In this document: piece by piece, positions 1 to 64,000 of the stretch
Layout of the letters: every line of letters begins with the position of its first letter
How positions within the stretch are numbered: position 1 is the first letter of the stretch
Assembly (NCBI GenBank): GCA_020848745.1
Contig: JADLHM010000077.1
Location: forward strand, 1-64,000
DNA length: 64,000 bases
Direction of reading: 5' to 3'
Source: Deltaproteobacteria bacterium
GTDB lineage: Bacteria; Desulfobacterota; Binatia; UTPRO1
Position numbers and translations under genes: made by a program
The notes under the pieces: model-generated
The model's database searches: none
What the model saw: the letters and a program-made list of their open reading frames with translations, nothing else
What the model was told of the DNA's origin: nothing

Positions 1-69
1 GCCCTCCCGTCGCAGACGGTCGCCCAGCTGATCAAGCGGGCGGGGATTGCTCCAGGGGAGACGACATGA
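1..69 (+). CDS. rpsP: 30S ribosomal protein S16, C-terminal fragment
   Basis: Only the last 22 codons are inside the window, read in frame 1 and ending with TGA at 67-69. The visible tail (ALPSQTVAQLIKRAG) matches the usual C-terminal region of S16, a small-subunit assembly protein. Its stop overlaps the ATG of the following khpA gene (ATGA), and the downstream order khpA-rimM-trmD-rplS is the classic rpsP operon, which supports the call more than the short sequence alone. Confidence 0.85.
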   Translation, partial: ALPSQTVAQLIKRAGIAPGETT

Positions 70-302
70 AGGAACTGGTGCAGTACCTGGCCCGGTACCT
101 CGTCAACAATCCGGACGCCGTCGAGGTGAAAGAGACGCAGGGAGACACCGCGTCCGTCCTCGAGCTCAAGGTCGCCCGTGAGGATCTCGGGCGCATCATC
201 GGCAAACAGGGCCGCACCGCCAAGTCCATCCGTACCATCCTGAACGCCGCCGCCTCGCGCACCAACCGCAAGGTGGTCCTGGAGATCGTCGAGGACAAGT
301 AG
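66..302 (+). CDS. khpA: KhpA-type KH-domain RNA-binding protein
   Basis: This 78-residue protein is a single KH domain with the GxxG RNA-binding loop (IIGKQGRT, around residues 43-50). KhpA proteins bind RNA, often with KhpB/Jag, and are usually encoded between rpsP and rimM, as here. The length is normal for the family. The start overlaps the rpsP stop (ATGA), so translation is probably coupled. Nothing is odd about it; the call rests on the motif, size and gene order. Confidence 0.93.
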   Translation: MKELVQYLARYLVNNPDAVEVKETQGDTASVLELKVAREDLGRIIGKQGRTAKSIRTILNAAASRTNRKVVLEIVEDK

Positions 303-344
303 GCGCCGACGGCATGCTCCTCTGTCGCACGCTCTCCATGCAGC

Positions 345-908
345 ATGAAGCACGATATCCACACATCGTCGCCGGAGCGGCTGATTCCGCTCGGCGAAAT
401 CGTCGGGACGCACGGCGTCCGCGGTTTGCTTCGGTTCCATCCCTACGAGCCTTCCGCTAGTCCGCCGCCGACCGGACACCCGCTCTACGTCGCGTCCCCT
501 GCGATAGCGGCGAGCGACCTGGACGCGACGCGGGCGCGAGCGATCGTCCTCGAGGACGCACGCCGTCACGGCAACGTCGTCCTGATGCGCGTCGCCGGCA
601 TCGACAGCATCGAGGGCGCGGCGACCCTGGTGGGGCTCGTCCTCGCGATCCCCGAGGCCGCCCTCCCCTCGACCGCCCCGGGCGAGGTGTACGTCTACCA
701 GCTCGCCGGCCTCGACGTATTCACCAGCGCGGGCGAACGGCTCGGCACGATCGAACGCTCGTTCTCGAACGGAGCGAACGAGGTCCTCGTGGTCCACGAC
801 GGCGCGCGCGAGCTGCTGATCCCTATGATCGCCGACGTCGTCCGGACGATCGACCTCCCTGGACACCGGATGGTCATCGAGCCCATCCCGGGTCTCCTCG
901 ACTCCTGA
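345..908 (+). CDS. rimM: Ribosome maturation factor RimM
   Basis: The 187-residue protein has the RimM N-terminal beta-barrel (IPLGEIVGTHGVRGLLRF, residues 15-32) and the C-terminal PRC-barrel with the typical GANEVLVV and LIPMI stretches (about residues 142-163). RimM binds S19 and helps mature the 30S head. It lies 42 bp after khpA and 2 bp before trmD. The ATG at 345 lacks a clear Shine-Dalgarno, so the exact start is less certain than the identity. Confidence 0.95.
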   Translation: MKHDIHTSSPERLIPLGEIVGTHGVRGLLRFHPYEPSASPPPTGHPLYVASPAIAASDLDATRARAIVLEDARRHGNVVLMRVAGIDSIEGAATLVGLVLAIPEAALPSTAPGEVYVYQLAGLDVFTSAGERLGTIERSFSNGANEVLVVHDGARELLIPMIADVVRTIDLPGHRMVIEPIPGLLDS

Positions 909-910
909 CC

Positions 911-1603
911 ATGCGTGTCCACGTCGTCACGATCTTCCCCGAGTTCTTCGTCTCGCCCCTTGCCGTGGGGATCCCGAAGCGCGCGCGTGAGGCCGGCGTG
1001 CTGCACGTGTCTTTGGTGGACCTCCGCGAGTACACGCACGACCGTCACCGCACGACCGACGACACGCCCTACGGCGGCGGCCACGGCATGGTGATGAAGG
1101 TGGCGCCGATCGTGGAGGCTCTCGACGCGATCGCGACCGCAGCGCCGAACGCCCGTCGGGTGCTGCTGTCCCCGCGCGGGCCCGCCCTCGACCACCGCAA
1201 GGTCGTGAGCCTCGCGCGCGTCGAGGACCTCGTTCTCGTGTGCGGCCGATACGAAGGGGTCGACGAGCGCGTCCGCGATTTTGTCGACGAGGATCTGTCG
1301 ATCGGCGACTACGTGCTCTCGGGCGGTGAGCCCGCGGCACTCGCGGTGATCGACGCCGTCGTCCGGCAGCTCCCCGGTGCGCTCGGGAATTTCGCGTCGG
1401 CCGCCTCCGAGTCCTTCGTCGACGATCGGCTGGAGTACCCGCAATACACACGGCCCGAGGTATTCCGCGGCCGCGCCGTCCCGACCGTACTGCTGTCCGG
1501 CGATCACGCCGCCATCGCCGACTGGCGTGCCCGGGCATCGCACGAGGTCACGGCACGGACCCGTCCCGACCTGCTCACGCGCGGCGCGACGAGGAGCGGG
1601 TGA
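911..1603 (+). CDS. trmD: tRNA (guanine-N1)-methyltransferase TrmD
   Basis: The 230-residue protein carries TrmD signatures: the N-terminal VVTIFPEFF, the DDTPYGGGHGM substrate loop (near residues 51-61), LVCGRYEGVDERV and the knot motif IGDYVLSGGE (near residues 136-145). TrmD makes m1G37 in tRNA using S-adenosylmethionine and prevents +1 frameshifting. It follows rimM by 2 bp and ends 1 bp before the next methyltransferase, so the genes are almost certainly co-translated. Confidence 0.97.
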   Translation: MRVHVVTIFPEFFVSPLAVGIPKRAREAGVLHVSLVDLREYTHDRHRTTDDTPYGGGHGMVMKVAPIVEALDAIATAAPNARRVLLSPRGPALDHRKVVSLARVEDLVLVCGRYEGVDERVRDFVDEDLSIGDYVLSGGEPAALAVIDAVVRQLPGALGNFASAASESFVDDRLEYPQYTRPEVFRGRAVPTVLLSGDHAAIADWRARASHEVTARTRPDLLTRGATRSG

Positions 1604-1604
1604 G

Positions 1605-2189
1605 GTGGCCCCCCTCTACGCCGCGCTGCTGCACTACCCCGTGTACGACAAGAACCGTCAGGTCGTGACGACGGCGGTCACCCACATGGACATCCACGAC
1701 ATCGCCCGCAGCGCGTGCACCTTCGGAATCCGCCGCTTCTACGTAGTGACGCCGGTCCGCGCGCTCCGGGAGCTGTCGGCTCGAATCCTCGCTCACTGGG
1801 GCTCCGGATGGGGTGCGAGCTACAACGAGACCCGCAAGGACGCGCTCTCCCTGGTGGGCCTCACCGAGGACCTGGACCAGACGATCGTCGACGTCGAGCG
1901 CGACGCCGGGCGGCCGCCCGTGCTGCTCGTCACCTCGGCGCGGACGGAGCGTCCGACGATCGGTTGGCCGGGGGTCCGCCGACTCCGAGCCGAATCCGAA
2001 CGCCCCCTTCTGGTCCTGTTCGGGACCGGTTGGGGTCTCACCGAAGAAGTGATAGGTCGCGCCGACCACCAGCTGCCTGCCGTCTTGGGTACGGGAGAGT
2101 ACAACCATCTCTCCGTCCGCAGCGCGGCGGCCATCATCCTCGATCGGATGTGTGGACGGCAGGAAGAATCAGAGGAGGCACACCCATGA
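1605..2189 (+). CDS. SPOUT-like RNA methyltransferase of the trmD-rplS operon
   Basis: I place the start at GTG 1605, directly after the trmD stop, giving 194 residues; the reading frame is open further upstream but that part is a shadow of trmD. The N-terminal [14 protein letters not shown], the [13 protein letters not shown] block and the glycine-rich FGTGWGL plus [15 protein letters not shown] knot resemble the SAM-dependent RNA methyltransferase family PF09936. That family commonly sits between trmD and rplS in deltaproteobacteria and Thermotogae. Its RNA substrate is not evident from sequence. Its stop overlaps the rplS ATG. Confidence 0.88.
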
Positions 2190-2551
2190 ACATCATCGAA
2201 AGCATCGAGCAGCAGCAGCTGAAAGAGGGCCAGCCGGCGTTCCGCCCGGGCGACGCCCTTCGCATCCACGTCCGCATCGTCGAGGGCGACAAGGAGCGCA
2301 TCCAGCTCTTCGAGGGCGTCTGCATCCGCCGCAGCGGCGGCAGCATCCGCGAGACCTTCACCGTGCGCAAGACGTCCTACGGCGTCGGCGTGGAGCGGAC
2401 CTTCCCGCTGCACTCGCCGCGCGTCGACAAGATCGAGGTGGTCTCCTACGGCAAGGTGCGGCGGGCGAAGCTCTATTACCTGCGCGAGCTCTCCGGCAAG
2501 GCCGCCCGCATCGAAGAGGACACGTCGGCCCGCACTACCAAGAACGGTTAG
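2186..2551 (+). CDS. rplS: 50S ribosomal protein L19
   Basis: The 121-residue protein matches L19 over its whole length: an N-terminal helix, then the SH3-like barrel with [20 protein letters not shown] (near residues 18-37), [20 protein letters not shown] and [21 protein letters not shown]19 sits at the 30S-50S interface. A strong Shine-Dalgarno (AGAGGAGG, 2171-2178) fixes the ATG at 2186, which overlaps the preceding stop. It is the last gene of the rpsP operon; a convergent gene follows after a palindrome. Confidence 0.97.
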
Positions 2552-2590
2552 GAGCCCGCGGCCCGCGCGCGGTCAGCCGCGTGCGGGCTC
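2552..2590. terminator. Palindrome between convergent rplS and bactofilin genes
   Basis: Eight-base perfect arms (2552-2559 and 2583-2590) begin directly after the rplS stop, and the structure spans the stop codon of the convergent bactofilin gene. There is no T-run on either side, so a terminator role is inferred from position only. Confidence 0.35.
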
Positions 2591-3031
2591 GTCCAATTCG
2601 GCGATGCCGTCCTCGTGCATCATCATCCGGACGTCGCCGTCCAGAAGCGCGCCCTCCGCGACCACCAGCGTCCGGGCCTCGACCAGTCCGTGGACACGCG
2701 CTCCGGGTTGGATCTCCACCCGCTCGGCGCCGAGAACCCGGCCCCGGATCTCACCGGCAACGACGAGGACCTTGGCCCAGACCGAGCCGTGGACCACGCC
2801 GGAAAGGCCGACCTCGAGGAGATCGGTCGCCCGCACCTCGCCGCGTAGACGCCCCTCGATGCGGGTAGGGGCGGTGAAGCTCAGCTTCCCGTTGACCTGC
2901 GTCCCCTGGTCGAGAACGGTCCGCACTTCGCGAAAACCGATGAAGTCCGCCTCGGGCGCGCGCGCCGGCAGCGGACGCGGCGCGGCCGGCTTCGGCGGCA
3001 CGCTCCGCCGCGGCTGCCAACGCTCCCCCAC
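2573..3031 (-). CDS. Bactofilin-family polymer-forming cytoskeletal protein
   Basis: The 152-residue product has a short Pro-rich head (residues 1-25) followed by a beta-helix of hydrophobic/glycine repeats (VNGKLSF, IEGRLRGEV, VHGSVWAKVLVVAG, IRGRVLGAERVEI, VHGLVEARTLVVAEG), the bactofilin (DUF583) pattern. Bactofilins self-assemble without nucleotide and scaffold cell shape or envelope enzymes. It lies 14 bp downstream of the ABC importer genes on the same strand, probably as the last gene of that transcript; the functional link is unclear. Confidence 0.88.
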   Translation of the reverse strand: MGERWQPRRSVPPKPAAPRPLPARAPEADFIGFREVRTVLDQGTQVNGKLSFTAPTRIEGRLRGEVRATDLLEVGLSGVVHGSVWAKVLVVAGEIRGRVLGAERVEIQPGARVHGLVEARTLVVAEGALLDGDVRMMMHEDGIAELDEPARG

Positions 3032-3045
3032 GACGCCTTCCTAGA

Positions 3046-4050
3046 TCATTCCGTCGGCGCGGGGAAGACGTGACATGCGACCGCGTGTCCGCCGGCGCCC
3101 TCGACGAGCGCCGGCACGTCGGTGCGACAGCGCGGTTCCGCATACGGACATCGCGGGTGGAAGGGGCATCCGCTCGGCGGCTTGAGCGGGCTCGGCACGT
3201 CGCCCTGGAGCGGCGTTCGCGTCGGCCGATGGCGCGGGTCGGCGACGGGCACGGCCGCCAGCAGCGCACGCGTGTAGGGATGGCGCGGATTCGCGTACAG
3301 CGAAGCACGCGGCGCACGCTCCACGATACGGCCGAGATACATGACGGCGACGCGATGGCTGATGTGCTCGACCACCCGCAGGTCGTGCGAGATGAAGAGG
3401 TAGGCGAGCCCCATTTGCTCCTGCAGGTCCATGAGCAAGTTCAAGACCTGGGCCTGGATGGAGAGGTCGAGGGCCGACACCGGCTCGTCGGCGACGATGA
3501 AACGCGGCCCGACGGCGAGCGCCCGCGCGATGCCGATCCGCTGGCGCTGTCCGCCGCTGAACTCGTGCGGGAAGCGATCCGCGTGCTCGGGTCCGAGGCC
3601 GACCTGGCGGAGCAGCTCCTCGACGCGGCGACGCTTCTCCGCTCCTTCCGCGAGCCCGTGGACCTCGATGCCCTCGGCGACGATGGCTCCCACCCGCATG
3701 CGCGGATTCAACGACGCATAGGGATCCTGGAAGATGATCTGCATCGCGCGCCGCATGCGGCGGAGCTCCGCCGCCGGAACCGCCAACACGTCACGACCGT
3801 CGAACCGTACCTCACCGGCGGTGGGCTCGACCAACCGCAACAAGCACCGCCCGAGCGTCGACTTGCCGCACCCCGACTCGCCGACGACCCCGAGGGTCTC
3901 GCCCGCGCGAAGGTCGAGATCCACGCCGTCGAGCGCCCGCACGACGAGCTTCTCGCGCGCGAAGAGACCGCCGGCCACGGGGTAGTGCTTGGTCAGGCTC
4001 CGCGCCTCGACGAGCGGGGCCGCGGCGCTGCGATCGTTCGGCGCGCTCAT
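3046..4050 (-). CDS. Oligopeptide/dipeptide ABC transporter ATP-binding protein (OppF/DppF-like)
   Basis: The start at 4050 overlaps the stop of the preceding ATPase gene (ATGA) and gives 334 residues, normal for OppF. It shows Walker [10 protein letters not shown] (near residue 54), the LSGGQ-type signature [16 protein letters not shown], Walker [14 protein letters not shown] and the switch [11 protein letters not shown]. The C-terminal Cys-rich oligopeptide-transporter motif ([15 protein letters not shown]) marks the Opp/Dpp/Nik branch. It would energise import through the two permeases encoded upstream. Substrate class is inferred from family, not from specific residues. Confidence 0.93.
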
Positions 4051-5021
4051 ACGCGAATGCACGCCGCCGTGTGATCCGGCGCTTTCTCCTCGAGGGGCGG
4101 ATCGATCTCGGCGCACTCGGCGACGGCGCGTGGACAGCGGTCGCGGAACCGGCAGCCGCTCGGCCGCCGGAAGAGGCTCGGCACCGCGCCCGGAAGCGCT
4201 TCCAGGCGCCGCCGCGGCGTCCCGTCGCGCTGACCGCCGGCATGCATCAACGCGACCGTATACGGATGCAGCGGGCGCTCGAACACCTCCACCGCCGACG
4301 CGTACTCGACGACCCGTCCGGCGTACATGACGGCCACGTCGTCCGCCTGCTCCGCGACGATCCCGAGATCGTGCGTGATGAGGATCATCGCCATGCCGAG
4401 CGAGTCGCGGAGCCCGCGCAGGAGCTCGAGGATCTGCGCCTGGATCGTCACGTCGAGGGCGGTCGTCGGCTCGTCCGCGATGAGGAGGCTCGGTTCGCAC
4501 GCCAGCGCCATCGCGATCATGGCCCGCTGCCGCATCCCGCCGGAGAGCTCGTGCGGATAGCTCTTGGCGCGCCGTTCGGGCTCCGGAATCTCGACCGTGC
4601 GGAGCGCTTCGACGACGCGCGCGCGAACAGCGGAGCGATCGAGGCTCTGGTGGAGCCGGATCGCCTCGCCGATCTGGTTGCCGATCGTGAAGACGGGGTT
4701 CAGCGAGGTCATGGGCTCCTGGAAGATCATGGCGATCTCGCCGCCGCGGATCGCGCGCATCTCGCGCTCGGAACGGCGCAGGAGGTCCTCGCCGCGATAC
4801 AGCACCTCGCCGGACACCACACGTCCCGGCGGACTCACGAGCCGCAGAATCGAGAGGGCGGTGACGCTCTTGCCGCACCCCGATTCTCCGAGGATCCCGA
4901 GCGTGCGGCCGGCGTCCACCGCGAAGCTCACGCCGTCGACGGCCCGCCCGATCCCCTCCTCGGCCTCGAAATGGGTGTGTAGATCCTTCACGTCGAGCAA
5001 GGGCATGCGCAATTCTGTCAT
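4047..5021 (-). CDS. Oligopeptide/dipeptide ABC transporter ATP-binding protein (OppD/DppD-like)
   Basis: From ATG 5021 this is a 324-residue ATPase with Walker [14 protein letters not shown], signature [17 protein letters not shown], Walker [13 protein letters not shown], switch [18 protein letters not shown] and the C-terminal [15 protein letters not shown] iron-sulfur-like Cys motif. The start sits inside the stop of the upstream permease gene and its own stop overlaps the next ATPase start, so all import components appear translationally coupled. With OppF it should form the heterodimeric motor of the importer. Confidence 0.94.
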
Positions 5022-6040
5022 CCGCCGGCTCCGACGCTCCGCGGGTCGAGCGTGTCGCGGAGATAGTCGCCGAGGAAGTTGAACGCCATGATCGTCAGGA
5101 AGATGAACACGCCCGGCGACAAGATCCACGGGAACTGCGCGATGCTCTGCACGTTCTGCGCGTCGGCCAACAGGTTCCCCCAGCTCGCGTCGGGCTCCTG
5201 GATGCCGAGCCCGAGCAGCGACAACGCGCTCTCGCCGAGGATGAAGCCCGGGATGCTCAGGGTCGCCGCGACGATCGTGTAGCCGAACGTCGACGGGACG
5301 ACGTGGCGCAGGATGATGCGCGCCCGGCTGGCGCCGAGCGCCCGCGCGCTCTGGACGTAATCGAGCTCGCGGATGGAGCACACCATCCCCCGGATGATGC
5401 GCGCGAATCCGGCCCAGCGGATGAAGCTCATGATGACGACGATCATCAGGAACGTCTGCGCCGAGCTGAGCGACGGCGGGATGACCGCCGCGAGCGCCAG
5501 CAGAAAATAGAAGGACGGCAGCGACATGAGCACCTCGGTGCCGCGCATGACGACGTCGTCGAGCCGGCCGCCGACGTACCCCGCGACGGCCCCCACCGTG
5601 AGGCCGATCGCGAAGCTGATCACGACCCCGAGGAGCCCCACGGTCAAGCTGATACGGCTCCCGAAGACGACCCGTGAGAAGAGGTCGCGCCCGAGGCCAT
5701 CGGTCCCGAGCAGGAACATCCGCGCGGACGGATCCCGGGTCGTGAGCAGGCTGCCGCGAGCGAGCCATGCGAGCGGAATCCGCTCGGTCGATTCGGTGTA
5801 CCGCCGTCCCGGACCCGGCGCGAGCACGTAGGCGCGCGTATAGAGCATGCCCTCGCTCGCCCAGCGTCCCGGAGCGTTGAGGCGTAGCCGCGACGGCGGA
5901 CAGTTCGGGAAGCCCCTATTCTGCTCGGCGTGGTCGTAGGGGGCGACGAAGGGCGCGAACAGCGCCACGCCGTAGAAGAGCCCGAGCAGCGCGACACTCA
6001 CGCGGACCGGCCAACTCATCGACCTGCGACGAGGAGCCAC
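5018..6040 (-). CDS. Peptide-type ABC transporter permease (OppC/DppC-like)
   Basis: The protein has up to 340 residues (GTG start at 6040; an internal ATG at 6019 gives MSWPVRV and is an equally good candidate). It has an N-terminal membrane segment, an extended periplasmic loop, then the permease core with [16 protein letters not shown] (near residue 111-126), typical of OppC, and the EAA-loop region [22 protein letters not shown]. About six membrane spans are visible. It lies 1 bp from the OppB-like gene and overlaps the OppD-like gene, forming the second half of the channel. Confidence 0.93.
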
Positions 6041-6041
6041 G

Positions 6042-7025
6042 TCAGCGCACCGCCTCGAGATGCGAGAAGTCGATGCGCGGATCGACCAGCGTGAGCGCCA
6101 CGTCTGCGAACAGATTTCCGAGCAGGAGGAGGACGGAGCTCATCAGCACCGAACCCATCACGAGATACAGGTCGAGAGACCGCACCGCGTCGAGCATCAA
6201 GGTCCCGAGACCCTGGAGATTCATCACCGCCTCGACGAGCGCGGCGCCACCGAGCAGCGTCCCGAGCTCGTAGCCGGCGAGCGTCACGAAGGGGTTCAGC
6301 GCGTTCCGCAGGATGTGCTTCGAAACGACGATCCACTCGGGGACGCCCTTGGCGCGCGCGGTCCGCACGTAGTCCGCGCTCTGGATCTCGAGGAGCTGGC
6401 TGCGCATGAGCCGCATCAGGCTCGCCATCCCGCCGGTCCCGAGCACGAGGACGGGCAGCACGAGATGCGCGAGGCGATCGCCGATCTTCTCGAGCGGCGA
6501 CAAGATCGGATAGTCGAGCGACGTCGTCCCACCGACCGGAAACCAGCCCGTCTCGAGCGCCAGGTACATCAGCAGGAACGAGAGAAAGAAGCTCGGCACG
6601 GACATCCCGAAGAACGCCACGAACGAGAGCGAGCGATCCAGCAACGTCCCGCGCCGGAGCGCCACGACGATGCCGATCGGGATCGCCAGCGCCCACGTGA
6701 AGATCATGCTGGCGACCGCCAGGATGACCGTGTTCATGGCCCGGCTCTCGATGAGCTCGAGCACGCCGACCCGATAGGCAACCGACATGCCGAGGTCGAG
6801 GTGCGCAACCCGCCAGAGCCAGCGCCCGTAGCGCACCGGAAGCGGTTGTCCGTAGCCGAACTCTTGCTTCATCTCGCGGACCATCTCCGGCGAGATCGAC
6901 GGGTTCATGCTCAAGGTGTCGAAGAAGTCGCCGGGAGCGAGATCGACCACCACGAACGACAGGAACGTGATCCCGATCAGCAACGGGACCATCTGAACCA
7001 TCCGATGCAGGACGAACCTCAGCAT
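6042..7025 (-). CDS. Peptide-type ABC transporter permease (OppB/DppB-like)
   Basis: The 327-residue integral membrane protein begins with the OppB-type MLRFVLHRMVQMVPLLIGI helix. It shows the large extracytoplasmic loop, the binding-protein-dependent transport core and the EAA loop YVRTARAKGVPEWIVVSKHILRN cut here to its recognisable parts ARAKGV and HILRNAL. It starts 3 bp after the binding-protein stop, so it is co-transcribed with it. The pair of permeases forms the translocation pore. Confidence 0.93.
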   Translation of the reverse strand: MLRFVLHRMVQMVPLLIGITFLSFVVVDLAPGDFFDTLSMNPSISPEMVREMKQEFGYGQPLPVRYGRWLWRVAHLDLGMSVAYRVGVLELIESRAMNTVILAVASMIFTWALAIPIGIVVALRRGTLLDRSLSFVAFFGMSVPSFFLSFLLMYLALETGWFPVGGTTSLDYPILSPLEKIGDRLAHLVLPVLVLGTGGMASLMRLMRSQLLEIQSADYVRTARAKGVPEWIVVSKHILRNALNPFVTLAGYELGTLLGGAALVEAVMNLQGLGTLMLDAVRSLDLYLVMGSVLMSSVLLLLGNLFADVALTLVDPRIDFSHLEAVR

Positions 7026-7028
7026 CGT

Positions 7029-8726
7029 TCAGGGGCGGATGGCGATCCGTTCCGGCTGGTATACGCCCCACACGGTCGGCACGAAGTCCACGAGATACGA
7101 CTTCGCCGCGATGAAGCGCTGCTGGCGCACGAGCTGGATCATCGGCAGCTCACGGTGGAGGATCTCCTGGATCTTCCAGTAGTGCGTCACACGCTTCTGC
7201 GGGTCGAGTTCGCGGGCGCCGGCCGCGAGCTCGCGATCGATCTCGGCCTCCCATGGCGTCGCCGGCGTCCGCTGGTTCGGTTGCCACATGTGGAGGTTCC
7301 CCGACGAGCGCAGGAGGTTCGAGCTCGCGTGCGGCTCGACGCCTCCGGTGAATCCCATGACCATTGCGTCCCAGTCGAAGTTCGTCGAAAGCTTCTCGAC
7401 GAGCGTCGCGAAATCGAGCGGACGATAGTTCACCTTGATGCCGAGCTTCGTCCAGTCCTCCTTCAGGATCGAGCACAACCGCTCCCGCACCTGGTTGCCG
7501 GCGTTGGTGGAGAGCTCGAACTCGAGCGGGTGGCCCTGCGCGTCCTCGCGGACGCCGTCGCCGTCGCGATCGCGATAGCCGCCCTCGTCGAGCAGGCGTC
7601 GGGCCGTGTCGAGATCGTACTCGTACGGCGTCAGGTTCGGGTTGTAGAAGGCGGTGTTCTCCGGGGAGATCGCCGAGACGGCGGGTTCGCCGTACCCGAA
7701 GTAGGTGTTCTGGATCATGCTCCGCTTGTCGAGGCTGTGAGCGACGGCCCGGACGAACTTCGAGTCGGTGAACCAGGCGAGCCGGGGATCGGCCTTCCCG
7801 TCCTTCACGTAGTGGGCCGGGTTGCGATTGAAGCTCACGAACAACATGCCCGTGTCGAGGCCGATCTTGTCGAGGGCGATCTCGAGCTCCTCGGTGCGCG
7901 CGCGGAGATCGTCGATCTCCTCCGGACGCGGCGAGTACATGTGCAGCTGTCGGTCCAGGAACTTCAGGTACATCGTGTTCTGGTCCGGGACGATCAGGGT
8001 AGTGCGCTCGGCGAGGCGCGGCAGCGCGCCGCCCGCCTCGTCGCGCATCCAGTACGTCGGGTTGCGTGCGTACTGCAGGAGCTGCGCCGGGACGTAGCGC
8101 ACGAGCCGATACGACCCGGTGCCGACGATCTTCTCGGGTGGTGTGTCGATACCCCAGGTCTGCGTGAACGTGCCGTCCTTCAGCGCCTGTCCGAGGAGGT
8201 GCTTCGGCAGGATGTCGAAGCCGACGCTGTTCAGGAGCGGCGCGAACGGCTCCGCCATCATGACCTTGATGGTGTGCGGGTCGACGACCTCCGTCCGCAT
8301 CGGCTGGCCGCCGACCATGAGGACGTGCTTCGCGCTGTTCGGCACCCTCGGGTCGAACACCGCATCGAAGGAGAACGCGACGTCGTCCGCCGTGAAGGGG
8401 GCACCATCGTGCCAGGTGACGCCCTCGCGCAGATGGAAGGTCCACGTCGTCCCGGCTTCGTCGTGCTCCCACAAAGTGGCGAGCACCGGCTCGGGGAGCT
8501 TGGTCTTCGGGTTCAGGCGCACGAGCCCCTCGAACACGTCGCCGACCGCCTCCGTGGACGCGGCGTCCACGGACAGCAACGGGTTGAAGGTCTTCGGATC
8601 GCTGATCGTCGCCGTGACCAGACGATCGCCCCTGCGAAGGCGCTCCTCACCGCTCTTGCGGCATGCCGCCGTCCCGACGAGGGCGACCGCGACGCACGCG
8701 GCCAACGCGAATCCTCGCTTCATCAT
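7029..8726 (-). CDS. Extracellular solute-binding lipoprotein of the peptide-type importer (family 5)
   Basis: The 565-residue product starts with a lipoprotein signal (charged MMKR, hydrophobic run, lipobox VGTAAC with Cys 22). It then shows the SBP family 5 features DPKTFNPLLSVDA, FEGLVRLNPKT, WTFHLREGVTWHDGAPFTADDVAFSF and TGSYRL. These proteins capture peptides, opines or similar solutes outside the membrane; the ligand cannot be read from sequence. The start overlaps the stop of the upstream LolB-like gene, so the importer shares a transcript with envelope lipoproteins. Confidence 0.92.
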   Translation of the reverse strand: MMKRGFALAACVAVALVGTAACRKSGEERLRRGDRLVTATISDPKTFNPLLSVDAASTEAVGDVFEGLVRLNPKTKLPEPVLATLWEHDEAGTTWTFHLREGVTWHDGAPFTADDVAFSFDAVFDPRVPNSAKHVLMVGGQPMRTEVVDPHTIKVMMAEPFAPLLNSVGFDILPKHLLGQALKDGTFTQTWGIDTPPEKIVGTGSYRLVRYVPAQLLQYARNPTYWMRDEAGGALPRLAERTTLIVPDQNTMYLKFLDRQLHMYSPRPEEIDDLRARTEELEIALDKIGLDTGMLFVSFNRNPAHYVKDGKADPRLAWFTDSKFVRAVAHSLDKRSMIQNTYFGYGEPAVSAISPENTAFYNPNLTPYEYDLDTARRLLDEGGYRDRDGDGVREDAQGHPLEFELSTNAGNQVRERLCSILKEDWTKLGIKVNYRPLDFATLVEKLSTNFDWDAMVMGFTGGVEPHASSNLLRSSGNLHMWQPNQRTPATPWEAEIDRELAAGARELDPQKRVTHYWKIQEILHRELPMIQLVRQQRFIAAKSYLVDFVPTVWGVYQPERIAIRP

Positions 8727-9559
8727 CCACCCTCCGCGGCGTACTGGTCGATCACCAGCTCCTCGAGCCCCGGGCGCGGCGGGAAGCTGAACAAGTTGTC
8801 CGCGATCTCGGTGTTGATCGAGGGCGAGGCGTAGCGTACGCGCACGACGCGGTCGCCGGGCTCGGCTCGCATGTCGATCGCGTGCGGAAACCGCACCGAG
8901 CCGATCGCCTCGTACGCTCCGAACGCGACCCGTAGCGTCACGCCGCCCCCGAGCGGCGTCTCACCCGCGACCGGCGCGAGCGTCTCGGGCTGCAACCACA
9001 CCAGCGCGCGCCCCTCGGCGACCGGCATGACCACCTTGAACGCCCCGACCGCCTCGTCGCGCGCTACGGAGACGACTCCGGTCGGCCGGCGCTCCGGCGG
9101 CATTCCGAGCAATACCGATGTCACGTCCGCGACGCCGATCGGCACCTGCGTGTACGCCCCGACGCTCGCCGCGGTCGCGGGACCGCGGTAGATCTTCGCT
9201 TCCCGGCGCGCGTACACGACGAGCTCGCGGGCGTCGCTCGCGATCACCGCCAGCGCTCCGAACGGCGACAGCACCTCGAGCCGGAAGTGGTCGGGGTTGC
9301 GCACCAGGACCGCGTGCCGGGCGCCGACGTTGTCCTCGCCCGTCTCGTATGCGATCTGCGCGAAGCCGCGGATCGACCGGACGGCGGCCCGCCGCACCGC
9401 GAGCGCCGCGAGGCATTGCTCCGCCGAGGGCGTTGCCGCCGGCAATCGCGGTCGCAGCTTTCCCGGCTGGCACGCCGCCGCGACGAGCGCGACGACCGCC
9501 ATGGCCACGACCGGCGCGCGACCGCTACAGCTCGGTCGCACCCGCTCGGTTCCCGGCAC
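8723..9559 (-). CDS. LolB-like / DUF4292 outer-membrane lipoprotein
   Basis: The predicted 278-residue lipoprotein has an Arg-containing head, a hydrophobic run and lipobox LVAAAC (Cys near residue 30), followed by a LolB-type beta fold: SIRGFAQIAYE, FRLEVLSPFGALAVIASDA and a C-terminal RFPHAIDM strand. LolB-like proteins insert lipoproteins into the outer membrane; DUF4292 members are of unknown role. The start at 9559 lies inside the upstream TPR gene by 35 bp; an internal ATG at 9502 would remove the overlap but also the positively charged head. A paralogue is encoded at 34100-34843. Confidence 0.78.
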   Translation of the reverse strand: MPGTERVRPSCSGRAPVVAMAVVALVAAACQPGKLRPRLPAATPSAEQCLAALAVRRAAVRSIRGFAQIAYETGEDNVGARHAVLVRNPDHFRLEVLSPFGALAVIASDARELVVYARREAKIYRGPATAASVGAYTQVPIGVADVTSVLLGMPPERRPTGVVSVARDEAVGAFKVVMPVAEGRALVWLQPETLAPVAGETPLGGGVTLRVAFGAYEAIGSVRFPHAIDMRAEPGDRVVRVRYASPSINTEIADNLFSFPPRPGLEELVIDQYAAEGG

Positions 9560-11297
9560 CGAGGGCGCGCAGCTTGCCCCTCAACCGATCGATCTGCTCC
9601 GGCTCCTTCGCCTTGCCGAGCGCCTCTTGGTACACGCGAATCGCGTCACGCGCCTTGCCGGTCTTCTCGTACGCGTCGCCAAGGTGCTCGGTGACGGTCG
9701 GATCGTCGCCCGCATGCTCGATCGCGCGCTCGAGCTGCTCGACCGCGCGCGGATAGTCGCCGCGCATGTAGTACACCCAGCCGAGCGAGTCGATGTAGAA
9801 CCCGTCCTCGGGCTCGATCGCGAGGGCGCGGCGAATGAGCTTCTCCGCCTCGTCGAGCCGTTCACCGAGCTCCGCGTATGTGTAGCCGAGGTAGTTCAAC
9901 GCGGCGGCGTTCTGCGGGTTGATCGTGATCGCCCGCTGCATCATCTCGATGGCCTTCGGCTTGTTCTTCGCCTCGTCGTACGTCGCGCCGAGCGAGAAGA
10001 CGTTCCGGTCGTTGTCGGGCTCGAGGCTCACCGCTTGCTCGAGCGCCGCGATCGCCTGCGGGTACTGCTTCTCCTCGCGGTGCAAGGAGGCGAGGTAGGC
10101 CAACAGCTCGACGTTCTTCGCCTTCGCCTGGAGCGCCTGCTGGATTTCCTTGATCGCCGCCGAGGTCTTGTCCTGGCGCTGGTACACGGCGGCGAGCTGG
10201 ATCCGTGCGTCGACGTAGTACTCCGAGTCGGGCGTGATGCGCTGCAGCTGCTCGATGGCCTTTCCCCATTCCTGGGTCTGCGCGTACACCGACCCGAGGT
10301 AGTAGCGGACGCGCTCATTCTCCGGCTCGGCGGCGAGGACGAGATTGAGCTCCGTCGCGGCACGGTCGTATTCGCCCTTCTCGAAATAGATGAGCGCGAT
10401 CTTGATGCGCGTCTCTTCCGGATCGTTCTCGATCTTCTCGAGCGCGTGGTACTGGAGGAGCGCCTCGTCGAGCTTCTTCTGGCCAATGTAGAGCCCCCCG
10501 AGCCGCTTGCGGACGAGCCCGCTCCCGGGATTCTGCGCGAGGATCTGCTGATAGAGCTCGATGGCGCGCGGGTAGTCCTTGCGGAGCTCGTAGAGCGTGG
10601 CGAGGTCCATGAGGATAAGCTCGGACTGGGGATTCCGGGCGAGCGCCTCGCGAAAGGAATGCTCGGCGCGGTCGAGCTGACCCGCCGAGGTATAGACGCG
10701 GCCGAGGTAGTAGTAGCCGAGGACCGAGCGGGAGTTGAGCTCGATGAGCTTCGCGAGTGTCGCGATCGCCTGCTCGTACCTCCCTTCCTTGCCGTAGAGC
10801 GCGCCGAGGTAGAGGTACGCTTCCTGGTTCTTCGGCTCGAGCGCGATCACGTGTCGGTACTGCGCGACCGCCTCGTCCTGGCGATTGAGAGCCGACAGGA
10901 TGCCCGCGTAGAGAAGACGCGCTTCGGTGTTCTCCGGCTCGAGCTGGACGACCTTCTCGCAGTGCTCGAGCGCCTCGGTGAGCAGACCTTTGCGTACGAG
11001 CAACATCGCGAGCCGCTGTCGTAGGAGCGGGCTCTCGGGATCGTGCGCGACCGCGGCGCGGAACGCCTTCAGGCCGACGTCGTAGTTGCCGTCGTTCAAC
11101 GCGACTTCGCCCACCAGGAAGTCGCCCATGGCGGCGGCCTTCGCATCGATCGCGGCCTGGCGCCCTGGCAACGAATCGCCCTGCGCATTCCAGCCGAGAT
11201 CGTCGGGGGATCCCGGCAACGTGCGCCGGACAGGTCCGCATCCGGCAGCGAGCGCGAGCCCCGCGATCATCAAGCCGACGCGGACGAAGCGAGACAT
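9525..11297 (-). CDS. Tetratricopeptide-repeat lipoprotein
   Basis: I start at ATG 11297 (590 residues) because it gives a compact lipoprotein signal, MSRFVRVGLMIAGLALAAGC; the ORF is open eight codons further. The rest is a long array of roughly fourteen 34-residue TPRs with canonical spacing (for example ALEHCEKVVQLEPENTEA, YLYLGALYGKEGRYEQAI, LNYLGYTYAELGERLDEAE). Such proteins scaffold envelope complexes. It precedes the LolB-like gene in the same direction, a pairing seen in other deltaproteobacteria. No catalytic domain is visible. Confidence 0.88.
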   Translation of the reverse strand: MSRFVRVGLMIAGLALAAGCGPVRRTLPGSPDDLGWNAQGDSLPGRQAAIDAKAAAMGDFLVGEVALNDGNYDVGLKAFRAAVAHDPESPLLRQRLAMLLVRKGLLTEALEHCEKVVQLEPENTEARLLYAGILSALNRQDEAVAQYRHVIALEPKNQEAYLYLGALYGKEGRYEQAIATLAKLIELNSRSVLGYYYLGRVYTSAGQLDRAEHSFREALARNPQSELILMDLATLYELRKDYPRAIELYQQILAQNPGSGLVRKRLGGLYIGQKKLDEALLQYHALEKIENDPEETRIKIALIYFEKGEYDRAATELNLVLAAEPENERVRYYLGSVYAQTQEWGKAIEQLQRITPDSEYYVDARIQLAAVYQRQDKTSAAIKEIQQALQAKAKNVELLAYLASLHREEKQYPQAIAALEQAVSLEPDNDRNVFSLGATYDEAKNKPKAIEMMQRAITINPQNAAALNYLGYTYAELGERLDEAEKLIRRALAIEPEDGFYIDSLGWVYYMRGDYPRAVEQLERAIEHAGDDPTVTEHLGDAYEKTGKARDAIRVYQEALGKAKEPEQIDRLRGKLRALGAGNRAGATEL

Positions 11298-11387
11298 GGT
11301 GGCAGCCGACGACGCTATCACGCGGGTTGAAAAATCGTCAACGCGACTTCCGACGATTCCGGCGTGTCTCGGGCGCCGAAGCGCGCG

Positions 11388-12239
11388 TCAGGCGGCGTCG
11401 CCGATCGCCTGGATGCGCGCGATGACCTGATCCATGAGCCAGCCCGGGGTCGAGGCGCCGGCGGTGACGCCGACGCTGTCGCGGCCCTTCACCCAGGCCG
11501 GATCGAGCTCCTCGGCGTCCTCGATGTGATGCGCGACCACGCCCTCCTCGCGACAGACCTCGGCGAGATGGCGGGTGTTCGAGCTGTTCTTCCCGCCGAC
11601 GACGATGACCACCTCGACTTCACGCGCGAGCTCGCGAGCGGCCTCCTGCCGCTCGATCGTCGGGTTGCAGATCGTGTTGAAGATCTTGAGCTCCTTGCAG
11701 CGCGACGCGAGCTCGGAGAGGAACGACGCCAGCAGCTCGATCTCCTGGGTCGTCTGCACGACGACGCCGACCTTCTTCGGAAACGAGGCCTTGGAGACGT
11801 CCTCGGGGCGCTCGATGACGGTCGCTTTGCCGCCCGCGTGCCCGATCGTGCCGATGACCTCCGGGTGCTTCGGGTTTCCGAAGATGACGAGGTGATACCC
11901 TTCCTGCACGAGCTGCTTCGCCTTGTTCTGCACGAGGGTCACGAGCGGGCAGGTCGCGTCGACGACGTTTAGACCTTGGCCCTTCGCCTGCTCGTAGGTC
12001 TCGGGGGGGACGCCGTGCGTGCGGATGATCACCGTGTTGCCGCTCGTGAGCTCGCCGAGCCCGTTCACGTGCTGCACGCCCTTCTCCTCGAGCGATTGCA
12101 CGACGTGGGAGTTGTGGATGATCGGACCGAGCGTGTGAACGGTCTCGCCGGGATGCGTCGCCGCCGTATCCGTCACGATGTCGAGCGCCCGCTCGACACC
12201 CCAGCAATACCCCGCGTGCACCGCCTTCCGAATGTTCAT
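11388..12239 (-). CDS. ispH: 4-hydroxy-3-methylbut-2-enyl diphosphate reductase
   Basis: IspH (LytB) catalyses the last step of the MEP isoprenoid pathway, making IPP and DMAPP with a [4Fe-4S] cluster. The 283 residues include the three cluster cysteines in AGYCWGVERA (Cys 12), DATCPLV and NTICNPTIERQ, plus GPIIHNSHVV, HGV and VGGKNSSNTRHLAE. Length is typical. It ends 90 bp before the TPR lipoprotein gene and starts just after moaE on the same strand. Confidence 0.97.
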   Translation of the reverse strand: MNIRKAVHAGYCWGVERALDIVTDTAATHPGETVHTLGPIIHNSHVVQSLEEKGVQHVNGLGELTSGNTVIIRTHGVPPETYEQAKGQGLNVVDATCPLVTLVQNKAKQLVQEGYHLVIFGNPKHPEVIGTIGHAGGKATVIERPEDVSKASFPKKVGVVVQTTQEIELLASFLSELASRCKELKIFNTICNPTIERQEAARELAREVEVVIVVGGKNSSNTRHLAEVCREEGVVAHHIEDAEELDPAWVKGRDSVGVTAGASTPGWLMDQVIARIQAIGDAA

Positions 12240-12240
12240 C

Positions 12241-12687
12241 TCACCCTCGTCCGGATGCGCCGTGCGCGTGACACGGTCCCACCCAATGTTCGCCGCCCTG
12301 ATAGAACTCCTTCTTCCAGATCGGCACCGTCGCCTTCAACGTGTCGATGCCGTAGCGGCAGGCCGCGAAAGCCTCCTCGCGGTGCGCCGCCGAAACCGCC
12401 ACGGCGACGCTCGCCTGACCGATCGGCACGACCCCTACTCTGTGCACCACGGAGATCGCGACCACCCGCCAGCGGCGCGCCATCTCGTCGCCGATGCGGC
12501 GCATCTCCTCGAGCGCCATGGCCTCGTAGGCCTCGTACTCGAGCCGCTCCACGACCCGACCCTCGTTCTCGTTGCGCGTCGTTCCCAAGAAAAGCGTCGT
12601 ACCGCCCGCCGCAGCGTCGCCGACCTCGGCCAGCATGGCCTCCGTGTCGATACTGTCCGACGTCACGCTATACGACGATTTCATCAT
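12241..12687 (-). CDS. moaE: Molybdopterin synthase catalytic subunit MoaE
   Basis: MoaE converts precursor Z (cPMP) to molybdopterin using sulfur carried on the MoaD C terminus. The 148 residues include the family motifs GTTLFLGTTRNENEG, LEYEAYEAMA, HRVGVVPIGQASV and the lysine-bearing active-site stretch VPIWKKEFYQGG. Its first ATG overlaps the moaD stop codon, so the two subunits are made together. It is 1 bp from ispH downstream. Confidence 0.95.
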   Translation of the reverse strand: MMKSSYSVTSDSIDTEAMLAEVGDAAAGGTTLFLGTTRNENEGRVVERLEYEAYEAMALEEMRRIGDEMARRWRVVAISVVHRVGVVPIGQASVAVAVSAAHREEAFAACRYGIDTLKATVPIWKKEFYQGGEHWVGPCHAHGASGRG

Positions 12688-12929
12688 TGGTTTCCGCCGC
12701 TTACGGGTGGGATCAACGCGAGCTCGTCATTGTCGTGGAGGGGGTGCCCCTTGTCAACGTAGACCCGATTGACGGCGAACTTCGGGGGATCCGCTGGCAG
12801 CGCCGGGAAGCGGGCTACGAGCCGCTGCCAGAGACCCGCGACCGACGCCCCTTCGGGCAGCTCGATGTCGACCTCGCGAACCCCGCAGCGCTCCCGGAGA
12901 TACGCAAAGAAAAGCACGCGAATCGTCAC
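12684..12929 (-). CDS. moaD: Molybdopterin synthase sulfur-carrier subunit MoaD, with two residues after the Gly-Gly
   Basis: From GTG 12929 (overlapping the moaB stop as GTGA) this is an 81-residue ubiquitin-fold protein: VLFFAYLRERCGVREVDIE at the start and NDELALIPPVSGG at the end. The frame is open upstream but only as a shadow of moaB. The usual MoaD ends exactly in Gly-Gly, the site of adenylation and thiocarboxylation. Here the codons after GG read Asn-Gln before TGA. Either these residues are removed by a protease or the annotation hides a sequence error; see findings. Confidence 0.9.
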   Translation of the reverse strand: MTIRVLFFAYLRERCGVREVDIELPEGASVAGLWQRLVARFPALPADPPKFAVNRVYVDKGHPLHDNDELALIPPVSGGNQ

Positions 12930-13438
12930 GGCCGCAGCCCCGCGGAAAGCAAGCCGGCGACGTGCCCGAGCTCGGGCAGGAGCAACCGGCGCAGCGCGAG
13001 GTCGCACGCCGCGGGCGATCCCGGCAGCAGCGCGACGAACGTGTCACCGATCACCCCCGCGGCGGCGCGGCTCAGGAACGCGGCCGCGCCGATCTCCTCG
13101 AAGCTGAGCGCGCGGAACAGCTCTCCGAAGCCCGGCAGCTCCTTCGTCCACGCGCCCGCGAGGCTCTCGATGGTGACGTCGCGGCGGGCGATACCGGTAC
13201 CGCCGGTCACGATGACGGCCTGGACGTCGGACCGGTCGGTCGCGGCGAGCACCGCGGCGCGGATGGCGTCCCGCTCGTCAGGCACGACCGTCGCGCCGAC
13301 GACCGCGTGGCCCGAGTCGGTCAGCGCGGCCTTGATGACCGCGCCACTCCGATCGTCCGCCGGCCTCCGCGTATCGCTCACGGTGACCACGGCGCATCCC
13401 ACACGCCGGGCGTCGCTCGCACGATGATGATGCGCCAT
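12926..13438 (-). CDS. moaB: Molybdenum cofactor biosynthesis protein MoaB/Mog family
   Basis: The 170-residue protein is a MoCF-fold enzyme: AVVTVSDTR at the N terminus, VIVTGGTGIARRDVTIE (GGTG molybdopterin-binding loop near residue 90) and VALLPGSPAACDLAL. MoaB/Mog proteins adenylylate molybdopterin before molybdate insertion. It is the first gene of the moaB-moaD-moaE run. Mog and MoaB cannot be separated with confidence by reading alone, so the symbol is approximate. Confidence 0.9.
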   Translation of the reverse strand: MAHHHRASDARRVGCAVVTVSDTRRPADDRSGAVIKAALTDSGHAVVGATVVPDERDAIRAAVLAATDRSDVQAVIVTGGTGIARRDVTIESLAGAWTKELPGFGELFRALSFEEIGAAAFLSRAAAGVIGDTFVALLPGSPAACDLALRRLLLPELGHVAGLLSAGLRP

Positions 13439-13494
13439 GCGCCACCGGCCTTACCGGAGCGGTGGTGCCGAATCAAAATCGAGAAACGCTAGTG

Positions 13495-13522
13495 GGAACT
13501 TTTTCGAGGGAAGCCCCTCTGG
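13495..13522 (+). promoter_or_regulatory. Candidate ECF sigma-type promoter upstream of a 39-codon ORF
   Basis: GGAACTT (13495-13501) followed after 16 bases by TCTGG (13518-13522) matches the sigma-E-like pattern GGAACTT-N16-TCTGA except for the last base. It lies in an AT-richer gap and points towards the small ORF at 13585. Seen by eye only; no transcription start is known. Confidence 0.35.
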
Positions 13523-13584
13523 GGGCGACGTCCCCGGGTGCCGTGTCCGTGAGCGCCGCCCCCTAGAGAGAAGGAGGATAAGCC

Positions 13585-13704
13585 ATGAGCACTTGGTGTT
13601 CTGGAAAAGGCATTGAGGAATGCCCGAACCCAATTCCCCACGACGGCACCGGTTATCCCGCGAGTCCGTTGCTATGTAAATGCATCCATTTCCCTATGCG
13701 TTAG
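13585..13704 (+). CDS. Small Cys-containing protein, 39 residues, unknown function
   Basis: This ORF is too short for most gene finders but has a textbook Shine-Dalgarno (AAGGAGG, 13571-13577) seven bases before ATG 13585. The peptide begins MSTWCSGKG and has Cys 5, 13, 31 and 33 plus His 19 and 35, so it could bind a metal or form disulfides. It has no secretion signal. Codon use is more AT-rich than the neighbours. A candidate ECF promoter precedes it and a triple inverted repeat covers its last codons. I recognise no family. Confidence 0.45.
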   Translation: MSTWCSGKGIEECPNPIPHDGTGYPASPLLCKCIHFPMR

Positions 13705-13718
13705 GGAAATTTTCCCTA
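13689..13718. repeat. Triple alternating inverted repeat TTTCCCTA / TAGGGAAA / TTTCCCTA
   Basis: Three perfect 8-base units occur at 13689-13696, 13702-13709 and 13711-13718, alternating in orientation, so the central copy can pair with either neighbour. They cover the 3' end of the small ORF. This could be an operator for a dimeric regulator or a pair of exclusive RNA hairpins. The rest of the gap 13439-13792 shows no further gene. Confidence 0.5.
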
Positions 13719-13792
13719 GAGTTGCGAGGCCCATTCCGAGGGCGGGCTTCCGCGAACTGCCGACGCGAAGATTACTCCTATAAATCAAACAG

Positions 13793-14440
13793 TTATTCTG
13801 AGTCGGGGGTTACGCCTTCCCGCAAAGCAAACTTCACGAGCTCTGCTGTGCGGCGGCAGTGCAGTTTCTGCATCAGACGATCCCGGTGCTGGCCGACCGT
13901 TTTCGGGCTGATCTTCAGCGCGGACGCGATCTCTTTGTAGCTGTTCCCTTCGGCGATGAGCTGCAGCACCTCGCGCTCGCGCGGGGTCAGGACCGAGAGC
14001 TTCTCCACGGTCGCCGCCTTGCTGGTCTCGAGGTACCCCTCGACGATCATCCGCGACACCGGCGCGCTGAAGTAGCTCCCGCCGTTGCGGACACTCTCGA
14101 GCGCCGCCACGAGTTCGCTGCCGGCGGCGCTCTTCAGGAGGTAGCCCGCGGCGCCCGCCTCGAGCGCCTGGCGGACGTAGGACTCGAGGAGATGCATCGA
14201 CAGCATCACGACCTGCGTGTTCGGAAAACGGCTCCGGATCTGGCGCGTCGCCTCGATGCCGTTCAATCCCTTCATCGCGATGTCCATCACGACGACGTCG
14301 GGATGCAGCTCTTCGACGAGGGTCACCCCGCGCCGGCCGTCTTCGGCCTCGCCGACCACCTGGAACCCGCCGTGCTTCTCGAGCAACGTGCGCAGCCCCT
14401 GGCGAAAGAGAGTGTGATCGTCAACCAAGAGAACGCGCAC
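13793..14440 (-). CDS. NarL/FixJ-family response regulator
   Basis: The 215-residue protein has a receiver domain (residues 1-120) with the acidic pair VDDH, phospho-acceptor Asp 53 in VVMDIAMKG and the conserved Lys in YLLKSA. A LuxR-type helix-turn-helix follows (LTPREREVLQLIAEG to KISPKTVGQHRDRLMQKL, residues 150-195). It should bind DNA as a dimer after phosphorylation. No histidine kinase gene is next to it, so its partner is unknown. The gap upstream of its start (14441-14606) shows no gene. Confidence 0.94.
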   Translation of the reverse strand: MRVLLVDDHTLFRQGLRTLLEKHGGFQVVGEAEDGRRGVTLVEELHPDVVVMDIAMKGLNGIEATRQIRSRFPNTQVVMLSMHLLESYVRQALEAGAAGYLLKSAAGSELVAALESVRNGGSYFSAPVSRMIVEGYLETSKAATVEKLSVLTPREREVLQLIAEGNSYKEIASALKISPKTVGQHRDRLMQKLHCRRTAELVKFALREGVTPDSE

Positions 14441-14606
14441 GCACGACCTCGAAGAAGGAGCGAGTCGACACGATCAGGCGCGGACCGTACTGCCCTTCGT
14501 TTTGGAGTGTCAAGGTGCGGCGGACGTCGTGTCGTCGGACGTCGCCGCCCCGGCGATCGCGCCGGGTGCGCACGGCTCGTGGTGCGGGACCGCGGCGACC
14601 CGCACG

Positions 14607-14777
14607 TCAGCGTCCGAAGCGCGGCGGCGGCGGTCGCTCGATCTTCGTGCCGCACGTGGTCGCGCAGCGCGCACACACGTACTCGAACTTGTCCCCCTCG
14701 GGGAGCACGAGCAGCAGGCGCTTGCGCACCGGTACCGCGACCTGACAGCGCGGACAGAGCAGCAGGGTCGCCTCCAT
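14607..14777 (-). CDS. Small zinc-ribbon protein
   Basis: From ATG 14777 the product is 56 residues; the frame extends to 14840 (77 residues) with a less convincing N terminus. Two CxxC pairs, LLCPRCQ and YVCARCATTCG, separated by about 26 residues, form a zinc-ribbon knuckle like those in transcription and ribosome-associated proteins. The tail is Arg/Pro-rich (ERPPPPRFGR). It is divergent from miaB. The function is unknown. Confidence 0.6.
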   Translation of the reverse strand: MEATLLLCPRCQVAVPVRKRLLLVLPEGDKFEYVCARCATTCGTKIERPPPPRFGR

Positions 14778-14898
14778 GTCGGAGAACTGGCGGCGCGGAT
14801 CGTCGTCGGGATGCCGGTGCACGCGACCGCTGTAGCACACCCGGGGCGGCGCCGCGCGCGTTGCCGCCCTGGAGGGCCGTGGCTATAGTCGCGCCGCC

Positions 14899-16302
14899 GT
14901 GGCTCCCGCCATCTATCTCGAAACCTACGGATGCCAGATGAACTTTGCCGACGCCGAGCTGATCCTCGGCCATGTCGGCGACTCGGGCTACGTGCGTACG
15001 GCGGATCCGGCGGCGGCGGACGTCATCCTGCTGAACACGTGCGCGATCCGCGAGCACGCCGAGGAGCGCGTGATCGGCCGGCTGACCGACCTCGGGCGCC
15101 TGAAGTCGGGGCGGCCGGACCTCGTCCTCGGCATGTCCGGCTGCATGGCGCAGCACCATCGCGCGTCGGTCACCAAGCGCGTCCCCATGGTCGATCTCGT
15201 CATCGGACCGGACGCGTATCGCCGCCTGCCGGCGCTTCTCGACGCGATTCGCGGCAGCCGTGGCCCCGTCACCGATTTCCGCGACGCGCCCGACGACGAT
15301 CCGAACGCGGCGCCCGTCCGGCGGCGGGCGCGCGCCGCGACCGACGTCCGCCTCGACCCGACCGAGGACTACGCCGACCTCCGGAGCGCGCGCGCGCCGG
15401 GTGCGGTGCGCGCCTGGATCACCGTCATGCGCGGCTGCGACAAGTTCTGCACGTTCTGCGTCGTCCCGTACGTGCGCGGCCGCGAGCGCAGCCTGCCGGT
15501 CGACGCGGTCCTGCGTGAGGTGCGCGAGGTCGTCGCCTCCGGCGCCCGCGAAGTCGTGCTCCTCGGCCAGACCGTGAACGCGTACCGCGACGGCGCGTGC
15601 GACTTCGCCGAGCTGCTGCGCCGCACCGCCGAGATCCCGGGGCTCGAGCGCATCCGCTTCACGTCGCCGCACCCCGCCGACGTGACGCCGGCGCTGATCG
15701 ACGTGATGCGCGACGTGCCGGCCGTCGCGCCCCAGCTGCACCTGCCGGTGCAGTCGGGCTCGGACGCCGTCCTCGAGCGCATGGCGCGCGGCTACACGGT
15801 CGCCGCGTTCCGCGACCTCGTCGCCCGCGTGCGCGACGTCGTTCCCGACGTGGCGCTCTCGACCGACGTCATCGTCGGATTCCCCGGCGAGACCGGCGCC
15901 GATTACGACGCGACCCATCGGCTCCTCGCGGAGCTGCGCTTCGACCAGGCCTACCTCTACCGGTACTCGCCGCGCTCGCGTACGCGCGCGGCGGCCTGGG
16001 AGGATTCCGTGCCCGAGGCCGAAAAGAGCCGCCGGCTCTCCGAGGTGATCGCGCTCCAGGAGAGGATCGCCGCCGAGCGCAATCGCGCCTGGATCGGTCG
16101 CACGGTCGAGGTGCTCGTCGAAGGACCGGCACGCCGACCCGCGGGACACGTCGCGGGCAAGACGCCGCAGTACACGACCGCGATCGTGAACGGCGACGCC
16201 GCGCCCGGCGCGCTCGTCACCGGCACGGTCGTCGCGGCGACGGGGCACACCCTGATCGCGAGCGCCGACGCCGTCCCCGCCGCGGTCGACCTCGCGGGCT
16301 GA
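14899..16302 (+). CDS. miaB: tRNA-2-methylthio-N6-dimethylallyladenosine synthase MiaB
   Basis: A radical SAM methylthiotransferase modifying i6A37 of tRNA. From GTG 14899 it has 467 residues: the N-terminal UPF0004 domain with three cluster cysteines (TYGCQMN, NTCAIRE, MSGCMAQ), the radical SAM motif CDKFCTFC (near residue 181), TVNAY, PQLHLPVQSGSD and a C-terminal TRAM RNA-binding domain (residues about 390-455). All expected motifs are intact. It is convergent with the hydrolase gene, 1 bp apart. Confidence 0.96.
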   Translation: MAPAIYLETYGCQMNFADAELILGHVGDSGYVRTADPAAADVILLNTCAIREHAEERVIGRLTDLGRLKSGRPDLVLGMSGCMAQHHRASVTKRVPMVDLVIGPDAYRRLPALLDAIRGSRGPVTDFRDAPDDDPNAAPVRRRARAATDVRLDPTEDYADLRSARAPGAVRAWITVMRGCDKFCTFCVVPYVRGRERSLPVDAVLREVREVVASGAREVVLLGQTVNAYRDGACDFAELLRRTAEIPGLERIRFTSPHPADVTPALIDVMRDVPAVAPQLHLPVQSGSDAVLERMARGYTVAAFRDLVARVRDVVPDVALSTDVIVGFPGETGADYDATHRLLAELRFDQAYLYRYSPRSRTRAAAWEDSVPEAEKSRRLSEVIALQERIAAERNRAWIGRTVEVLVEGPARRPAGHVAGKTPQYTTAIVNGDAAPGALVTGTVVAATGHTLIASADAVPAAVDLAG

Positions 16303-16303
16303 C

Positions 16304-17050
16304 TCAGCCGATCGAGCGCAGGAAGTCGATCACCCGGGCATTGAACCCGGCCGGATCCTGGTGGAAGAGCGCATGCACGCCGCCCGGCACGACCTCGAGC
16401 CGCGCACCCGGGATCCGCCGGCTGATGATCACCGAGCCGCCGACGCCGAGGAAGTCCTTCTCGCCGACGACGACGAAGGTCGGGCAGCGGAGGCGCTCGA
16501 GCTCGGAGGTGATCGGGGCATGGTGCAGGCCGCCCATCGCGCGCGCGATGCGCGCAAAGCCGCCGGGTTCGGGAGCGGCGTCGGCGGCATCGCGCGAGCC
16601 GAGCTTCTTCAGGACCGCGGCGCCGCCCTCCACCTCGGCGGTGACCGCGAGGGACTCGTACCAGGCGTGCGCCTTGGCGTTGCACTCGCTCGCGGTACCG
16701 ACGAGGACGAGACTCCGCACCAGCTCGGGGTGGTCGAGCGCGCAGCGCATCGTGATCACGCCGCCGGCCGAGTGCCCGAGCGCGTGCGCAGGCCCGCCGA
16801 CCGCGCGCACGAGCGCCGCCAGATCCTCCCCGAGCCTCGCGATCGTGATCGGCGCGTCGGGCGACCCGGACCGGCCGTGCGCGCGCAGGTCCCACGTGAG
16901 GACGCGGAAGCCCGCCGCGACGAGCGCCGGCACCTGTCCGCGCCACGTCTCCGCGGTGGCCCCGAAGCCGTGGGTGAGCGCCACGAGCGCGCCGGCCGTA
17001 CCCGCGACCTCGTAGCGGAGCGACCAGCCGCCACGATCGAGCTCAGCCAC
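16304..17050 (-). CDS. Alpha/beta-hydrolase
   Basis: The 248-residue protein is a compact alpha/beta-hydrolase with oxyanion HGFG (near residue 27), nucleophile elbow GHSAGG (Ser near residue 93), an acid in VVGEKDFLG and the catalytic His in GGVHALFHQ. It resembles 3-oxoadipate enol-lactonase and related esterases, but no residue pattern fixes the substrate. Its start overlaps the end of the JAMM protease gene by 8 bp, so panE, the JAMM gene and this one form one unit. Confidence 0.9.
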   Translation of the reverse strand: MAELDRGGWSLRYEVAGTAGALVALTHGFGATAETWRGQVPALVAAGFRVLTWDLRAHGRSGSPDAPITIARLGEDLAALVRAVGGPAHALGHSAGGVITMRCALDHPELVRSLVLVGTASECNAKAHAWYESLAVTAEVEGGAAVLKKLGSRDAADAAPEPGGFARIARAMGGLHHAPITSELERLRCPTFVVVGEKDFLGVGGSVIISRRIPGARLEVVPGGVHALFHQDPAGFNARVIDFLRSIG

Positions 17051-17528
17051 GACGCGCCACCGCGAACGACGTCTCGCCGAAGTCCCGCACCTCGTCGTCC
17101 CACGCGTACGCCCGCACGTCGCGCACGACGCGATCGTACACCGACACGACGACCCAGGTGGTGCCGGGGTAGGTCGGACCGCGCGACCCGTCGACGGGAT
17201 CGGTGTAGGACGCCTGCGCGCGATCGGTCGGCGAGAAGTACGCGTCGTGCTGCGGATGCGAATGGTAGAAGACGAGCACGCGCCATCCCGGCTCGCGCGC
17301 CTGCTTCTCGATCTCGAAGAGCTCGCGCGAGTCCATGTGGTAGGCCGTGGCCGCGGTCCGGGGATGCTGCTCGGGATCCTTCGCGTGCAGCTCGTTCTGG
17401 ATGTTCCTGAGCCGGCGCAGGATCTGGCCCCCAGGGGTCGCGAACACGACGCCGCAGACCTCCTCGGGGAAGCCCTCGACCGCGTGCTCCCGCATCGCGT
17501 CCACCACCCGCGCTTCGATCTCGATCAT
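17043..17528 (-). CDS. JAMM/MPN-domain metalloprotease (Mec+-like)
   Basis: From ATG 17528 (overlapping the panE stop) the product is 161 residues. It has the complete JAMM zinc-protease signature: Glu 22/23 in FPEEVCGVVF, then HSHPQHDAYFSPTD with His 89, His 91, Ser 99 and Asp 102. Bacterial stand-alone JAMM proteins such as Mec+ and QbsD trim residues from the C terminus of ubiquitin-like sulfur carriers. The unusual MoaD at 12684-12929, which carries two residues after Gly-Gly, is a natural candidate substrate, but this is inference. Confidence 0.88.
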   Translation of the reverse strand: MIEIEARVVDAMREHAVEGFPEEVCGVVFATPGGQILRRLRNIQNELHAKDPEQHPRTAATAYHMDSRELFEIEKQAREPGWRVLVFYHSHPQHDAYFSPTDRAQASYTDPVDGSRGPTYPGTTWVVVSVYDRVVRDVRAYAWDDEVRDFGETSFAVARRG

Positions 17529-18469
17529 GTCCGCTCCCGAAAGCGCACCAGGCGCGTCATCGTCGCGTTCACCGGCGTCGGGATACCCGCCTCGCGACCG
17601 TAGCGCCAGATGCAACCGTTGATCGCCTCGATCTCGGTCCGCCGACCGCGCTCGAGATCCTGCAGCATGGACGAGCGATGATCCGCCGTCGACGGTACGA
17701 GTCGCCCGTAGAAGAGCGCGCGATAGGCGGCGGCATCGGGGACCAACGGCACGACGCCGCGCGCCCGCGCCACCGCGAAGCATTCGTCGATGATCGCGTC
17801 CATGATCGCGCGCCCATCGTCGTCGGCCGCGAGCGCGCCGTAGGGCCGTCCGAGGAGCGCGCCGAGGGGATTGAGCGCGGCGTTGTAGAAGACCTTGGTC
17901 CAGAGATGCGCTTGGAGCGCGTCGGTGTGCTCGGTCGGGATGCCGGCCGCCGCGAAACGCGCCGCCCAGGCGCGCGCCCGCTCCTCGGAAGCCGCGCCTC
18001 CCGCAACCGCCGCCCCGAGCGCGATCGGATCAGCGAAGACGGTCACGCGGGCGATCCCCGGCGCGGGCACGACCGCGCCGAAGATGACGCGTCCGCCGAG
18101 AGCCCGATCGGCGCCGACGGCTGCCGCCACCTGCTCGACGTTGCCGAGCCCGTTCTGGAGGGCGATCACGCAGCCGTCGACGGCGAGGAAGGGCACGACG
18201 GCGGCGAGCATGCCGGCGGTATCGTAGGACTTCACCGTGAGCAGAATCGCGTCGTAGGGGCCCGCAAGCTGCTCCACGGCGGCGGCGCCGACCAGGTTCC
18301 CGACCCGGTGCCCGCCCCAGAGGCCTTCGATCGCGAGCCCGCGGGCCGCGATCGCGTCGAGATGGGCACGGCGGCCGAGGAAGGTGACCCCGTGACCGGC
18401 ACATGCCAGGAGGCCTCCCACGACCGAGCCGACCGCCCCGGCGCCGGCGACGAGCACCCGCAGCGTCAT
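17525..18469 (-). CDS. panE: 2-dehydropantoate 2-reductase (ketopantoate reductase family)
   Basis: The 314-residue protein has an N-terminal Rossmann fold (VLVAGAGAVGSVVGGLLA, residues 5-22), ILLTVKSYDT with the conserved Lys, ALQNGLGN, and the C-terminal ApbA domain with LWTKVFYNAALNPLGALLG. The family reduces ketopantoate with NADPH for pantothenate/CoA synthesis, though many paralogues reduce other 2-keto acids. It is the first gene of the unit with the JAMM protease and hydrolase. Assignment to pantothenate synthesis itself is moderate. Confidence 0.88.
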   Translation of the reverse strand: MTLRVLVAGAGAVGSVVGGLLACAGHGVTFLGRRAHLDAIAARGLAIEGLWGGHRVGNLVGAAAVEQLAGPYDAILLTVKSYDTAGMLAAVVPFLAVDGCVIALQNGLGNVEQVAAAVGADRALGGRVIFGAVVPAPGIARVTVFADPIALGAAVAGGAASEERARAWAARFAAAGIPTEHTDALQAHLWTKVFYNAALNPLGALLGRPYGALAADDDGRAIMDAIIDECFAVARARGVVPLVPDAAAYRALFYGRLVPSTADHRSSMLQDLERGRRTEIEAINGCIWRYGREAGIPTPVNATMTRLVRFRERT

Positions 18470-18532
18470 CGCGCGCGACCATATAGCGCCGCTAGCGCCG
18501 CGCAGCGACCCCCAACCTGGCGCTCCCGGCGA

Positions 18533-18560
18533 TTGGAACCTCGGGCCGGTGTGATACTAT
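18533..18560 (+). promoter_or_regulatory. Candidate sigma-70 promoter for the PEPCK gene
   Basis: TTGGAA (18533-18538) and an extended minus-10 TGATACTAT (18552-18560) are separated by 16 bases before TACTAT and stand out in a GC-rich background. They lie about 60 bp before the ATG, which has its own GAGGAAAGG Shine-Dalgarno near 18602. Confidence 0.45.
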
Positions 18561-18618
18561 CCGCCGCCTTCGAAACACCACCGCCTTCCGTACAAACATC
18601 CGAGGAAAGGTCGACCCC

Positions 18619-20415
18619 ATGCCCGACGATCGTGCCGCCGCCACGAAGCAGAGCGATGCTCCGACGAACAATCCCAAGCTCCTCGCTTGGGTCGGAGAGA
18701 TGGCCAAGCTCACCAAGCCCGACCAGATCGTCTGGTGCGACGGCTCCGAGGAGGAGCAACGACGCCTCACCGCCTACGCGGTTGACCAGCGCATCCTGAT
18801 CCCCCTCAATCAGGAGAAGCGCCCGGGTTGCTATCTCCATCGGTCCAGTCCGAACGACGTTGCGCGCACCGAGCATCTCACCTTCGTCTGCACCCGCACC
18901 AAGGACGCCGCCGGCCCCAACAACAACTGGATGGATCCCAAGGACGCGTACGCCAAGCTCGGCAAGCTCTTCGACGGCTCGATGAAGGGCCGTACGATGT
19001 ACGTGGTGCCCTACCTCATGGGCCCCGCCGGCTCGCCATTCTCCAAGGTCGGCATCGAGATCACCGACAGCGTCTACGTGGTGTTGAACATGCGCATCAT
19101 GGCGCGCATGGGACGCGTCGCGCTCGAAACGCTCGGCGATTCCAGCGACGAGTTCAACCGCGGCCTGCATTGCACGCTCGACCTCGACCCCGAGAAGCGA
19201 TTCATCTGCCACTTCCCCGAGGACAACACGATCTGGTCGATCGGCAGCGGGTACGGCGGCAACGCGCTCCTCGGCAAGAAATGCCTCGCGCTCCGCATCG
19301 CGTCGTTCCTCGGCAAGGAAGAGGGCTGGCTCGCCGAGCACATGTTGATCCTCGGCGCGGAGAGCCCGGAAGGGAAGAAGCACTACGTCGTGGCGGCGTT
19401 CCCGAGCGCCTGCGGCAAGACGAATTTCGCGATGATGGTGCCGCCCGCGGCTCTCAAGGGCTGGAAGATCACGACGATCGGCGACGACATTTCGTGGCTC
19501 CGCATCGGCAAAGACGGCCGCCTCTGGGCGGTGAATCCCGAGAACGGCTACTTCGGCGTCGCGCCCGGAACGAACAAGAAGACGAATCCGAACGCGATGG
19601 CCTGCATCGAGCGCAACGCCATCTTCACCAACGTGGCGATGACCGAGGACGGCGACGTGTGGTGGGAGGGCATGGACGGACAGCCCCCGGCCGCGCTCAC
19701 CGACTGGCGGGGCGAGCCGTGGACGCCGGAGTCGAAGACGCCGGCCGCGCACCCGAACTCGCGCTTCACCGCGCCCATGCGGAACAACCCCATCCTCGAC
19801 GCGCAGGCGGACGACGCCGAAGGCGTGCCGATCTCCGCGATCATCTTCGGCGGCCGGCGCGCGAGCACGGTGCCGCTCGTCATGCAGAGCTTCAACTGGG
19901 CCCACGGCGTCTACCTCGGCGCAACGATGGGCTCCGAGACGACCGCGGCCGCGACCGGCCAGGCGGGCGTCGTCCGCCGCGACCCGATGGCCATGCTGCC
20001 GTTCTGCGGCTACGACATGGGCGACTACTTCGGCCACTGGCTGAAGATCCAGGCCCGCCTCGCCGACCCGCCGCCGATCTTCCTCGTGAACTGGTTCCGC
20101 AAGGGCGCGGACGGCAAGTTCCTCTGGCCCGGCTACGGCGAGAACATGCGTGTGCTCGCGTGGATCCTCGGGCGCGCCGAAGGCAAGACCGGCGCCTCGG
20201 AGACGCTGCTCGGCTGGGTCCCGCGCGCAGGCGACCTCGACACCACCGGCCTCGACATCACCCCCGAGCAGGTGCGCAAAGCAACCGGCATCGACCTTGC
20301 GGAGTGGGGCCCCGAGCTCGAGTCCCAGGGCGAGCTCTTCACCAAGCTCGAGCGCACGCTCCCGGCACCGATCAAGCTGGAGCGCGGACTCCTGATGGCG
20401 CGGCTCTCGAGCTGA
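18619..20415 (+). CDS. pckG: Phosphoenolpyruvate carboxykinase (GTP)
   Basis: The 598-residue enzyme interconverts oxaloacetate and PEP using GTP/GDP, linking the TCA cycle to gluconeogenesis. It carries the GTP-type family motifs: kinase-1a loop [13 protein letters not shown] (near residue 262), kinase-2 [23 protein letters not shown], and [12 protein letters not shown]. Length is typical of the GTP class and unlike the shorter ATP class. It stands alone with a recognisable promoter. Confidence 0.97.
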
Positions 20416-20460
20416 TCACCGTTTCGCCCTCGCCCTGGCGTCGCGCGCGAGCGCGGGCCC

Positions 20461-20489
20461 GGTCCGCGGCGGGCCTCCCGGCGCGGACC
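20461..20489 (+). terminator. Imperfect hairpin after the PEPCK gene
   Basis: Eight-base perfect outer arms (20461-20468 and 20482-20489) with partial inner pairing lie 46 bp after the pckG stop. There is no T-run. Terminator role is inferred from position. Confidence 0.35.
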
Positions 20490-20691
20490 GCCGCGAAACG
20501 TCACCACCCGCGCACCGGCGATTCCGCGGGAGCGCGCGGTGACAAAATACGGCGGCGAGCGTCATCGGAGCCGCCGTCGAACGCTGTATATCCCCGGAAG
20601 AAACTCGGGAATTCAGCGTGTCACGACGCGCCTTCGGCATGACCTGCCTACCCGTCGGCCCGTGGCATCGGCTTTGCTCGGAAACCCGGGC

Positions 20692-21075
20692 ATGGCAACG
20701 CGCTCCGACAACGGATTCACGCTGCTCGAGCTGCTGGTGGTCGTGTCGATCGTCGGCATCCTCGCGAGTATCGCCATACCGCAATACGCATCCTACAGAG
20801 CCCGCGGCTTCGACTCGATCGTCGAGTCGCAGGTCCGCCACGTCGCGACCGGCCAGGAGGCCTACTTCGCGGGCAACTCGACCTACACGAGCAACGTCGG
20901 CGACCTCGACGGGATGGTGATCGACGAAGGCGTCACCATCAGCGTCGGCCCGGGCAACAGCGGTGACCTCGTGAGCTCGTTCAAGATCCACGGCAGTCAT
21001 CCGCAGGCCTCGCACGAGTACGACTGGGTGAGCGACCCCCTCCCCGGCGAGCCGAACTTCATCATCAGCGACTGA
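20692..21075 (+). CDS. Type IV pilin-like protein (prepilin leader)
   Basis: From ATG 20692 this is a 127-residue prepilin: a short leader MATRSDNG, cleavage before FTLLELLVVVSIVGILASIA with Glu at mature position 5, then a small soluble domain ending in PNFIISD. The frame is open 51 codons further upstream, but a 59-residue leader would be abnormal. Type IV pilins build pili or pseudopili for motility, adhesion or secretion. No assembly genes are nearby, so it is an orphan minor or major pilin. Confidence 0.9.
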   Translation: MATRSDNGFTLLELLVVVSIVGILASIAIPQYASYRARGFDSIVESQVRHVATGQEAYFAGNSTYTSNVGDLDGMVIDEGVTISVGPGNSGDLVSSFKIHGSHPQASHEYDWVSDPLPGEPNFIISD

Positions 21076-21111
21076 GCTGCTCCACACCCCCCGCTCCACC
21101 ACCACCCAACC

Positions 21112-21142
21112 GACGCCGGCCGGCCGCAAGGCCGCCGGCGTC
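21112..21142 (+). terminator. Hairpin after the pilin gene
   Basis: A 9-base arm (21112-21120) pairs with 21134-21142, and the stem continues with GGCC/GGCC around a GCAA loop after one bulged C. It sits 37 bp past the pilin stop. No T-run follows. Confidence 0.5.
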
Positions 21143-21200
21143 GCGTCGTCTGGGGCGCGGCTTTCTGCGCCGACGACGCGTGTGTAGAGTGCGGCGCACC

Positions 21201-22364
21201 ATGGCGAACGGGGTCTCCCGCGAGCGGCTGACGGCGCTCTTCCTCGAGCTGGTACGAATCGACAGCCTTTCGCGCAAGGAGCACCTCGTCGCGGACCGTC
21301 TCGCGCGCGAGCTCGTGGTGGTCGGGGCCGAGGTCTGGACCGACGACGCCGGCACCGCGGTCGGCGGCACCACCGGCAACGTGCTCGCTCGGGTGAAGGG
21401 CAGCGCCGACGTCGCGCCCCTCCTCCTCTCGGCGCACATGGACACGGTGATCCCCGGCGAAGGCGTGCAGCCGATCGTCGAGGGCGACGTGATTCGAAGC
21501 GACGGCCGGACCGTGCTCGGAGGCGACGACAAGTCGGGGTGCGCGATCATCTGCGAAGTGCTGCGCGTGCTGCGCGACGAGGGCATCCCGCACGGCGACA
21601 TCGAGGTCGCGTTCACCATCTGCGAGGAGGTCGGGCTCCTCGGCGCGAAGCACCTCGACGTGCGCGCGCTCACGGCCCGCGCCGGGCTCGTGCTCGACAG
21701 CGACGCGCCCGGCTACCTCTTCACCCGCGCTCCGGCCTCGAACCATCTCGTCTTCACGGTGCACGGGCTCGAAGCGCACGCCGGCATGGCGCCCGAGCGC
21801 GGCATCAACGCGATCCAGGTCGCGGCGGAAGGCGTCGCCGCGATGAAGCTCGGCCGCATCGACGACGAGACCACCGCCAACATCGGCGTCGTGACCGGCG
21901 GCGGCGCCGTGAACGTCGTGCCGAACCGCGTGCGCCTCGAAGGCGAGGCGCGCAGCCACGATGCGGGGAAGCTCGCCGCGCAGTCCGACCACATGCGCGC
22001 CGCGCTCGAAGCCGCGGCGGCGCGCCACGTGATCGCGATCGACGGCGAGGAGCGGCGGGCGCGCGTCGAGACGATCGTCGAGCAGAGCTACGAGGCGATG
22101 AACGTCCCCGACGCCGCGCCGATCGTCCAGCTCGTGCTGCGCGCCGCGGCCGCGCTCGGACACGGCGTCGAGAGCGCCGCCATGGGCGGCGGCTGCGATG
22201 CCAACGTGTTGAACGGCCGCGGCTTCCAGGTGGCGAACCTCGGCACCGGCATGCGTGACATCCACACCGTGAAGGAGTGGCTGCGCGTGAGCGACATGAT
22301 CCGCACAGCCGAGGTGATCGTCGAAATGTTGCGGCTGCACGCCGCGCGCGACGAGCTTCTCTAA
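21201..22364 (+). CDS. M20-family peptidase (PepT-like)
   Basis: From ATG 21201 the protein has 387 residues; a GTG seven codons earlier is also possible. Metal ligands of the M20 dizinc fold are visible: SAHMDT (near residue 86), GGDDKSG, the catalytic CEEVGLLG and DSD, plus a final His in DIHTVKEW. A dimerisation domain (about residues 175-290) contains HGLEAHAGMAPERGINAI. PepT-like members cleave tripeptides; related ones act on N-acyl amino acids. The exact substrate is open. Confidence 0.9.
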   Translation: MANGVSRERLTALFLELVRIDSLSRKEHLVADRLARELVVVGAEVWTDDAGTAVGGTTGNVLARVKGSADVAPLLLSAHMDTVIPGEGVQPIVEGDVIRSDGRTVLGGDDKSGCAIICEVLRVLRDEGIPHGDIEVAFTICEEVGLLGAKHLDVRALTARAGLVLDSDAPGYLFTRAPASNHLVFTVHGLEAHAGMAPERGINAIQVAAEGVAAMKLGRIDDETTANIGVVTGGGAVNVVPNRVRLEGEARSHDAGKLAAQSDHMRAALEAAAARHVIAIDGEERRARVETIVEQSYEAMNVPDAAPIVQLVLRAAAALGHGVESAAMGGGCDANVLNGRGFQVANLGTGMRDIHTVKEWLRVSDMIRTAEVIVEMLRLHAARDELL

Positions 22365-22402
22365 GCAGATCGCCCTTTTTCAGCAACCTGCAGAATCCGC
22401 GT

Positions 22403-23365
22403 TCAGGCCGCGTCGCGCAGCGCCGGCAACCGTGCGCCGCTCGCGAGGAACACGAGCCCGCCGAGCAGGCTGTTCGTGATGATCACGAACAGCCAGAGCA
22501 CGCCGTACGCGACCGCGCTCGGTTGGTCGATCCCGAGCTTGGTGAGGAAGTACAGGTAGCCGCCCTCGCGCAGGCCGATTCCCGAGAACGTCACGGGAAT
22601 CGACGCGACCGCGCTCACGAGCGGATGGAACACCGCGATGTACGAGAGTGGGACCTCGAGGCCGATCGCCCGGCTCACCACCCACTGCGCGGCGATCTGC
22701 ACGAAATGGAAGACGAGCGACACGCCCGAGCTGGCGAGCAGCATGCGGCGATCGGTCCAGAAGGGTCCGAGATCGACCTCGACGAAGTGGCGGAGGCGAT
22801 GGTCCGGCGGCAGCAGCATCCGCGCGAGCCACGGCGCGAGCAGCCACCCGAAGAGCAGGACGCTCCCGAACGCGACCGTGATCCAGAACATGAGCGTGAA
22901 CTCCGGCGCGAGGTCGCGGTAGCGCGGGAAGATCAGGAAGGCCGCCGCGCCGATCGCCACCAGGATGACCAACCCGTTCAAGCGGTCGAACACCACCGAG
23001 TTGAACGCGCGCCCGCGCCGCCCTCCGCCCTCGGCCAGGTAGAGGCCGCGGACGAAGTCGCCGCCGAGCGTGCTCGGACCGAACGACATGAAGAACATGC
23101 CGATGAAATAGAAGCGGACGTAGTCGGTGATGCGCCCGCCGAGGCCGACCGAACGGCCGATCAACCACCAGCGGAAGGCGCTCATGATCTGGCCGACCAC
23201 GTACATCCAGACGGCCAGCACGACCCAGCCGACGTGCGCCTCCCCGAGGATCCGCATCGTGGCCCGCACGTCGACGACGCGCGCGATCAGCGCGACCGCC
23301 GCCACCGTGACGCCGACCTGCAGCAGACGCCGCAGTCCGCCGCCCCTCCCCTCCGCCTCCGCCAT
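22403..23365 (-). CDS. Flippase-like integral membrane protein (lysylphosphatidylglycerol synthase TM / UPF0104)
   Basis: The 320-residue protein has about eight membrane spans and family features such as SAFRWWLIG, FYFIGMFFMSFGPSTLGGDFVRGLYL (in part), FDRLNGLVILV and FSGIGLREGG. UPF0104/LPG_synthase_TM proteins move lipid-linked or charged lipids across the membrane. There is no catalytic synthase domain attached. It is convergent with the M20 peptidase gene and divergent from htrA. Confidence 0.82.
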   Translation of the reverse strand: MAEAEGRGGGLRRLLQVGVTVAAVALIARVVDVRATMRILGEAHVGWVVLAVWMYVVGQIMSAFRWWLIGRSVGLGGRITDYVRFYFIGMFFMSFGPSTLGGDFVRGLYLAEGGGRRGRAFNSVVFDRLNGLVILVAIGAAAFLIFPRYRDLAPEFTLMFWITVAFGSVLLFGWLLAPWLARMLLPPDHRLRHFVEVDLGPFWTDRRMLLASSGVSLVFHFVQIAAQWVVSRAIGLEVPLSYIAVFHPLVSAVASIPVTFSGIGLREGGYLYFLTKLGIDQPSAVAYGVLWLFVIITNSLLGGLVFLASGARLPALRDAA

Positions 23366-23418
23366 CCGCGCGGAGAGTCCCCCCTCGAGTCGCGAAAAGC
23401 AAGCGTGTCAAGCCCGGA

Positions 23419-23446
23419 TTGCGTTCGCGCCGACCTCGGCCACAAT
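23419..23446 (+). promoter_or_regulatory. Weak candidate promoter of the HtrA gene
   Basis: TTGCGT (23419-23424) and CACAAT (23441-23446) are spaced by 16 bases, about 60 bp before the htrA ATG. Each box matches four of six consensus bases, so this is only a suggestion. Confidence 0.25.
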
Positions 23447-23505
23447 ACCCGACACACGAATCGCATCGTTCGCGACGGCGATGCCGTCGCTTCAAGGAGG
23501 AACGC

Positions 23506-24981
23506 ATGAAAACCGAAGTGCGCGTAAGGCCCTGGCACCTCGCGCTGATCAGCCTGAGCGGCGGGGCGATCGGGGCGCTCGTCTTTGCGGCGCTCACGCC
23601 GGCGCGGATCGAGTCGCAGATGGACGGCGCCATCCCGTCTTTCGCCGGACTCGCCCAGGAGGTGATGCCGGCGGTCGTCAACATCAACACGACCAAGAAC
23701 GTCCCCGCCCGCACGCAGCGTCGCCAGTTCCCACGCGGCCAGGATCCGTTCGAGCAGTTCTTCGGCGAGGACTTCTGGGACCGCTTCGGCGGCGGGCGGC
23801 GGGGTCCGTCGAAGCAGCGGAGCCTCGGCTCGGGCTTCGTGATCGACGAGGCGGGCTACATCGTGACGAATCGCCACGTCGTCGAGGGCGCCGACGACAT
23901 CGACGTGCAGTTCTCGACCGGCAAGTCCTACAAGGCGAAGCTCGTCGGCGAGGACGCCAAGACCGACGTCGCGCTCCTGAAGATCAAGCCCGACGCCAGG
24001 ATCCCGACGGTCCCGCTCGGTGATTCCGACAAGCTGCAGGTCGGCGACTGGGTGCTCGCGGCCGGCAACCCGTTCGGCCTGTCGCACACGCTCACGGCCG
24101 GCATCGTCTCGGCCCGCGACCGCGTGATCGGCGCCGGTCCCTACGACGACTTCATCCAGACCGACGCCTCCATCAACCCGGGGAACTCCGGCGGCCCGCT
24201 CTTCGATCAGCGCGGCCGGGTCATCGGCATCAACACGGCGATCTTCAGTCAGAGCGGGGGCAACATCGGCATCGGCTTCGCCACGCCGATCAACCTGGCG
24301 CGCGCGGTCGTCGATCAGCTCCGCGCGACCGGCAAGGTGACGCGCGGCTGGCTCGGCGTCAGCATCCAACCGCTCGGCCCGGACCTGCGGCAGGCGCTCG
24401 GCCTCGGCGACACCGAGGGCGCGCTCATCGCCGACGTCCTTCCGAAGAGCCCGGCCGCCACCTCGGGGCTCAAGCGCGGTGACGTGGTGATCGGCATGGA
24501 CGGCAAGACGATCTCCGAGCCCGGGCAGCTCTCCCGCACGATCGCGACCATGTCTCCCGGCAGCACGACACGACTCCAGATCGTCCGCGACGGCAAGGAG
24601 CGCACGCTCGACGTGAAGGTCGGAAAGCAACCCGAGGACATCGCGCACGGCCCCGAGTCCATGACCGACGAGGACGACGAAGGCGGCCGCGCCTCGGCGG
24701 GAAGCCTCGGGCTCCAGCTCGACAACCTGACCGACCAGACGCGCCGCCAGCTCGGCTACGGCCGCGACGTCGTCGGCGCCCTCGTCACGGGCGTCGCGAA
24801 CGGGAGTCCGGCCGAGGAGGCGGGCATGCGCCCGGGTGACCTGATCCTGCAGGTCGACCGGCGCGACGTCGACTCGGCGCGTACCGCCGCCGCCGTGCTC
24901 TCCAAGGCCTCCCCACCGGTCCTGCTGCTGGTTCGGAGGGGCGAGAGCACCGTGTTCCTGACCCTCTCTCCGCAACGCTGA
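23506..24981 (+). CDS. degP: Do/HtrA-family periplasmic serine protease
   Basis: A strong Shine-Dalgarno (AAGGAGG, 23494-23500) fixes ATG 23506, giving 491 residues. An N-terminal membrane/signal segment (residues 10-35) leads to the trypsin-like domain with His 124 (TNRHVVEG), Asp 154 (KTDVALLKI) and Ser 228 (NPGNSGGPLF). Two PDZ domains follow (about 285-385 and 405-490). Do-type HtrAs degrade or refold misfolded envelope proteins. It ends at a 17-bp perfect hairpin shared with the convergent gene. Confidence 0.95.
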   Translation: MKTEVRVRPWHLALISLSGGAIGALVFAALTPARIESQMDGAIPSFAGLAQEVMPAVVNINTTKNVPARTQRRQFPRGQDPFEQFFGEDFWDRFGGGRRGPSKQRSLGSGFVIDEAGYIVTNRHVVEGADDIDVQFSTGKSYKAKLVGEDAKTDVALLKIKPDARIPTVPLGDSDKLQVGDWVLAAGNPFGLSHTLTAGIVSARDRVIGAGPYDDFIQTDASINPGNSGGPLFDQRGRVIGINTAIFSQSGGNIGIGFATPINLARAVVDQLRATGKVTRGWLGVSIQPLGPDLRQALGLGDTEGALIADVLPKSPAATSGLKRGDVVIGMDGKTISEPGQLSRTIATMSPGSTTRLQIVRDGKERTLDVKVGKQPEDIAHGPESMTDEDDEGGRASAGSLGLQLDNLTDQTRRQLGYGRDVVGALVTGVANGSPAEEAGMRPGDLILQVDRRDVDSARTAAAVLSKASPPVLLLVRRGESTVFLTLSPQR

Positions 24982-24984
24982 GGT

Positions 24985-25023
24985 CGCGGGAGGCGGCGGC
25001 CGCGCGGGCCGCCGCCTCCCGCG
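24985..25023. terminator. 17-bp perfect hairpin between convergent htrA and membrane-TPR genes
   Basis: Arms 24985-25001 and 25007-25023 pair perfectly around a 5-base loop, starting 4 bp after the htrA stop and ending 10 bp before the end of the opposite gene. There is no T-run on either strand. The position fits a bidirectional terminator. Confidence 0.6.
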
Positions 25024-25032
25024 CGCGGATGC

Positions 25033-26919
25033 TCAGCGCGCGCCGGCGCCGGCCACGCGCGCGAGGGCCTGCGCCACGCGCTCGTTGGTAGGGTCGCGCC
25101 GCAGCACCTCGCGCCATGCCTCGACGGCGGCGTCGCGCTGGTTCAAGGACCAGTAGACGAAACCGAGGTTGGTGCGGGCGTCCGTGTCGTCGGGGTCGAG
25201 GGCGAGAGCGCGCCGGAAGGCGCGCGCGGCCTCCTCGGCGAGCCCGAGGCTGCGCAGCATGTTGCCGTACGAGCGTTGGCGCCAGGTTTCGGCCACCGGC
25301 ACGGAGAGCGCGCGCCGCCAGGCGCTCGGCGGCTCGGGATCGGGCGCGACCAGCCGCGCCCGGCGGATCTCGGCGAACGCGGCCAGTGCCCGCTCCCGCG
25401 TCTCGCGATGCGCGTCGTCGCTCGGCACGAACACCGACGCGATCTCGTCGTAGTAGACCATCGTCCACCCGTGCCCGCGCGCGAGGTAGCTCACCAGCGG
25501 CAGCCGATTGGCCCAGCCGTGATAGAGGAACGCGTAGTCCGGCTCGTACGGCGCGACGTCCTGCGGCCACCTGTCCGGCCGTTCCATGGCCGCGAAGTAG
25601 CGCCGGAAGACGTCTTCCGGGAAGGCCTCGAGCCGGCCGTCGACGAAGACCGGATCGTTCGGCCGGCTCCAGGCGAGATACCCGCCCATCGCGAGGCAGT
25701 TGAAGGCGCGGCCCGTGATCCTCGTTTGCTCGATGAAGGCGACGGCGGCGCTCGGAAAGCGCGCCCGCGACACCCCGAGTCCGAACTCGCGCTCGATGCC
25801 CATGAGGCGGGAGTACTGGTTGGTGGCGACCGCGCCGATCAGCAGCATGATGGCGACGATGCCGCCCGCCGCGAGCGCCGATCGCGCCGCGGAGGGAACG
25901 GAACGCCGCGCGAGCCACGGGCCGACGTTCGCGGCGATCGCCGGCGCCGCTATCCAGCCGAAGAACGCCATGTTGCGGAGCGACTGCGTCGACAGGTAGC
26001 CGAACGCGACCGTCGCGAGGAAGCGCCCGAGGTGCCAGCGCCGCAGGTTCACGACGAAGGACGCGGCGGCGAGTGCCAGCAACGCGACCCACGTGGACAC
26101 GAGCGGCGGCGCGTATCCGGAAGCCAGCGGCGGCCGGAACTCGCCGATCCGGGCCGAGAAGAGCGAGCTCCCCGTCACGCGCGGGAGCAGCTGGAAGGGA
26201 AAGAGCGCGCCCTCGATCCCCCACGGGTTCAGGAAGCACGCGAGCGTCGCGAGCACGAGGACCGCGGTGAGTCGCCGCCACGCCGCCGGGTCGAGCGCGC
26301 TCTCCTCGCGCCAACCGCGCGGCAGCGGCAGGAAGGCGAGCGTCGCGCCGAGCCAGTAGCACCCGATCAGCGCGATCCCGACCGCGAAGATTCCCTGCGT
26401 GTTCACCCACAAGATCTGGATCGGCACGAGGAGGAAGACGGCGCGCCCGCTGCGGGATCGGTCCTCCAGCAGCCGGAGATAGACGGCGAAATACAGAAAC
26501 GACAGCACCTCCGGCCGCGGCACGAAGCGCGGCGACGAGATCACGAGCGCGAGCGCCAGGAGGAACGCCGCGAGCGCCGGCGGCACGAAGCGCCGCGTGA
26601 CGCCGTACAGCACGAACGTCGTGGCGCCCATCAGCGTCGCGGCGAGCACGATCGTGCCGTCGATGCCGCCGATCGTCCATGCCGCGTAGAGGAGCAGCTG
26701 GAAGATCCAATGCAGGTCGATCCAGGGATACTCGGGCGCCGTCAGCGAGAACGTGTTCGTCGCCGGCCACGTCCCGGTCGCGAGCATGAGGCGCCCGGCC
26801 GCGAGGTGGTACCACGTGTCGAAGTCCTCGAGCCGGTGCACCGAGAACGCGACCGCGAGCAGCACGACCGAAGCCGGCGCGATCCAGCGCACGCGCGACG
26901 GCGTCGGCTGCACGACCAT
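25033..26919 (-). CDS. Polytopic membrane protein with C-terminal TPR repeats
   Basis: From ATG 26919 the product has 628 residues. The first about 390 residues hold roughly eleven hydrophobic segments with the short motif DTWYHLAAGRLML near the N terminus, as in membrane glycosyltransferase-like proteins of unknown function. A soluble region contains GGYLAWSRPNDPVFVDGR. The C terminus has two TPR-like repeats (ARAFRRALALDPDD, AVEAWREVLRRDPTNE). The frame is open 159 codons upstream but that stretch shadows the MBL-fold gene. No catalytic motif can be assigned. Confidence 0.8.
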   Translation of the reverse strand: MVVQPTPSRVRWIAPASVVLLAVAFSVHRLEDFDTWYHLAAGRLMLATGTWPATNTFSLTAPEYPWIDLHWIFQLLLYAAWTIGGIDGTIVLAATLMGATTFVLYGVTRRFVPPALAAFLLALALVISSPRFVPRPEVLSFLYFAVYLRLLEDRSRSGRAVFLLVPIQILWVNTQGIFAVGIALIGCYWLGATLAFLPLPRGWREESALDPAAWRRLTAVLVLATLACFLNPWGIEGALFPFQLLPRVTGSSLFSARIGEFRPPLASGYAPPLVSTWVALLALAAASFVVNLRRWHLGRFLATVAFGYLSTQSLRNMAFFGWIAAPAIAANVGPWLARRSVPSAARSALAAGGIVAIMLLIGAVATNQYSRLMGIEREFGLGVSRARFPSAAVAFIEQTRITGRAFNCLAMGGYLAWSRPNDPVFVDGRLEAFPEDVFRRYFAAMERPDRWPQDVAPYEPDYAFLYHGWANRLPLVSYLARGHGWTMVYYDEIASVFVPSDDAHRETRERALAAFAEIRRARLVAPDPEPPSAWRRALSVPVAETWRQRSYGNMLRSLGLAEEAARAFRRALALDPDDTDARTNLGFVYWSLNQRDAAVEAWREVLRRDPTNERVAQALARVAGAGAR

Positions 26920-26977
26920 GGCGGGTGAATCTAGCCGACCAACCGCGACGCAGGAAGGCGCCGCGATCGCCGCCGCG

Positions 26978-27745
26978 TCACGGGCCCGCCGACCTGCGGA
27001 GCGACGACGACGCTGGCGCCGCCGGGTCGACGGGACGCGCGGCGCGCTGCTCGCCGGCGAGCGCGCGGTAGGCGCGCTGGTAGGGCGCGAGGTTTCCGGT
27101 GAGCGCCGCGCCGTGCCCGGGCGCCAGCACCGTCGGGTGCGCGGCCTCGATGCGGTCGAGCGCGCGATGCAGGTAGACGTCGGGCGGCGCCCCGTAGAAC
27201 GCCTTGTAGAGCTCGACCGACAGGGCCGAGCGGTCGTCGCGCGCGAGCGCCTCACCCCGCCCGGGCTGGATGAAGAGATCGGCGGTGAACGCCACCCGCG
27301 TGCGCTCGTCGACGACCACGATGCCGTCCCACGCATGCACGTAGGGCGTCTCCAGCATGCGGAGGCCGTGCGTGCCGATGTCCACCACCTCGCCATCGCC
27401 GACGCCGCGCGGCGAGCGCACCGCCGTGTCCGCCAGCGACGCCACGACCGTCCGCATGGACGCGAGCGGTGTCGCGTTCGGCGCGCGCAGCAGGAGTTCG
27501 TTCAACGCACCGCACTCGTCGGCCTCGTAGTGGGGCACGACGACGTAGCGCAGCGTCGTCGGATCGAGCAGCTGGGCGAGCCCCGCCCACGTGTCCTCGA
27601 ACCGCTCGCGCAGGCCGGTCGAGATCAGCAGCGGCTCCTCGGCGAGGACCAGGTACTGATTCACCGTACTGCGCCACGGCTCGTGGTACGTGGTGATGCG
27701 ATAGGTGTCGGCGGCGATCTCCGACACGAACGCGCGGTCCCGCAT
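26978..27745 (-). CDS. MBL-fold metallo-hydrolase with an HxExDE motif
   Basis: The 255-residue protein has a metallo-beta-lactamase fold: VVPHYEADECGAL carries His 72, Glu 74, Asp 76 and Glu 77, later TPYVHAWDGIVV, AFTADLFI and VLAPGHGA provide further ligands. The HxExD core and the DLF/APGHG blocks resemble flavodiiron-type (ODP) domains, but no flavodoxin domain is attached. The residue after Asp is Glu where His is usual. Function is unknown; a diiron hydrolase or oxidoreductase domain is possible. Confidence 0.8.
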   Translation of the reverse strand: MRDRAFVSEIAADTYRITTYHEPWRSTVNQYLVLAEEPLLISTGLRERFEDTWAGLAQLLDPTTLRYVVVPHYEADECGALNELLLRAPNATPLASMRTVVASLADTAVRSPRGVGDGEVVDIGTHGLRMLETPYVHAWDGIVVVDERTRVAFTADLFIQPGRGEALARDDRSALSVELYKAFYGAPPDVYLHRALDRIEAAHPTVLAPGHGAALTGNLAPYQRAYRALAGEQRAARPVDPAAPASSSLRRSAGP

Positions 27746-27884
27746 GCGAACGATCCTCCCTCGTGGACGCGGCGAACGCTAGCACGCCGTCGCCGGGCTC
27801 GGGAATCGCCGAAGTGCACGGCAAACGCGGGGGCGGACATTCGGCAAGCCCGCGGCCGTGTGCTACGACGCGCCCCCGGCGTCG

Positions 27885-29342
27885 ATGACGAACTCGCGAC
27901 CGACCGCTCCCCCCGGGACCGTCCTCTCGCTGCTCGACACCGCGGTCGCCCGCGGCGGGTCGCGCCGCGCCGTCGCCGACGAGCGCGAGACGCTCGACTA
28001 CGCGGGCCTCGCGGAACGGGTCGCCGCCGCGGCCGACGTTCTGGGCGCGGCGGGTCTCGGCGCGGGCGACTGCGTCGCCATCGCGCTCCCGACCTCGGTC
28101 GCCTTCGTCGAGACGTTCCTCGGCGTGCTCGCCGCCGGCGCGACGGCGTTTCCGGTGCCGCCGAGCGCGCGCCCGGACGAGCTCCGGCGGCTCTTCGGCG
28201 CAACGCGGGTCGACGCCCTCGTCGGCCGTCCGAACGACGAGCGCGCCGTGGCGCCGATCCGGCTCGCGATCGACGCGCGGGGCATGCGGGTCGCCGCCGC
28301 GAGCGCGTCGCCGGCGCCACCGCCGAGGGCCGCGCCGCCGCGGCCGACGGATCCCGCGCTCGTGGCCGCGACGTCCGGAACGCTCGCCCGTCCGCACCGG
28401 GTCGCGCGCACGCACGCGAACCTCTGGTGGGAAGCCGAGAACTTCCACGCGGCGACGCGCCTCGGCGCCGACGACGTGGTGCTCGGCGTCGTCCCGCTGT
28501 CGCACGCACACGGCCTCGGAAACGCGCTCCTCGCGGCGCTCCGAGCCGGCGCGAGCCTCGTGCTGCGGCCGCGCTTCCTGCGCCGCCAGGTTCTCGAACT
28601 CCTGGCGCACGAACGCGTCACCGTCTTTCCCGCCGTGCCCTTCATGCTGCGCATGCTGGCGGCGACCGACCGCCGCCGCCGCTTCGACCTCACCGCGCTC
28701 CGCCTGTGCCTGAGCGCCGGCGCGCCCCTGCCGTGCGACGTCTTCACCACGTTCCGCGAGCGCTTCGGCGTCGGCATCCGCCAGCTCTACGGACTGACCG
28801 AAGCAGGCAGCGTGACCTGCGATCTCGCTCGCGACGCGGAGATCGACCCGGCGACCGTCGGCCGGCCGCTCGGGAACGTCGTCGTCACGATCGAGGACGA
28901 GCGGGGACGGCCGCTCGGCGGGAGCGCGAGCGGCGAGATCGTCGTCCGGAGCCCGGCCGTGGCGGGCGGCCCGGAGACGCCGCTTCGCACCCGCGACCTC
29001 GGCCGACTCGACGCCGCCGGGCGGCTCGTCGTCAGCGGGCGCACGAGCGCCTTCATCAACACGGCGGGCAACAAGGTCGATCCCGCCGAGGTGGAAGCGG
29101 CGTTGCGCGCGCACCCCGCGGTCACCGACGTCGCGGTCTTCGGTCTCGCCGCCGCCCACGACGAGCAGGTGGTCGCGGCCGTCGTCGTGCTCGCGGCGGA
29201 GGCGACCGCCGACCAGCTCCGCGCGCATTGCCGCGAGCTCCTCGCCGCGCACAAGGTCCCTCGCGTCGTCACCTTCCGGGACGCCCTGCCGCGCTCGCCG
29301 CTCGGCAAGGTGCTGATCGGCCGGCTCCTCGCCGAGGCGTGA
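27885..29342 (+). CDS. AMP-dependent acyl/aryl ligase of the polyene-like cluster
   Basis: From ATG 27885 the protein has 485 residues (a GTG nine codons earlier is possible). It shows the adenylate-forming fold: LDYAGLAERV, PLSHAHGLGN, YGLTEAG (A5), GNKVDPAEVE (A8) and the C-terminal catalytic Lys in SPLGKVLIG. The A3 phosphate loop reads TSGTLARPHRVAR and lacks the usual TGxPKG Lys. In aryl-polyene clusters such an enzyme activates the aromatic or fatty starter and loads it on an ACP. The starter here is unknown. Confidence 0.85.
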   Translation: MTNSRPTAPPGTVLSLLDTAVARGGSRRAVADERETLDYAGLAERVAAAADVLGAAGLGAGDCVAIALPTSVAFVETFLGVLAAGATAFPVPPSARPDELRRLFGATRVDALVGRPNDERAVAPIRLAIDARGMRVAAASASPAPPPRAAPPRPTDPALVAATSGTLARPHRVARTHANLWWEAENFHAATRLGADDVVLGVVPLSHAHGLGNALLAALRAGASLVLRPRFLRRQVLELLAHERVTVFPAVPFMLRMLAATDRRRRFDLTALRLCLSAGAPLPCDVFTTFRERFGVGIRQLYGLTEAGSVTCDLARDAEIDPATVGRPLGNVVVTIEDERGRPLGGSASGEIVVRSPAVAGGPETPLRTRDLGRLDAAGRLVVSGRTSAFINTAGNKVDPAEVEAALRAHPAVTDVAVFGLAAAHDEQVVAAVVVLAAEATADQLRAHCRELLAAHKVPRVVTFRDALPRSPLGKVLIGRLLAEA

Positions 29343-29422
29343 CGTGCCCGACGCTCGTGCGCTGCCGCGCAGTGGGCGGACTGATTTGACACCGCCCCCT
29401 CGCCATTGTTGAGTCCGACCGC

Positions 29423-30226
29423 GTGGGTGTTCGATCTCCTCGCGTCGCGCCGCTCGCTCCGACCGAGCCGTTCGCGTCGCCGACGGCGCTCGCGGGACGA
29501 CGGGCGCTCGTGACCGGCGGTACCCGCGGCATCGGGCGGGCCATCGCGCTCGCCCTCGCGGCCGCCGGCGCCGACGTGACCGTCACCTGGGCGCACGCCG
29601 CCGGCGACGCCGAGCACGCCCGGAAGGATCTCGGGCGCGCCGGTGGCCGCCACGAGGTGCTCCGATGCGACGTCGCCAGCCCCGGAGCCGTCGCCGACCT
29701 CTTCCGCGACCGCACCGGCGACCGCGCTTTCGACATCCTCGTGAACAACGCCGCGATCACGCACGACGGGCACCTGATGATGCTCTCGGACGACGCGTGG
29801 AACGGCGTGCTGGCGACGAACCTGACGGGAGCGTTCCTCTGCCTCCGCCCCGCGCTCCGCGGCATGATCGCGCGCGGCTTCGGCCGCGTCGTGAACGTCG
29901 TGTCGCCGGCCGGGCTCATGGGCAAGGCGGGGGCCGCCAACTACGCCGCGTCGAAGGGCGGCCTCGTCGCCCTCACCCGCTCGCTCGCGGCCGAGGTCGC
30001 CGGCTTCGGCATCACGGTGAACGCGCTCTGTCCGGGCGTCGTCGACACGGCGATGATGGCGGGGGTGGCGAAGGAGGCGCGCGACGCGATGGCGGCTCGC
30101 ATCCCCGCGGGGCGCCCCGGACGTCCGGAGGAGGTGGCGCACGCCGCGCTCTTCCTCGCGCTGCCGCACGCCGCGTACATCACCGGAGCGACGCTCGCCG
30201 TCGACGGAGGATTGGTGACCGCATGA
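29423..30226 (+). CDS. 3-oxoacyl-ACP reductase (FabG-like) of the polyene-like cluster
   Basis: The 267-residue short-chain dehydrogenase has the NADPH loop VTGGTRGIGRAI (near residue 31), NNAAIT, and the triad Ser 161, Tyr 174, Lys 178 (YAASKGG). It ends in the typical FabG tail ITGATLAVDGGL. It would reduce the beta-keto group after each condensation. GTG 29423 gives a head of about 27 residues before the fold, so a later start is possible. Its stop overlaps the ACP start (ATGA). Confidence 0.92.
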   Translation: MGVRSPRVAPLAPTEPFASPTALAGRRALVTGGTRGIGRAIALALAAAGADVTVTWAHAAGDAEHARKDLGRAGGRHEVLRCDVASPGAVADLFRDRTGDRAFDILVNNAAITHDGHLMMLSDDAWNGVLATNLTGAFLCLRPALRGMIARGFGRVVNVVSPAGLMGKAGAANYAASKGGLVALTRSLAAEVAGFGITVNALCPGVVDTAMMAGVAKEARDAMAARIPAGRPGRPEEVAHAALFLALPHAAYITGATLAVDGGLVTA

Positions 30227-30498
30227 CGATGGATCGCGAGACGCTGAAGCGGAAACTGAAGGAGCTCTTGGTCTCGGGACTTCGCCTGCAGGACACCGAC
30301 GCGGCGAGCATCGCCGACGATCAACCGATCTTCGTCGAAGGCCTCGGGCTGGATTCGATCGACGCCCTGGAGCTGGTCGTCCTGATCGAGGAGCACTTCG
30401 GCCTCGCGATCCCCGACGAGGAGGTCGGGAAGAGCGCCTTCGCGTCGATCTCGGCGCTCGCCGACTACATCAGCGCCGAGCAGGCCCGTGCGGGGTGA
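30223..30498 (+). CDS. Acyl carrier protein 1 of the polyene-like cluster
   Basis: The 91-residue protein is a classic ACP: helix 1, then GLGLDSIDALELVVLIEEHF with the phosphopantetheine Ser 45, and IPDEEVGKSAFASISALADYI. It carries the growing chain between ketosynthase, reductase and dehydratase. The start overlaps the reductase stop and its end overlaps the ketosynthase start by 11 bp, so it is made in step with its partners. Confidence 0.94.
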   Translation: MTMDRETLKRKLKELLVSGLRLQDTDAASIADDQPIFVEGLGLDSIDALELVVLIEEHFGLAIPDEEVGKSAFASISALADYISAEQARAG

Positions 30499-31720
30499 GC
30501 CCACGGCGGGCGGCGGCGACGTAGTCGTCACCGGCCTCGGCACCGTGAACGCGCTCGCGTCCTCGGTCGACGCCTTCGCCGCCGCGCTCCGCGCCGGCAC
30601 CTGCGCCATCGGACCGGTCACGGGTTTCGACGCTTCCGGCTACCGGAGCCGGATCGCCGCCGAGGTGAAGGGCCTGGCGGCGCCCGATTGGCTGCCGCCG
30701 GCGCTCCGCCGGCGCGCCTCGCGCTCGGATCTCTTCGCGCTCGTCGCCGCCGCCGAGGCGCTGCGCGAGAGCGGGCTCGACGTCGCCGGCGCGCCCGCGC
30801 GCGTCGGCGTCGTGCTCGGCGCGACGACGGCCGGCATGATGGCCGCCGAGACCTCGCTGCATGCGCGCATCGCCGGCACCGCGCGGCGCTACCGCCGGAG
30901 CCGCCTCGTCGGAACGCCGATCGCGACGAGCGCCGACCTGCTCGCGCACGTGTTCGGCCTCGGCGGCCCACGGCTCGTCTTGAGCACGGCGTGCTCGTCG
31001 AGCGGCACCGCCCTCGGCGTCGCGCGCGACTGGATCCGGCTCGGACGCGCCGACGTCGTGCTCGCGGGCGGAACCGAGTCGATGTGTCGCACGATCTTCG
31101 CCGGCTTCAACGCGCTGAAGGCGCTGTCGCTCGAGCCCTGCCGCCCCTTCGACCGCCGACGCGCGGGTCTGAGCCTCGGCGAGGGCGCGGCGATCCTCGT
31201 CGTGGAGAGCGCGGCGCACGCCGCGCGCCGGAACGCGCGCGCGCACGCGACGATCCTCGGCTACGGCATGAGCGCCGACGCGCACCACCTGACGGCGCCG
31301 CACCCCGAAGGCACGGGCGCGGCGCTCGCGATGGAGCGCGCCCTCGCGCGCGCCGGCATCGCCGCGGAGGAGGTCGGCTACATCAACGCCCACGGCACCG
31401 GCACGCCGCTGAACGACGTCGTCGAAGCCGCCGCGATCGCGCGCGTCTTCGGCGAAGCCGCGGACCGGGTCGCGGTGAGCTCCACGAAGGCCGCGGTCGG
31501 CCACACCCTCGGCGCCGCCGGTGCGATCGAGGGGCTCACGAGCGTCCTCGCGCTCCGCGACGGGTTCCTGCCGCCGACCGTCAACCTCGACGAGCCCGAC
31601 CCCGCCTGCCGGCTCGATTTCGTCCCGCGTGCGAGCCGTCCGGCCGCCCTGCGCTACGCGCTCTCGAACTCGTACGGCTTCGGCGGCAACAACACGACCG
31701 TGGTGTTCGGCCGTGCCTGA
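30488..31720 (+). CDS. Beta-ketoacyl-ACP synthase, catalytically complete (KS)
   Basis: The 410-residue condensing enzyme has the intact Cys-His-His triad: Cys 169 in STACSSSG, His 302 in AHGTGTP and His 339 in VGHTLGAAG, plus the C-terminal NSYGFGGNN. It belongs to the FabF/KASII group and should perform decarboxylative condensation with malonyl-ACP. The next gene encodes a related but inactive ketosynthase and overlaps this one by 8 bp, so the two probably form a KS-chain-length-factor heterodimer. Confidence 0.93.
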   Translation: MRGEPTAGGGDVVVTGLGTVNALASSVDAFAAALRAGTCAIGPVTGFDASGYRSRIAAEVKGLAAPDWLPPALRRRASRSDLFALVAAAEALRESGLDVAGAPARVGVVLGATTAGMMAAETSLHARIAGTARRYRRSRLVGTPIATSADLLAHVFGLGGPRLVLSTACSSSGTALGVARDWIRLGRADVVLAGGTESMCRTIFAGFNALKALSLEPCRPFDRRRAGLSLGEGAAILVVESAAHAARRNARAHATILGYGMSADAHHLTAPHPEGTGAALAMERALARAGIAAEEVGYINAHGTGTPLNDVVEAAAIARVFGEAADRVAVSSTKAAVGHTLGAAGAIEGLTSVLALRDGFLPPTVNLDEPDPACRLDFVPRASRPAALRYALSNSYGFGGNNTTVVFGRA

Positions 31721-33002
31721 GACGGTCGTCGTGACGGGTGTCGGCGTGGTGAGTCCGCTCGGGTCGCAACCCGCGTTCTGGCGCAGGCTCTGCGCCGGCG
31801 AGACCGGCATCGCGCCCGTCGCCGACGCCGCCACTCCCGCGCCGCGCCTCGAGGCGCGGGCGCGCGACTGGAACGCGCGCGACCACGTGCGCCCGGCGGT
31901 GCTGCGGCGCATGGACCACTGCTCACGGATGATCGTCTCCGCGTGTCACATGGCCCTCGCGGACGCCGCCCTCCGCCTCGAAGGCCGCGCCGCCGCGGAG
32001 GCGGGCGTCGTCGTCGGGACGGCGTTCGGCGACCTGAGCGAGTCGGAGGACTTCCTGCGCGGGCTCTTCACGAAAGGCCCGGCGCTCGCGAACCCGCTCA
32101 CCTTCCCGAACCTCGTGTTGAACGCGCCCGCCGGCTACGCGGCAATCGATCTCGGCCTGCGCGGCCCGAATCTGACCGTCGTACGCGGCGAGGCCTCGGG
32201 CGAGGCCGCCCTCGCGCACGCGTACGACACGATCGTGACCGGCCAGGCCGACGTCCTGCTCGCGGGCGGGGGCGACGAGCTCGCGCCGATCCTGCGCGAG
32301 ATCTACCGCGACGCGGGGCTCCTCTCCCCCGATGACGGCGGCGAGGAATGGAGCAGCCCGTTCGATCGACGCCGGAACGGCTTCGTGATGGGCGAAGGCG
32401 CGGCCATCCTCGTCCTCGAGCGCGGGCGTCACGCGGCGGCGCGCGGCGCGCGCGTCCTCGCCGAGCTCGCGGGACACGTCGCCGAGAGCATCCCGGCAAG
32501 CCCGCACGACTGGCCGACGGCCGCCGCCGTCGGCGACGCCGCCGCGACGCGCCGCGGCCTCGCGGCGCTCGGCTTCCCGCCGGCGCCCGAGGCCGGCGCG
32601 CTCCTCGCCGTCTCCTCGGCGAACTCGACGGCGCGCCTCGACGCGACCGAGGCGGCGCGGCTCGCGGCGATCCTCGGCTCCGAGGCCGCGCGCGCGCTCG
32701 TCACCTCGGTGAAGGGCGCCGTCGGCGAATGGGGCTCCGCGGGAGCGCTCGCCGCGGTCGCGGCGGTCCTGGCGCTGGCGACGGGCGACGTGCCGCGCCT
32801 GGGCGCGCTCGGCGCGCCCGATCCAGATTGCACGCGCGACGCACCCGAGCCCGATCGCACGCGCGGCGCGCCCGACCGCGTCGGGACGCTCCGCTTCGCC
32901 GACCGCCACACGCCGGCGCCGCGCGCCGGCTTCGCGGCGGCGCTCGTCTCCGGTACGCCGCGCGGCGGCGGCGCCGTCACGCTGCTCTTTCGCCGCGCAT
33001 GA
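31713..33002 (+). CDS. Catalytically inactive ketosynthase homologue (chain-length-factor-like)
   Basis: From GTG 31713, which overlaps the preceding gene, the product has 429 residues with the ketosynthase fold (VVVTGVGVVSPLGSQPAFW, FDRRRNGFVMGEGAAILVLE). All three catalytic residues are missing: the Cys position reads Glu 160 in VVRGEASGEA, the HGTGTP region reads SSANSTARLD, and the GHT region reads KGAVGEWGSAG. Chain-length factors of type II PKS and the KS partner in aryl-polyene systems are inactive in the same way. It likely sets chain length or stabilises the KS. Confidence 0.85.
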   Translation: MPETVVVTGVGVVSPLGSQPAFWRRLCAGETGIAPVADAATPAPRLEARARDWNARDHVRPAVLRRMDHCSRMIVSACHMALADAALRLEGRAAAEAGVVVGTAFGDLSESEDFLRGLFTKGPALANPLTFPNLVLNAPAGYAAIDLGLRGPNLTVVRGEASGEAALAHAYDTIVTGQADVLLAGGGDELAPILREIYRDAGLLSPDDGGEEWSSPFDRRRNGFVMGEGAAILVLERGRHAAARGARVLAELAGHVAESIPASPHDWPTAAAVGDAAATRRGLAALGFPPAPEAGALLAVSSANSTARLDATEAARLAAILGSEAARALVTSVKGAVGEWGSAGALAAVAAVLALATGDVPRLGALGAPDPDCTRDAPEPDRTRGAPDRVGTLRFADRHTPAPRAGFAAALVSGTPRGGGAVTLLFRRA

Positions 33003-33646
33003 CGCCGGCCGTCCCGCGCACGCGGCGCGCCGCCACGCTCCTCGCGATCGCAACCGCGACGCTCGCCGTCATCGCGGCGCGGACGGCCGCCGAGGACGCC
33101 GCGCCGACCCTCGCCACCCGCGCCGCGCGTTTTCCGACCGTCGAGCGCGCGACCGCGGATTTCGTGCAGGAGCGGGAGGTGTCGCTCGTCGACGAGGTGC
33201 TGCACGCGCGGGGAACGCTCGCGCTCGCCGCGCCGGCGTCGTTCCGCCTCGACTTGACGGAGCCCGAGCCCATGACGCTCGTCGCCGCCGGCGCCGCCAT
33301 GACGGTCGTGGACGCCGCGGGAAAGGCCATGCCGGTGCCGGCCGAGTTCACCGGGCTCGCCGCGTTCGCGCGCACCTTGACGGACCTGCTCCTCGGGACG
33401 CGCGCGCCGCGCGGATTCACCGAGACGTGGCGCGACGCCGACACGGTCGTGTTGACACCGGCGACCGACACTGCGAGCCCGTTCAGCGAGATCATGCTGC
33501 GCTTCCGTTTCGACGGCCCGCTGCCGGAGACGATCGCCATGCGCGAACGCGGCGGCGACCGCACCACCATCCGCCTCGGACACGTCGTCCTGAATCCCGC
33601 GCTCGACCCGGCGCGCTTCGCGCTCCCGGCGATGAAAGGCTCCTGA
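32999..33646 (+). CDS. LolA-like periplasmic carrier protein
   Basis: The 215-residue product has an Arg-rich head and a hydrophobic signal segment (residues 10-30) followed by an outer-membrane lipoprotein carrier fold: RATADFVQEREVSLVDEVLHARG, cut here to FVQEREV and HARGTLAL, then FRLDLTEPEP and a C-terminal strand DRTTIRLGHVVLNP. LolA-type genes are a regular part of aryl-polyene clusters, where they are thought to move the lipid product across the periplasm. Start overlaps the preceding stop (ATGA). Confidence 0.82.
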   Translation: MTPAVPRTRRAATLLAIATATLAVIAARTAAEDAAPTLATRAARFPTVERATADFVQEREVSLVDEVLHARGTLALAAPASFRLDLTEPEPMTLVAAGAAMTVVDAAGKAMPVPAEFTGLAAFARTLTDLLLGTRAPRGFTETWRDADTVVLTPATDTASPFSEIMLRFRFDGPLPETIAMRERGGDRTTIRLGHVVLNPALDPARFALPAMKGS

Positions 33647-33650
33647 ATCG

Positions 33651-34103
33651 ATGTCGACCACCCGCATCGCGAGCACCGGCGACTCGGCCGCCGCCTTCCT
33701 CCCGCACACACCGCCCTTCCTCCTGCTCGATCGCATCGTCGCGATCGACGGCCCGTCGGGGCGTTTCGTGAAGCACGTCACGGCCGCGGATCCGCTGATC
33801 GGACCCGCGGGCGAGCTCTCGCCGATGCTCCTCGTGGAGGCGATGGCGCAGGGCGCCGGGATCGTCCTCGGCTGCCAGGAGCCGGAACTCCGCGCCCGCG
33901 GCGCCGTGCTCGCCGCGATCGACCACTGCGCGATCGCCGGCACCGCCGGGATCGGCGACGCGCTCGAGGTCGAGATCACCGTCGTACGCCGCTACGCCGG
34001 CATGGCGCGCATCAAGGCGCGTGCGAGCGTCGGCGCGCGCACCTGCGCGACCGCCGCGCTCACGCTCGCGTTCCCGCGGGGAACGAGCACGGCGGCCGAG
34101 TGA
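33651..34103 (+). CDS. 3-hydroxyacyl-ACP dehydratase-like hotdog protein
   Basis: The 150-residue single hotdog domain matches FabZ-like dehydratases: FLPHTPPFLLLDRI with catalytic His 19 and SPMLLVEAMAQGAGI with the catalytic acid Glu 63. It would remove water from the beta-hydroxy intermediate. Repeated action without an enoyl reductase, which is absent from the cluster, would give a conjugated polyene. It follows the LolA gene by 4 bp and overlaps the lipoprotein gene (GTGA). Confidence 0.87.
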   Translation: MSTTRIASTGDSAAAFLPHTPPFLLLDRIVAIDGPSGRFVKHVTAADPLIGPAGELSPMLLVEAMAQGAGIVLGCQEPELRARGAVLAAIDHCAIAGTAGIGDALEVEITVVRRYAGMARIKARASVGARTCATAALTLAFPRGTSTAAE

Positions 34104-34843
34104 TCCGCGTGGCGCCGCGCCGGCGCGCGCTCGCCTTCGCGGCGGGGTGCCTCGTCGCGGCGGCCGCCGTGTCGGGATGCGCGCGCCTCGTGACCCGGCC
34201 GGCCCGCGTGACGGCGCACGGCGCCGGCGCGATTGTCGCCGCCGGCGCCGCTCGCGAGCGCGCGCTCGCGGGGCTACGGCTCACGCTCTCGGTCCGCGCC
34301 ACCGCGGGACCGCCCGCCGCGCGGCTCGCCGCTCCGGCCTACCTCGCGATCGACGACCCCGAGCATCTGCGCTTGCAGGTGCTTTCGCCCTTCGGTCCGA
34401 CCGTCCTCGACCTCACGACCGACGCCGACACGTTCACGCTCACGCTGCCGATGCGGGGCGAGACCCGCCGCGGCGCGATCGATCCCGCGGCGCTCGCCGC
34501 CGGCGCGACGCCCGAGGACGAGCGCATGATCGTGGCGCTCGCGCTGCTCTTCCGTCCGAAGATGGATCACCGGCGCTGCCGCGCGGCCGGGCCCGCGGCG
34601 GTGAGCTGCGCGCTCACGGCCGGCCTCACCGTCACGACCACGGTCGACGAGGCGCTCCGCCCGGTGCGCGAGGCCTACCTCGGACCCGGCGGGCGCCCGC
34701 TCTTCACGGCCGTGCTCGAGGACTACGGGGGCACCGGACCGTCCGCGCTCCCCGGACGCATCACGATCTCGGGAGACGCCGGCGACGCCGCGCTCGTCAT
34801 CCGCGTCATCAAGGTGCGTCGTCCTGAGGAGTCCGCTACGTGA
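34100..34843 (+). CDS. LolB-like / DUF4292 lipoprotein of the polyene-like cluster
   Basis: From GTG 34100 the 247-residue protein has a lipoprotein signal (VAPRRRALAF, hydrophobic run, lipobox AVSGC, Cys near residue 28) and a LolB-type body with LRLQVLSPFGPTVLDL. The same block occurs in the lipoprotein at 8723-9559, so the two are paralogues. With the LolA-like neighbour it suggests delivery of the product to the outer membrane. Aryl-polyene clusters often include a DUF3261-type lipoprotein in this place. Confidence 0.78.
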   Translation: MIRVAPRRRALAFAAGCLVAAAAVSGCARLVTRPARVTAHGAGAIVAAGAARERALAGLRLTLSVRATAGPPAARLAAPAYLAIDDPEHLRLQVLSPFGPTVLDLTTDADTFTLTLPMRGETRRGAIDPAALAAGATPEDERMIVALALLFRPKMDHRRCRAAGPAAVSCALTAGLTVTTTVDEALRPVREAYLGPGGRPLFTAVLEDYGGTGPSALPGRITISGDAGDAALVIRVIKVRRPEESAT

Positions 34844-34916
34844 GGTCGCCCACCCGGAAAAAATCGCCTTTTCGCCTTTCGCCAAGGTCCGCCGCCGCGC
34901 TACGCTGGACCCCTCC

Positions 34917-36845
34917 ATGGCCCCCGCACCGGCTGCCGCTCCGCTCCTGCGATCCCGCATGTCGTTTGCGGGCACGCTGATCGCCGCCCTGCTCCTCGCC
35001 GTACCGGCCGGCGGCACCGAGAGCCTGCCGCCCGCGACCCCGCGCATCGTGAACGGCGTGCTCAGCGCCGACCATCCGTCGGTCGGCGCGCTGCTCCGCG
35101 GCTCGACTCCGAACGACGCGGGCACCTGGTGCTCCGGCACCCTCATCGGCTGCTCGACGTTCCTCACGGCCGGGCACTGCGTCGAAGGCCGGTCCCCGTC
35201 CGAGCTCTTCGTCTACCTGCCGCACGCGGGGATCTTCCCGGTCGCGAGCATCGCGCAGCATCCCGGTTACGATTTCCCCGCCGCCGACGTCGCGGTGGTG
35301 AAGCTCGCCACGCCCGTCGAGGGCGTCGCGCCGACCGCGATCGAGACCTCGTCCGCGCCGCCGTTCGGTACGCCGGGCACGATCGTCGGATACGGCCGGG
35401 CCGGCGACCCGCTCTACGACTACGGTCTCAAGCGCGCGGGCAGCGTCGTCACCGCCTCGTGCACGACCATCCCCGCGCCCGGGTCGAACAGCACGTCCGT
35501 CTGCTGGGACTTCACCGAGCCGAAGGGCGCGCCGGGGACGGACTCGAACACCTGCAACGCCGACTCCGGCGGACCGCTCTTCGTCGATCTCGGCGGCGGT
35601 GCGCGCGTCGCCGGCATCACCTCGGGAGGATCGAGCTCGAGCTGTCAGCCGATGGATCACAGCTACGACGCCAACGTCTTCACCTACCGCGCGTTCATCC
35701 AGACCGAGGGCGGCGCCGACCTCGCGAACACACGTTGCGGCGGCGGCCCCCAGATCGGCGAGCCGGGAGCGCTCGCCCTCGCGTTCGACGGGTCCGTGAG
35801 CGGCGCCGTCCCCGACGCGACGCACGCCTTCACGGTCGGCAACGGCACCACGACGCTCAGCGTGGCGATGAACGCCGTCGACGACGGCGTCGGCGACTTC
35901 GACCTCTACGTGAAGGCCGGAAGCCCGCCGACGACGAGCGACTTCGATTGCGCCCGCGCCGGACCGAACCAGTACGGCGTCTGCACGATCGCCTCGCCCG
36001 TGCCGGGCCCGTGGTACGTGCTCGTACACCGCTACGCCGGCGCGGGCACGTACCAGGTGACGGCGACGCAGCTCGGCACGTCGTGCTCGCTGCCCGGCAG
36101 CGACGGCACCCCGTGCGACGACGGCAATCCGTGCACGAGCGCGGATGTCTGCCTGGCGGGCGCGTGCGGCGGCACCGCCGCCGGCGACGGCGCGCCATGC
36201 AGCGACGGCAACGACTGTACCGGTCCCGACACCTGCCAGAGCGGCGCGTGCGGCGCAGCGCCGCTCGCGAACGGCACGCCGTGCGACGACGGCGACCCGT
36301 GCAGCCGCCCCGATGCCTGCCAGGCCGGCGTCTGCACCGGCGTGTCCCCGGCGACGACGTGCAAGGTCGTCCCGGCGGGCGCGGCGCTGCTCTCGCTCGA
36401 CAATCGCAGCCCGGACTCGCGCGACCGCTTCGCGTGGACGTGGCGCAAGGGCTCGGCGACGAGCCACGGCGACCTCGGCAACCCGCTCACCGCGACCTCG
36501 TACGCGCTCTGTCTCTACGACACCGTCGGCGGCGTCCCGCAACGCCGGCTCTCCAAGGTGATCCCGGCCGGCCCGCTCTGGAAAGCGTACTCGCGCGGCT
36601 TCCGCTTCCACAACGCCACCCTCTCGACGGGCGGCATCCAATCCGTCGCGCTGACCGAAGGCCTCGCCGGCAGGTCGAGCGTGCACGTGCGCGGCAAGGG
36701 CGCCCCACTTGCGCTGCCCACCCTCCCGCTGGCGAAACAGCCGAGCGTGACCGTCCAGCTCCTGAACGACACGGCCTGCTGGACATCGACCCACACGATC
36801 GCGACCACCAACAACCTCGCCAAGTTCAGGGCGAAGAGTCAGTAG
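34917..36845 (+). CDS. Secreted trypsin-like serine protease with PPC-like and Cys-rich repeat domains
   Basis: The 642-residue secreted protein has a signal peptide (to about residue 38) and a trypsin domain starting at RIVNGV with His 87 (TAGHC), Asp 124 (AADVAVVKL) and Ser 217 (CNADSGGP). A pre-peptidase C-terminal-like domain follows (VDDGVGDFDLYVKAG, about 300-385). Next come three Cys-rich repeats of the CDDGNPCTSADVC type (about 395-480) and a C-terminal domain of about 160 residues that I cannot name. Its place inside the polyene-like cluster is unexplained; it may be an unrelated insertion or modify an envelope partner. Confidence 0.88.
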   Translation: MAPAPAAAPLLRSRMSFAGTLIAALLLAVPAGGTESLPPATPRIVNGVLSADHPSVGALLRGSTPNDAGTWCSGTLIGCSTFLTAGHCVEGRSPSELFVYLPHAGIFPVASIAQHPGYDFPAADVAVVKLATPVEGVAPTAIETSSAPPFGTPGTIVGYGRAGDPLYDYGLKRAGSVVTASCTTIPAPGSNSTSVCWDFTEPKGAPGTDSNTCNADSGGPLFVDLGGGARVAGITSGGSSSSCQPMDHSYDANVFTYRAFIQTEGGADLANTRCGGGPQIGEPGALALAFDGSVSGAVPDATHAFTVGNGTTTLSVAMNAVDDGVGDFDLYVKAGSPPTTSDFDCARAGPNQYGVCTIASPVPGPWYVLVHRYAGAGTYQVTATQLGTSCSLPGSDGTPCDDGNPCTSADVCLAGACGGTAAGDGAPCSDGNDCTGPDTCQSGACGAAPLANGTPCDDGDPCSRPDACQAGVCTGVSPATTCKVVPAGAALLSLDNRSPDSRDRFAWTWRKGSATSHGDLGNPLTATSYALCLYDTVGGVPQRRLSKVIPAGPLWKAYSRGFRFHNATLSTGGIQSVALTEGLAGRSSVHVRGKGAPLALPTLPLAKQPSVTVQLLNDTACWTSTHTIATTNNLAKFRAKSQ

Positions 36846-36904
36846 GGGTCCGGCGGGGGGCGCCCGCGGTTGTCGCGATCCGGACGCTTGTGTAGACGCT
36901 TCGG

Positions 36905-38185
36905 ATGCGCGGCTTGCGAGTGGCGATCGTCGGGGCCGGCCCCGCGGGCGCCGCGGTCGCGACGCTCCTCACCCGCGAGGGCCACGACGTCGTCCTCTTC
37001 GACGACGAGCGCCGCCCCGAGCTCGTCGTCGGCGAGTCGTTGATCCCGGCGGGAATCCCGCCGCTTCGCCGTCTCGGCGTCGAGGACGCCGTCGCCGCGA
37101 TCGGCATGCACAAGCCGGGCGCGACGCTCACGTGGTCGCCGAGTCACCGTTTCGCCTTCCGCTTCGCCCGCTATCGCTCGTGGATGGTGCCGTACGCCTA
37201 CAACGTGCCGCGCCGCGAGTTCGACGCGCTCCTGCTGGCGCGCGCCGAGGCGGTCGGGGCGCGGCGCCTGACCATGCGGGCCGGGCTCGTCCCTGGAGGC
37301 GCCGACGGCGCCGAGCTCGCGCTCGCGCCGGACGCGCTCGCAGCGACCGGCTGGCCGGCGCCGGATCTCGTCGTCGACGCGACGGGGCGCGCGCGCGTCT
37401 CCGCGCGGCTCCTCGCGATCCCGGCCACGACGGGTCCGCGAAACGACGTCGCCTATTTCGCCCACTTCACCGGCTGGCACTGGAGCGAGGAGCCCGGCCA
37501 GGTGCTGATCGATCGCGTCGAGGGGGGCTGGAGCTGGCGCATCCCGCTGAACGACCGGCTCTCGCTCGGCGTCGTCCTGAGCCGCGCCGCGGCCGCCCGC
37601 TTGGGCGCGACGCCCGAGGAGCGTCTCGCCGGCGCAATCGCCACGCACGACGCGCTCGCGGCGACCGTCGCCGGCGCGCGGCGGACGACCGGAGTCGCCA
37701 CCTACGGCAACTATCAGCTGATCTCGACCCGCGGCGTCGGGCCCGGGTGGGCCGCCGTCGGTGACGCGTTCGGCTTCGTCGACCCGATGCTGTCACCGGG
37801 CGTGATGGTCGCGCTGCGCTCGGCCGAAATGCTGGCGGCGCGTCTCGCGCCGTGGCGGCGCTCCCGCGACGGCGCCGATCCCGCCGCGCTCGCAACAGCG
37901 CTCGCGCCCTACACGCGCGAGCTCGGACACCTCCTCGGCGCGTGGATGGAGCTCGTCGGCTACCTCTACGACGGCCGGATGCTCGCGCTCTTCCGCGCCG
38001 GCTCCGACATGATGACCGAGCGCGGCGGACGCTTCGCCCAGGCGCTGCAGAACCACATCGAGGCGAACATCGCCGGCCTCGCTTCGGGCACGTCGATCAC
38101 CTCGCGTTACAGCCTCGGGCTCCTCCGCTTCCTCGGTCGCCACGGCCTGCGCGGCGTGGCTCCCGAGGCGCTCGCCATTCGGTGA
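36905..38185 (+). CDS. Flavin-dependent halogenase-like oxidoreductase
   Basis: The 426-residue flavoprotein has the FAD motif VGAGPAGAA (near residue 9), VGESLIP, Lys 70 in GMHKPGATLTW, the W209-S-W211-R-I-P motif and GDAFGFVDPMLSPG. The WxWxIP motif and the conserved Lys are hallmarks of tryptophan-halogenase-type enzymes, which chlorinate or brominate aromatic rings; xanthomonadin clusters carry a related gene. Some family members only oxidise or reduce their substrate. It is 59 bp after the protease gene and overlaps the second ACP gene. Confidence 0.8.
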   Translation: MRGLRVAIVGAGPAGAAVATLLTREGHDVVLFDDERRPELVVGESLIPAGIPPLRRLGVEDAVAAIGMHKPGATLTWSPSHRFAFRFARYRSWMVPYAYNVPRREFDALLLARAEAVGARRLTMRAGLVPGGADGAELALAPDALAATGWPAPDLVVDATGRARVSARLLAIPATTGPRNDVAYFAHFTGWHWSEEPGQVLIDRVEGGWSWRIPLNDRLSLGVVLSRAAAARLGATPEERLAGAIATHDALAATVAGARRTTGVATYGNYQLISTRGVGPGWAAVGDAFGFVDPMLSPGVMVALRSAEMLAARLAPWRRSRDGADPAALATALAPYTRELGHLLGAWMELVGYLYDGRMLALFRAGSDMMTERGGRFAQALQNHIEANIAGLASGTSITSRYSLGLLRFLGRHGLRGVAPEALAIR

Positions 38186-38451
38186 AGGCGATGACGCCGC
38201 CGCCGTCCGTCGAGGCCGTCGCGGCCGCGATCGTCCGCTTCCTCAACACCGAGATCATGGCGCCGAGCCATCCGATCGGCGCCGACGACGCGCTCGCGGA
38301 CGCCGGCGTCGACTCGATGGCGCTGCTCAAGGTGCTGGTGTTCCTCGAGCGCGAGATCGGCGTCTGGGTGTCCGACGAGGACCTCACGGACGACATCGTG
38401 CGGTCGGCGCGCTCGCTCGCGACCTACGCCTGCACGCGCGCAACGTCGTGA
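38182..38451 (+). CDS. Acyl carrier protein 2 of the polyene-like cluster
   Basis: I use GTG 38182, which overlaps the flavoprotein stop like other gene pairs here; ATG 38191 is an alternative. The 89-residue product has the ACP pattern GVDSMALLKVLVFLE with phosphopantetheine Ser 45 and a C-terminal helix RSARSLATYA. Aryl-polyene clusters usually have two ACPs, one for the starter and one for extension. The next gene starts in its stop codon (GTGA). Confidence 0.85.
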   Translation: MKAMTPPPSVEAVAAAIVRFLNTEIMAPSHPIGADDALADAGVDSMALLKVLVFLEREIGVWVSDEDLTDDIVRSARSLATYACTRATS

Positions 38452-39752
38452 GCGCGCCGCCGCGCGCGGTCGAGCTGCTCGGTCCCGACGTCGTCCTGCT
38501 GGCGATGGAAACGCTCGCGGCGGGCCGCGCCGCGAGCAGCAACGCCGTCCTCGTGCTGGAGCTCGACGCGCCGATAGCGACCGCGCGCGTCGCGGCGGCG
38601 CTCACGCGCTTCCTTCCCGTCTGTCCGTGGCTCGGCGGACGCCTCCACCGGCCGTTCCCGTGGGGAAAGCTCCGGTGGCGCGTACCGCGCGGCGGCCCGA
38701 CGGCAATCCCGGTCGCGACGGCGAATGCCGGAACCGCCGGCCTCGCGGCCCTCGTCGACCGCGAGCTCGCGACGCCGATCGACCCGCGCCGCGAGCCGCC
38801 GCTCCGCGTCACGGTCGCCGCCGACACGACGGGCGGCGTGCTCGTCCTCACGTGGGCCCACGCGCTCATGGACCCGCACGGCGCCGAGCACCTCGTCCGC
38901 CTCCTCGCCGCCCTCGACGCGGCGCCCGGTCGCGTGCCCTGGTCGGCGCCGCCGCTTCTCACGACGCCGCGCGACCCCCGTACGCTCCGCGAGCGCGGTG
39001 CCCTCGCGAGCCGCGGCGCCGCCGCGCTCCGCGCGTGCGCGCTGGTCCCGCCGCGCGCGCTCGCGAGCGTACCGACAGCGCGCGCTCCGGCGCGGACGCG
39101 CCGCCGCCACTGGCGATTCCGCTTCGCCGCGCGTCCCGACGGTGAAGACCGGAGCCGGCGCGGCATGCCATGGCGGCTCGCGGTCGTCGCGGCCGCGATG
39201 ACCGAGCTCTTCCGGCGCCGCGGCATCCCGGTCGACGTCCCGTTCCTCGTGCCGGTCTCCGTAGAGCGGCGGGCGCGCGGCGAGCATGGACCGATCCTCG
39301 GAAACCAGCTGGCCTTCCACTTCGCGCGCGTCCCGCCGCCGGAGAGCGGCGACCCCACGGCGAGCGCGCGCGCGATCCGCGACGGCCTCGCCGAGGCGGT
39401 CCGCCGCGACGAGCTCGAGGCGATGGCGGCCGGCATGAGCTTCGCCCGCCTGCGGCCGCTCCGCGGCATGTTCCGCGAGCTGCCCTGGGCGCGCGGCGGC
39501 GACGTCTGCTCCTTCCACTTCGCCGACACCGATGCACTCCTCCCCGATGTCACCCGCGCGTTCGGTGCGGCGATCGTCGGCGGCTACCACGTCGCCGCCG
39601 TCCCGGCGCGTCCGGGCGCCGGCGTCTTCTTCACCCGTCACGGCGCGACCGAGAGCCTCGTCGTCAGCGCCGCGGACGAGGTCGTGACCGGCGAGGACGC
39701 GGAGACGATCGCGGCCGTCGTGGCGCGCGCGATGGAGTGGACGCGCCGCTGA
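38448..39752 (+). CDS. Condensation/WES-type acyltransferase
   Basis: The 434-residue protein has the fold pattern of CoA- or ACP-dependent acyltransferases: LTWAHALMDPHGAEHL contains the catalytic His 138 and Asp 142 of the HxxxD motif, and a later LVPVSVERRARGEHGPILGNQ resembles the latch region of this superfamily. It lacks the first His of HHxxxDG (Ala here). It could transfer the finished acyl chain from the ACP to an alcohol or lipid acceptor. It is the last gene of the cluster, before a perfect hairpin. Confidence 0.8.
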   Translation: MSAPPRAVELLGPDVVLLAMETLAAGRAASSNAVLVLELDAPIATARVAAALTRFLPVCPWLGGRLHRPFPWGKLRWRVPRGGPTAIPVATANAGTAGLAALVDRELATPIDPRREPPLRVTVAADTTGGVLVLTWAHALMDPHGAEHLVRLLAALDAAPGRVPWSAPPLLTTPRDPRTLRERGALASRGAAALRACALVPPRALASVPTARAPARTRRRHWRFRFAARPDGEDRSRRGMPWRLAVVAAAMTELFRRRGIPVDVPFLVPVSVERRARGEHGPILGNQLAFHFARVPPPESGDPTASARAIRDGLAEAVRRDELEAMAAGMSFARLRPLRGMFRELPWARGGDVCSFHFADTDALLPDVTRAFGAAIVGGYHVAAVPARPGAGVFFTRHGATESLVVSAADEVVTGEDAETIAAVVARAMEWTRR

Positions 39753-39756
39753 CGGG

Positions 39757-39797
39757 GCCGCGGGTGGGCGCCGCTCCGGACGGCGCCCACCCGCGGC
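39757..39797. terminator. 17-bp perfect hairpin ending the polyene-like cluster
   Basis: Arms 39757-39773 and 39781-39797 pair perfectly around a 7-base loop, 4 bp after the acyltransferase stop and 3 bp before the end of the convergent gene. It has no T-run. It resembles the hairpin at 24985-25023 and probably terminates both genes. Confidence 0.6.
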
Positions 39798-39800
39798 GTG

Positions 39801-40814
39801 CTACGGCGTCACGTCGTCCGCGACGAGCGTCGGCGCGGCGCCGCCCGGCGTCGTCACGATGAAACGGTACTTGCCGCCGCCGCACCCGTTTCCGCCGTTC
39901 GCACGCACCGCCACGTAGAACGTGCCGCTGAACGGCAGCGTGCGCTGGAACTGCGGGCACGACGTCCCGCAGGTGTTCGGCACCGAGCACGGCACCGAGT
40001 TCACGAGCGTGTCGGCGACGGGCGTCGTCTGGTCGGAGCCGAAAAGGATGACGGTCGGCTCGAGCGTCGACTGCCCGCTGCCAGTGTCGTCGCGGGTCTT
40101 CACCCGCACGATGACCTTGTCGCCGGCCTGTCCGGTGATGGACCAGAGATCCACCTTCCCGGCCGCGGGCAGATCCTCGCGGAGCTTGTACGTCACCGGC
40201 AGGTCCGGAAACGCCGATTGGAGGTTCGCGACGCGCGCCGCATCGCTCGCCCGCGGGCTCAGCAGGCCACTGATCTGGTCGATCAGCTGACGCTGCAGCG
40301 GGCCGCCGAGACAGTTCATGAGGTTCAGGAGGTTGCAGGTGTACCCCGCGTCGAGCGCGAGGCAGCCGGCATTCACGAGCGCGAAGTTGAGGCCGTTTCC
40401 CTGCGCGCCGCAGAGCTCGTCCTGTGAGAGGTCGATGCACGCCGCGACGATCTTGTTCTGCTTCGTGGTCTCGTAGCCGGCGATCTTCTGCTCGCGCTCC
40501 GCACAGAACGCGTCCGCTGCCGTCATGCAGTCGTTGAACGCCGCGTTCGACCCGCGGTCGTCCGAGTCGCAGCACGGAGGCGAGCCGTCGTCGCAGGACG
40601 GGCCGAAGACGCCCTCGTCGCACTGGACCTGGCACTCCGCGACCTCTTCGGTGCACTTGAGCGTCTCGACGATGACGCGCTTCGCGAAATCCGCGCCGGC
40701 AGTGGCGAGCTTCTTCTGACAACGGGCGACCGACGTGATGTCGGCCGCGGCGGGCTGGACGAGCGCGAACAGCAGCGCCACCCCGGCAACGACGACTCGG
40801 GCATTGCTTCTCAT
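39801..40814 (-). CDS. Secreted Cys-rich protein with C-x21-C-x6-C module and PPC-like domain
   Basis: The 337-residue protein has a clear signal peptide (cleaved after about residue 24, PAAADI). The N-terminal half is Cys-rich; it opens with ARCQKKLATAG, with cysteines spaced C-x21-C-x6-C, and also has CDDGSPPCCDS. The C-terminal half resembles a pre-peptidase C-terminal beta domain (WSITGQAGDKVIVRV, FSGTFYVAVRANGG). The same Cys spacing opens the protein at 54333-55553. No enzyme motif is seen; a cell-surface or secreted structural role is likely. Confidence 0.8.
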   Translation of the reverse strand: MRSNARVVVAGVALLFALVQPAAADITSVARCQKKLATAGADFAKRVIVETLKCTEEVAECQVQCDEGVFGPSCDDGSPPCCDSDDRGSNAAFNDCMTAADAFCAEREQKIAGYETTKQNKIVAACIDLSQDELCGAQGNGLNFALVNAGCLALDAGYTCNLLNLMNCLGGPLQRQLIDQISGLLSPRASDAARVANLQSAFPDLPVTYKLREDLPAAGKVDLWSITGQAGDKVIVRVKTRDDTGSGQSTLEPTVILFGSDQTTPVADTLVNSVPCSVPNTCGTSCPQFQRTLPFSGTFYVAVRANGGNGCGGGKYRFIVTTPGGAAPTLVADDVTP

Positions 40815-41043
40815 GGCTTCCTCCTCGAACGGCTTCGTAGAACGGCAGTCGGACTGCGGCAGGAGCTACGGCACGCGGAAATACTGCCACGCGGCGCCCA
40901 AACGACTCAAGGCAAAACGACGCGCGCCGGCAACCGATCGCCGCCCCCCACGGGCGCCGAGGCGAGGGGTTGACGAGCGCCGCGAGTCCTAGTTTGTCAG
41001 GCGCTCCATCCGTTCACCCCAGACCCGCGAGGAGCCAGCCGTC

Positions 41044-42495
41044 ATGTTCGAACGCGACACCTTGTACATCGGAGGAACCCACGAGAAGCCGTCGTCGAGC
41101 CGCACGATCGAGGTGCGCTCGCCGTTCACGGAGGAGGTCGTCGGCCGCGTACCCGAGGCCGCCGAGGCCGACGTCGACCGCGCCGTCGCGGCGGCGCGCG
41201 AAGCCTTCGAACGGGGGCCGTGGGCCCGGATGGCGCCCGCCGAGCGCGCCGACGTCCTCGACCGGCTCCTGATGGGTCTCCAGATGCGGTCCGCCGACAT
41301 CGCGTCGACGGTGACGCTCGAGATGGGCTGCCCGGTCAGCTTCGCCCATGCCGGCCAGGCGTTCGCGACGACCATGGTGCTCCAGTTCTACGCCGAGCTC
41401 GCCCGCACCTTCCCGTTCGAGGAGACGCGGCCCTCGATGGCCGGCTCCGCGCTCGTCCGCCAGGAGCCCGTCGGCGTCGCGGCGGCGATCGTGCCGTGGA
41501 ACGTGCCGCTCTTCACGATCATGCTGAAGCTCGCCCCCGCGCTCACGGCGGGCTGCTCGATCGTCGTGAAGCCGGCGCCCGAGACACCGCTCGACGCCTA
41601 CATTCTCGCCGACGCGCTCGACGAGGCCGGCGTGCCGAAGGGGGTGGTCAGCATCGTCGCCGGCGGCCGAGAACTCGGCGAGCACCTCGTCACCCACCCG
41701 GGCATCGACAAGGTCGCCTTCACGGGCAGCACCGCGGCGGGTCGACGCATCGCCGCGCTCTGCGGCGAGCGCCTGAAACGCGTGACGCTCGAGCTCGGCG
41801 GCAAGTCGGCGGCGATCGTCTGCGACGACGCCGATTTCGACACCGTGCTTCCCATGGTCGTCGGCGCCGGCACGATGAACAACGGCCAGGCCTGCGTCGC
41901 GCAGACCCGCATCCTGCTGCCCCGCGCCCGCTACCAGGAGGGCGTCGACGCGCTCGCCGCCGTCGTCGGCGGCTTGAAGGTCGGCGACCCGAACGACCCG
42001 ACGACCGAGATCGGCCCGCTCGTGGCCGAGCGACAACGCGACCGCGTGCTCGGCTACGTCGCCAAGGGCAAGCAGGAGGGCGCGCGCTGCGTCGTCGGCG
42101 GCGGCCGTCCGAAGGGGCTCGACCGCGGCTACTTCGTCGAGCCCACCCTCTTCGCCGACGTCGGCAACCACATGACGGTAGCGCGCGAGGAGATCTTCGG
42201 ACCGGTCCTCTGCGCCATCCCCTACGACGACGAGGCGGACGCCATCCGCATCGCCAACGACTCCGAGTACGGCCTCTCGGGCTCGGTCTGGACGAACGAC
42301 CCGAAGCGCGGCATCGACATCGCGCGCCGCGTCCGGACCGGCACCCACAACGTGAACTTCTTCATGATGGCGATGACGAGTCCGTTCGGCGGCTTCAAGA
42401 GCTCGGGGCTCGGCCGCGAGCTCGGTCCCGAAGGCCTGCGCGCCTACCTCGAGCCCAAGACGATCTGCCTGGCGCCTGGGATCGAGGTCTCCTGA
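41044..42495 (+). CDS. Aldehyde dehydrogenase family protein
   Basis: The 483-residue enzyme has the NAD(P) aldehyde dehydrogenase signatures: AAIVPWNVPLFTIMLKLAPAL, FTGSTAAGRRI, general base Glu in TLELGGKSA and nucleophile Cys in NNGQACVAQTRI, then EEIFGPVLC and SPFGGFKSSGLGRELG. It oxidises an aldehyde to an acid; the substrate cannot be read from sequence. It has a GAGGAG Shine-Dalgarno before ATG 41044 and no co-directional partner. A TTGACG box at 40970 may be part of its promoter. Confidence 0.94.
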   Translation: MFERDTLYIGGTHEKPSSSRTIEVRSPFTEEVVGRVPEAAEADVDRAVAAAREAFERGPWARMAPAERADVLDRLLMGLQMRSADIASTVTLEMGCPVSFAHAGQAFATTMVLQFYAELARTFPFEETRPSMAGSALVRQEPVGVAAAIVPWNVPLFTIMLKLAPALTAGCSIVVKPAPETPLDAYILADALDEAGVPKGVVSIVAGGRELGEHLVTHPGIDKVAFTGSTAAGRRIAALCGERLKRVTLELGGKSAAIVCDDADFDTVLPMVVGAGTMNNGQACVAQTRILLPRARYQEGVDALAAVVGGLKVGDPNDPTTEIGPLVAERQRDRVLGYVAKGKQEGARCVVGGGRPKGLDRGYFVEPTLFADVGNHMTVAREEIFGPVLCAIPYDDEADAIRIANDSEYGLSGSVWTNDPKRGIDIARRVRTGTHNVNFFMMAMTSPFGGFKSSGLGRELGPEGLRAYLEPKTICLAPGIEVS

Positions 42496-42510
42496 CCGCG
42501 CGCCGGGCGC

Positions 42511-43578
42511 CTACTCCGCGGTGTACTTGCCCATCGTCGACGTTCCGTACGGGCCGACGGCCATGCCGTGGTAGCCGAAGACGAACGTCGCCAGGTCGAC
42601 GCCGTTGATCGTGGTGTCGCCGATCGGCACGTCGCCCTCGTCGCTTCCCACCCGGCAGTTGCTCAGGCGGACGAAGCCCGACGTATCGGCGATGACCGAG
42701 CGCGGGATGATCACGGGCAGGTCGATGTCGACGAGCGGCTCGTTGTCGGAGACCTTGGCGCTCATCGAGCACGTCAGGCAGACGTCGGGGAGCGACACGA
42801 ACGACTCGGTGTTGTCGTAGTACTGGGCGTTGCAGCAGACGGCGGAGCCGTTCACGAGCGCCGACGGGATCGGTCCGATCTCGGACTCGGCGAACTGCGC
42901 GTTGCCCGCGGGGAACGCGACGCCGATGAAGAACACCTCGGAGTCGGTGAGGTCGAGCGGGTCGTAGGTCTGGAGGAACATCCCGGCCGCGACCGGACCG
43001 GTCGGGAAGAAATCCGCGCCGGCCGGCAGCGTCTGTCCGTCGACGATGCCGATCGCGACGTTTCCGAACGTGGCGTTGGTCTGCGTGTTGGAGACGACCC
43101 AGCTGCCGATCAGGCTCGGCGTGGCGGACGGGGTCTCCGGGTCGGCGGGCTCGCACGTCTGGCTCCGCGGGTCGGCGTCGAACGCCGTAACGGTCACGAA
43201 GCCCTTCTCGCCCGTGAGGTTGATCTTCGGGCCCGTGTTCTCGTTGCCCTGGCCCACCTGGATCTGACCCTGAACCGCCGTCGGATCGACCACCACCGTG
43301 TCCCGCAGCGTCAAGCAGATGAACACGTCCGCCAGGTGGTCGCAGCTCTCGGACCAGAACGACCAATGCGTCGCGAGCGTACCGGCATCCGAGCCGCCCA
43401 CCCGGCTCGCCAGCTGGAAGCTCTGCCGGTCCGCCGAGACGTCGAACGGCATGATCAACGCGACCGCGGGCTCGAGCGTATTCACCGTACCGCCGAGCTC
43501 CTGCGCGTGCGCCGGACCCGCCATCGCCGCGACCACCGCCGCCACCGCTCCGCACCCGAGCATCATTCGCTTGCCCAT
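42511..43578 (-). CDS. Secreted protein of unknown function
   Basis: From ATG 43578, preceded by a GAGGGGAGG Shine-Dalgarno, the product has 355 residues with a signal peptide ending at AGPAHAQ (residues 1-24). The mature part is beta-rich and polar, with scattered cysteines (SESCDHLADVFICL, VCLTCSMSAKV) and no repeats or catalytic motif. It ends in YGTSTMGKYTAE. The longer open frame upstream is antisense filler. I do not recognise a family. Confidence 0.7.
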   Translation of the reverse strand: MGKRMMLGCGAVAAVVAAMAGPAHAQELGGTVNTLEPAVALIMPFDVSADRQSFQLASRVGGSDAGTLATHWSFWSESCDHLADVFICLTLRDTVVVDPTAVQGQIQVGQGNENTGPKINLTGEKGFVTVTAFDADPRSQTCEPADPETPSATPSLIGSWVVSNTQTNATFGNVAIGIVDGQTLPAGADFFPTGPVAAGMFLQTYDPLDLTDSEVFFIGVAFPAGNAQFAESEIGPIPSALVNGSAVCCNAQYYDNTESFVSLPDVCLTCSMSAKVSDNEPLVDIDLPVIIPRSVIADTSGFVRLSNCRVGSDEGDVPIGDTTINGVDLATFVFGYHGMAVGPYGTSTMGKYTAE

Positions 43579-43678
43579 CGTACCCTCCCCTCGTCTTGAG
43601 TCCTGGCGCGGCGCCGCGCGCCCCGATCCGTTCCTGAACCCGCGCGCGCCGTTTTGCAAACCGCCGCGCGACCCGGGC

Positions 43679-44749
43679 TCAGCGATACGACCGCTGGAGC
43701 GCGTCGAGCGCGGCGGCGCCGGGGCAGAGCGACTCGTAGGGCAGTTGCGCGAGCGGAGTCGCGACCGTGCGGTTGGCGGCGTGCATCTCGCTGCCGCCGG
43801 GATCGAGGAAGAGGAGTCCCGTCGGGACGACCCCGGCGGTCCTCTTCCGGCGCACGTACGACACGACCGCGTCGCGATCACCGGGATCGTACCCCTCGGG
43901 GATCTTCGTGAAGCGTACGACGCTGCCGTCATGCAGCGTCACGTCGGCGCTCGTGCCGGCGGCGTAGTCGGCCGTGATCTCGCCGGCCGGCGGCACGAAG
44001 TCCGGCGGGATCCAGTCCGCCTCGACGACCTCCTGGTCGTGCTGCCGGGTGTAGCGGTAGCTCTTCGTCGAGCCTTCGTGATCGTTGAAGGTGACGCACG
44101 GGGAGATCACGTCCACGAGCGCGAACCCGCGGTGCGCGAGCGCGGCTTTCAGGATCGGCACCAGTTGCGACTTGTCGCCCGAGAAGCTCCGCGCGACGAA
44201 CGTCGCGCCGAGGCTCAAGGCGAGCAGCACCGGGTCCATCGCCTGCTGGGGATTCGTCTCGCCGTACTTGGACTTCGAGCCGGGATCGGCCGACGCCGAG
44301 AACTGGCCCTTGGTGAGCCCGTAGACGCCGTTGTTCTCGAGCACGTAGAGCGCGTCGACGTTCCGCCGGATGGCGTGCGCCATCTGGCCGAGACCGATCG
44401 AGAGCGAGTCGCCGTCGCCGCTCACGCCGATGTACGTGAGGTCGCGGTTCGCGGCCGAGGCGCCCGTGAGGATCGCCGGCATGCGGCCGTGCGCCGAGTT
44501 GAAGCCGTGCGCCCCCGAGAGGAAGTAGGTCGGCGTCTTCGACGAGCAGCCGATGCCCGAGAGCTTCGCGACCATGTGCGGGGGCACGTCGAGCTCATAG
44601 AAGGCGCGCGTGATGGCGGCGGTGATCGAGTCGTGGCCGCAGCCGGCGCAGAGCGTCGACATCACGCCCTCGTAGTCGCGCACGGTGAGGCCGAGCGCGT
44701 TCGGCTTCAGCGACGGGTTCCGCGCCGAAGGCTTCTTGATGTAGCTCAT
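43679..44749 (-). CDS. korB: 2-oxoacid:ferredoxin oxidoreductase, beta subunit
   Basis: From ATG 44749, overlapping the alpha-subunit stop, this is a 356-residue thiamine-diphosphate subunit: MSTLCAGCGHDSI with cluster cysteines, SGIGCSSKTP, the TPP-binding SGDGDSLSIGLGQMAHAIRRN (here by its parts GDGDS and GLGQMAH), and ENNGVYGLTKGQ. With the alpha subunit it would decarboxylate a 2-oxoacid such as 2-oxoglutarate to its acyl-CoA and pass electrons to Fe-S centres. Substrate choice between 2-oxoglutarate and others is inferred. Confidence 0.9.
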   Translation of the reverse strand: MSYIKKPSARNPSLKPNALGLTVRDYEGVMSTLCAGCGHDSITAAITRAFYELDVPPHMVAKLSGIGCSSKTPTYFLSGAHGFNSAHGRMPAILTGASAANRDLTYIGVSGDGDSLSIGLGQMAHAIRRNVDALYVLENNGVYGLTKGQFSASADPGSKSKYGETNPQQAMDPVLLALSLGATFVARSFSGDKSQLVPILKAALAHRGFALVDVISPCVTFNDHEGSTKSYRYTRQHDQEVVEADWIPPDFVPPAGEITADYAAGTSADVTLHDGSVVRFTKIPEGYDPGDRDAVVSYVRRKRTAGVVPTGLLFLDPGGSEMHAANRTVATPLAQLPYESLCPGAAALDALQRSYR

Positions 44750-46551
44750 GCCGGCCGCTCCTTCTCGGTCTCGCGGATCTGGTGGACGACCTCGCGCACC
44801 ACTTGATCGGCCTGGAGCGGCAACCCGCCGTAGGCGCGCACCGAGAAGAGCTGCGCCTTCGCGACGCCGGTCTCGAGCGTGAGGAGCGAGCGCAGCTGGG
44901 CGTCGCGATTCTGCTCGACGACGAACATGCGGTCGTGTCGGCGAAGGAACGACTCGACCTCCGGACCGAACGGGAAGCCGCGCACCCTGAGGTAGTCGCC
45001 CATGAGCCCGTTCTCCGCCAGCTCGGCGAGCGCCTCGCGGACCGCGAGGTCGCAGCTCCCCACCGTGACGATGCCGAAGCTCGCGTTGGGCCGCGTCTCG
45101 ATGAGCGCGGGCGGCACGAAGTTCCGCGCCGTCCAGTGCTTGCGCGCGAGCCGGTCCATCACCTCCCGATACTCGTCGGGATCCTCCGTGTAGCCGCCGT
45201 GCTTGTTGTGCCCGGAGCCGCGCGTGAAGAAGGCGCCCTTGGAGCTCGTGCCCGGGAGCGTGCGCGCCGCCACGCCCTGCCAGTCCTCCGGCGAGTAGCG
45301 ATGGTACTTCGGGAGGGCCTCGAGATCCTCGCGGGAGAGCACGCGGCCGCGGTCGGGGCGATAGGAATCGTCCCAGGTGAGGCGCGGCACGACCCAGTCG
45401 TTCATGCCGATGTCGAGGTCCGAGAGGACGAACACCGGGGCCTGGAAGCGCTCCGCGAGGTCGAAGGCGCGGGCCGTGAAGTGGAAGCACTCCTCCGGAT
45501 TCCCCGGGAAGAGCAGGAGGTGCTTGGTGTCGCCGTGCGACGCGTAGGCGCACAGGAGAATGTCGCCCTGCTGCGTGCGGGTCGGCATCCCGGTCGACGG
45601 GCCGACGCGCTGCACGTCGACGATGACGGCCGGAATCTCCGCGTAGTACGCGAGCCCGACGAGCTCGCTCATGAGCGAGATGCCCGGCCCCGAGGTCGCG
45701 GTGAAGGCGCGCGCGCCGTTCCACCCGGCGCCGATCACCATGCCGATCGCCGCGAGCTCGTCCTCGGCCTGGAGGATGCAGTACCGCCGCTCGTTGGTCT
45801 CGGGGTCGACGCGATACTCCTCGCAGAGCTCCTTGAACGCGTCGAGGACGCTCGTCGACGGCGTGATCGGATACCAGGCGGCGACGGTCGCGCCCGCGTA
45901 GAGCGCGCCGAGCGCGATCGCCGTGTTGCCGTTGATGAGGATCGTGTCGGCCGTCGTGTCCATGGCCTCGAGGCGGATCGGCAGCGGGCACGCGAAGTGC
46001 TCCTTGGCGTAGTCGTAGCCGAGCCGGATCGCTTTCGCGTTCGACGCCATCAGCTTCGGCTTCGCTCCGAACTTCTCCGCCAGCATGCCCTGGACGACGT
46101 CCATGTCGATGTCGAGGAGCGCCGCGAGCGTCCCGGCGTAGACGATGTTCTTCATGAGCGTACGCTCGCGCGCCGCGCCGAAGTTCTCGATGCAGATGTT
46201 CGCGTACGGCACACCGAGGAAGGTGACATCGGTGCGGAGGAACGACGGCTTCAACGGCCAGGACGAATCGAAGAGCACCCAGCCGCCCGGGCGCACCTCG
46301 TCGATGTCGGCCTCGTAGGTCTCCGCGTTCATCGCGACCATCAGGTCGAAGCGCGCGGTGCGCGCGGTGTGGCCGTCCCTGTCGACGCGGATCTCGTACC
46401 AGGTGGGGAGGCCCTGGATGTTCGACGGAAAGAGGTTCTTCCCCGAGACCGGGATGCCCATCCGGAAGATGGCCTGCATCAGGAGGCTGTTGGCCGACGC
46501 CGACCCCGTGCCGTTCACGTTCGCGAGCTTGAACGCGAAGCGGTTGACCAT
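44746..46551 (-). CDS. korA: 2-oxoacid:acceptor oxidoreductase, fused gamma/alpha subunit
   Basis: I place the start at ATG 46551 (601 residues, MVNRFAFKLANVNGTG), which has an AGGAA ribosome site; an in-frame ATG at 46701 would add 50 low-complexity residues and overlap the upstream gene. The gamma domain comes first (GTGSASANSLLMQAIFRMG), then the alpha domain with AAWYPITPSTSVLDAF, AEDELAAIGMVIGAGWNGA, TSGPGISLM and VQRVGPSTGMPTR. Fused gamma-alpha chains are usual in the KorA/OorA branch. It is cotranscribed with korB and the GltD-like gene. Confidence 0.88.
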   Translation of the reverse strand: MVNRFAFKLANVNGTGSASANSLLMQAIFRMGIPVSGKNLFPSNIQGLPTWYEIRVDRDGHTARTARFDLMVAMNAETYEADIDEVRPGGWVLFDSSWPLKPSFLRTDVTFLGVPYANICIENFGAARERTLMKNIVYAGTLAALLDIDMDVVQGMLAEKFGAKPKLMASNAKAIRLGYDYAKEHFACPLPIRLEAMDTTADTILINGNTAIALGALYAGATVAAWYPITPSTSVLDAFKELCEEYRVDPETNERRYCILQAEDELAAIGMVIGAGWNGARAFTATSGPGISLMSELVGLAYYAEIPAVIVDVQRVGPSTGMPTRTQQGDILLCAYASHGDTKHLLLFPGNPEECFHFTARAFDLAERFQAPVFVLSDLDIGMNDWVVPRLTWDDSYRPDRGRVLSREDLEALPKYHRYSPEDWQGVAARTLPGTSSKGAFFTRGSGHNKHGGYTEDPDEYREVMDRLARKHWTARNFVPPALIETRPNASFGIVTVGSCDLAVREALAELAENGLMGDYLRVRGFPFGPEVESFLRRHDRMFVVEQNRDAQLRSLLTLETGVAKAQLFSVRAYGGLPLQADQVVREVVHQIRETEKERPA

Positions 46552-46608
46552 TTCCTGTTTCGGCCCCGTGCGCTCGAGCGCTTCGCGCTCGATGCTCCGA
46601 TGGCCCTC

Positions 46609-46633
46609 GGCACCCGGAGTCAATCCGGGTGCC
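46609..46633. other. Hairpin between the GltD-like gene and korA
   Basis: Nine-base perfect arms (46609-46617 and 46625-46633) with a 7-base loop lie in the 131-bp stretch between the GltD-like stop (46683) and the preferred korA start (46551). Such a palindrome argues that this stretch is not coding. It could be an RNA-processing or attenuation site within the operon. Confidence 0.45.
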
Positions 46634-46682
46634 TCGCTCTCACGCGTGCGACCGTCCCCGCTATTCGGGGCCTCGTCGTCCT

Positions 46683-48578
46683 CTACCGGCGTGCGGAACA
46701 TGCGCGCTTTCCGGCGTAGGGAATCACGAGGTCGAACTTCTGCATGTCCCACGCCGCCGTCGGGCAGCGCTCGGCGCAGAGGCCGCAGTGCACGCAGAGG
46801 TCCTCGTCCTTCACCATCACGCGTCCAGTCTGGGGCAGCGAGCCCGAGACGAACAGGTCCTGTTTCGGATCGAGCGCCGGAGCACTGAGCCGGCCGCGGA
46901 GGTCGGTCTCCGCGCCGTCGGGCGTGATCGTGAGGCAGAGCACCGGGCAGACGTCGATGCAGGCGTCGCATTCGATGCAGAGCTTGTCGGCGAAGACGGT
47001 CTGGACGTCGCAGTTCAGGCAGCGCTCGACCTCGCGCGCCGCCTGCTCGGGGCTGAACCCGACCTCGACCTCGACGTCGAGCTTCTCGAAGCGCCGCACC
47101 AGGTCGACGTGCGTCATCTTCTCGCGCTTCCCTGGATTGTAGTCGTTCTTGTAGGCCCACTCGTGGAGCCCCATCTTGGTGCTCACGAGGTTCATGCCGC
47201 GCGGCAGGCGCTCGTCCACCGGAACGCCCTGGCAGTGGTTGTCGATCGAGATCGCCGCCTGGTGCCCGTGCTCGGCGGCCCAGATGATGTTCTTCGGACC
47301 GAACGCGGCGTCGCCGCCGAAGAAGACGCCCGAACGCGTCGACTGGAAGGTCACCGGGTCGACGACCGGCTGGCCCCACTCGTCGGCGTCGATCCCGAGG
47401 TCGCGCTCGATCCACGGAAACGCGTTCTCCTGCCCGAGCGCCAGGATCACGTCGTCCGCCGGGACGAACACGACGTCGAGCGGCTTCTGGACGAGTCGGC
47501 CGCTCGCTCCCTCGGACGACTCGTAGCGCTGGAACTCCATGCCGAGGAGCTTGCCGTTCTCGACGACGAACGCCTTCGGCTCGTGATCGACGACGATCTC
47601 GACCCGCTCCTCCTCGGCGTCCTCGAGCTCCCAGGGCGACGCCTTGAAGTACTTCCGCGGCTTCCGCGCCATGACCTTGATCGACGTGCCGCCGAGACGC
47701 GCCGCGCTCCGGCAGCAATCCATCGCGGTGTTGCCGACGCCGATGATGAGCACGCGCTTGCCGATGGAGTCCACGTGGCCGAACGCGATCGACTGCAGCC
47801 AGTCGATGCCGATGTGGACGTTCGCGGCCGCGTCCTTCCGCCCCGGGACGTCGAGGTCCTTGCCGCGCGGCGCCCCGGTGCCGACGAACACGGCGTCGTA
47901 GCCCTCGGCGAGGAGCACGCGCATGCTCTCGATGCGGGTCGCGTAGCGGACGTCGACGCCCATCCCGAGGATCATGTCGATCTCCTCGTTCAAGACCTGC
48001 TCGGGGAGCCGGAACGACGGGATGTTCGAGCGCATGAGGCCGCCCGGCGCCGGCAACGCCTCGAAGACCGTGACCGCGTACCCGAGCGGCACGAGGTCGT
48101 TCGCGACCACGAGCGACGCCGGGCCCGCCCCGACGAGCGCGACGCGCTTGCCGTTCTTCGCGGCCGGCGCCTTCGGCAAGCGGTCGCTCACGTCCTCGCG
48201 GAGGTCGGCGGCGACGCGCTTGAGCCGGCAGATCGCGACCGGCTTCTCCTCGACGCGCCCGCGCCGGCACGCCGGCTCGCACGGACGATCGCATGTGCGT
48301 CCGAGGATCCCCGGGAACACGTTCGACTCCCGGTTCAGCATGTAGGCGTCGGCGTAGCGGCCCTGGGCGATGAGTCGAATGTACTCCGGCACGTTCGTGT
48401 GCGCGGGACACGCCCACTGACAGTCGACGACCTTGTGGAAGTACTCGGGGTTGTGGACGTTCGTGGGGGACACGGATGGGAAACGCGTATCGGGCAGCGG
48501 ATATACAGCGGTCGCGACGTGCTTGCCAGCGCCGCCGCACACGTCCGGTGCGCCGCCGCGCGTCGTGCTCGCCCGCAT
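46683..48578 (-). CDS. GltD-like FAD/NADPH and Fe-S subunit of the 2-oxoacid oxidoreductase
   Basis: Up to 631 residues from ATG 48578; homology-like sequence begins near NPEYFHKVV, so GTG 48473 is an alternative start. It has an N-terminal Fe-S domain (CQWACPAHTNVPEY, CDRPCEPAC), an FAD site VALVGAGPASLVVA, an NADPH-type site VLIIGVGNTAMDCC, and two C-terminal 4Fe-4S motifs (CIECDACIDVCP, CVHCGLCAERCP). This is the layout of glutamate-synthase small-subunit-like electron-transfer proteins. Placed before korAB it likely links the oxidoreductase to NADP(H), as reported for KorC-type subunits in aromatic-degrading bacteria. Confidence 0.88.
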   Translation of the reverse strand: MRASTTRGGAPDVCGGAGKHVATAVYPLPDTRFPSVSPTNVHNPEYFHKVVDCQWACPAHTNVPEYIRLIAQGRYADAYMLNRESNVFPGILGRTCDRPCEPACRRGRVEEKPVAICRLKRVAADLREDVSDRLPKAPAAKNGKRVALVGAGPASLVVANDLVPLGYAVTVFEALPAPGGLMRSNIPSFRLPEQVLNEEIDMILGMGVDVRYATRIESMRVLLAEGYDAVFVGTGAPRGKDLDVPGRKDAAANVHIGIDWLQSIAFGHVDSIGKRVLIIGVGNTAMDCCRSAARLGGTSIKVMARKPRKYFKASPWELEDAEEERVEIVVDHEPKAFVVENGKLLGMEFQRYESSEGASGRLVQKPLDVVFVPADDVILALGQENAFPWIERDLGIDADEWGQPVVDPVTFQSTRSGVFFGGDAAFGPKNIIWAAEHGHQAAISIDNHCQGVPVDERLPRGMNLVSTKMGLHEWAYKNDYNPGKREKMTHVDLVRRFEKLDVEVEVGFSPEQAAREVERCLNCDVQTVFADKLCIECDACIDVCPVLCLTITPDGAETDLRGRLSAPALDPKQDLFVSGSLPQTGRVMVKDEDLCVHCGLCAERCPTAAWDMQKFDLVIPYAGKRACSARR

Positions 48579-48622
48579 CTCTCACCTGGCCTCCGCCGTG
48601 AGCGACGTGGATCTGGTGCGAG

Positions 48623-49894
48623 ATGCGGGATAGCCAGAGGGCCGTGTCCGAACGGCGGTACGACGTGGTCGTGGTGGGCGGGGGCACGGCCGGCGTCGCG
48701 GCGGCCGTCGCGGCCGCGCGCGCGGGCGCCCGGACGTTGCTGCTCGAGCGCTACGGCTTCCTCGGCGGCATGGCGACCGCCGGCATGGTCGGGACGGTGT
48801 GCGGCCTCTACTTGGCGCACGCCGACGGCCGCTCCGAGCGGTTGAACGCGGGGCTCGCCGGCGAGATCGCGGACGCGATCGAGCGCCTGCCGGGCAGCGC
48901 GCCGCCGCTGCGGCGCGGCCGGACGATCGTCGTCCCCTACCTCCCCCACGAGCTCGCTGCCCTCGCCGACGATCTCACGGACGCCGAGCCGATGCTTGAC
49001 GTGCGGCTGCACGCGTACGTCGCGGGCGTCGAGCGCGACGGGGCGGCGGTCGCGGCAGTGCGCTTCGCGGACGCCGACGGGACGCGCGCGGTCGCCTGCG
49101 GCGCCCTCGTCGACGCGAGCGGAGACGCGATCGCCGCGCTCGCCGCCGGCGCGCCGACCGACGCGCCGCCGCCGGCCGAGCGCCAGCTCTGCTCGCTCGT
49201 GTTCGCGCTCCAAGGCGTCGACGCCGAGGCGCTGCGCGGACCGGAGAGCCTGGCGCTGCTCCGCCGCCTCGCCGCCGCCGAAGCGGCGGGAACGCTATCC
49301 GCCGGCGCGAGCGACGTCGCCTGGCGACCGACCGGACGTCCGGGCGAGGTCGCCGTGAAGCTCGCGCTCCACGCGGTCGACGCCGGGCCGCGCGGCGACT
49401 TCCTGACCGCCGCCGAGCGCGCCGGACGGCGGCGGATGCGCGCGCTCGTCGCCGCGCTCCGCGCCGAGTCGCCGGCGTTCGCGGCGGCGTTCGTCTCGCA
49501 GGTGGCGCCGCAGGTCGGCGTGCGTGAGAGCCGGCGCATCGTCGGGCGCCGCCGGCTCACCCGCGAGGACGTGCTCGGCGGCCGCCGCTTTCCCGACGCG
49601 ATCGCGCGGGCGGCGTGGCCGATCGAGCTCTGGCGCGAGGGCGCGACGGGCGCGCGCTTCGAGCACCTGGCCGACGGCGACTGGTACGAGATCCCGCTCG
49701 ACTGCCTCCGCGCCGTCGACCTCGGGAACATCCTCGCCGCCGGACGCTGCCTCAGCGGCACGTCGGAGGCCCTCGCCTCGGCCCGCGTGATCGGCACCTG
49801 TCTCGCGACCGGCGCCGCGGCGGGCGCGGCGGCGGCGCGCCTCGCCGGCGCCGCCGCGCCCGCATCCGGCACGACGACGAGCGGCGGCGCGTGA
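48623..49894 (+). CDS. FAD-dependent oxidoreductase
   Basis: The 423-residue protein has the FAD-binding DVVVVGGGTAGVAAAVAAAR (residues 14-33), a second block LERYGFLGGMATAGM and the C-terminal IPLDCLRAVDLGNILAAGRC typical of the FAD_oxidored (PF12831) family. These enzymes act on varied substrates; some are polyketide- or metabolite-modifying. It is divergent from the GltD-like gene (44 bp apart), and its stop overlaps the AMP-ligase start. No substrate can be named. Confidence 0.85.
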   Translation: MRDSQRAVSERRYDVVVVGGGTAGVAAAVAAARAGARTLLLERYGFLGGMATAGMVGTVCGLYLAHADGRSERLNAGLAGEIADAIERLPGSAPPLRRGRTIVVPYLPHELAALADDLTDAEPMLDVRLHAYVAGVERDGAAVAAVRFADADGTRAVACGALVDASGDAIAALAAGAPTDAPPPAERQLCSLVFALQGVDAEALRGPESLALLRRLAAAEAAGTLSAGASDVAWRPTGRPGEVAVKLALHAVDAGPRGDFLTAAERAGRRRMRALVAALRAESPAFAAAFVSQVAPQVGVRESRRIVGRRRLTREDVLGGRRFPDAIARAAWPIELWREGATGARFEHLADGDWYEIPLDCLRAVDLGNILAAGRCLSGTSEALASARVIGTCLATGAAAGAAAARLAGAAAPASGTTTSGGA

Positions 49895-51276
49895 GCCTCG
49901 GCGACCTCCTGCACGCGAGCGCCGTACGCCACGGCGCGCGCCCCGCGATCACCGAGGTCGCCGCCGGCCGCACGCTCGACTACGCCGAGCTCGCGGCGCG
50001 CGCGGACACGGCCGCCGCGGCGCTCCGGTCCGCGGGCGTCGCCGCCCCGCACCGGATCGCGCTCCTCGGGACGAGCTCGCTCGCGTACGTGGCCGTCGCC
50101 TTCGGCATCCTCGCGGCCGGCGGCTGCCTCGTGCCGATCGCCGCCAACGTACGTGATGCGGAACGGGACGAGATCTTCCGCACCATCGACGTGAACGGCG
50201 TCGTGGCCGTCCCCGACGACGGCGGCGACTGGAGCTTCGCGTGGCTCGACCGCGCGCGCCGGCCGCCCGAAGGGTTCGCCGCACTCGATCCGGCGTTCGT
50301 CCGCTTCAGCTCCGGCACCACGGCCGACGCCAAGGGCGTCGTCCTCTCGCACGCCGCGACGCTCGCGCGCATCGCCGCGGCCGACGCGGTGCTGCGCCTC
50401 GCCCCCCACGACCGCATCCTCTGGACCCTGCCCCTCGCCTATCACTTCGCGGTCACGATCCCGTCGTACGTCCGCGCCGGCGCGCACGTGCTGCTCGCGC
50501 CGGAGTCGACACCCGCCACGATGGCGGCGGCGCTCGCCGCGCACGAAGCGACCGTGCTCTACGCCTCGCCGGTGCTCCTCGCGCGCCTCGCCGCGCTCGC
50601 GGCGCCGCCGCGGCTCCCGGCGCTCCGCCTCGCGCTCTCGACCGCCGCCCCGCTGGCACCCGACGTCGCGCGGCGCTTCGATGCCGCCTACCGCGTCCCG
50701 CTCGGGCAGGCGTACGGCATCATCGAGGCCGGGCTCGCCTGCATCAACACGCGCCAGGGCGCCGACCGCGACCTACCGGCGGCGTCGGTCGGCCGCCCCG
50801 TCCCCGGCTACGAGGTCGCCACGTTCGCCGACGACGAGGTCGGCGTCCGCGGCCCCGGGCTCTTCGACGCCTACTACGCGCCCTGGCGGCCGCGCGCCGA
50901 GGTGCTGCGCGACGGCTGGTTCATGACAGGCGACGTCGGCACCGTCGACGCGGCGGCCGCGCTCACGCTGCGCGGACGTCGCAAGTCGACGATCGTCGTC
51001 GCCGGCTTGAAGCTCTTTCCCGAGGAGGTCGAGGCCGTCCTCGCCGCGCATCCAACGGTCGCCGAGTCGCGCGTGGTCGCGCGCCCGCACCGCGCGCTCG
51101 GCGAGCTGCCGCATGCCGAGATCGTGCTCCGGCCGGGCACGCGCTTCGATCGCGACGCGCTCGCGCGCCACTGCGCCGCGCGCCTCTCGCCCTGGAAGAT
51201 GCCGGTCACCTACACCGTCGTGGCGGCGATCCCGAAGACACCGGGCGGGAAGATCCTGCGACGCCCCGAGGGATGA
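49891..51276 (+). CDS. AMP-dependent acyl-CoA/aryl ligase
   Basis: From GTG 49891 (in the preceding stop, GTGA) the protein has 461 residues with all adenylation motifs: FSSGTTADAKGVVLSH (A3, Lys present), QAYGIIEAG (A5), FMTGDVG (A7), GRRKSTIVVAGLKLFPEEVE (in part) and the catalytic Lys in TPGGKILRR. It activates an acyl or aryl acid as an adenylate. The tight overlap with the flavoenzyme gene suggests they act on the same compound. It is not closely similar to the ligase at 27885. Confidence 0.88.
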   Translation: MSLGDLLHASAVRHGARPAITEVAAGRTLDYAELAARADTAAAALRSAGVAAPHRIALLGTSSLAYVAVAFGILAAGGCLVPIAANVRDAERDEIFRTIDVNGVVAVPDDGGDWSFAWLDRARRPPEGFAALDPAFVRFSSGTTADAKGVVLSHAATLARIAAADAVLRLAPHDRILWTLPLAYHFAVTIPSYVRAGAHVLLAPESTPATMAAALAAHEATVLYASPVLLARLAALAAPPRLPALRLALSTAAPLAPDVARRFDAAYRVPLGQAYGIIEAGLACINTRQGADRDLPAASVGRPVPGYEVATFADDEVGVRGPGLFDAYYAPWRPRAEVLRDGWFMTGDVGTVDAAAALTLRGRRKSTIVVAGLKLFPEEVEAVLAAHPTVAESRVVARPHRALGELPHAEIVLRPGTRFDRDALARHCAARLSPWKMPVTYTVVAAIPKTPGGKILRRPEG

Positions 51277-51338
51277 CGCCGGGAGCGGCGGGGCGCAGGG
51301 AAGCTCCGCGCGGTTGGCTCCCGGCTGCGACACGCGAT

Positions 51339-52247
51339 TCATCCGTGATCGACGGACGACCGCGCCTCGTCGCGGACGGCGCTGACGAAGCGGATCGGCA
51401 CGCCCCGCTCGTCGCCGAGGACGCGGAAGCCGTGCGCGGCGAGCCAGGAGGCGACGGCGCGCCCGTGCCATCCTGCGACGAACGGCTCGTACATCCACTT
51501 CGCCATCGCCGCGAAGTAGAGGCCGCGCCGGCCCTCGCGACGCGCGAGCGCGCGCCACGCGCGCACGCGGAACTGCGTCGGCGACGGCTCCGCGATCACG
51601 AGCCGCCCACCCGGCACGAGGATCCGGTGGAGCTCGACGAGCGCGGCGTCGGCGGCGCGCGGCGGCAGCTCGTGGAAGAGGAAGCAGGCGCCGATGCCTT
51701 CGAAACGTTGCGCGGGAAACCCCGTCCGCTCGGCGAGACCCTGCACGAAGCGGATCCCCCGATGGGCGCGCGCCGCGAGCTGCAGGAGGTACGGCGACGG
51801 ATCGAGTCCCCACACCTCGGGCACGCCGGCGGCGCGCATCGCCGCGGCGAGCCCGCCGCTGCCGCAGCCGACGTCGAGCGTCGCCCGGCACCCGGCGAGC
51901 TCCGCGGCGAGCCGGGCGCGCGCCCGCACGGTGTCCCCGAGCATCAGGCGGTCGAACCAGCGCGCGTACGAGTCCGCGTGTCGCTTCGAGTACACGCCGT
52001 TCGGCAGGTGGTGGAACTCCTGGCGGAGGTACGCCGGCAGTCGATCGCCGCCCGGGAGGTCGGCCGGCACGACGACCTTGCGGCGCGCGCCGAGCCATCC
52101 CCGCACGTACGCGACCAGATGCGCCGGACGTCGCAGATCGAGCTCGTCAGGCCACGCGTCGGGGAGCGACACGATGCTCCAGTCGACGGCGACCGGGTCG
52201 CGCTCGGCGTCCCCGGCCAGGCGCGCCGCATTCCGATCCTGTTGCAT
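51339..52247 (-). CDS. Class I SAM-dependent methyltransferase
   Basis: The 302-residue protein has the SAM-binding motif I LDVGCGSGGLAAAMRAAGV (near residue 124), acidic motif VWGLDPSPYLL, IGACFLFHELP and LVPGGRLVIAEPSP. A long N-terminal region (residues 1-110) with RQEFHHLPNGVYSKRHADSYARWFD (given in part: HHLPNGVYS) precedes the core. The methyl acceptor is unknown. It is antisense to the flanking AMP-ligase and radical SAM genes and divergent from the latter, so it could share a promoter region with it (52248-52376). Confidence 0.87.
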   Translation of the reverse strand: MQQDRNAARLAGDAERDPVAVDWSIVSLPDAWPDELDLRRPAHLVAYVRGWLGARRKVVVPADLPGGDRLPAYLRQEFHHLPNGVYSKRHADSYARWFDRLMLGDTVRARARLAAELAGCRATLDVGCGSGGLAAAMRAAGVPEVWGLDPSPYLLQLAARAHRGIRFVQGLAERTGFPAQRFEGIGACFLFHELPPRAADAALVELHRILVPGGRLVIAEPSPTQFRVRAWRALARREGRRGLYFAAMAKWMYEPFVAGWHGRAVASWLAAHGFRVLGDERGVPIRFVSAVRDEARSSVDHG

Positions 52248-52376
52248 GCGCCGACGCGCGTTCTACGAGCGCGCCCGGGGGCTGTCAATCGACATCGGCG
52301 AAGGACGCGCCGCCGAACGCGCGGCGCTCCCGCATTCGGATTGACGCCCCCGGGACCGCACGTTAACACCCTGCCG

Positions 52377-53549
52377 ATGGACGACTTCCGCCTCGACGAG
52401 GACGCCGTCCGCCTGGTGCTCGAACGGGCGGGCGCCCTGGCCCTCGGACGCGACGCGGTCGACGCCGCCCTGTCCCGCGCCGCCGCGGGCGCGCGGCTCG
52501 ACATCGAGGACATCGCCGTCCTCTGGTGCGCGCGCGCGGTCGACACCGACGTCCTTGCCGACCTCGCTCGCCGGGCGCGGGGCGCGCGCGTGAAGCAGCT
52601 CGAAACCTTCTCGCCGCTCTACATGACCAACACGTGCGACGCGGCCTGCCGCATGTGCGGTATGCGCCGCGACAACGACGCGCTCCGGCGCGAGACCGCC
52701 GAGCTCGACGTCGTCGAAGCGCAGCTCGGGACACTGCTCGAGCGCGGCATGCAGGCGGTCGCGCTCCTCACCGGCGAATACGGCGCGGAACGGCGCTCGT
52801 GGGCAATGCGCTACGTGAACGCGGCGGTGCGCGCAGCCGAACGCCTCGGCTTCAACCACGTGCTCGTGAACATCGGCTCGGTCGACGACGACGAGTTCCC
52901 CGTGCTCCTCGACGGCATCGAGCGCTGCGCCGACGGCACGCTCGCCCCGAAGCTCACGATGTGCACGTTCCAGGAGACGTACGACCGCCGGACGTACCAC
53001 AAGTTCATGGGACGCGATCCGGAGAATCCGCGCAGCGACTACGACCGCCGGCTCACCAACTTCGACCGCGCCCGCCGCGCCGGGTTCCGCCTCGCCAATC
53101 CCGGCGTGCTGCTCGGGCTCTCTCCCGACGTCGCGTTCGAGATGATCGCCGCGACGCTGCACGTCCGGCACCTCCTCGACGCCGGCATGGAGGTGTACCT
53201 CTCGACGCCGCGCCTGCGGCGTGTCGCGGGCCGCGCAGCCGACCGGAGCACCACCGAGCGCGGCATCGACGACGACGATTTCGTCCGCCTCGTGGCGCTG
53301 CTGTCCCTGGCGCTGCCGGACTCGAAGCTCGTCCTCACCACGCGTGAGCCACACGGCGTCCAACGGCGCGTCGCGGCGCTCGTGGGCGTGCTCTCCGCGG
53401 GCTCGTCGGCGGTGACGCCGTACACCGAGGACGGCGCGCGCTTCCCGCTCGAGGCGAGCCAGTTCGAGGTGATCGATCAGCGCCCGTTCGAGGCCATCCT
53501 GCGGGAGCACCTCGACGCGGGCATCGCGATCGAGAACTTCCGCGGCTAA
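52377..53549 (+). CDS. ThiH/HydG-like radical SAM enzyme
   Basis: From ATG 52377 the product has 390 residues; the longer open frame upstream is antisense and AMP-ligase shadow. The cluster motif is C87-x3-C91-x2-C94 (TNTCDAACRMCGM). LLTGEYG and the C-terminal TTREP...R block (LVLTTREPHGVQRR) are typical of ThiH, HydG and NosL-like enzymes with a BATS domain, which fragment aromatic amino acids. No thiamine or hydrogenase maturation genes are nearby, so it may serve a different pathway. It is convergent with and overlaps the thioesterase gene by 4 bp. Confidence 0.85.
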   Translation: MDDFRLDEDAVRLVLERAGALALGRDAVDAALSRAAAGARLDIEDIAVLWCARAVDTDVLADLARRARGARVKQLETFSPLYMTNTCDAACRMCGMRRDNDALRRETAELDVVEAQLGTLLERGMQAVALLTGEYGAERRSWAMRYVNAAVRAAERLGFNHVLVNIGSVDDDEFPVLLDGIERCADGTLAPKLTMCTFQETYDRRTYHKFMGRDPENPRSDYDRRLTNFDRARRAGFRLANPGVLLGLSPDVAFEMIAATLHVRHLLDAGMEVYLSTPRLRRVAGRAADRSTTERGIDDDDFVRLVALLSLALPDSKLVLTTREPHGVQRRVAALVGVLSAGSSAVTPYTEDGARFPLEASQFEVIDQRPFEAILREHLDAGIAIENFRG

Positions 53550-54250
53550 GGAAGCTCTGCGCGGTTCTTTTTCGCCTCGGCGAGCATCTGCATCTTCACG
53601 AGGTCGACCGAGATGAAGAGGCCCTCGGCTTCGGCGGTGAGGACGTCGCCGTTGTAGAGGCGGCCCTCGGCGAAGATCTTGCGGCCCTCGACCCGCTGGA
53701 CGGTCGCCTCGAACCTGAGGTCGGTGTCGAGCGGCGTCGGCTTACGGTAGCGGATCGTGAGGGTGCCGGTCATGCCCGGCTGGCCCGTCGTCGACTGCAC
53801 GAAGCCGAGGACCTCGTCGAAAGCCGCGGCGACGAATCCGCCGTGCACGTGGCCGGGCGGTCCCTCATACGCGGCGCCGAAGCGCACGTGTCCGTGGACG
53901 ACCTTGCCCTCGACCTCGAGGACGATCGGGGGCGCCAGCGGGTTCGAGAGGCCGATCAGCGGGCTGTAGTCGAAGAACGCGGCGACGTCGCCGGCATTGG
54001 CGCTCTCGCCGAAGCCGAGCGGCAGGTTCCGGCGCGGATGGGTCGCGAGCCGCGCCGCGTAGCGTTCGAGCCCATCGGCCGCCGCGCGCAGCTCCTCTTC
54101 GGGCGCGTCGCTCGTGGTGAGCCGGTCGATCACCTCGCGCATCGCCCTGGCGAGCCTGCGGCGTTCGGCCCACGCGCCGGTCACCTCAGAACCCGCCGCC
54201 GTCCAGAAAGAAAAGATGCGTTCGCGCGTGCGCCGTTCCTCGTCAACCAT
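53546..54250 (-). CDS. PaaI-type hotdog thioesterase
   Basis: The 234-residue protein has a helical N-terminal extension (residues 1-100) and one hotdog domain with GHVHGGFVAAAFDEVLG (near residues 131-147), the HGG-x-D/E pattern of PaaI thioesterases, followed by GTLTIRYRKPTPLDTDL and AEGLFISVD. It would hydrolyse an acyl-CoA or aryl-CoA thioester. The extension is longer than in typical 140-residue PaaI proteins. Its stop overlaps that of the convergent radical SAM gene. Confidence 0.85.
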   Translation of the reverse strand: MVDEERRTRERIFSFWTAAGSEVTGAWAERRRLARAMREVIDRLTTSDAPEEELRAAADGLERYAARLATHPRRNLPLGFGESANAGDVAAFFDYSPLIGLSNPLAPPIVLEVEGKVVHGHVRFGAAYEGPPGHVHGGFVAAAFDEVLGFVQSTTGQPGMTGTLTIRYRKPTPLDTDLRFEATVQRVEGRKIFAEGRLYNGDVLTAEAEGLFISVDLVKMQMLAEAKKNRAELP

Positions 54251-54332
54251 GACGGGATGAACTAGTCCCGATGTGACGGAAATTCCACGGTGGAAGTCGC
54301 TGGCGCTCGCACGAACGTCGCCGGCGGCGCCC

Positions 54333-55553
54333 TCACTCGGGCGTCGGAGTCGAGGCCAGGGTCGGCGTCTCGGTCGGGGTCTCCGTCGAGCTGCCCGTCG
54401 GGGTCGGGGTGGGACTCGAGGTGGGCGTGAGTGTCGTCGTCGCCGTAGGGCTCACCGTCGGCGTCGCGGTCACCGTCGGCGTCGCGGTCGGCGTCGCGGT
54501 CGGCGTCGCGGTCGGCGTCGGCGGGGGGCTCGGCGTGAACGTCGCCGTCACTGTCGCGGTGGGACTCGCCGTCGGGGTCGCGGTCGGGCTCGGCGCCGGG
54601 GTGAGAGTGGCGGTCGGTGTCGCCGTGGGCGTCGGAATGAGCGTCGCGGTGCGCGTCGCGCTCGGCGTGGCGGTCGCGGTCGGCGTCGATGTCCCGGTGG
54701 CGGTCGGCGTCGGCGTCGCGGACGGGGTCGGCGTCGGCGTCGCAGACGCGGTCGGCGTCGCCGTGGCGCTCGGCGTGTCGGCCGGCGCAGCGGTGGCCGT
54801 CGGCGTCGCGCTGTCGGTCGCCGTCGGCGTGGCCTCGGTGGTCGTGGGTGTTGGAGTCGGGCTCATCGTCGCGGTCGGCGTCGGCGTCGGATCGCCTGGT
54901 TGCGGCGTCGCCGTCCGGGTCGGCGTCGGCGTCCGCGTCCGTGTCGGCGTTCTCGTCCGCGTCGGTGTGAGGGTCGGCGTCGGCCGCGGACAGAAGTCGC
55001 TCCCGAGAGTGACCCCGGCCGTCGCGAGGAGGTCCTCGGTGCGCGGCATCGCGATCCCGACCGCCTCCTCGATCCGGCACCGCGCGTTCCGCCGCGCGCA
55101 TTCCGCGAAGCCCGCGAGGTCGATGACCGGCCCCAGGAAGAGCCGCGTGCAGTCGGCGTCGAGGAGGGCCAGGTTGGCGCCGTCCGCCGAGCGGAGCGTC
55201 GCGAACGGCACGGCAGGCTCGCCGCACTTCTTCTCGATGGCGGCGCGGAGCTTCGCGTCGAACGCGGCCCGCTTCGCGACCTCCTTCCCGCACTTCGTCC
55301 GCGCCTTCTCCTGGCAGCCAAAGTCGAAGGGCTTCACCTGGACGCACGTGAAGACGGCGTCGACGCAGGCCTTGAAGCTCTTGAACGTCGCCGCACCGTA
55401 GCTCGCGACGGCGGTGGTCGCGGCCTTGTGGCAGGCGTTCACCGCCTTCGCGGCGGCGGGATCGAGCGCGCCATGCGCGGCCCCGCCGGGGAGGCCGAGC
55501 ACGGCTCCGAGCAACGACGCGACGAAACGACTCCTGCGGAACGCGAACAGCAT
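54333..55553 (-). CDS. Secreted Cys-rich protein with a long Thr-Pro repeat tail
   Basis: The 406-residue protein has a signal peptide (MLFAFRRSR, hydrophobic run, GGAAHGA). A Cys-rich domain (about residues 35-180) opens with C-x21-C-x6-C ([11 protein letters not shown], then [10 protein letters not shown]), exactly the spacing in the protein at 39801-40814. The remaining about 220 residues are Thr-Pro dipeptide repeats (TPTPTRTAT and variants) that run to the very end, without a membrane or sorting anchor. Such tails act as stiff linkers or glycosylation sites. The DNA repeat makes length variation likely. Confidence 0.82.
54343..54985 (-). repeat. Degenerate 6-bp tandem repeat encoding the Thr-Pro tail
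   Basis: About 640 bp are built of GTCGGC/GTCGCG-type hexamers (plus-strand view), encoding Thr-Pro, Ser-Pro and Ala-Thr dipeptides on the minus strand. Runs of nearly identical units occur around 54460-54520. The unit length is a multiple of three, so slippage would alter length without breaking the frame. Confidence 0.8.
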
Positions 55554-55793
55554 CGGCGGCGAGACGGACGCGTCGTCAACCTATGAACCGGCCGCCGCGT
55601 GGTCAACGTCCTCCTTCACCATCTCGCGGAGTTGGCGTCACGCATCCCTGCAACCCCTGGCGTGGGTGCGCTGCCCGTTGCCATGCGTCGGCCGCGCCCG
55701 ACGCCGTCGAACTCTCGGAGTTCATGAAGGAATTCCCGGTAGCGTGACCCCGATGCCGAAGCTCGGAAGGGCTCGCCGGGCGTCGCCCGGAGT

Positions 55794-56495
55794 GTGCTTG
55801 TGGCCTGGTCGATTGCTCGATACGTCACGCGACATGGAGGCCCCCCGCTGAGCGCCTGGGTGCGCGGCATCCTGGCGGCCGCTCTCGTCGGCATCGCCGG
55901 CCACTGGAACGGCCCCACCGTGCTCACGCTCGCTCTCGCCTCGGGTCTGTCGTTCTTCGACCTCGGCCGCCGCGGTCGGGTGGAACGCACCGACGCCACG
56001 GCGGCAGGGAAGGTTCCCGAGAGCGCGTTCCGGCCCGAGCCCTGGGGCATGGCGATGCAGCTCGCCTTCCTCGCGATCCTGACCGTCGGCGCGTGGGACA
56101 ACCGGGGACCCGACGACACCTGGCGACACCCCGGCTTCGTCGGCGTCGCGGGCTTCGCCGTCCTCCTCCTCGGCGTATGGCTGCGGCGGAGCGCGGCACG
56201 GGCGCTCGGCCGCCAGTTCACGGTCGGGCTCTCGGTGCTCGCCGATCACGAGCTCGTCGTGAGCGGTCCCTACCGGTGGCTCCGCCATCCGAACTACGCG
56301 GGTCTCCTCCTCGTCGCGCTCGGGACCGCGATGATGATCGAGAGCCCGACGGCCGCCGGCGTGAGCCTCGTGCTCTGGCTGCCGCTCGCGCTCCTCCGTA
56401 TCCGCCTCGAGGAGCGCACGTTGCTCCGCCATCTCGGCGACGCGTACGGCGAGTACCGTCGCGGCCGCTGGTGCCTCGTGCCGGGCGTCTACTGA
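55794..56495 (+). CDS. Isoprenylcysteine carboxyl methyltransferase (ICMT)-family membrane protein
   Basis: From GTG 55794 the 233-residue membrane protein has about five spans and the ICMT core VVSGPYRWLRHPNYAGLLL (near residues 154-172), followed by LEERTLLRHLGDAYGEYRR. Family members methylate small membrane-associated substrates with SAM, but bacterial ones are mostly uncharacterised. The 240 bp before it (55554-55793) hold no gene that I can support. The start is uncertain because no clear Shine-Dalgarno is seen. Confidence 0.82.
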   Translation: MLVAWSIARYVTRHGGPPLSAWVRGILAAALVGIAGHWNGPTVLTLALASGLSFFDLGRRGRVERTDATAAGKVPESAFRPEPWGMAMQLAFLAILTVGAWDNRGPDDTWRHPGFVGVAGFAVLLLGVWLRRSAARALGRQFTVGLSVLADHELVVSGPYRWLRHPNYAGLLLVALGTAMMIESPTAAGVSLVLWLPLALLRIRLEERTLLRHLGDAYGEYRRGRWCLVPGVY

Positions 56496-56537
56496 AGAGC
56501 CCGAGACGTCGCTTCTCCGCCGCGTCGCGCGGCCGCG

Positions 56538-57803
56538 CTACTGCGCGAACACCGGCCAGTGATCGACGATGGCGCCGCCGCGCACCACGAGGATGCCGCC
56601 GAACTGCAGCATGACGGCCTCGCTCTGCGCCGGCCGCAGGAAGACGTAGTCGTCGACGCCGAGCTCGACGCGCGCCGACCCGTTCAGCATCTCCTGGTTC
56701 GAGCTCCGCCCGAAGATCGGGTTCGTGTGGAGCCCGGCCGGGGCGACCGGGCGCGCCATCCAGTACCCGCCGTAGATGAAGAAGGTGCGGGCGAGGTTCG
56801 GGTTCCATCGATCGAGCAGACGCGAGAGCCAGTCGAGCCCCGGCAGGCGCGCCGCCGCGCCCGCCTTCAGAACCGGCGTCGCGATGAAGAGGGCCGGCAC
56901 GTGCGGTGCGAGCGTGTCGATGTCGAAATCGGTCGGCTTCACGAGCGCCGAGCCGACCGACAGGTCGTTCAAGAGCGTGTCGTCCTCGTAGAGCCGGTAG
57001 GTCGGGCTGCCGGCGCCGTTCAGCGTCATGCGATCGGTCCAGAGCTGCGGGTAGCGCGCCTTCGTGAAGTCGACGTAACCACGGTAGGCGTCACGCACCT
57101 CGGCGAGCAGGGACGCCCGCGAGCGCGCCCATACGGGCACCTTCGCGACGTGCGGGTCGTAGCCCATGAACCCCGCGAGCTCGAGGCGGTCGGGGTGCGC
57201 GGCGATCACCGACAACATGCGGTCGAGGGTCGCCGTGTCCTGGACGCCGCCGCGGTGCAGGCCGACGTCGATCTCGATGCTGATCAGCATCTTCTGCCGC
57301 AGCGAGTCGGCGAGCGCGCGGTACTCCTCGAGCCGCTCCGGCGTGTCGATCAGCCATTGCAGCTGGCGGCTCGGGTCGAAGCCGCCGCGCAGGTCGGCGT
57401 AGAACCGCTCCGCCGATCGTACTGGCATCGGCTTCCCGAGCAGGATCTGGCTGTCGCCGAGCTGCGCGGCGACCTGGCTCAGGAAGGGCTGGTGGAACGA
57501 CATCACGCGCCGCGTCCCCGCGCGCTCGAAAACGTGGCGCAGGAGCGGGATCGACGGCAGCGATTTGTCGACGACCCGGAAGGACTTGGGGGGACGGATC
57601 GACGCGCGGAGCACGTCGATGTTCCGGTCGAGGCGGTCGAGGTCGAGGAGCAGCACCGGACGCGCCGGCCCCTCGCGCTTCAGCAGGTCGTTCAGCGCGC
57701 GGAAGTACGGATCGTAACCGCCGCCGTCGGCGCGCGGACGGAGCGCAAGCGCAGCCGCCGCGGCGACCACGATGCCGACGAGGAGGATCACGCCGATCTT
57801 CAT
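56538..57803 (-). CDS. PLP-dependent D-amino-acid enzyme of the alanine racemase N-terminal / D-serine dehydratase-like type
   Basis: From ATG 57803 the product has 421 residues. A single N-terminal hydrophobic segment (VILLVGIVVAAAAALAL) probably anchors it in or exports it through the membrane. The TIM-barrel has VLLLDLDRLDRNIDVLR, FRVVDKSLPSIPLL with the likely PLP Lys 80, ISIEIDVGLHRGGV and a C-terminal beta region (VELGVDDYVFLRP). DSD1-like enzymes deaminate D-serine or D-threonine, or cleave beta-hydroxy amino acids. It is divergent from a D-aminoacylase gene. Confidence 0.83.
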   Translation of the reverse strand: MKIGVILLVGIVVAAAAALALRPRADGGGYDPYFRALNDLLKREGPARPVLLLDLDRLDRNIDVLRASIRPPKSFRVVDKSLPSIPLLRHVFERAGTRRVMSFHQPFLSQVAAQLGDSQILLGKPMPVRSAERFYADLRGGFDPSRQLQWLIDTPERLEEYRALADSLRQKMLISIEIDVGLHRGGVQDTATLDRMLSVIAAHPDRLELAGFMGYDPHVAKVPVWARSRASLLAEVRDAYRGYVDFTKARYPQLWTDRMTLNGAGSPTYRLYEDDTLLNDLSVGSALVKPTDFDIDTLAPHVPALFIATPVLKAGAAARLPGLDWLSRLLDRWNPNLARTFFIYGGYWMARPVAPAGLHTNPIFGRSSNQEMLNGSARVELGVDDYVFLRPAQSEAVMLQFGGILVVRGGAIVDHWPVFAQ

Positions 57804-57926
57804 GCCGCGGCGTCGATTAGCGTCAAACCTCCGGCGGGTCGAGGACCCTGACGTGCGCCCGGCGCGGCGTCCCTCGAACGCGCCGACGATCCGGGCTAGA
57901 GACCGCTGGCTCGCGAAGGAGGCCCC

Positions 57927-59555
57927 ATGGACTGCGATCTCAAGCTCAGCGGCGGCGCCGTCATCGACGGCAGCGGCGCCCCGGCGCGGCGCGCCGACGT
58001 GGCGATCCACCGCGACCGCATCACCGCGGTCGGCGACCTCGCCGATCTCGCCGCCGCCCGCACCATCGACTGCACCGGCAAGACCGTCACCCCCGGCTTC
58101 ATCGACATCCACTCGCACTCCGACTGGCTCGTACCCGGGGCCGACCACGGCACGCTCGTCGAGCCGTTCGTACGCCAGGGCATGACGACGCTCGTCGGCG
58201 GCAACTGCGGCTTCAGCCCGGCGCCCATCACCGAGCACAACCGCGGCGCCGCGCTCGACGCGAGCCGCCTCATCGCCGACGAGGCGATCGCCTTGCGCTG
58301 GCAGTCGATGGGCGAGTTCCTCGACGGCCTCGAGCGGGGCGGCGTCTCGCTGAACTGCGCCGAGCTCGTCGGCCATGGCACCGTGCGCGCCGCCGTGACC
58401 GGCGCGCTCAATCCCGCGCCGCCGACCCGCGACGAGCTCCGGGCGATGGAACGCTTCGTCCGCGACGCGCTCGACGTCGGGTGCGTCGGCGTGTCGACCG
58501 GCCTCGGCTATCCGCCCGGCATCTTCGCGCACGAGGACGAGCTCGTCCATTTCGCCGCCTGGGCCGCCCGCGAGGACAAGCTCTTCACCTCGCACCTCAA
58601 GGCCTACAGCTGGATGAGCGGCGCCCTCGCGACCGACCCGACGACCGAGCCGCACAACCTCGCCGCGCTCGACGAGATCCTCCGCATCGGCGAGCGGAGC
58701 GGCGCGCGCGTCCAGGTGAGCCACCTCATCTTCGTCGGCCGGCAGACCTGGCCGAGCTACCCCAAAGCGCTGGCGCGCATCGACGAGGCGCGCGCCCGCG
58801 GCCTCGACGTCGCCTTCGACGCGTTTCCGTACACGGCCGGCAACACGACCGCGAGCGTCATCTTCCCCGCGCACGTCGTGCCGCGCCTCGAGCAGGTTCT
58901 CGCCGACCCCGACGAGCTCGCGAGCCTGCGAAGCTTCGCCATGTTCGCGTTCGAAGCACTCGGCTTCGGACTCCCCGACATCCAGATCATGCGCGCCAAC
59001 GCGCCCGCGCTGAACCAGTACGACGGTCTCCGCGTGACCGAGGCGGCGGCGCGCGCCGGCATGGAGCCCTTCGACTTCTACTGCCGCCTCGTCCTCGAGA
59101 GCAGCCGCCAGGCCCGCGTCCTCATCCACACCTACAGCGGCGACCGCGGCGAGGAGGAAGCGCTTCGCGCCGTGCTCGCCCACCCGCTGTGCCTGATCGA
59201 GACCGACACCTTCGTCACGCGCGAGGGACACCAGAACCCTGCGAGCTACGGCACCTTCCCGCGCGCACTCAGCACCTACGTGAAGGAGGGACTCTTTTCG
59301 CTCGAGGAGGCGGTGCGGAAGATGACGGGCGCCGCCGCCGAGCGCCTCGGCTGGAAGGACCGCGGCTGGGTTCGCCCCGCATACGCGGCCGATCTCGTCG
59401 TCCTCGACGCGGCGACCCTCCGGGACACGGCGACGTTCGAGGAACCGGCGCGTTTCCCGCTCGGCATCGAGCGGGTCTTCATCAACGGGCGCGCCGTGAT
59501 CGAGGACGGGCGGTACGACGCGGCCGCGCGCGCGGGACGGGTCGTGCGCGGCTGA
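57927..59555 (+). CDS. N-acyl-D-amino-acid deacylase family amidohydrolase
   Basis: The 542-residue amidohydrolase starts DLKLSGGAVIDGSGAPARRA and carries metal ligands in FIDIHSHSDW (near residues 59-68), GGNCGFSPAP, the later SHL blocks (FTSHLKAY, VQVSHLIF) and ETDTFVTREG. The GNCGFS motif is typical of D-aminoacylase, which hydrolyses N-acyl-D-amino acids and uses Cys and Asp as zinc ligands. The gene is 123 bp from the divergent PLP enzyme gene; together they could release and degrade D-amino acids. Confidence 0.88.
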   Translation: MDCDLKLSGGAVIDGSGAPARRADVAIHRDRITAVGDLADLAAARTIDCTGKTVTPGFIDIHSHSDWLVPGADHGTLVEPFVRQGMTTLVGGNCGFSPAPITEHNRGAALDASRLIADEAIALRWQSMGEFLDGLERGGVSLNCAELVGHGTVRAAVTGALNPAPPTRDELRAMERFVRDALDVGCVGVSTGLGYPPGIFAHEDELVHFAAWAAREDKLFTSHLKAYSWMSGALATDPTTEPHNLAALDEILRIGERSGARVQVSHLIFVGRQTWPSYPKALARIDEARARGLDVAFDAFPYTAGNTTASVIFPAHVVPRLEQVLADPDELASLRSFAMFAFEALGFGLPDIQIMRANAPALNQYDGLRVTEAAARAGMEPFDFYCRLVLESSRQARVLIHTYSGDRGEEEALRAVLAHPLCLIETDTFVTREGHQNPASYGTFPRALSTYVKEGLFSLEEAVRKMTGAAAERLGWKDRGWVRPAYAADLVVLDAATLRDTATFEEPARFPLGIERVFINGRAVIEDGRYDAAARAGRVVRG

Positions 59556-59720
59556 GGAGCGAGCGGCGCGCGATCCGCGACACCGGCCGGACTGTCCAAC
59601 CTCGCGCGCGGCGGCGCACACGGAATGCCGTCCTGTTCACGTTCTGCTCCTTGCGCGCCGGGAGAAGGTTGGGCACGGTCGGCGCAGCATGACGGCGTGG
59701 CGCGGGAACGTGGGGGAGGC

Positions 59721-62700
59721 GTGAGCGACACCTGGCTCCCGAGTCTTCGCGACGAGCTCACGCACTTTTCGCGGAGCAGTCGCGTCCGCGGCCAGCAGTA
59801 CGCGACGGCGGCGCGGGTCCTCGCGTTGCAGGTCGAGGAATCGACCATTCGCGCGCAGGTCCGCGGGACGGACGTCTACGAAGTGCGCTGGGACTGGTCC
59901 GACGGAGTCTGGGAGGCGACATGCTCCTGTCCCGTCGGTTGGGAATGCAAGCACTGCTACGCCGTCGCCACCGTCGTGCTGCAAGCCCACGCGCGGAGCG
60001 CCGTCGCGAGGGCCGCATCTTCTCTTGCGGACTTCCGCGTCGCCGGGCTTCCCGCGACGTCCGTGCCCCGCGAGCCGTTCGCCGTCCCGTCCACTGCCGC
60101 GCGCCGTCGCGCGGCGGACCCGGGTTCGCGTGCGGTCGACATCCTGCGGTCGGCGATCGAAACCTGGGACCGCCATCAAGCGCTCATCACCCTCCTGCGG
60201 AGCGCGCCGCGCCGCGACCTCGCGTACCTGCCCGTCATGCACGACGCGCTCGGGGAGCCGGAGCCGGAGCTGCGTTGCTGGCGCGTCGCGACGCTCGTCA
60301 CCGAGCTCGCGGACGGCTGGCTGCCGCCGGCGCTCGAGGAGTACCGGTCGCGTCCGGACCTCGCCGACGCCCTTGCCGAACGCGAGCGGGAGGCACGGAT
60401 CGGACGCCTGCTGCGATGGGCGGACGGCCGCCGTTCGACCGGCGAGCGACGGCTGCGGGTGCTCCTCGGGCTCACGCGCGACGCGTTCGGCGTCACGCGC
60501 GTGACGGCCGAGGCTCGGCTCACGACGGCGCGGCTCGCGGACGTCCCGCGTTCGTTCCAGCAGCTGCAGCAGCTGCGCAGCGACGTGCTACGGGGGAGCG
60601 CCTCGCTTCCGCCGGTGGCACTCACCCTGCTCGAGCTCCTCGTCACGCAGCAAGGCACCGGCGTGTACTCTCCCGGCACCGCGCTCCCGCTGACCGGCAC
60701 CGCCCTCCACTCGCTCGCGTTGCACGCGTCCGGAGGCGAAGCTCCACTCGTCACCTGGGGCGAAACGCTGCCGCTCGAGCTCGCGGCGAGAGCCGGTGTC
60801 ACGCCCGGCATGCCGCTCCGTCTCGCAGCGGATCCGGCCCGGATCGTGCTGACGTGCCGGGCACAGGACGACGACGCATGGCTCCGCCTCTCCGTGACGT
60901 GGCCCGATGGGCGCTCGCGCGACCTCGCGGACGCGCTCCGTCTCGCTGGGCGGCCGGCCTACGGCGCGCACGAGCCCGTGCTGGTCCTCACCGACGGTAT
61001 GCTGTCGCTCGTCGCCGAAGATGCGCCCGCCGACGTCCTCGATCAATTCGAGCGCGGCGGCGGCGTCCTCCTCCCCCGTCACGGCCGCGCCGCCGTCCTG
61101 ACGCGACTCGCGGCGCGCTTCCCCGATCTGTCCGCCGCGCTCGCGCCTCGTACGCGACGCCACGTCGTCGTCCCCACGGTGACGCTCGACCTTCGCGACG
61201 ACGACTGGCTCCAGGTCAGGCTGTTCGCGCATGGGGGCACGGAACCCTGCCGTCCGGACGACCCCGAAGAGGCGCGCGTACGCTTCGAGTACGTACCGGA
61301 GCACGGATGGATGACGGCGGCCGCCTCCTCGGGTCCGACCGGCACCGAACCGATGCTCGCGGACGGCTCCGACACGGCGTCGACCCCGCGCATCGAAACC
61401 GACGCGGCGGTCACTCCCGATGCGGACGTTCCGCAGGCATCCACCGTCCCGACGAGCAGCCCCGCCGCGAGCGCTCCGGCAGCGTCAGCCGCGTTCGACG
61501 ACACCGAAGCCCTCATCGACCCGTGGCTCGAGCTCCCCGATCCGGCCACGGTCGCACCGGCCCTCGAGTGGCTGGCCCGCCTGCCCGTGACGACGGGCAC
61601 GCGCCGCGGTCCGGGCGGGCACGAGCCCCTCCACGCGGATCGGGCAACGGGCTGGTGGATGCAGGTGAGCAAGCGCGCGGTAGTGATCCTCGCCGACGCC
61701 TGGGAGCAGCACCCGACGAGCGTGCAGTACTTCGGTACGGAGCGGGTACGCCGCCTCCTCCTTCGGAGCGGACGCGTCGTCCCGCGCCTCAGGATCGCAA
61801 CGAGCGGCATCGACTGGCTCGCGGTCTCCGCCGAGTGGCAGGCAGAGGGCCTCGCGCTCGACGACGCCGACCTCGCCGCGCTCCGCGCGGCGACGACGCC
61901 CTTCGTCCGATTGCGAAGCGGCTGGGTGCGCAGAGACGAAGCCGCCGGACACGACGAGGCGGCCGTGGTCCTCGCCGATCTCGGCCTCGAGCCCGCGAGC
62001 GAACCGCAGCGCCTCTCCCTCTGGCAGCTCGCGGGGGCACGGCCCGAGACGCTCGCGGCGCTCGAGCACATGGGCGCCGACGCCGCGACCCTGGAAACGA
62101 TCGCGGAGCTGCGCCGGCGCATCGCGGCCTTCACCGGCCTCCCGAAGGTACGACTGTCACGCCGCGTGAAGGCGAGCCTTCGGCCCTACCAGCAACGGGG
62201 GCTCGAGTTTCTGGCGTACACGTCGTCGCTCGGACTCGGCGCCGTGCTCGCCGACGACATGGGGCTCGGCAAGACCGTGCAGGCCCTCGCGTGGCTCGAG
62301 CATCTCCGGGCGGCGGCGCCCGATGCCGGCCCGAGTCTCGTCGTCTGCCCGGCGTCCGTGCTGCACAACTGGGCGCGCGAGGCGGCGCGTTTCGTGCCGG
62401 GCCTCCGCGTCCTCGTGCTCGGGAGCGGCGCGAGCCGCCACGCGCTCCGCCGCGAGCTGCCGGACTGTGATCTCGCGCTCACGACCTATGCCCTCTTGCG
62501 GCGCGATCTCGAGGCCTGGCGCGCCGTCGCGCTCCGCGCGCTCGTCCTCGACGAAGCTCAGACCATCAAGAATCCCGACGCGATCGCGAGCCGGGCGGCC
62601 TGCGCTCTCGAGGCACGGCATCGCCTCGCTCTCACCGGCACGCCGCTCGAGAACCGCGCGCTCGACCTCTGGAGCATCGTGCAGTTCGCGAATCCCGGGT

Positions 62701-63560
62701 ATCTCGGCACCCGGGCGGAGTTCAGCCGCCGCTACGACCGTCTCGACGCACCCGCCCACGCCCGCGCTCTCCTGGCCGCCAAGCTCCGCCCCGTTCTGCT
62801 GCGCCGGATGAAGCGGGACGTCGCCGACGATCTCCCCGAGCGCATCGAAGAGCGCCGCGACTGCGAGATGACTCGCGGCCAGCGCCAGCTCTATCTCGCC
62901 GAGCTCGCGCGCAGCCGGCGCCTGGTCGAACGGCTGAGCGACGCGCCCGACGGGCTCCGCCGGAACAAGATCGCCATCCTCGCGGCACTGACACGCCTCC
63001 GCCAGGTGTGCTGCCATCCGGCGCTCGCTGGGGGCAAGAGCACGCTCGGTTCGGGGAAGTTCGAGGCGCTCGCGGAGCTGCTCGAGCCCCTGCTGGAGGA
63101 AGGCCACAAAGTTCTCCTCTTCTCGCAGTTCGTCCAATGCCTGAAGCTCCTCCGAACCGACCTCCAACGCCGGGACGTCCCGACGCATCTCCTCATCGGT
63201 CAGACGACCAAGCGCGAGCACGTCGTCCAGGCGTTCACCGACGATCCGCGCGCCTGCGTGTTCCTCATCTCGCTGAAGGCCGGCGGCCTCGGTCTCAACC
63301 TCACGAGCGCGAGCCACGTCGTGCTCTTCGATCCCTGGTGGAATCCCGCGGTCGAAGCGCAGGCGATCGACCGCACGCACCGCATCGGTCAGGACCGCAC
63401 CGTGATCGCCTTCCGCCTCCTCACCGCCGGCACGATCGAGGAGAAGATCTTCGAGCTCCAGCAGCGCAAGGCCGCGCTCGCGCGCGACGTGCTCGGCGAG
63501 GACGGCTTCGCGCGCAGCCTAAGCCGCGAGGACCTCGGATATCTACTCACGGAAACGTGA
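59721..63560 (+). CDS. SWIM zinc-finger SNF2-family helicase
   Basis: A GGGGGAGG ribosome site (59712-59719) supports GTG 59721 and gives 1279 residues. The N terminus has a SWIM zinc finger (CSCPVGWECKHC, near residues 68-79). A long middle region of unclear fold follows. The C-terminal about 480 residues are a SNF2 ATPase: Walker A ADDMGLGKTVQ, VVCPASVLHNW, DEAQ box LDEAQTIKN, LTGTPLENR and helicase C motifs LISLKAGGLGLNLT and QAIDRTHRIGQ. SWIM-SNF2 proteins are bacterial relatives of chromatin remodellers, probably acting in repair or transcription recycling. Confidence 0.93.
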   Translation: MSDTWLPSLRDELTHFSRSSRVRGQQYATAARVLALQVEESTIRAQVRGTDVYEVRWDWSDGVWEATCSCPVGWECKHCYAVATVVLQAHARSAVARAASSLADFRVAGLPATSVPREPFAVPSTAARRRAADPGSRAVDILRSAIETWDRHQALITLLRSAPRRDLAYLPVMHDALGEPEPELRCWRVATLVTELADGWLPPALEEYRSRPDLADALAEREREARIGRLLRWADGRRSTGERRLRVLLGLTRDAFGVTRVTAEARLTTARLADVPRSFQQLQQLRSDVLRGSASLPPVALTLLELLVTQQGTGVYSPGTALPLTGTALHSLALHASGGEAPLVTWGETLPLELAARAGVTPGMPLRLAADPARIVLTCRAQDDDAWLRLSVTWPDGRSRDLADALRLAGRPAYGAHEPVLVLTDGMLSLVAEDAPADVLDQFERGGGVLLPRHGRAAVLTRLAARFPDLSAALAPRTRRHVVVPTVTLDLRDDDWLQVRLFAHGGTEPCRPDDPEEARVRFEYVPEHGWMTAAASSGPTGTEPMLADGSDTASTPRIETDAAVTPDADVPQASTVPTSSPAASAPAASAAFDDTEALIDPWLELPDPATVAPALEWLARLPVTTGTRRGPGGHEPLHADRATGWWMQVSKRAVVILADAWEQHPTSVQYFGTERVRRLLLRSGRVVPRLRIATSGIDWLAVSAEWQAEGLALDDADLAALRAATTPFVRLRSGWVRRDEAAGHDEAAVVLADLGLEPASEPQRLSLWQLAGARPETLAALEHMGADAATLETIAELRRRIAAFTGLPKVRLSRRVKASLRPYQQRGLEFLAYTSSLGLGAVLADDMGLGKTVQALAWLEHLRAAAPDAGPSLVVCPASVLHNWAREAARFVPGLRVLVLGSGASRHALRRELPDCDLALTTYALLRRDLEAWRAVALRALVLDEAQTIKNPDAIASRAACALEARHRLALTGTPLENRALDLWSIVQFANPGYLGTRAEFSRRYDRLDAPAHARALLAAKLRPVLLRRMKRDVADDLPERIEERRDCEMTRGQRQLYLAELARSRRLVERLSDAPDGLRRNKIAILAALTRLRQVCCHPALAGGKSTLGSGKFEALAELLEPLLEEGHKVLLFSQFVQCLKLLRTDLQRRDVPTHLLIGQTTKREHVVQAFTDDPRACVFLISLKAGGLGLNLTSASHVVLFDPWWNPAVEAQAIDRTHRIGQDRTVIAFRLLTAGTIEEKIFELQQRKAALARDVLGEDGFARSLSREDLGYLLTET

Positions 63561-63654
63561 GTCCGGTGCGGCTTCCGATCTTCGAAGCGGTGCCATCGAC
63601 CGCCCAGCCGGGGCCGATCCGCGCAGAGGTTTCCCAGGACGCGCCCAGATTGTC

Positions 63655-63683
63655 GTATGCCTATTACAGTGGTAGGGGCATAC
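63655..63683 (+). promoter_or_regulatory. Inverted repeat overlapping the VapB start region
   Basis: Perfect 7-base arms GTATGCC (63655-63661) and GGCATAC (63677-63683), with partly matching inner bases (CCTA and TAGG), end 1 bp before the antitoxin ATG in an AT-richer stretch. This is where VapBC complexes usually bind to repress their own operon. Confidence 0.5.
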
Positions 63684-63684
63684 C

Positions 63685-63906
63685 ATGGCCACCAAGCGGA
63701 AGAGCCACAACCTGAACGAGGCGTTGCTGCGGCGTGCTCAACGCAGCCTGGGAACGTCCACCGAGACGGACACGATCCATCGAGCATTGGAGTCGGTCGT
63801 GCTGGGCGAAGAACTCCTGGCGGATCTCGTGGCGGCTCGTGGTTCCGGAGTATTCCGCAGCGCCGTCGTGCGCGAGATGCGACGCGAACGACGTGCGACC
63901 CGGTGA
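63685..63906 (+). CDS. vapB: VapB-type antitoxin
   Basis: The 73-residue basic protein has an N-terminal ribbon-helix-like segment (NLNEALLRRAQRSLG, TETDTIHRALESVVL) as in VapB antitoxins that bind DNA and neutralise a PIN-domain toxin. The gene precedes a PIN-domain reading frame and overlaps its start (GTGA), and a palindrome lies at its start. The small size, overlap and palindrome together support the call. Confidence 0.85.
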   Translation: MATKRKSHNLNEALLRRAQRSLGTSTETDTIHRALESVVLGEELLADLVAARGSGVFRSAVVREMRRERRATR

Positions 63907-64000
63907 AGTATCTCTTCGACACGAACGTCTACGTCGCGCTGCTCACTGAACGGAGGCTCCTCGAACGGCTCACCCCGCTGCTGCGCCGACTCCTTCCCGC
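63903..64000 (+). CDS. vapC: VapC-type PIN-domain toxin, N-terminal fragment
   Basis: Only the first 32 codons are visible, from GTG 63903 in the vapB stop to the window end. The sequence VKYLFDTNVYVALL carries the first conserved PIN acidic residue (Asp 6 in FDTN). VapC toxins are RNases held inactive by VapB. Completeness of the toxin cannot be judged because the window cuts the gene. Confidence 0.78.
   Translation, partial: MKYLFDTNVYVALLTERRLLERLTPLLRRLLP

Follow-up and report, generated by a model that had tools for sequence, protein, structure and literature searches.

The gene run at positions 27885-39752 of the window (the whole stretch of 64,000 nucleotides analysed here) is composed of two units, a biosynthetic core at 27885-34843 and part of a separate five-gene cassette. 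We consider it probable, though with some reserve, that together they represent an aryl-polyene-like variant of a highly reducing type II polyketide synthase (PKS) and an accessory tailoring cassette. The window genome (G000) is that of a member of the Binatia, within the UTPRO1 group. An initial annotation had treated the run as one cluster containing an AMP-ligase, a ketoreductase, two acyl carrier proteins (ACPs), an active and a dead ketosynthase (KS), a hotdog dehydratase, LolA- and LolB-like proteins, a halogenase-like flavoenzyme and an acyltransferase. All of these genes are present and were located on the forward strand by a combination of profile, motif and structure evidence (Table 1); the list was sound in what it named and incomplete, as it omitted a trypsin/PPC gene between the two units and two cassette genes further downstream.

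Table 1. Features of the core, the cassette and the intervening gene in the window.
Feature	Position	Strand	Basis and remarks
LIG, AMP-forming acyl/aryl ligase, core gene 1	27885..29342	+	PF00501 (E 1e-71)/PF13193
SDR, FabG-like beta-ketoacyl reductase	29423..30226	+	PF13561; SDR/FabG-like, E 2e-58; NF009466 FabG subfamily over cut-off; start codon uncertain
ACP1, acyl carrier protein close to ApeE-type	30223..30498	+	PF00550; start inferred from overlap with SDR stop
KS, active ketosynthase	30488..31720	+	PF00109/PF02801; Cys-His-His; tree
CLF, catalytically dead full-length KS partner	31713..33002	+	Cys replaced by Glu; domains, tree; start inferred
LolA-like periplasmic carrier (compare ApeL)	32999..33646	+	PF03548, E 7e-14
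DH, hotdog 3-hydroxyacyl-ACP dehydratase	33651..34103	+	FabZ model E 2e-16, below cut-off; PF07977 weak
LolB-like lipoprotein (compare ApeN)	34100..34843	+	AlphaFold2 model match; lipobox-like SGC
Secreted trypsin-like protease with PPC domain	34917..36845	+	PF00089, PF04151
HAL, FAD-dependent halogenase- or hydroxylase-type enzyme, cassette gene 1	36905..38185	+	PF04820, E 2e-20
ACP2, carrier protein, cassette gene 2	38182..38451	+	PF00550, E 3e-7; adjoins AT in eight relatives
AT, HxxxD (condensation-like) acyltransferase, cassette gene 3	38448..39752	+	H-x-L-x-D..G invariant in relatives
FADox, FAD oxidoreductase, cassette gene 4	48623..49894	+	PF12831, E 3e-87; nine relatives have it flanked by AT and LIG2; absent in G001
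LIG2, second AMP-ligase, cassette gene 5	49891..51276	+	PF00501; 40-61% homologues beside AT in relatives; absent in G001

The core is kept across the family. The order LIG-SDR-ACP-KS-CLF-LolA-DH-LolB is also found in four other genomes (G001, G002, G004 and G005), and LIG heads the core in five relatives; G003 retains LIG, ACP, KS, CLF and DH, with no LolA found between CLF and DH. Because orthologous gene orders recur in relatives, the run is not a product of chance. Outside the family, both the core without the cassette and the cassette without the core occur.

The central module of the core involves the KS and its partner CLF. An active-site alignment shows the Cys-His-His triad of the KS to be intact, with Glu-Ser-Glu at the same positions of the CLF. 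In the tree the KS falls within a clade of 24 rows that includes ApeO and other polyene-type ketosynthases (support 99/98), with FabF and ApeR outside, while the CLF groups with those of Binatia, Desulfobacteria and Nitrospirota (support 100/93), the last of which carry an Asp variant in place of Glu. The pair thus combines an active KS, separated from FabF in the tree, with an inactive partner, as in highly reducing type II PKSs, and its sequences support a divergent polyene-type system. The initial annotation had itself named a position within FabF clades as evidence against this view, and the tree does not give the KS that position. The same data bear on ordinary accessory fatty acid synthesis by a FabF paralogue pair, already disfavoured and in our judgement most improbable: the 407 bits that the KS scores with FabF models would speak for it, but they lie under the cut-off of 494, the CLF lacks all three catalytic residues, the KS stands outside the FabF rows, the genome has its own separate FabF-like genes (contigs C13 and C43), and ligase, LolA and LolB-like genes share the same tightly packed run.

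Strict membership of the ApeO and ApeC families did not hold. The KS reaches 342 bits with the ApeO-type model PRK09185 (cut-off 407; E. coli ApeO 556, the ApeO-like protein of G003 472) and 261 bits with the ApeR-type model PRK09116 (cut-off 470; E. coli ApeR 779), and thus fails models that the E. coli proteins pass. No short ApeC-type CLF (PF13723) exceeds the cut-off in the window genome, where the CLF scores 20.4 against 25; G003 has one such match, at 191 bits. The closest comparison remains the aryl polyene cluster of E. coli CFT073 (apeA-R), which has in common with the core an iterative KS and CLF, a ketoreductase, a dehydratase, an ACP, an AMP-ligase and LolA- and LolB-like proteins, together with the lack of an enoyl reductase. 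The KS shares a clade with ApeO, and ACP1 nearly reaches the ApeE-type model PRK09184, with 69.0 bits for a cut-off of 70 (E. coli ApeE 89.5). The two differ, however, in that the window CLF is full length with a Cys-to-Glu exchange and not of the PF13723 ApeC type, that the locus has no ApeR-type KS, ApeJ, ApeD, thioesterase or MMPL protein, and that LIG is unlike ApeH.

Transport of the product would involve the Lol-type genes, whose presence in the core was claimed initially and is borne out for LolA by Pfam and for the LolB-like protein by a structure model. The latter has no Pfam match; its AlphaFold2 model (pLDDT 79) resembles LolB (Z 13) and LolA-superfamily proteins (Z 14-15), and its N-terminus carries a lipobox-like motif (...SGC). 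In E. coli, the LolA-like ApeL, the RND protein ApeM and the LolB-like ApeN constitute the proposed aryl polyene transport set (PMC8253772). Within 27885-39752 we identified no enoyl reductase, in agreement with the initial annotation and judged at this locus only, and no MMPL protein or glycosyltransferase; the core itself has no linked thioesterase or acyl-anchor enzyme. The proposed lack of a linked exporter stands for this genus but does not characterise the subtype as a whole, since the sister genus g3 (G004 and G005) carries an MMPL gene directly after LolB. A genome-wide MMPL candidate was unconvincing (31% for the best match, on contig C25 beside ExbB/ExbD-like genes). The trypsin-like protease is probably not a functional part of the core; in G004 and G005 its homologues lie apart from the core, and the class as a whole has many members of this family.

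Taken together, and judged from their sequences, the core genes look capable of making a lipid with a conjugated polyene chain and of moving it to the outer membrane. LIG would activate a carboxylic acid and load it onto ACP1; KS-CLF would then extend the chain iteratively with malonyl-ACP, with reduction by SDR and dehydration by DH in every round. As the locus lacks an enoyl reductase, the chain would stay a conjugated polyene. Delivery of the completed, hydrophobic product to the outer membrane may fall to LolA and the LolB-like lipoprotein, and the preceding step at the inner membrane could be performed by the MMPL protein in g3 and by an unlinked protein, or otherwise, in the window genus.

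The identity of the starter is where an alternative has to be weighed. Aromatic ammonia lyase (PF00221), for which the initial annotation had suggested a search, and UbiC (PF04345) were not found in six family genomes, and the only chorismatase candidate, a Rid-like protein, scores 58 bits with TIGR04444 (cut-off 325); none of the three known aryl-starter supply families is convincingly present in the window genome, and an aryl starter is thus unsupported within it; another source may supply one. The negative searches would suit a core whose products are fatty acyl chains of a polyunsaturated or ladderane-related kind, with LIG activating a fatty acid starter, as would the best NCBIfam model of LIG, which is one for long-chain fatty acid ligases (score under the cut-off). 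The best PDB relatives of LIG are feruloyl-CoA synthetase, oxalyl-CoA synthetase and 4-coumarate-CoA ligase. Relatives of the KS and CLF also form a broadly similar tandem in Brocadiales, in a cluster that contains phytoene-desaturase-like and B12 radical SAM genes as well and is reminiscent of the proposed ladderane cluster; synteny of the latter with Desulfotalea has been explained by a route to polyunsaturated fatty acids (PMC2649909). However, the tree places the KS and CLF of Brocadiales on branches separate from the groups of the window proteins, and this CLF mostly has Val at the Cys site. Neither beside the cores of G001-G005 nor among the window genes at 27885-39752 did we recognise a B12 radical SAM or desaturase-like gene. 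Four Desulfobacteria loci (L122, L123, L125 and L126), moreover, encode KS, CLF, ligase and an aromatic ammonia lyase, a linkage which suggests aryl priming; their KSs are 49-51% identical to that of the window, their CLFs are recognisably related and share the Glu signature, and they differ in the ammonia lyase and in that no LolA, SDR or ACP was recognised beside them. No cluster was seen in the flanks from Desulfosarcina widdelii. We regard the fatty acyl product as unlikely and retain the aryl-polyene-like reading.

Xanthomonadin and flexirubin clusters contain ketosynthases, a LolA-like protein and a halogenase-like flavoenzyme, as does the window. Compared via family models only, the window LolA and SDR match flexirubin models below threshold (LolA2, E 3e-9); compared in the same way, the window differs in that its genome has no XanB2-type chorismatase over the cut-off and its locus no exporter.

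The flavoenzyme itself belongs to the second unit, since HAL, ACP2 and AT form, with two further genes, a Binatia cassette that is independent of the core. All five genes occur together in G003, G004, G005, G008, G023, G047 and G054. In the window genome its halves, HAL-ACP2-AT and FADox-LIG2, lie 9 kb apart. The initial annotation had included HAL-ACP2-AT in the polyene cluster, in which case HAL would halogenate the aryl head, ACP2 would serve as a second polyene ACP and AT would attach the polyene to a lipid anchor. Core and HAL-ACP2-AT are indeed adjacent in the window and in G002; in the three family genera where it could be placed, the cassette follows the core on its downstream side at no more than about 13 kb (about 2-13 kb in G000, G002, G003 and G004; contigs C164 and C133 of G003 share no exact overlap and were paired solely on the ground that a part of one MMPL gene seems to lie on each); and HAL-type flavoproteins of about 35% identity appear in other Binatia KS/CLF clusters (L054, L045 and L152). 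Nevertheless, the cassette brings its own ligase and ACP, it exists without the core in G008, G023, G043, G047 and G054, and the congener G001 (about 90% protein identity) keeps a complete core and lacks both cassette blocks, the flanks abutting within about 20 bp. A single halogenated aryl-polyene cluster was set aside on these grounds of distribution and appears improbable.

As an accessory unit, the cassette would act in sequence: LIG2 may load a small acid onto ACP2, HAL (perhaps with FADox) may oxidise or halogenate the bound acid, and AT may move the modified acyl group to an acceptor, which could be the polyene lipid. HAL shares with the carrier-bound flavin halogenases CmlS, ChlB4 and PltA and with the hydroxylase QhpG the Trp-x-Trp-x-Ile-Pro motif and a Lys position, and is located near an ACP; Lys70 and the motif (both Trp, Ile and Pro) are invariant in eight homologues. 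HAL has the FAD fold and motifs of a flavin-dependent halogenase, but the halogenation proposed at the outset is only a possibility: HAL reaches 107 bits with the CmlS model (cut-off 900) and 121 bits with that of QhpG (cut-off 240), its best NCBIfam model. AT has no clear family, with a weak profile match to the NRPS protein AmbB (E 0.009) and an AlphaFold2 model too poor for use (pLDDT 43). A C45/AAT homologue on contig C110 of the window genome (29% identity), beside NRPS-like genes, was judged unrelated.

A survey of Binatota pigments dealt with carotenoids, and the terms aryl and polyketide are absent from its text (PMC8262859); a report of 2021, which its authors believed to be the first to describe biosynthetic gene clusters in the phylum, listed two NRPS clusters and one terpene cluster (PMC8692599). 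Through a KS/CLF lineage that has a distinct CLF signature and is linked to LolA/LolB transport here and, in Desulfobacteria, to an aromatic ammonia lyase, the range of polyene lipids would come to include uncultured groups. We speculate, as a rather doubtful extension, that Glu-type full-length CLFs (with the Asp variant in Nitrospirota) could mark a second aryl-polyene lineage apart from ApeC, across Binatia and Desulfobacteria, and that the pigment of the UTPRO1 family could be esterified with a halogenated acyl group supplied by a five-gene cassette subject to gain and loss. The split cassette, jointly absent from the congener, constitutes a defined five-gene set open to assay.

A type II PKS core that resembles, but diverges from, aryl-polyene systems is predicted in the window, along with putative Lol-type trafficking and a five-gene cassette, split in two and regarded as accessory, with a predicted role in tailoring. 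The window occupies C77:1-64000 of a 4.88 Mb genome (G000, 99.5% complete) and, as UTPRO1 is an order of Binatota in a Binatota survey (PMC8262859), therefore belongs to Binatota. Domain searches recovered every gene that the initial annotation had named in this run. From LIG through the LolB-like gene, neighbours overlap or lie at most about 80 bp apart; the KS keeps its catalytic Cys-His-His, and the corresponding residues of its partner CLF are Glu-Ser-Glu. No Pfam family matches the LolB-like protein, but its predicted structure compares with LolB at Z 13 and with LolA-superfamily structures at Z 14-15. No sigma-70-like site was found, and terminator-like sites are not above chance in number. 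Across Binatia, each genome has many proteins that share the C-terminal approximately 240 residues of the trypsin, possibly a sorting or anchoring domain.

Features of the window and their positions
Feature	Position	Strand	Basis
Core, LIG to LolB-like	27885-34843	+	
Secreted trypsin + PPC domain	34917-36845	+	domain search; not mentioned in the initial annotation
Cassette, HAL-ACP2-AT	36905-39752	+	
Predicted protein without Pfam family	39801-40814	-	
Predicted protein without Pfam family	42511-43932	-	
Cassette, FADox-LIG2	48623-51276	+	
Predicted ORF, VGVAVGV-type repeats	54409-55401	+	

The order LIG-SDR-ACP-KS-CLF-LolA-DH-LolB is common to two relatives of the same genus (G001 and G002, KS 84-90% identical) and two of the same family (G004 and G005, about 70%); LIG, ACP, KS, CLF and DH were recognised in the G003 core. 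After LolB, G004 and G005 carry genes for an MMPL exporter and a C45 family protein, and the exporter would therefore have been lost, moved or replaced in the genus of the window. The best MMPL match in the G000 genome is 31% identical and unlinked.

A careful tree of 59 rows (KS and CLF sequences) places the window KS in a 24-row clade (99/98). This clade also holds E. coli ApeO, an ApeO-like KS of G003, one Streptomyces type II KS, and members from Binatia, Desulfobacteria and Nitrospirota. The genome's other KSs fall outside it, as do FabF and ApeR. The window CLF groups with CLFs of Binatia, Desulfobacteria and Nitrospirota (100/93); ApeC formed a very long separate branch in an earlier tree. 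The locus may work in a manner like an APE system, but differs in the defining KS and CLF: its KS scores below the models passed by E. coli ApeO and ApeR, and no ApeC-type CLF exceeds the cut-off in the G000 genome. ApeO-like and ApeC-like genes adjoin the core of G003, and canonical and window-type pairs therefore coexist there. On its contig C133 (L041, L103) the ApeO-like KS, an ApeC-type CLF (PF13723) and a GT2-like gene lie beside the window-type core, so that one locus holds both KS/CLF kinds; lipid A-type acyltransferase, LolA-like and MMPL genes share this neighbourhood.

Four Desulfobacteria-type loci have the gene series KS-CLF-ligase-aromatic ammonia lyase, a combination suggestive of aryl priming within their branch. 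Neither aromatic ammonia lyase nor UbiC was found in the six UTPRO1-family genomes. Chorismatase was rejected as a starter source, the model match in three of these six being a Rid-like protein under the cut-off. Other Binatia KS/CLF loci (L051, L139, L054, L045, L044) carry radical SAM, isocitrate-dehydrogenase-like or B12 radical SAM proteins, none of which was seen in the core of the UTPRO1 family. Nitrospirota KS/CLF pairs (L129, L138, L150) resemble Brocadiales loci in having several B12 radical SAM and phytoene-desaturase-like genes alongside, and the CLF site is Asp in the two checked.

HAL-ACP2-AT are found again in other genomes alongside FADox, an oxidoreductase of family PF12831, and LIG2, a second AMP-ligase. 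All five stand together in G003, G004, G005, G008, G023, G047 and G054; G031 has HAL-ACP2-AT-LIG2, and AT, FADox and LIG2 stand at contig ends in G043 and G035. A phytoene-desaturase-like gene often accompanies the five. FADox and LIG2 lie about 9 kb beyond AT in the window and at the equivalent position in G002. G001 lacks the counterparts of 36867-39762 and 48536-51368, its flanks abutting within about 20 bp both times, and keeps the intervening ~9 kb; this genome is 89% complete, but both gaps fall inside a single 85 kb contig. The initial annotation had assigned HAL and the acyltransferase to one cluster with the core. In this family the cassette does lie near it, at about 2 kb in G000 and G002 and 7 kb in G004. 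For G003 the distance would be about 13 kb, provided that contigs C164 and C133 are neighbours; each of the two appears to contain a portion of a single MMPL gene. However, G001 has the core without the cassette, and G008, G023, G043, G047 and G054 carry cassette genes with no core-type CLF. Being linked to the core here and independent elsewhere, the cassette is therefore regarded as an accessory unit.

HAL keeps the Lys and Trp-x-Trp-x-Ile-Pro residues that occur in flavin halogenases; among models, QhpG (a hydroxylase) outscores CmlS, each below its cut-off. In AT, an H-x-L-x-D motif is invariant, and the protein marginally matches one from an NRPS. The cassette may perform carrier-bound chemistry, which would fit its repeated partnership with an ACP. 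Elsewhere in the window, both minus-strand proteins are kept in G001, and congeners are less alike across the repeat-bearing ORF than in its surroundings.
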